From: an uncultured Microbacteriaceae bacterium
Lineage (GTDB): Bacteria; Actinomycetota; Actinomycetes; Actinomycetales; Microbacteriaceae
Direction of reading: 5' to 3'
Length of the DNA stretch: 16,620 nucleotides
NCBI GenBank assembly: GCA_946481135.1
Contig: CAMLMQ010000044.1
Location: 1 to 16,620, forward strand
Below the pieces are notes generated by a model. It saw only the letters and a program-made list of their open reading frames with translations, was not told where the DNA came from and made no database searches. Made by a program: the position numbers and the translations under genes. Below, piece by piece: positions 1 through 16,620 of this stretch. Numbering within the stretch: position 1 is the first letter of the stretch; each line of letters starts with the position of its first letter.

Positions 1-151
1 ACTGCACGGTGACAGTGATGGATGATGTCGTTCCATCGGGATCCGGATCCGGCGGGGAACCCCGCCGGCACTGCGCCCCGGATATGCCGTGGGTCTCGCC
101 GCGCGCAGCATCGACCGGGATCGGTTCGCGCATGGGGAGACGTGTGCGAGA
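1..151. other. Non-coding stretch downstream of the pilus locus
   Basis: No gene here can be supported. The plus-strand reading frames across this stretch run on into antisense of pilO, so they are shadows. The stretch holds a perfect inverted repeat at 49-68 and a tandem pair of the hexamer GGATCC at 39-50. On the minus strand an ATG at 111 or 36 opens a frame that stays open to the left edge (37 or 12 codons). That is too short to judge, and no good ribosome binding site precedes either start. Confidence 0.5.
49..68. terminator. Perfect inverted repeat, possible terminator
   Basis: The arms CCGGCGGGG (49-57) and CCCCGCCGG (60-68) are exact reverse complements separated by AA, so it folds as an 8-bp GC stem with a 4-base loop. 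There is no T-rich tail on either side. It could be a second back-up terminator for the pilus operon, or the terminator of a gene converging from outside the left edge. The strand cannot be decided. Confidence 0.3.
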
Positions 152-189
152 GCACACACCCGGTCGAGTGTAGTCGACCGGGTGTGTGC
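152..189 (-). terminator. Hairpin terminator after pilO
   Basis: The arms GCACACACCCGGTCGA (152-167) and TCGACCGGGTGTGTGC (174-189) match perfectly over 16 bp around a 6-base loop. The hairpin begins 18 bases after the pilO stop codon on the minus strand. The sequence after it is TCTCGC rather than a run of T, which is common for actinobacterial terminators. Position and stem strength make it the likely end of the pilus transcript. Because the stem is symmetrical it could also stop transcripts arriving from the left. Confidence 0.6.
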
Positions 190-207
190 CTGCAATGTGA
201 CGGCGGA

Positions 208-993
208 TTACGGCGTCGGAGTCTCCGTCGGTGTCGGCGTCGGCGTCGCGCCGTCGATCACCTCGTTCGGCGCCTCGCCGTCGCCGCCGAGCCACTCCGG
301 CATCGCCTCTTCGAGGTCGGGCACCTGATAGGTCGTGCCCGGCACCCCGTCGGCGGGGGTCGCGGCGGCCTGGTCGGGGGTCGCGGCGAGCGCGCGGTCG
401 GTGAGCAGGAAGATGTAGCCGCTCACCGTCGCCGAGGGCGTGCCTCCCGTGCCACGACTGAACGACAGATTCTGCACGAGGAAGAGCCTCGGTCCCGACT
501 GGAGGGTGCGCACGGCATCCGTGACGGCCTCGGGCGTTCCCTCGAACGCGATCGTGATCGGCAGCGCGTAGACGGTCCCCGCCGCCGTCGTGAGCGCGGG
601 CCCCCCGGTGCCGCTCGACGTCGTGGTCGCCTCCCCCTCGACGACGGCGCCGCCGAACGGCATCTCGCTCGCGACGTACGACGTGACGGTGATCTCGTGC
701 TGCGCCGCGACGGTCGAGACGTAGGCGGCGAAGAGCTCGGTGCCTTCGTACTCGGGGATGCTGTCCTGCAGCGGGTCGAGCTCGGCGAGGATCTCGTCGA
801 GCCGTTCGAAGTCGGCCTTCATGACCTCCAACTGCGCACGCTGCGCGGCGGTCTGGCCTTCGACTCCGACGCGCTCGGCATCCGCGGTGGACGCCTGGGC
901 GAGGAGCGGCGCGATGCCGAGGAACCATCCGAGGGCGAGGATCGCGGCGATGAGCGCGACGGCGCCCACGGTCCACAGTCGTGACGCGGTCAT
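208..993 (-). CDS. pilO: PilO-like T4P alignment-complex protein
   Basis: Predicted 261-aa bitopic membrane protein that should pair with PilN through its coiled coil and periplasm-like domain, linking cytoplasmic PilM to the pilus base. It has a short cytoplasmic start, one membrane helix at about residues 8-29, a charged heptad-like segment at about 33-80 and a mixed alpha/beta domain at about 85-200. It ends in an acidic and proline-rich tail whose last dozen residues alternate Thr and Pro. Sequence similarity to proteobacterial PilO is weak; the call rests on architecture, size and its place after pilM and pilN. The ATG at 993 overlaps the pilN stop codon (ATGA), indicating translational coupling. 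The TAA stop is followed by a strong hairpin. The Thr-Pro tail is not part of the usual family plan. Confidence 0.75.
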   Translation of the reverse strand: MTASRLWTVGAVALIAAILALGWFLGIAPLLAQASTADAERVGVEGQTAAQRAQLEVMKADFERLDEILAELDPLQDSIPEYEGTELFAAYVSTVAAQHEITVTSYVASEMPFGGAVVEGEATTTSSGTGGPALTTAAGTVYALPITIAFEGTPEAVTDAVRTLQSGPRLFLVQNLSFSRGTGGTPSATVSGYIFLLTDRALAATPDQAAATPADGVPGTTYQVPDLEEAMPEWLGGDGEAPNEVIDGATPTPTPTETPTP

Positions 994-1709
994 CCGTTAC
1001 CCCCTTCGGCCTGGCTCGTCGGTTCGTCGGCGGGCTCGTCGTCCGTTCCGTCGACCGCTGCGGCGAACCGGCCCGACGTCGCGTCGGCGTCGAGCATGAC
1101 GCGCACCACGGTGCGGTACCCGGTCTCGCTGAACGTCGACGAGTCGAAGCGTGCGTCGACGAAGCCCGAGAGCTGCGACAGCCGGGTCGTCGTCGTGACC
1201 GGGTCGACGATGTTGGGTCCGACGAAGGTGAGGGTGAGCGTCGCGAGGCGCGGGGCGCGCAGCGGGCCCTCGACCGAGAGTGCGGGCTCCCACGGCGCCT
1301 GCACGATGACGGTCGCCTCGTCGAGGGTCGTGCCCTCGGGAAGCATCCCGCGGATGTCGTCGAGCACCTGGTCCCACGTGATCTCGTGGGCCGTGACGCC
1401 CTGCTGGGCCGCCCGGATGCCGGTCACGAGGGCCGCGGCGCGCGTCCCCTCCGAGTACTGCGCCTGCTCGGCGAGCACCTCCTGGGTCGCCTGCCGGGCG
1501 AGCTCGAGCTGCATCTGCGCGGTCACGTTGCGCATGAAGGCGTAGGCGTAGCCGCCGCCCACGACGACGAGGGCGAGAACGACGACCATCGCGAGGCGAC
1601 GACGCGTCGCCGCCGCCCGGGCGCGCTCGCGCACCGACTGCGGCAGCAGCTGCACGCGGGGCTCGCCGCCGAGCGGCAGCTTCGGGTCGACGGCCGGCCG
1701 GGCGCTCAT
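990..1709 (-). CDS. pilN: PilN-like T4P assembly protein
   Basis: Predicted 239-aa bitopic protein, the PilM-binding partner in the T4P alignment complex. Near the N-terminus, residues 19-23 read VQLLP, matching the INLLP-type motif by which PilN docks into the PilM groove. An Arg-rich stretch follows, then one membrane helix at about 39-59, a predicted helical segment at about 62-105 and an alpha/beta domain (about 110-205) of PilN/GspL type. The last 25 residues are acidic and low in complexity. The start ATG at 1709 overlaps the pilM stop by 4 bp, and its own stop overlaps the pilO start the same way, so the three proteins are probably made in fixed proportion. The motif plus synteny make the assignment fairly secure. 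Confidence 0.82.
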   Translation of the reverse strand: MSARPAVDPKLPLGGEPRVQLLPQSVRERARAAATRRRLAMVVVLALVVVGGGYAYAFMRNVTAQMQLELARQATQEVLAEQAQYSEGTRAAALVTGIRAAQQGVTAHEITWDQVLDDIRGMLPEGTTLDEATVIVQAPWEPALSVEGPLRAPRLATLTLTFVGPNIVDPVTTTTRLSQLSGFVDARFDSSTFSETGYRTVVRVMLDADATSGRFAAAVDGTDDEPADEPTSQAEGGNG

Positions 1710-2749
1710 GCGTGGCTCCCGAGCGCGAGACCGTACGCGGCGGTGAACGCGTGCTGCCGCGCGGGTTCGACCGCTCCCGCGCCGCGGCTGCGCGACACGG
1801 CCGAGAACGGTTCGGCCACGACGACCGGAAGACCTGTCACCTCGGAGAGCGCGTTAGGCAGGCCGATGAGCTGTGCGCCGCCGCCCGAGAGCAGGATGCG
1901 GCGGGGCATCTCCTCGGGCTTCGCGGAGCCGAAGTACGACAGCGTGCTGCGGATGGCGCCGAGCAGCTCGCCGACGACCTCGTAGATCACCTCGAGCACG
2001 GGACGGTCCTCGGCGCGCAGCATCGGGCCACCCATGCCGACGAGGCGCTTCGCCGCCTCGGCCTGCTCGGGCGGGAGTTGCAGGCGCGCCGCGATCGTGC
2101 GGGTGACGTCGTCGCCTCCGTTCGGGATGGTGCGCACGAAGTGCGGCACGCCGTCGTCGACGACCACGACATCCGTCATCGATGCGCCGATCGAGACGAG
2201 CACGTCCCGACCCTGGGCGGTGCGCCGCGGGGCGAGCGCGCGCGTGAGGGCGAACGCGAGCAGGTCGACGTGCACGGGACGCAGCCCCGCGCCGAGCACC
2301 GCCGACACGTTGGCGTCGACGGCGTCCTTGATCGCCGCGACGAGCATTCCGCGGACGGCGGGACCGTGCTCCCCCGCCTCCTCGGCGATCGGGTAGAAGT
2401 CCAGGAGCGCGTCGCTCACGGGCACGGGCAGCAGGTCCTGCACCTGGAAGGGCAGCGACTCGCGGATCTGGGCGAGCGGTGCCTTGGGCACGCTCAGGTC
2501 GCGCGCGAAGATGCGCGGTCCGCCGAGGCCGAGCACGACATCCTTCGTGCTGAACCGGCCGTTCGCCCACAGGCGGCGCAGCGCGGTCGTGACGGTGCCG
2601 ACCTCGAGCACCTCCCCGCGCCGCACGGACGTGTCGGGCAGCACGATCTCGTGTTGCCGCACGATGGTGGGCTTCGCGGTGTCGTAGCCCGTCACCTCCA
2701 CAGCGCGCACGGCGTTGCTGCCGATGTCGACTCCGACGATGTTCTTCAT
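1706..2749 (-). CDS. pilM: PilM, actin-like cytoplasmic T4P protein
   Basis: Cytoplasmic 347-aa protein of the FtsA/actin-like ATPase fold, the usual length for PilM. It should bind ATP and the N-terminal peptide of PilN, forming the ring beneath the pilus platform. The N-terminal phosphate-1 motif VGVDIGSNAVRAVEV is at residues 5-19. A second phosphate/connect motif (DVLVSIGASMTDVVVVDDG) is at 182-200. The adenosine-type glycine loop LLSGGGAQLIGLP is at 286-298. The C-terminus YGLALGSHA is typical of PilM. The ATG at 2749 is preceded by a GGGGGA ribosome binding site. The gene is first of the pilM-N-O unit, 57 bp after pilD, and a candidate promoter lies in that gap. Confidence 0.93.
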   Translation of the reverse strand: MKNIVGVDIGSNAVRAVEVTGYDTAKPTIVRQHEIVLPDTSVRRGEVLEVGTVTTALRRLWANGRFSTKDVVLGLGGPRIFARDLSVPKAPLAQIRESLPFQVQDLLPVPVSDALLDFYPIAEEAGEHGPAVRGMLVAAIKDAVDANVSAVLGAGLRPVHVDLLAFALTRALAPRRTAQGRDVLVSIGASMTDVVVVDDGVPHFVRTIPNGGDDVTRTIAARLQLPPEQAEAAKRLVGMGGPMLRAEDRPVLEVIYEVVGELLGAIRSTLSYFGSAKPEEMPRRILLSGGGAQLIGLPNALSEVTGLPVVVAEPFSAVSRSRGAGAVEPARQHAFTAAYGLALGSHA

Positions 2750-2781
2750 GACGGATCCCCCGATTCCGTGTCGTGTTCTTC

Positions 2782-2810
2782 TTTATCGGTGATGACGCGC
2801 GAGGCGTCAG
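2782..2810 (-). promoter_or_regulatory. Candidate promoter for pilMNO
   Basis: On the minus strand a -35-like CTGACG (2810-2805) and a -10-like GATAAA (2787-2782) are separated by exactly 17 bases. Each matches the sigma-70 consensus at four of six positions. The -35 box overlaps the pilD stop codon. Transcription would begin near 2775-2777, giving a leader of about 26 bases with a GGGGGA ribosome binding site before pilM. This is one of the few A/T-rich patches in the locus. It is a pattern match only. Confidence 0.35.
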
Positions 2811-3634
2811 CGGAGCCCGAGGGCCCCGAGGTAGAGGTCGGCGACGGCCGGACCGGCGAGGATGCCGACCCACGCGCCGGCGAGCAGCCACGGCCCGAAA
2901 GCCAGGGACGCCCGGCGTCCCGCGCCGCGGAGCAGCATCACGACGCCCGCACCCCCGCCGAGCAGGAATCCGGCGATGGCGCCGACGGCGAGCGACTCGG
3001 GTCCGAGCCAGCCGAGGAAGAGCCCGAGGGCTCCGGCGAGCTTGACGTCGCCCATGCCCATCGCGCCCGGTCGCGCGACGGCGAGCAGCAGGTAGCACAG
3101 GCCGAGGCCGGCGAGACCGATCGCGGCCGAGAGCAGGTGTTGCCAGAGCCCCGAGGCGAGCGCCGCCCCGGCGAGCAGCGCCGCCCCGACCGGGTACATC
3201 GGCAGCACGAGCGCGTTCGGCAGCCGCTGCGTGTCGAGGTCGATGAGCGCGAGCGCGATGCTCACCGCGGCGAGGTAGAGGAAGGCGACGAGCACGAGGA
3301 TGCCGGCTACGCCGCCGCCGATCGCCCCGGCCGCGAAGGCTCCCGGGATGTCGCCGACGAAGCGCCAGGCGACGAGCCCGAACGCGATCGCCGCGCCGAG
3401 CTCGACGAGCGGGTAGCGGGCCGAGATCGGGGCCGCGCAGTCGCGGCACCGGCCGCGGAGCACGAGCCACGACACGACCGGGATGTTGTCGTACCCCCGC
3501 ACCTCGTGCCCGCACGACCCGCACGCGCTCGGCGGCGACACGATCGACGCGCCGCGCGGCACGCGGTAGACGACGACGTTGAGGAACGACCCGATGAGGG
3601 TGCCCAGCACGCCGAGCGCGGCGATCGCGGCCAT
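2807..3634 (-). CDS. pilD: Prepilin peptidase/N-methyltransferase PilD
   Basis: Polytopic 275-aa aspartic protease (GspO/PilD, peptidase family A24A) that cuts prepilins after the leader glycine and N-methylates the new N-terminus. The N-terminal methyltransferase region (residues 15-80) keeps the fold-stabilising cysteine pairs CGSC (38, 41) and CRDC (63, 66), and the typical IGSFLNVVVYR start. The catalytic aspartates sit in the segment IDLDTQRLPN (Asp132/134) and the GMGDVKLAGALG motif (Asp196). About eight hydrophobic helices are visible. The only sensible start is the ATG at 3634, 2 bp after the stop of the large pilin-like gene, so the two are translationally coupled. It should process all four prepilins encoded upstream. 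Confidence 0.95.
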   Translation of the reverse strand: MAAIAALGVLGTLIGSFLNVVVYRVPRGASIVSPPSACGSCGHEVRGYDNIPVVSWLVLRGRCRDCAAPISARYPLVELGAAIAFGLVAWRFVGDIPGAFAAGAIGGGVAGILVLVAFLYLAAVSIALALIDLDTQRLPNALVLPMYPVGAALLAGAALASGLWQHLLSAAIGLAGLGLCYLLLAVARPGAMGMGDVKLAGALGLFLGWLGPESLAVGAIAGFLLGGGAGVVMLLRGAGRRASLAFGPWLLAGAWVGILAGPAVADLYLGALGLR

Positions 3635-3636
3635 GG

Positions 3637-5376
3637 TCAGTTGCTCTCCGTGACGATGCGGTTCGACACGACGGTGCGGTCGGCCTCGGTGTAGACGACG
3701 GGGGGCGTCGACGGGTCGGGCGACGGGTCCTGCGGCTCCGAAGCGGCCGACTCCCCGGTCGTCAGATTCCAGCCCGGCAGACCGACCGGGGTGAACTTGA
3801 TCTGCGCACCTCCCGCGATGACCGCCTGACCGGCGAAGACCTGCCCGGTGAAGACGGTGCTCGAGCCGATGTTGATCGCGCACGGGCTGTACATCATGAC
3901 GTCGAGCTTGGCGTCGAAGGTGAATCCGCCGGCGACCTGGAACGACTGGTTGGCGCCGCACGTCGGCTGCCTGTCGGCGACCGTGTCGGGGTTGATGAGC
4001 CACAGGCGACGGTCGACGTTCGACGTGAACCCGCCGCTGCCGGCGAGGTTGAACCGGTTGGCGATGATCGCGAGGTCGTTCGTGAGCGCGAGCTTCTGGT
4101 ACGACGAGACCTCGATCGCGTTCGTGCAGTTGCGCGCGTCGATGACGCCGGGGTTGCCGGCGAAGCCGTTCACGATCGACGTGAGCTTCGTGTAGTCGCA
4201 GTTGGTGCCGGCGGGCACGACGTACTCGGTGAAGCCGACCCAGTCCGACGCCGCGTAGGCGAAGTCGACCCAGTCGGCGACGACGGGGCGCGACGGCGCC
4301 GCGTAGGGGCTCGGGCCGGGCGAGTTGGGGCTCGTCGTGGTCGTCGAGCCCGAGACGAGTCCGCTCGACCACTGCGGCACGCTCAGCGTGCGGCTCACGG
4401 CGTTGCCCGCGATGTTGGTGCCCCAGTCGAGCGAGGTGTGCAGCTGCACCCACGTGTTCTTCTTCACCACGGCGCTGCCGGTGAGCCGGAGGTTGCCGCC
4501 CGCGGTCACGTTGACGCCGACCTGCGTCCCGCCGCCGTCGAGGGTGACGTCGCCCGTCGCCCACGCGCTGCCGTTGATCTTGCTCGACCCCGAGACCATG
4601 ATGCTCGCGGCGACGGCGCTGCCGCCGATCGACGGGCCGCCCGAGACCGTGAGCGCCTTGTCGACCCAGACGGTGCCCGTGATGTTGCACGAGCCGTTGA
4701 CGGTGAACGCGCCGCCGTCGATGACCCAGTCGGCCTGCGCGGCGCTGCCGCCCGAGCAAACGACATCCCCGGTCTTGACGAGCACGCTCGGACTGGATCC
4801 GTCGATGGAGACGAGCTTCCCCGCGCCGCCGAACCCGCCGGCGTTGTAGGCGTACACGGCGGGGCCGGACGCGACCAGCGTGACGGGCGGGTTCGTCGGA
4901 GTCGGGTCGGGCGTGGGGGGCGGTGGGGTGAGCGTGCTGAGCACGACCTCGATGTTGGTCTGGTCGCGGGCGCTCACCCCGTCGACGCCCTCGTTCGAGG
5001 CGTAGCCGGTGGAGAGGATGCGGGTCTCGACCGACGTGCTCGCCGGGCAGCCCCGGGCCCACACGCCCGAGACCTTCGTCCAGATCGTCGCGACGTACTC
5101 GGGCACGGCGCCCGTGGCGCTCGCGTAGCGCCCGGAGGTCGAGGTGCACGTGCCGCTCACGAGTCCGTTACGGGCGGCGGCGACTCCGGCCTCGGCGGCG
5201 GCCTGCGACTGCACGCCCGCGCGCACCGAGGTCGTCACGCCCGTCGCGGTGACCACCGACGACGCGACGACCGCCGTGAGCACGACGCCCACCGCCATGA
5301 GACCGACGACGGCGCTCAGCGCCACACCCTCGTCGTTGCGAACCAGCTCCCGCATCCTGCGCGTCAGTCCCAGCAC
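3637..5376 (-). CDS. Large PilX/GspK-like protein with beta-rich ectodomain
   Basis: A 579-aa predicted surface protein. The first 17 residues are a basic leader ending NDEG, followed by a membrane helix (18-45) and the PilX-type segment AAAEAGVAAARNGL (59-72). A first globular part extends to about 150, then a Pro/Thr linker (150-166). Residues 200-310 are rich in short Gly/Val/Thr/Ser strands, suggesting a beta-solenoid, and a last domain spans about 365-535. Eight cysteines fall in four near pairs (77/110, 207/230, 393/417, 473/499). If PilD cuts after Gly17, position +5 is Ala instead of Glu, as in GspK-type tip pseudopilins. The GTG start at 5376 is preceded by AAGGAGG at 9-base spacing and overlaps the previous gene by 13 bp; an ATG at 5355 is a less likely start. 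Tip adhesin is an inference. Confidence 0.72.
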   Translation of the reverse strand: MLGLTRRMRELVRNDEGVALSAVVGLMAVGVVLTAVVASSVVTATGVTTSVRAGVQSQAAAEAGVAAARNGLVSGTCTSTSGRYASATGAVPEYVATIWTKVSGVWARGCPASTSVETRILSTGYASNEGVDGVSARDQTNIEVVLSTLTPPPPTPDPTPTNPPVTLVASGPAVYAYNAGGFGGAGKLVSIDGSSPSVLVKTGDVVCSGGSAAQADWVIDGGAFTVNGSCNITGTVWVDKALTVSGGPSIGGSAVAASIMVSGSSKINGSAWATGDVTLDGGGTQVGVNVTAGGNLRLTGSAVVKKNTWVQLHTSLDWGTNIAGNAVSRTLSVPQWSSGLVSGSTTTTSPNSPGPSPYAAPSRPVVADWVDFAYAASDWVGFTEYVVPAGTNCDYTKLTSIVNGFAGNPGVIDARNCTNAIEVSSYQKLALTNDLAIIANRFNLAGSGGFTSNVDRRLWLINPDTVADRQPTCGANQSFQVAGGFTFDAKLDVMMYSPCAINIGSSTVFTGQVFAGQAVIAGGAQIKFTPVGLPGWNLTTGESAASEPQDPSPDPSTPPVVYTEADRTVVSNRIVTESN

Positions 5377-5951
5377 GTCGTGCCCCCTCCTTGGCTGCCG
5401 CTCATGGCGGCGGTGAACTGAATGGCCGTCGGCTCGTTGCGGTCGTCAGACGCGACCTCGAAGCCGACTTCGATCGTGCCGCCGACGGGCGGTCCGAAGA
5501 CATCCGTGGACCCGGAGCGCGGCGTCACGCCGCTCAGCAGGAGCGCCCACGACGCGACGTCGCTCGGGCGGGCCGGCAGCGCGGTCGATCCGGCGACGGG
5601 CCACGTGGTCGCCCGCAGCTCCTGCTCGTCGCGGGCGAAGTACCAGGCGCGGCAGCTGAAGCTCGCGGCGCTTCCGGCTCCCGCGATGCGGGCGATGAGC
5701 AGTTGGTCGTGCCCGTCGACCGTCGTGAGCCGGAACTCGGCGGCGTTGCGCACCTGGGTGCGGATGCCGTCGGCCGCCGTCTGCGCGCTCGTGGTGGCGT
5801 CGCTGATCGCCGTGACCGAGCGCTGCGTGAGCGTCGTGCTGACCATGAGCCCGCCGACGGCGAGCAGGATGATGCTGAGCACCGCCGTCGCGACGGCGAG
5901 CTCGACGAGCGTGAACCCCTCGTCGTCGCGCAGCAGCCGCGGGCCGCTCAT
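5364..5951 (-). CDS. Minor prepilin, PilW/GspJ-like
   Basis: Predicted 195-aa minor pilin. A 12-residue leader ends DDEG and is followed by the class III prepilin motif FTLVEL, with Glu at mature position 5 (residue 17) and a hydrophobic helix to about residue 38. The globular part contains two cysteines (100 and 193) that may form a disulfide. Size and second place among the minor pilins fit PilW/GspJ. The ATG at 5951 overlaps the stop of the PilV-like gene (ATGA), and its own end overlaps the start of the large PilX-like gene by 13 bp, so the three are coupled. Pilus initiation or a tip complex is the likely role, by analogy to GspI-J-K. Confidence 0.8.
   Translation of the reverse strand: MSGPRLLRDDEGFTLVELAVATAVLSIILLAVGGLMVSTTLTQRSVTAISDATTSAQTAADGIRTQVRNAAEFRLTTVDGHDQLLIARIAGAGSAASFSCRAWYFARDEQELRATTWPVAGSTALPARPSDVASWALLLSGVTPRSGSTDVFGPPVGGTIEVGFEVASDDRNEPTAIQFTAAMSGSQGGGTTCWD
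5386..5392 (-). promoter_or_regulatory. Strong Shine-Dalgarno deciding the GTG start
   Basis: On the minus strand AAGGAGG lies 9 bases before GTG at 5376, inside the last codons of the upstream PilW-like gene. It is among the best ribosome binding sites in the window. It supports the GTG rather than the downstream ATG at 5355, which has no comparable site at the right distance. Confidence 0.7.
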
Positions 5952-6346
5952 GGCAGGTAGACCAGGGTCGAGGCCGCCGCGAGTTGGTCGGTGACGACCC
6001 CGTCCTCGACGAGCCGGGCGGTCGCGGTGACCGCGTAGGTGCCCCGGCCGGCGGTGCAGTCCTGCACGGTCGTCGTGATGTCGACCTCCTGGCCGCGCGG
6101 GTCGGTCTCGCGGCCGCTCGAGGCGACGAGCGTGAGCGCCGAGCACGACGTGGCCGCCTGGGCGAGGTTCATGCGCTCGGCGACGAGCTGCGTCGCGAAC
6201 GCCTGGGTCGAGTTGGTCGCCGACTGCTTGAGTCCCGTGATGAGCACGGGCAGGAAGGCGATCGCGAGCGTCGCGAGGATCAGCATCGACACGACGGCCT
6301 CGACGAGGCCGAAGCCCTCGTCGTCCGTGAGTGCGGTGGTGTTCAT
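5948..6346 (-). CDS. Minor prepilin, PilV/GspI-like
   Basis: Predicted 132-aa minor pilin. The 11-residue leader ends DDEG. The mature N-terminus reads FGLVEAVVSMLILATLAIAF, keeping Glu5 (residue 16) but with Gly instead of Thr at position 2, as often seen in PilV/GspI-type proteins. Cysteines at 68 and 97 could form a disulfide. A small globular domain of about 85 residues follows the helix. The ATG at 6346 is preceded by a strong purine-rich site (GGGAGGGGGGG on the minus strand). The stop overlaps the next minor pilin gene by 4 bp. It lies downstream of the hairpin that follows the major pilin, so it may be expressed at a lower level. Confidence 0.8.
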   Translation of the reverse strand: MNTTALTDDEGFGLVEAVVSMLILATLAIAFLPVLITGLKQSATNSTQAFATQLVAERMNLAQAATSCSALTLVASSGRETDPRGQEVDITTTVQDCTAGRGTYAVTATARLVEDGVVTDQLAAASTLVYLP

Positions 6347-6389
6347 CGCGGCGACCCCCCTCCCGAGTGCGTGCGTGGTGATGAATCAG

Positions 6390-6424
6390 CGGATGGGGCG
6401 CCACCCGAGGTGACGCCCCATCCG
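6390..6424 (-). terminator. Hairpin between major pilin and minor pilins
   Basis: Bases 6390-6405 pair with 6409-6424, giving 16 positions with a single mismatch (6401/6413) and a 3-base loop. On the minus strand it starts 13 bases after the pilin TAA. The sequence after it (CTGATTCATC) has no T run. It could be a partial terminator or a 3' stabiliser that keeps pilin mRNA high while allowing some read-through into the minor-pilin genes, which have no obvious promoter of their own. Confidence 0.6.
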
Positions 6425-6437
6425 GGCTGGGTTCGTC

Positions 6438-6860
6438 TTAGCCCGCGGCGCAGGCGGAGTTGCTCGGCTCACTCGCCGTCGACGACAGGCTCCACGCGCC
6501 GTCGCCCGTGCCGGTCTGAAGGCAGAATGCCGTCCCACCGGCGGCGATGGAGACGCTTCCGTCCTGCGGGAAGCCGAGCTCCTCGAGGTCGGCAAGCACG
6601 GTGTCGGACACCGGAAGAGTCACGCCGGCCTCATTCGAGACGAGGTACGCGGTGTAGGCGATCTTCGCGTTGGCGAGGTTGGCCTTCGCGGCCGCCTCCT
6701 GCGCCTGCGCCTGCTGACCCAGGAAGACCGGGATCGCGATGGCGGCGAGGACGCCGATGATGAGGATGACGACGAGCAGCTCGATGAGCGTGAAGCCCTT
6801 GTCGTCGTTCTTCAGCTCCGCCTTCTTGGCGCCGAGCTTCGTGTGCAGTGCAGCAATCAT
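6438..6860 (-). CDS. pilA: Major type IV pilin (PilA-like prepilin)
   Basis: Predicted 140-aa prepilin and probable main pilus subunit. The 22-residue Lys-rich leader ends NDDKG and is followed by FTLIELLVVILIIGVLAAIA, a textbook class III N-terminal helix with Glu5 (residue 27) and the helix-bending Pro22 (residue 44). A short Ala/Gln/Lys helix and a small globular domain follow, with two cysteines (113 and 137) that likely close a C-terminal disulfide loop. Mature length is about 118 residues, at the small end for T4a pilins. ATG at 6860 is chosen; an in-frame ATG at 6872 would add four residues and overlaps the AAGGA ribosome binding site. It stands alone between hairpins, consistent with separate, higher expression. 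TAA stop. Confidence 0.93.
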   Translation of the reverse strand: MIAALHTKLGAKKAELKNDDKGFTLIELLVVILIIGVLAAIAIPVFLGQQAQAQEAAAKANLANAKIAYTAYLVSNEAGVTLPVSDTVLADLEELGFPQDGSVSIAAGGTAFCLQTGTGDGAWSLSSTASEPSNSACAAG

Positions 6861-6897
6861 TTCGATTCCCATCCTTGGAGTGTTGTCGGACGGGTGG

Positions 6898-6969
6898 CCC
6901 CCCAATAAATGACCCCCCACCAACGATGGTGGGGGGTGCGTTAGCACTGCGGAATCCCGCAAAGGGGGG
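6898..6969 (-). promoter_or_regulatory. Structured pilin leader with alternating C6/G6 tracts
   Basis: Reading the minus strand, the leader holds CCCCCC at 6969-6964 and 6936-6931, then GGGGGG at 6918-6913 and 6903-6898. Either C tract can pair with either G tract, so mutually exclusive stems are possible. The best is 6912-6937 (see that entry). A small inverted repeat GCGG/CCGC lies at 6949-6960. No convincing promoter was found in the 175-bp gap between pilC and the pilin. It may act as an attenuator or mRNA processing region, but this is inferred from the sequence pattern. Confidence 0.45.
6912..6937 (-). terminator. Hairpin with T-rich tail before the pilin
   Basis: The arms ACCCCCCACC (6912-6921) and GGTGGGGGGT (6928-6937) pair perfectly around a 6-base loop. 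On the minus strand the stem is followed by CATTTATTG, the most T-rich tail of any hairpin here, so it resembles an intrinsic terminator. It sits only 51 bases before the pilin ATG. That leaves little room for a promoter in between, so an attenuator role or a 5' stabiliser is also possible. Confidence 0.55.
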
Positions 6970-6986
6970 CAAAACGCCGGAATCCT

Positions 6987-7004
6987 GACCCCAGTGCTGG
7001 GGTC
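6987..7004 (-). terminator. Hairpin after pilC
   Basis: GACCCCAG (6987-6994) and CTGGGGTC (6997-7004) are exact reverse complements, folding as a 7-bp stem with a 4-base loop. It begins about 31 bases after the pilC stop on the minus strand. A TTTT run occurs some 12 bases later (6974-6971), too far for a classical terminator. It plausibly marks the end of the pilB-pilT-pilC message. Confidence 0.45.
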
Positions 7005-7035
7005 GGCACTTGTGCGGACCGGGGTACAGGAGGGC

Positions 7036-8265
7036 TTACTGCACGTACTGGAAGATCGAGAACATCGGCATGTAGAGCGCCGTGATCATGCCGCCGATGA
7101 TGACCCCGATGACCCCGATCATGAGCGGCTCGATGAGGCTCGTGAGCTGCTCGGTCGTCGCCTGCACCTCTTCGTCGTAGAAGTCGCCGATCTTGCCGAG
7201 CATCAGCTCGAGCGACCCGGCATCCTCGCCGACCGCGATCATCTGCACGACCATCGGCGGAAAGACCGGCTCCTCGCCGAGCGGGCCGGCGATCGATCGG
7301 CCCGAACGCACCGAGTCCTGAACCTTGCGGATCGCCTGCTCGACGACCCAGTTGCCCGACGTGTCGGCGACGACGGCGAGCGCCTGCAGGATGGGCACGC
7401 CCGACTTCGTGAGCGTCGAGAAGTTGCGGGCGAACCGGGCGATCGCGATCTTCTTCATGAGCAGCCCGAAGACCGGCAGCCGCAGACGCAGCGGGTCGAC
7501 CTTCGCGCGCACCTCGTCGCGGTACTTGTTGCGACTCCACCAGACGGCGCCGACGATGCCGGCGACGACGAGCACCGGCAGCATCCAGACCATGTTCTCG
7601 CTCAGCACGACGAGCACCTGGGTCGGCAGCGGCAGTTCGCCCCCGAGGTCGGCGAACATGTTCTTGAAGATCGGCACGATGAAGATGAGCATCGCGATGA
7701 CCGCGACGATCGCCATGACGAGCACGACGATCGGGTAGGTGAGCGCCGACTTGATGGTCTGACGCAACTTCACGTCGGCCTCGAACATCTTCGCGATCGA
7801 CTCGAGCGACTGGTCGAGGAAGCCGCCGACCTCGCCCGCCCGAACGAGGTGGATCATGATCGGCGGGAACATCGTGCCCTGCCGCGCGAAGGCCTCCGAG
7901 AGCGCCGAGCCCGTCTCAACCTGGCCGCGGATCGCCGTGAGGGCGCGCGCCAGCTTCTTGTTCTCAGTCTGTCCCGCGAGGATCGTCAGCGCCCGCAGCA
8001 ACGACAGGCCCGACGACACCATGGTCGCGAGTTGCCGCGACATGACGGCGAGGTCCTTGAGCCCGACGCCCTTCTCGAGGAACCCGAGGTTGAGCTCGGT
8101 CTGCAGGCCGGACCCGCCGACCGACTCGGAGATCTCGATCGGACTGAGCCCCATCGTGCGGAGACGGCTGACGACCGCCGCCTCGCTCGACGCCTCGACC
8201 TTGCCCTTGACGAGCTTGCCGGCGGCATCCCGGCCCTTGTAGGCGTACGTGGTGGGCATCGACAT
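7036..8265 (-). CDS. pilC: PilC, T4P inner-membrane platform protein
   Basis: Polytopic 409-aa platform protein (GspF/PilC family), the standard length, through which PilB and PilT couple ATP hydrolysis to pilin insertion and removal. The N-terminal YAYKGRDAAGKLVKGKVEA is typical. Two T2SSF cytoplasmic domains are visible at about residues 70-190 and 275-395, each with the family pattern of a LATMVSSGLSLLRAL or FSTLTKSGVPILQAL segment and a GE.GG or GEDAG turn. Membrane helices lie at about 175-200, 225-243 and 377-400. The ATG at 8265 is 1 bp after the pilT stop, with GAGG seven bases upstream; an in-frame ATG at 8259 is an alternative. TAA stop, followed by hairpins. Confidence 0.95.
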   Translation of the reverse strand: MSMPTTYAYKGRDAAGKLVKGKVEASSEAAVVSRLRTMGLSPIEISESVGGSGLQTELNLGFLEKGVGLKDLAVMSRQLATMVSSGLSLLRALTILAGQTENKKLARALTAIRGQVETGSALSEAFARQGTMFPPIMIHLVRAGEVGGFLDQSLESIAKMFEADVKLRQTIKSALTYPIVVLVMAIVAVIAMLIFIVPIFKNMFADLGGELPLPTQVLVVLSENMVWMLPVLVVAGIVGAVWWSRNKYRDEVRAKVDPLRLRLPVFGLLMKKIAIARFARNFSTLTKSGVPILQALAVVADTSGNWVVEQAIRKVQDSVRSGRSIAGPLGEEPVFPPMVVQMIAVGEDAGSLELMLGKIGDFYDEEVQATTEQLTSLIEPLMIGVIGVIIGGMITALYMPMFSIFQYVQ

Positions 8266-8266
8266 G

Positions 8267-9790
8267 TCAGAGCCTCGATCCGAACTCGGGGTTGAGCGAG
8301 GCGCCCGCCGAGGTGTCGGTCGTGCGGTGCACGAGCCGCTTGAAGTCCTCGGGGTCGTGCACCTTCTCGATGGCGGCGCCGTAGGTGATCTCGCCGCGGT
8401 TGACGAGGTCGGCGAGATGCTGGTCCATGGTGTGCATCCCGCTCGCCCGCCCCGCCTGCAGGGCCGAGCGGATCTGGTAGGTCTTGCCCTCGCGGATGAG
8501 GTTGGCGATCGCGGGCGTCGCGACGAGGATCTCGGTCGCGACCGCGCGCCCCTTCCCGCCGGCCTTCTTCACGAGCGTCTGGCACACGACGCCCTGGAGC
8601 GTCGCGGCGAGCTGGGTGCGCACCTGGCCCTGCTGGTGGGGCGGGAAGACGTCGATGACGCGGTCGATCGTCTGGCCGGCATCCTGCGTGTGCAGCGTCG
8701 CGAAGACGAGGTGACCGGTCTCGGCCGCGGTGAGGGCCACCGAGATCGTCTCCAGATCGCGCAGCTCCCCGATGAGGATGACGTCGGGGTCCTGACGCAG
8801 CACGTGCTTGAGCGCGTTCGCGAACGACTGGGTGTCGGCGCCGACCTCGCGCTGGTTGACGAGCGCCTTCTTGTTCGGATGGATGAACTCGATCGGGTCC
8901 TCGACCGTCACGATGTGGTCGGCGCGCGTCGTGTTGACGAGGTCGATGAGCGCCGCGAGGGTCGTCGACTTGCCCGAGCCGGTGGGCCCCGTCACGAGCA
9001 CGAGGCCACGCGGCAGCTGCCCGAAGTTCGCCACCGACTCGGGGATGCCGAGCGCGGTGAGCGGCTTGATCTCGGTCGGGATGAGACGGAACGCCGCACC
9101 GACCGCGCCGCGCTGCAGATAGAAGTTGACGCGGAAACGCGACTCCTCCGAGAGCGTGAACGCGAAATCGAGCTCGAGCACCTCGTCGAAGTAGGCCCGC
9201 TGCTCGTCGCTCAGCAGCGAGTACAGGGCCGCGGCGACGCGCTCCCGGTCCCAGACGTCCTGACCCGGCACGGGACGGAGCGCGCCATCGATGCGAATCA
9301 TGGGCGTCGAGCCGGCCGAGATGTGCAGGTCGGAGCCCCCCTCGGTGACGACGCACTCGAGGCTGTAGAGCAGGTCGTTGTCGACCTTGGCGCGCGCGGC
9401 GACCGTGTAGTCGTCGGCGACGAAGGCCGGCTTGGCCGACTCCTCGTAGCGGCGACTCGGCGGCGGCAGCACCTCGAAGTCGGGCACGGCGGGAATCACC
9501 TGCGGCGTCGTCGTCTCGGCGGCGGGCGGCGGGATGTCGGGCATGCGCAGCCCCATGCCGGTCGGGGCCGGGGTGAAGCCGGGGATGGCCCCCGGGGCAG
9601 CGGACGGGGGAGCCGGGGTCGACGGGTCGACGCTCGCGACCGCGGGGGGCGGTAGGTGCGAGAGGTCGACGGGCGCCGACCCCGGCGGCTGCGGCGGCGG
9701 CGCGGCCGGAGGCGGCGCGGCGGCCCCGGGCACCCCGAGCGGCGGATTCGCCGGGTCGGTGACCGGAATCTCATAGAGCGGCTTGTTCAC
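8267..9790 (-). CDS. pilT: PilT, retraction ATPase with Pro-rich N-terminal extension
   Basis: Hexameric secretion ATPase (GspE/PilT family) that powers pilus retraction. Walker A GPTGSGKST is at 268-276, the Asp box VEDPIEF at 296-302, Walker B ILIGELRD at 338-345 and the His box TGHLVFATLHTQDA at 358-371. AIANLIRE at 427-434 matches the AIRNLIRE motif specific to PilT. The SDLHIS motif (153-158) opens the PilT N-terminal domain. At 507 residues it is well beyond the usual 345-370, because residues 1 to about 130 form an extension very rich in Pro and Ala. It lacks the zinc cysteines found in PilB. The start is GTG at 9790, with GGAGG six bases before it, 30 bp after pilB. It shares the pilB-T-C unit. 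Confidence 0.95.
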   Translation of the reverse strand: MNKPLYEIPVTDPANPPLGVPGAAAPPPAAPPPQPPGSAPVDLSHLPPPAVASVDPSTPAPPSAAPGAIPGFTPAPTGMGLRMPDIPPPAAETTTPQVIPAVPDFEVLPPPSRRYEESAKPAFVADDYTVAARAKVDNDLLYSLECVVTEGGSDLHISAGSTPMIRIDGALRPVPGQDVWDRERVAAALYSLLSDEQRAYFDEVLELDFAFTLSEESRFRVNFYLQRGAVGAAFRLIPTEIKPLTALGIPESVANFGQLPRGLVLVTGPTGSGKSTTLAALIDLVNTTRADHIVTVEDPIEFIHPNKKALVNQREVGADTQSFANALKHVLRQDPDVILIGELRDLETISVALTAAETGHLVFATLHTQDAGQTIDRVIDVFPPHQQGQVRTQLAATLQGVVCQTLVKKAGGKGRAVATEILVATPAIANLIREGKTYQIRSALQAGRASGMHTMDQHLADLVNRGEITYGAAIEKVHDPEDFKRLVHRTTDTSAGASLNPEFGSRL

Positions 9791-9820
9791 GGGCGCCTCC
9801 CCCTCCGTCGGATGCCGTCG

Positions 9821-11491
9821 CTAGGCGACGACACGGAGGATCTCCTCGATCGACGTCAGCCCGAGCAGCACCTTGGCCCACCCGTCCTGACGCAGCGTCT
9901 TCATGCCCTGGTCGATCGCAACCCGCCCGATCTCGGCACTCGACGCCCGGGCGACGGCGAGGCGCTCGATCTCCTCGGTGACGGGCATGACCTCGTGCAG
10001 CGCGATGCGCCCGCGGTATCCGGTGTGCGAGCACGACGGGCAGCCGACGGCGCGGTAGATGGTGGGCACGCCGCCGTCCGACGGGAAGCGCAGGGCCTGC
10101 AGTTCGTCGGGCGCGTGCTGGTAGGGCTCCTTGCACCGGTCGCAGAGCCGGCGGGCGAGACGCTGGGCGACGATGCAGTCGAGCGCCGAACCCACGAGGA
10201 AGGGCTCGATCCCCATCTCGGTGAGTCGGGTCACGGCGGAGGGCGCGTCGTTGGTGTGCAGGGTGCTCAGCACGAGGTGCCCGGTGAGTGCCGCCTCGAT
10301 CGCGATCTGCGCCGTCTCGTGGTCGCGGATCTCACCGAGCAGCACGACATCCGGGTCGGAGCGGAGGATGCTGCGCAGCGCACTCGCGAAGGTCAGACCC
10401 GCCTTGGGGTTCACCTGCACCTGGTTGATGCCGGGGATGCGGTACTCGACCGGGTCCTCGACGGTGATGACGTTGATCTCGGGACGGGCGACCTCATGCA
10501 GCGTCGTGTAGAGGGTCGTCGACTTGCCCGAGCCGGTCGGGCCGGTGACGAGGATCATCCCGTAGGGCTTCGAGTACGACGTCTTGTACACGGCGGCGTT
10601 GCGGTCGAGCAGCCGCAGCTGATCCATCCCGAGCCCCGTCATCGAGTTGTCGAGGATTCGCATGACGACCTTCTCGCCGAACACCGTCGGCAGGGTCGCG
10701 ACGCGCAGGTCGATCTGCTTGCCGCCGTGGATGACGCTCATGCGCCCGTCCTGCGGCTTGCGGCGCTCGGCGATGTCGATGTCCGACATGATCTTGAGCC
10801 GCGAGATCACGCCGTTCTGGATGTTCTTCGGCGCGCGCTGCATCTCGTGCAGGACACCGTCGATGCGGTAGCGCACGCTCATGTCGCGCTCGGCGGGCTC
10901 GATGTGGATGTCGGACGCGTGGTCGGCGATCGCCTGGCTGATGAGCAGGTTGACGAACCGTACGATCGGCGCGTCGTCTTCGGCGGGCTCCTCGGCGACG
11001 GGCACGAGGCTGCTCGCCGACGACCCTTCGTTCTCCTTGACGATCGCCGTCGTGAGTTCGCTCAGCTCTCCGTCGGAGCGCACGAAGCGCCCGATCGCGG
11101 CGAGGAGGTCGCTGCGCTCGGCGACGACGGGACGCACCTGGAGGCTCACCGCGGCGCGCACGTCGTCGAGAGCGAGCACATCCCGGGGGTCGGCCATCGC
11201 GAGCAGCAGCCGGTCGCCGTCCCGCCCGATCGGCAGCACCTCGTGGCGGCGCAGCAGTTGCGGCGCGACGAGGGCGACGGCGCTGCGCTCGACCGGATAC
11301 TCGGTCAAGTCGACGAACGGCAGCCCGAGCTGTGCGGCGCGCGCCGACGCGACCTGACTCTCGGTGACGACGCCGCCCTCGACGAGCTCACGCACGTGCG
11401 CCTCGTCGCCGGCCGGGTCGGTCGAGGCGACATCCAGGCTCGTGATCGGCATGAGGCCGCGGATGACGAGGATCTCAGACAGGGAGGTCAT
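9821..11491 (-). CDS. pilB: PilB, pilus extension ATPase
   Basis: Cytoplasmic 556-aa assembly ATPase (GspE/PilB family) that drives pilus polymerisation through PilC. The N-terminal GSPII_E_N-type domain spans about residues 30-140 (GGVVTESQVASARAAQLGLP). The ATPase core follows, with SDIHIEP at 193-199, Walker A GPTGSGKST at 317-325, Asp box VEDPVEY at 344-350, Walker B VLLGEIRD at 383-390 and His box TGHLVLSTLHTNDAPSAV at 403-420. Four cysteines (450, 453, 484, 487) in CDRC and CPSC form the zinc site that separates PilB/GspE from PilT. ATG at 11491 is chosen, five bases after GGAGG; ATG 11494 and GTG 11497 lie too close to that site. It is the first gene of the pil locus, 88 bp after the upstream membrane protein gene. 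Confidence 0.95.
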   Translation of the reverse strand: MTSLSEILVIRGLMPITSLDVASTDPAGDEAHVRELVEGGVVTESQVASARAAQLGLPFVDLTEYPVERSAVALVAPQLLRRHEVLPIGRDGDRLLLAMADPRDVLALDDVRAAVSLQVRPVVAERSDLLAAIGRFVRSDGELSELTTAIVKENEGSSASSLVPVAEEPAEDDAPIVRFVNLLISQAIADHASDIHIEPAERDMSVRYRIDGVLHEMQRAPKNIQNGVISRLKIMSDIDIAERRKPQDGRMSVIHGGKQIDLRVATLPTVFGEKVVMRILDNSMTGLGMDQLRLLDRNAAVYKTSYSKPYGMILVTGPTGSGKSTTLYTTLHEVARPEINVITVEDPVEYRIPGINQVQVNPKAGLTFASALRSILRSDPDVVLLGEIRDHETAQIAIEAALTGHLVLSTLHTNDAPSAVTRLTEMGIEPFLVGSALDCIVAQRLARRLCDRCKEPYQHAPDELQALRFPSDGGVPTIYRAVGCPSCSHTGYRGRIALHEVMPVTEEIERLAVARASSAEIGRVAIDQGMKTLRQDGWAKVLLGLTSIEEILRVVA

Positions 11492-11497
11492 CATCAC

Positions 11498-11579
11498 CTC
11501 CCCGGAGGCGGGCGACCGGCCGTTCCCCCCGAAGCGGCCGAGCGCGAGGGGGATGCGTTCCTCCCCCGTTGAGTCGAGG
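11498..11579 (-). other. Gap before pilB with two weak hairpins
   Basis: On the minus strand the gap between the 142-aa membrane protein and pilB holds a 6-bp stem (11548-11553 with 11562-11567, loop 8) and a second CGGCCG/CGGCCG pairing (11517-11522 with 11535-11540, loop 12). Neither has a T tail. The pilB ribosome binding site GGGGAGG is at the left end. I see no convincing promoter here, so pilB may be read from the upstream unit or from a promoter type I cannot recognise by eye. Confidence 0.3.
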
Positions 11580-12008
11580 CTAGGAGCCGCGTCCCCGGTG
11601 CGACAGTCCCGCGTTGGGGGGTCGGCCCATCACGAGCCGCGTGAGGAGCACGGCGACACCGGCAAGCAGCGCCCTCGCGATCACGAACGGACTCGTCGCC
11701 TGCTCGGCGAAGAGTTCGAACGAGACGAGGAGGGCGGCGGCCGCGACCGCGAGGTAGACGAGGGCCGTGGTGGCGACGGCGGTCGGCCAGGCGACCGCCG
11801 CGCGGACGCCGAACGCGACACCGAGCCACACGACGACTCCGGCGACGGCGAAGCCGACGAGTCCGACCCAGACGGGCGCAGGGGTCGTGATCGGGTCGCG
11901 GTCGAGCAGCACGGCGAGGAGCCCCGCTACGGCGAAGGTCGACGCGGCCCAGGTGATCGCGACGAAGAGCGCGACGAGGAGGCTAGACCCGAGGGGTGGA
12001 CGCTCCAT
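11580..12008 (-). CDS. Small four-helix membrane protein, function unknown
   Basis: A 142-aa protein I do not recognise. Four hydrophobic helices are visible at about residues 8-35, 46-68, 77-98 and 107-128, with a short basic tail. The segment ATSPFVIA at 104-111 also occurs in the preceding gene product, and the stretch before it aligns loosely, so the two look like diverged paralogues. The ATG at 12008 has GGGAAGG upstream and overlaps the end of the previous gene by 26 bp, which implies translational coupling. A longer in-frame start upstream would run deep into that gene and is less likely. It is the last gene before pilB. No enzyme motif is visible, so no function is proposed. Confidence 0.75.
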   Translation of the reverse strand: MERPPLGSSLLVALFVAITWAASTFAVAGLLAVLLDRDPITTPAPVWVGLVGFAVAGVVVWLGVAFGVRAAVAWPTAVATTALVYLAVAAAALLVSFELFAEQATSPFVIARALLAGVAVLLTRLVMGRPPNAGLSHRGRGS

Positions 12009-12690
12009 CGGCGGCCTTCCCGGCCTGCTCCGCGTCGAAGGCCTCACGCTCGGCGCGGTGGCGCGCCGTGAGGCGCTGCCCGCGGCGCGCGATGAGCAGC
12101 CCGACCCAGATCGCGACCTCGCGGGCGACGACCGCGGCGGCGATCACGAACGGGCTCGTCGCGACGGCCGCGAAGCCGGGGCTCGCCCCGACGATGCCGG
12201 TGACGAGAAGCAGCATCCCCACCGCGCCCAGGTAGGTGACGATCGCGACGACGAGACTGCCGAGCACATGCGCCCACCACGCCGCGCGATTCACGAGCAA
12301 CACGACGAGCACGAAGCCGATCGTGAAGAAGAGCACCGGGATCCAGAAGATCGCGTCGGTGAGGAAGTCGGCGATCGTGAGGCCGCCGGTGCCGCGCAGG
12401 GCGATCATCGCCGCGCCGACGAGGCCGTACAGCACGGCGAACAGCACCGCGCCGGCGAGGGCGAGCAGCGATCCGACGAGCCGGTTGCTCGGAGCCTGCG
12501 GCGGCAGCGGGGAGCTCACGTAGACGACGCGCTCGCCGCCGAGCGGGGACGACACCTTTTCGTCGGTGAGGGTCGCGGTGGCGGTCGGCGCCTCGGAGGT
12601 CGGAGCCTCCTCGACGACGATCTCGTCCTCCTCGACGACGATCTCCTCGTCGGGCTGCGACTGCGGGGACTCGTCCTTCGCCTGGGCCAT
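11983..12690 (-). CDS. Membrane protein with acidic N-terminal domain, function unknown
   Basis: A 235-aa protein I do not recognise. Residues 1-65 are polar and strongly acidic and include a 7-residue tandem repeat (EIVVEED then EIVVEEA). Four membrane helices follow at about 71-98, 110-133, 138-165 and 178-201. The C-terminal 35 residues are charged and probably cytoplasmic. ATSPFVIA at 177-184 is shared with the next gene product. ATG at 12690 is chosen because it lies 10 bp after the phosphatase stop; only a weak AGG ribosome binding site is seen. The frame stays open further upstream, but that part is antisense-like shadow over the phosphatase gene. It probably belongs to one operon with the FHA and PP2C genes. 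Function unknown. Confidence 0.75.
   Translation of the reverse strand: MAQAKDESPQSQPDEEIVVEEDEIVVEEAPTSEAPTATATLTDEKVSSPLGGERVVYVSSPLPPQAPSNRLVGSLLALAGAVLFAVLYGLVGAAMIALRGTGGLTIADFLTDAIFWIPVLFFTIGFVLVVLLVNRAAWWAHVLGSLVVAIVTYLGAVGMLLLVTGIVGASPGFAAVATSPFVIAAAVVAREVAIWVGLLIARRGQRLTARHRAEREAFDAEQAGKAADGASTPRV
12608..12645 (-). repeat. 21-bp tandem repeat coding for acidic heptapeptides
   Basis: The 17-base string TCCTCGACGACGATCTC occurs at 12608-12624 and again at 12629-12645, a period of 21 bases. It is in frame with the membrane protein gene and encodes the duplicated EIVVEE units of its acidic N-terminal segment. Two near-perfect copies suggest a recent slippage duplication. Confidence 0.7.
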
Positions 12691-12700
12691 GCCGCACAGC

Positions 12701-13420
12701 CTATCGGCGCGCCGGGAGGGTGTCGTCGAGGTCGTCGACGAGGGTCGTGGCAGGCGAGGCGACGACGTCGACCACGAGCGCCGTGATGTTGTCGCGGCCC
12801 CCGCGGCGCTTCGCCTCGTCGACGAGCGCGTGGGCGGCATCCTCGGGGTCGGGGGCGCCCTCCAGCACTGCACGGATGACGTCGTCGTCGACCTCGGAGT
12901 GCACCCCGTCGGAGCACACGAGCAGCCGCTCCCCCGCGACGACGGGCAGCATCCAGCTGTCGGCGAGGCTGTCGGCGGCGCCGATCGCACGCGTGATGAC
13001 GTGGCCGCCGAGGGAGTGGTCGACGGTGAGCTGCTCGAGGCGGCCGTGCGCGAACCGGTAGACGCGGGAGTCGCCGACGTTGACGACGAGCCAGTGCGGC
13101 GCGTCGTCGTGACGCACGAGGATCGCGGCGGCGACCGTGCTGCCCGCGCCGCGCAGCGTGCCGGCGGAGAGTGCTCCGACGCGGGCGTCGGCCTCGCGCA
13201 GCGCATCGCGCACGTGGGAGACGTCGGCGAACCCGGACTCGGGCAGGTGGTCGCGGAAGGCGGCGACGACGGTCGCGGAGGCGAGATCCCCCGCGTCGTG
13301 CCCGCCCATCCCGTCGGCCACGACGAACCCCGGGCTGCGGGCCAGGAGGGAGTCCTCGTTGACCGCGCGGCGGAGCCCCGGGTCGGTGGCCGCGCCGACG
13401 GCCAGGCGTACGTCGGTCAT
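12701..13420 (-). CDS. PP2C-type Ser/Thr protein phosphatase
   Basis: A 239-aa soluble PPM/PP2C phosphatase (PstP/Stp type) that should remove phosphate from Ser/Thr residues using two Mn or Mg ions. Family motifs appear in order: NEDS at 21-24, VADGMGGHDAG at 34-44 (metal-binding Asp36), GSTVAAAI at 93-100, VVNVGDSRVYRF at 112-123, LTVDHS at 131-136, VCSDGV at 168-173 (Asp171) and GGRDNITALVV at 207-217 (Asp210). All metal ligands are present, so it should be active. Unlike mycobacterial PstP it has no membrane helix. The ATG at 13420 overlaps the FHA gene stop by 4 bp, tying it to the FHA protein. Its natural partner would be a Ser/Thr kinase, which is not in this window. Confidence 0.95.
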   Translation of the reverse strand: MTDVRLAVGAATDPGLRRAVNEDSLLARSPGFVVADGMGGHDAGDLASATVVAAFRDHLPESGFADVSHVRDALREADARVGALSAGTLRGAGSTVAAAILVRHDDAPHWLVVNVGDSRVYRFAHGRLEQLTVDHSLGGHVITRAIGAADSLADSWMLPVVAGERLLVCSDGVHSEVDDDVIRAVLEGAPDPEDAAHALVDEAKRRGGRDNITALVVDVVASPATTLVDDLDDTLPARR

Positions 13421-14361
13421 GCGTCCCCCTCGTCGGCGAGGATGCGGACGGCGACGCGTCCGAGCAGCACCCGTTCGACGACCGGGGCGGTCTCGCCCGG
13501 GTCGAGCAGCCGCTCGGCACCGTGCTCGTCGACGACGATCACGCCGTTCGTCGCGTGCAGGTCGGTGATCGTCCAGCGCCCGTCGGCGAAGTCGAGACGC
13601 GCGTGCACCTTCGACAGGGTGCGGGTCGGGTCGGGGAGCTCGAGCTCGACGGCTCCACCACCCGCCCCGAGCGGTCGACGGCCGAGCACGACCCGATCGC
13701 CCGCGAGCGGCAGGCGCGGGCCGCCCTCGACCTGGAGCGACCAGGATGCCGCAGGTCGCCGCTCGACGACGACGGTGCGTTCGACGGGGTCGGGGTCGAC
13801 GGCAGGGGGTGGCGTGAGAAGCCCCGGCGGCGGCACGATGCGCTCGGCCGGTGCGGCGGGCACGAATGGCACTCCGCCGGCGGGCGGCAGGATTCGGGCG
13901 GGCGGCTCGATCGCCGACGTCGGGTTCGTCGCGGGGGCGTGGGACACGTCCGCCCCGGCCGCCGATGCCGCCCACGCGGCGGTCTGCGCGACGCGCGAGT
14001 CGCGACCCGCATCCGTCGCCGCCCCGGCGAGCAGCGTCGCCCACACCGGCGGTGCGAGCACGGCGAGCACGGTCGCGCCGGCCCCCCGGCCGAAGTGCGC
14101 GTTGAGCCGGGACGCGGCGACCCCGACGAGGGCGAGACCGACGAGCTGCACGACCGGCACGATCAGCAGCACCGCGGCGACCGGCGGCACACCGCCGAGG
14201 CGCAGCACCTCCGCCTGGTTGAGCAGCGGTACCCACGCGCGCCATCCGTCGGCCCCGAGCCGCTCGAGCACGCGGCCGAGCATGACCGCGTACCAGACGT
14301 GCAACGCGACGACGACGAGCACCGCCGCCACGACGAGCGGTGTCGGATCGGTCACGCGCAT
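13417..14361 (-). CDS. Membrane-anchored FHA-domain protein
   Basis: A 314-aa protein with an N-terminal membrane part and a C-terminal forkhead-associated domain that binds phosphothreonine peptides. Hydrophobic helices lie at about 9-28, 60-83 and 95-113. The connecting GWRAWVPLLN (39-48) resembles small multi-pass proteins of the DUF5684 kind. A proline-rich linker spans about 140-195. The FHA domain (213-310) keeps the key residues: Gly227-Arg228, Ser250 with His253, and Asn272-Gly273. The ATG at 14361 follows a GAGGGGGG site; a GTG at 14355 is possible. It is the first gene after the rpoC terminator and is coupled to PP2C by a 4-bp overlap. It probably recruits phosphorylated proteins to the membrane. 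Confidence 0.88.
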   Translation of the reverse strand: MRVTDPTPLVVAAVLVVVALHVWYAVMLGRVLERLGADGWRAWVPLLNQAEVLRLGGVPPVAAVLLIVPVVQLVGLALVGVAASRLNAHFGRGAGATVLAVLAPPVWATLLAGAATDAGRDSRVAQTAAWAASAAGADVSHAPATNPTSAIEPPARILPPAGGVPFVPAAPAERIVPPPGLLTPPPAVDPDPVERTVVVERRPAASWSLQVEGGPRLPLAGDRVVLGRRPLGAGGGAVELELPDPTRTLSKVHARLDFADGRWTITDLHATNGVIVVDEHGAERLLDPGETAPVVERVLLGRVAVRILADEGDA

Positions 14362-14380
14362 CCCCCCTCAGGCGTCGCCC

Positions 14381-14386
14381 ACACTA
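14381..14386 (-). promoter_or_regulatory. Candidate -10 box for the FHA/PP2C operon
   Basis: On the minus strand TAGTGT (14386-14381) fits the TAnnnT pattern of actinobacterial -10 elements and lies between the rpoC terminator hairpin and the FHA gene. A start near 14373-14375 would give a leader of about 12 bases. No -35 match is found at 16-18 bases upstream, so this is weak. Confidence 0.25.
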
Positions 14387-14399
14387 CGTGACCGCACGA

Positions 14400-14456
14400 C
14401 GAAGGGTCGCGATGCGGGGTTCTCCCTGGGGGGAGTGCCCGCATCGCGACCCTTCG
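14400..14456 (-). terminator. Terminator hairpin of the rpoC transcript
   Basis: Bases 14400-14418 pair perfectly with 14438-14456 over 19 bp. Inside the 19-base loop, CTCCC (14422-14426) can pair with GGGAG (14431-14435), forming a second stacked stem. It begins 16 bases after the rpoC TAA on the minus strand. There is no T run after it, as is usual for strong GC-rich actinobacterial terminators. It separates the RNA polymerase transcript from the FHA/PP2C/pilus genes. Confidence 0.8.
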
Positions 14457-14472
14457 AGAGTGGTGCTGTGAC

Positions 14473-16620
14473 TTAGTTGTACGTGCCCGGCGAGAAGTCG
14501 TCCGACGAGAACGAGTCGAAGTCGACGAACGAGAGGTCACCCTCGCTGAACACCGAGTCGTCGGTGAAGATGCGGTTCGGGTAGCGCTCCGCCTTCGCCT
14601 CCTCGGTGGCCTCGACCGACACGTTGCGGTACTTCTGGAGCCCCGTACCGGCCGGGATGAGCTGGCCGATGATGACGTTCTCCTTGAGACCGACGAGCGG
14701 GTCGGACTTGCCCTCCATCGCGGCCTGCGTGAGCACGCGGGTCGTCTCCTGGAACGACGCGGCCGACAGCCACGACTCGGTCGCGAGCGACGCCTTGGTG
14801 ATACCCATGACCTCCTCGCGGCCCGAGGCCGTCTTCTTGCCGTCGAGCAGCGCCGCGCGGTTGATCTCGTTGTACCGCGAACGGTCGACGAGCTCACCCG
14901 GCAGCAGGTCGGTGTCGCCGTGCTCGACGACGGTGACCTTGCGCAGCATCTGACGCACGATGACCTCGATGTGCTTGTCGTGGATCGGCACACCCTGGCT
15001 GCGGTAGACGCCCTGCACCCCGTCGACGAGGTGCTTCTGCACGGCACGGACGCCCTGCACGCGCAGCACCTCCTTCGGGTCGAGGTTGCCCGCCACGAAC
15101 TGCTGGCCGAGCTCGACGTGGTCGCCGTCCTCGACGAGCAGCGTCGAACGCTTGAGCACCGGGTAGACCTTCACCTCGTCGCCGTTGTCGGGCGTGAGGA
15201 TGATGCGCCGCTGCTTCTCGGTGTCCTCGATCTGGATGCGACCCGCCGCCTCCGCGATGGGCGAGGCGCCCTTCGGGGTGCGGGCCTCGAACAGCTCGGT
15301 GACACGCGGCAGACCCTGGGTGATGTCGTCCGCGCCGGCGGACCCGCCCTGGTGGAAGGTACGCATCGTGAGCTGCGTGCCGGGCTCACCGATCGACTGG
15401 GCCGCGATGATGCCGACGGCCTCGCCGATGTCGACGAGCTTGCCCGTCGCGAGCGAGCGGCCGTAGCAGGCCGCGCACACGCCGACGGCGCTCTCGCAGG
15501 TGAGCACCGAGCGCACCTTGATCGTCTCGACGCCGGCCGTGATGAGCTGGTCGATGAGCACGTCGCCGACGTCGGACCCGGCCTCGGCGACGACCTTGCC
15601 CTTCGCGTCGACGGCGTCGGCCGCGAGCGAACGAGCGTAGACCGCGTTCTCGACGTTCGGGTCGCGCGTCAGCACGCCGTCGATCATCGTCGCGATCGGC
15701 AGCTCGAGACCCTTCGTCGTGCCGCAGTCGTCCTCGCGGATGATGACGTCCTGCGAGACGTCGACGAGTCGACGCGTCAGGTAGCCCGAGTCGGCGGTAC
15801 GAAGCGCCGTGTCGGCGAGACCCTTGCGCGCACCGTGCGTGGCGATGAAGTACTCCGCCACACTCAGCCCCTCGCGGTACGAGGAGATGATCGGACGCGG
15901 GATGGTCTCACCCTTCGGGTTGGCCACGAGGCCGCGGATGCCCGAGATGTTGCGCACCTGGAGCCAGTTACCACGGGCACCCGACGACACCATCCGGAAG
16001 ATGTTGTTGCCGGCCGTGTACGACGACTGCATCGCCTTGGCCACCTTGTCGGTCGCCTCGGTCCAGATCTTGATCAGCTCGGCGCGACGCGTCGCGTCGT
16101 CGAACAGACCGTTGTCGTACTTGCCCTGCACCTCCGAGGCGAGCTTCTCGTACTCGGCGATGATCTTCGGCTTGTCGGCCGGGGTGACGATGTCGCTGAG
16201 CGCGACGGTCACACCCGAACGGGTCGCCCAGTGGAAGCCCGCATCCTTGATGCGGTCGAGCGCTGCGGCGACCTCGACCTTCGGGTAGCGCTCCGCGAGG
16301 TCGTTGACGATCGAGCTGATCTTGCCCTTGTCGGCGACCGCCTCGACGTACGGGTAGTCGACCGGCAGGGTCTCGTTGAACAGCGCGCGACCGAGCGTCG
16401 TCGTGAGCAGCGCGGTGCCGCCCTGCTCGTGGCCGTCGGGCACCTCGCCCTCGGCGAAGTAGACGCCCTCGACGCGGATGCGCACCTGGGCGTTGAGGTC
16501 GAGCGTCTTCTGGTCGAACGCGAGGATCGCCTCGGCGACCGACGAGAACGCGCGGCCCTCACCCTCGGCACCCTCCTTGACCGTCGTCAGGTGGTGCAGA
16601 CCGATGATCATGTCCTGCGA
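14473..16620 (-). CDS. rpoC: RNA polymerase beta' subunit, C-terminal part
   Basis: Partial gene: the last 715 residues of a protein expected to be about 1,290-1,310 aa. The start lies beyond the right edge; the first visible codons read SQD just before [10 protein letters not shown], a conserved internal stretch. Visible landmarks include the bridge-helix region ([20 protein letters not shown]), the [11 protein letters not shown] segment, the trigger-loop region ([19 protein letters not shown]) and the zinc cysteines in DDCGT, TCES and VCAAC. The C-terminus ends in an acidic Asp/Ser/Phe-rich tail, as in other actinobacterial beta' subunits. It ends with TAA and is followed by a strong hairpin. 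Catalyses transcription together with RpoB, whose gene normally lies just upstream. Confidence 0.98.

Follow-up and report, generated by a model that had tools for sequence, protein, structure and literature searches.

The 579-residue protein encoded at 3637..5376 (minus strand) of the window, the whole 16,620-nucleotide stretch of DNA analyzed here, is probably a tip-capping minor pilin of a monoderm, actinobacterial type IVa pilus, which starts the fiber and carries an exchangeable binding head. We refer to this product as BIG.

The BIG gene and its type IVa pilus operon

BIG is read from an open reading frame with a GTG start directly 3' of the stretch AAGGAGGGGG. The gene overlaps the stop of the PilW-like gene by 13 nt, and 2 nt separate its own stop from the ATG of the PilD gene. 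The operon lies on the minus strand and runs in the order PilB, PilT-like, PilC, pilin, PilV-like, PilW-like, BIG, PilD, PilM, PilN-like, and PilO-like. It encodes the extension ATPase PilB (9821..11497; T2SSE 5.3e-139, MshEN 6.9e-22), a second ATPase (8267..9790; T2SSE 8.3e-48) that the profile does not tell apart from PilB and that we take to be PilT from its sequence and gene order, the platform protein PilC (7036..8265; T2SSF 1.8e-63), and the major pilin (6438..6860; N_methyl 2e-10, with the start set by eye and scans run on 6438-6857). Two minor prepilins at the PilV/GspI position (5948..6346) and the PilW/GspJ position (5364..5951) were assigned by profile scans and the +5 count, the latter also by its 13-nt overlap with the BIG start; like the major pilin, both have Glu5. 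BIG is followed by the prepilin peptidase PilD with its methylase domain (2807..3634; A24_N_bact 3.1e-35, Peptidase_A24 4.6e-15), PilM (1706..2749; PilM_2 1.9e-36, TIGR01175 above cut-off), and two proteins named by position with weak profile support, PilN-like (990..1709; 0.0034 for a PilM-complex model) and PilO-like (208..993; 0.0021 for a GspM-type model). This is a monoderm type IVa pilus operon, the monoderm state being taken from the lineage of the named relatives.

Several further features flank these genes. Between PilC and the pilin gene, positions 6912-6937 (minus strand) form an 11-pair stem-loop followed by a T-rich tail, terminator-like by pattern only. The gene rpoC (14473-16611) adjoins the pilus cluster, and in many of the 37 related loci described below rpoC is likewise followed by PilB. 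The interval between the two in the window (11580-14361) holds an FHA/DUF5684 protein, a PP2C-type phosphatase, and two more proteins without a Pfam match at E<=0.001; these genes are possibly regulatory.

The order PilV-like, PilW-like, BIG, which the original prediction had compared with the GspI, GspJ, and GspK genes of type II secretion, holds in this annotation. Together with a GspK-like N-terminus and a modeled pilin domain as close to Xcp and Eps pseudopilins as to pilins, this GspI/J/K-like order would also suit the tip subunit of a type II-like secretion pseudopilus. Against such a subunit stand the two T2SSE-type ATPases, one of them PilT-like, the absence of a secretin from the set of 16 window proteins scanned by profile, and the monoderm lineage, and we regard a pseudopilus as very improbable.

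BIG begins with a predicted leader peptide of 17 residues (5326..5376, minus strand; alignment A2), which ends in NDEG as originally proposed and is followed by VALSAVVGLM, so that the predicted prepilin peptidase site lies before V18 and the mature protein would begin V1 A2 L3 S4 A5 V6. In alignment A2 (119 rows including the window protein) all 112 ungapped rows carry Gly at the cleavage position, and the eight BIG cysteines are conserved in 112 to 119 of the 119 rows. Like type IV minor pilins, BIG thus has a class III leader whose Gly precedes a hydrophobic helix, and the predicted AAEAG segment lies within QAAAEAG at residues 58-64. Ala at +5 in place of Glu, the feature from which the original prediction had argued for a tip subunit, is likewise confirmed: the 119 rows hold Ala (103), Ser (5), Gly (4), Val (2), Thr (1), Met (1), two gaps, and one Pro (P0120), but never Glu. 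In 37 relative loci from 36 genomes, Glu occupies +5 in none of 37 BIG proteins, compared with 33/33 PilV-like proteins, 33/34 PilW-like proteins, and 33/33 major pilins (loci without a match are omitted: four, three, and four, respectively). The lone PilW-like exception is that of L008, whose +5 residue was extrapolated upstream of the match. The absence of Glu5 in the BIG family is therefore beyond chance and a rule; as in the tip subunits GspK/PilK, Glu5 is missing while the co-encoded minor pilins keep it.

Besides the 37 genome loci, BIG relatives comprise at least 166 database proteins at E<=1e-3, scored among the 7991 candidates sharing most words. PilW-like proteins are present in 34/37 loci, and PilD and/or PilM lie downstream in 35/37. 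In a sample of 199 genomes from the family of Pseudolysinimonas yzui (G003, locus L003), PilC was detected at E<=1e-30 in 99 genomes; 43 genomes encode full BIG at E<=1e-20, and all of these are among the 99 PilC-positive ones (lists compared by eye), so that full BIG occurs only in pilus-bearing genomes of this sample. Any BIG match at E<=1e-3 was found in 66 genomes; the other 23 matches are short, 14 of them N-terminal (model start 2-10, end by 113) and nine in the bactofilin-like part. The name of one relative (P0149) points to a Candidatus Nanopelagicaceae genome, which extends the BIG family beyond Microbacteriaceae. The Cryobacterium stretches L012, L013, L014, L017, L019, L027, L031, and L034 hold pilus genes of a further cluster; a second BIG-like match is present in L013 and L017, and a single contig carries both L011 and L014, separated by ~40 kb. 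The BIG match is in two pieces in L008 and L036, reflecting a sequencing error or a real break. The locus L037 of Microbacterium fluvii is rearranged, PilB lying on the opposite strand, and its tip prepilin is a distant one of 658 aa.

Predicted fold and its known counterparts

The pilin helix and sheet, for which structure prediction had been suggested as a check, are both present in the AlphaFold2 models. Helix alpha-1 covers residues 18-74 (5155..5325, minus strand, as are all parts given here) and coincides with positions 2-60 of the GspK profile; the strands of the sheet follow at residues 83-146 (4939..5130), yielding the long helix on an antiparallel sheet of a minor pilin. For the pilin domain alone, the six best VIA rows are minor pilins, pseudopilins, or ComZ, with modest Z of 6.8 to 5.0, led by Streptococcus sanguinis PilA, ComZ, and minor pseudopilins (Xcp, EpsI). 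A Pro/Thr-rich linker of lower model confidence (residues 150-168, 4873..4929; pLDDT 61 at residues 151-160 and 78 at 161-170) leads to a predicted beta-solenoid at residues 170-545 (3742..4869), which includes bactofilin-like coils of variable number (residues 221-330, 4387..4716). A last strand at residues 569-575 (3652..3672) is modeled where ComZ has its last pilin strand, to which it may correspond; the solenoid precedes it in the model. The original prediction of an ectodomain of more than 500 residues was right as to the large size, but in place of a single head the models show a small pilin sheet, a solenoid of ~380 residues, and the last strand.

Solenoid length differs within the family. 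The segment C230-W369, which holds the bactofilin-like coils, measures 129-140 residues in 90/119 rows, 170-188 in 26, and 204 or 245 in three, and ranges from 17 to 243 residues in the more diverse set of 18 (alignment A3). W369-G541 is less variable (165-186 residues in the 119 rows, 170-195 in the 18). As the length steps of ~36-40 residues correspond to whole coils of ~18 residues (strand spacing by eye), whole coils seem to be gained and lost within one part of the solenoid.

Sequence profiles place the N-terminus near GspK. The NCBIfam GspK model matches 12/32 relatives and 13/18 of the more distant ones (best E 2.2e-4 and 1e-6; window 0.041), and Pfam PilX_N matches 1/32 and 4/18. In the members printed, GspK matches lie at the profile start and none comes near the cut-off; the window protein reaches 13.4 bits against 130, by its N-terminus only. 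Across whole genomes the GspK model is no clean marker: of the 33 genomes it matches, 18 have BIG as the top-scoring protein (by coordinates) and the others a different protein, and 9/14 control genomes also match. Tip complexes of minor pilins are described as capped by a subunit without Glu5, with assembly starting there (PMC10191384, PMC9934059). The GspK/PilK proteins, which belong to type II secretion systems and type IV pili and are described as capping the tip complex, resemble BIG in lacking Glu5, in being large, in following I- and J-like genes, and in the sequence of helix 1. However, GspK carries a helical domain between strands 3 and 4, whereas the insert of BIG is, in the model, a beta-solenoid before the last strand. 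The original proposal of a GspK/PilX-like tip protein, probably an adhesin, on PilV-like and PilW-like partners is thus supported, with two corrections: the large module is, in the model, a tapirin/ComZ-like solenoid and not a GspK alpha-domain, and relatives bear other heads in this slot.

Among the VIA rows listed, the best fold match of BIG is the tapirin of Caldicellulosiruptor (PDB 4wa0, 6n2b, 6n2c; NCBIfam NF051896), described as a cellulose-binding attachment protein, with which BIG shares a predicted C-terminal beta-solenoid. Tapirin hosts are Bacillota thermophiles, unlike the actinobacterial BIG hosts, and the likeness is one of predicted fold, no sequence similarity having been detected between the two solenoids. 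In none of the 36 relative genomes does a match reach the NF051896 cut-off of 600 bits, and at E<=1 the matches listed for the window BIG do not include the tapirin model. The tapirin model matches 2/18 relatives (best 0.0047) and, at E<=1, 11/36 genomes, where the best six matches are BIG N-termini (profile 16-69 of 660). This N-terminal match is unspecific, being found in 4/14 control genomes (including Thermus composti) and in one of five lectin-type tips (E 0.059; see below), and at most hints that tapirins may start with a GspK-type helix.

ComZ of Thermus thermophilus (PDB 6qvi) has Gly at +5, and structural arguments have been put forward that the tip is the only place where it fits (PMC6561018). 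It is the only protein among the VIA rows listed that spans pilin domain, solenoid, and last strand (BIG model 52..578 against chain 10..527); the overall rmsd of 7.9 implies that domain angle or coil layout differ. The BIG-family sequence profile does not match ComZ, which was missed as a prepilin by PilFind (PMC6561018), whereas BIG has a usual site. ComZ is the DNA receptor of a diderm, and BIG, from a monoderm, could likewise bind DNA for natural transformation through a solenoid at the same tip position. We consider this unlikely, though the least improbable of the alternatives weighed. ComEC (PF03772) is encoded in 34/36 genomes behind the loci, but also in 195/199 genomes of the family sample, so that its presence is uninformative on BIG. 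The best listed fold match is the tapirin, not ComZ, and a ricin-type lectin group occupies the slot in five sister loci. The acidic ectodomain (window pI 4.63; net positive in 13/119 rows) counts little against a DNA receptor, since ComZ binds DNA with a solenoid that has no positive patches (PMC6561018).

In their source records, several relatives go by the name of cytoskeletal protein CcmA (bactofilin family) or of polymer-forming cytoskeletal protein, and the bactofilin profile PF04519 matches 17/32 relatives (best 3.9e-9) and 7/18 more distant ones; the window protein scores 10.2 bits against a gathering cut-off of 27.9. That BIG is a cytoplasmic bactofilin forming a cytoskeletal polymer is nevertheless hardly credible given its prepilin leader, membrane helix, eight conserved cysteines, pilus operon, and occurrence with PilC. 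Only part of the solenoid is bactofilin-like, and unlike in bactofilins this part sits within the larger solenoid of a predicted surface pilin. If the tip-pilin reading holds, the CcmA/bactofilin naming is misleading.

Other heads in the same gene slot

The family sample includes 56 PilC-positive genomes without full BIG, from which 54 stretches (L038-L091) were taken, 50 of them long enough to read. In 49 of these 50 sister loci the last prepilin before PilD lacks Glu5 and has a mature length of 492-980 aa; the +5 residue is Met (16), Thr (8), Ser (7), Val (6), Leu (4), Ala (3), Ile (3), or Asn (2). In the one exception, L081, the tip gene was unrecognised. By local profiles the ectodomains of the 50 loci include 41 of a single further class, an unknown module termed class 2, five of lectin type, and three distant solenoids (L059 7e-48, L066 1.7e-8, L090 2.4e-15 with the A3 ectodomain profile). 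The class 2 ectodomain (alignments A8, A10) has no clear sequence relative in Pfam or PDB (nine proteins scanned; A8 profile). Lectin-type tips (L055, L067, L069, L072, L091) share ~42-51 percent identity over their full length. QxW motifs, the mark of ricin-type repeats, occur in all five, and Pfam Ricin_B_lectin matches four (E 1.4e-10 to 1.1e-14; L067 without). This ricin-lectin-type head is the strongest hint of a sugar-binding role for the slot.

When profiles are compared, the alignment of the solenoid family (A3) with class 2 is confined to 66 columns at the N-terminus (P 96.6, E 6.9e-10); that of A3 with the lectin type extends over 157 columns and takes in both the helix and the pilin sheet (P 95.4, E 2e-8). 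Controls with Glu5-bearing neighbors are weaker (A3 with PilV-like, P 72, E 3.4e-5; with PilW-like, P 20, E 1e-3). Class 2 and lectin type compare less well (P 78, E 1.8e-5), scarcely better than class 2 does with PilV-like proteins (P 66, E 5.6e-5). By these scores, the solenoid family is tied to class 2 and to the lectin type more securely than these two are tied to each other. A long Glu5-bearing prepilin (380-530 aa) accompanies 40/41 class 2 loci (not L058), none of the five lectin-type loci, and none of the three distant solenoid loci; in the solenoid set it occurs in 3/37 loci (L013, L014, L019), each time >18 kb into the stretch and with a second pilus gene set. Such a pattern fits direct contact between PilV-like protein and tip subunit, but the inheritance of entire operons from a common ancestor predicts the same.

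The lectin type also bears on the proposal that BIG is purely a structural tip initiator, which would start assembly with a solenoid serving as spacer or shield and without any outside ligand. Minor pilin tip complexes are described as starting assembly, and a spacer would tolerate the range of 17 to 243 residues seen for C230-W369 in A3. A lectin type in the slot of five sister loci and the likeness of the solenoid to known binding solenoids speak against it, and we judge a mere initiator improbable, more so than a DNA receptor.

The modular pilins PilB and PilC of S. sanguinis are described as proposed tip adhesins that, like BIG, belong to a monoderm type IVa pilus and carry a large functional module on a pilin. 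The module of PilC is described as a lectin, comparable to the lectin-type heads in the BIG slot; unlike BIG, however, PilC is described as keeping Glu5, with its modules placed after the pilin. A survey of modular pilins was, as described, anchored on IPR012902, and its authors considered such pilins probably underestimated (PMC8179133). Such an anchor would be expected to pass over proteins lacking the GFxxxE motif, and as BIG has no N_methyl match in the Pfam scan, its class would probably escape that survey.

Proposed mode of action and implications

For docking, tip position, ligand, use in retraction, and exchange of heads, we infer the following course for BIG as a tip-capping pilin. 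PilD would cut BIG after Gly17, and the BIG helix and small pilin sheet would dock on the PilV-like and PilW-like minor pilins at the GspI and GspJ positions. Without Glu5, BIG could not pair with a subunit above it, and we propose that it therefore starts and caps the fiber; by analogy, it would be laid down first with the PilV- and PilW-like proteins, followed by the pilin. As in ComZ, the beta-solenoid is predicted to be inserted ahead of the final pilin strand; it would extend outward from the tip and bind a ligand. PilB would lengthen the fiber and PilT retract it, drawing the cell toward the surface that the solenoid has bound. Heads would be exchangeable, with a ricin-B-type lectin or an unrelated module placed on the same stalk in sister species. 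Because tapirin is described as binding cellulose and a lectin type occupies the slot in five relatives, a polysaccharide-type surface is, by analogy, the most likely ligand; DNA is a less likely one.

Large modular pilins, ComZ, and GspK are already known. New is that a large Glu5-less prepilin stands last before pilD also in 49/50 readable sister loci, mostly with another head; the literature searched contained no description, for actinobacterial type IVa pili, of a modular tip slot that lacks Glu5 and takes exchangeable heads. With about even chances in our estimate, the last prepilin slot before pilD is reserved in actinobacterial type IVa loci for a Glu5-less modular tip pilin with an exchangeable head (solenoid, ricin-type lectin, or unknown module), ComZ, tapirins, and the BIG family form one wider class of solenoid tip pilins in which tapirins, too, sit at the pilus tip, and GFxxxE-anchored searches miss this class. 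A single architecture, predicted for BIG, links a Thermus DNA receptor, a Caldicellulosiruptor cellulose adhesin, and environmental actinobacteria. BIG offers a concrete tip-adhesin candidate for monoderm actinobacterial type IVa pili, together with a testable rule: large, no Glu5, and last before pilD. Collectively, the different heads suggest a modular exchange of tip heads on a common stalk, in line with what has been proposed, as far as described, for modular pilins and PilC/PilY1 elsewhere, and the class concerned is one that motif-based surveys would miss.
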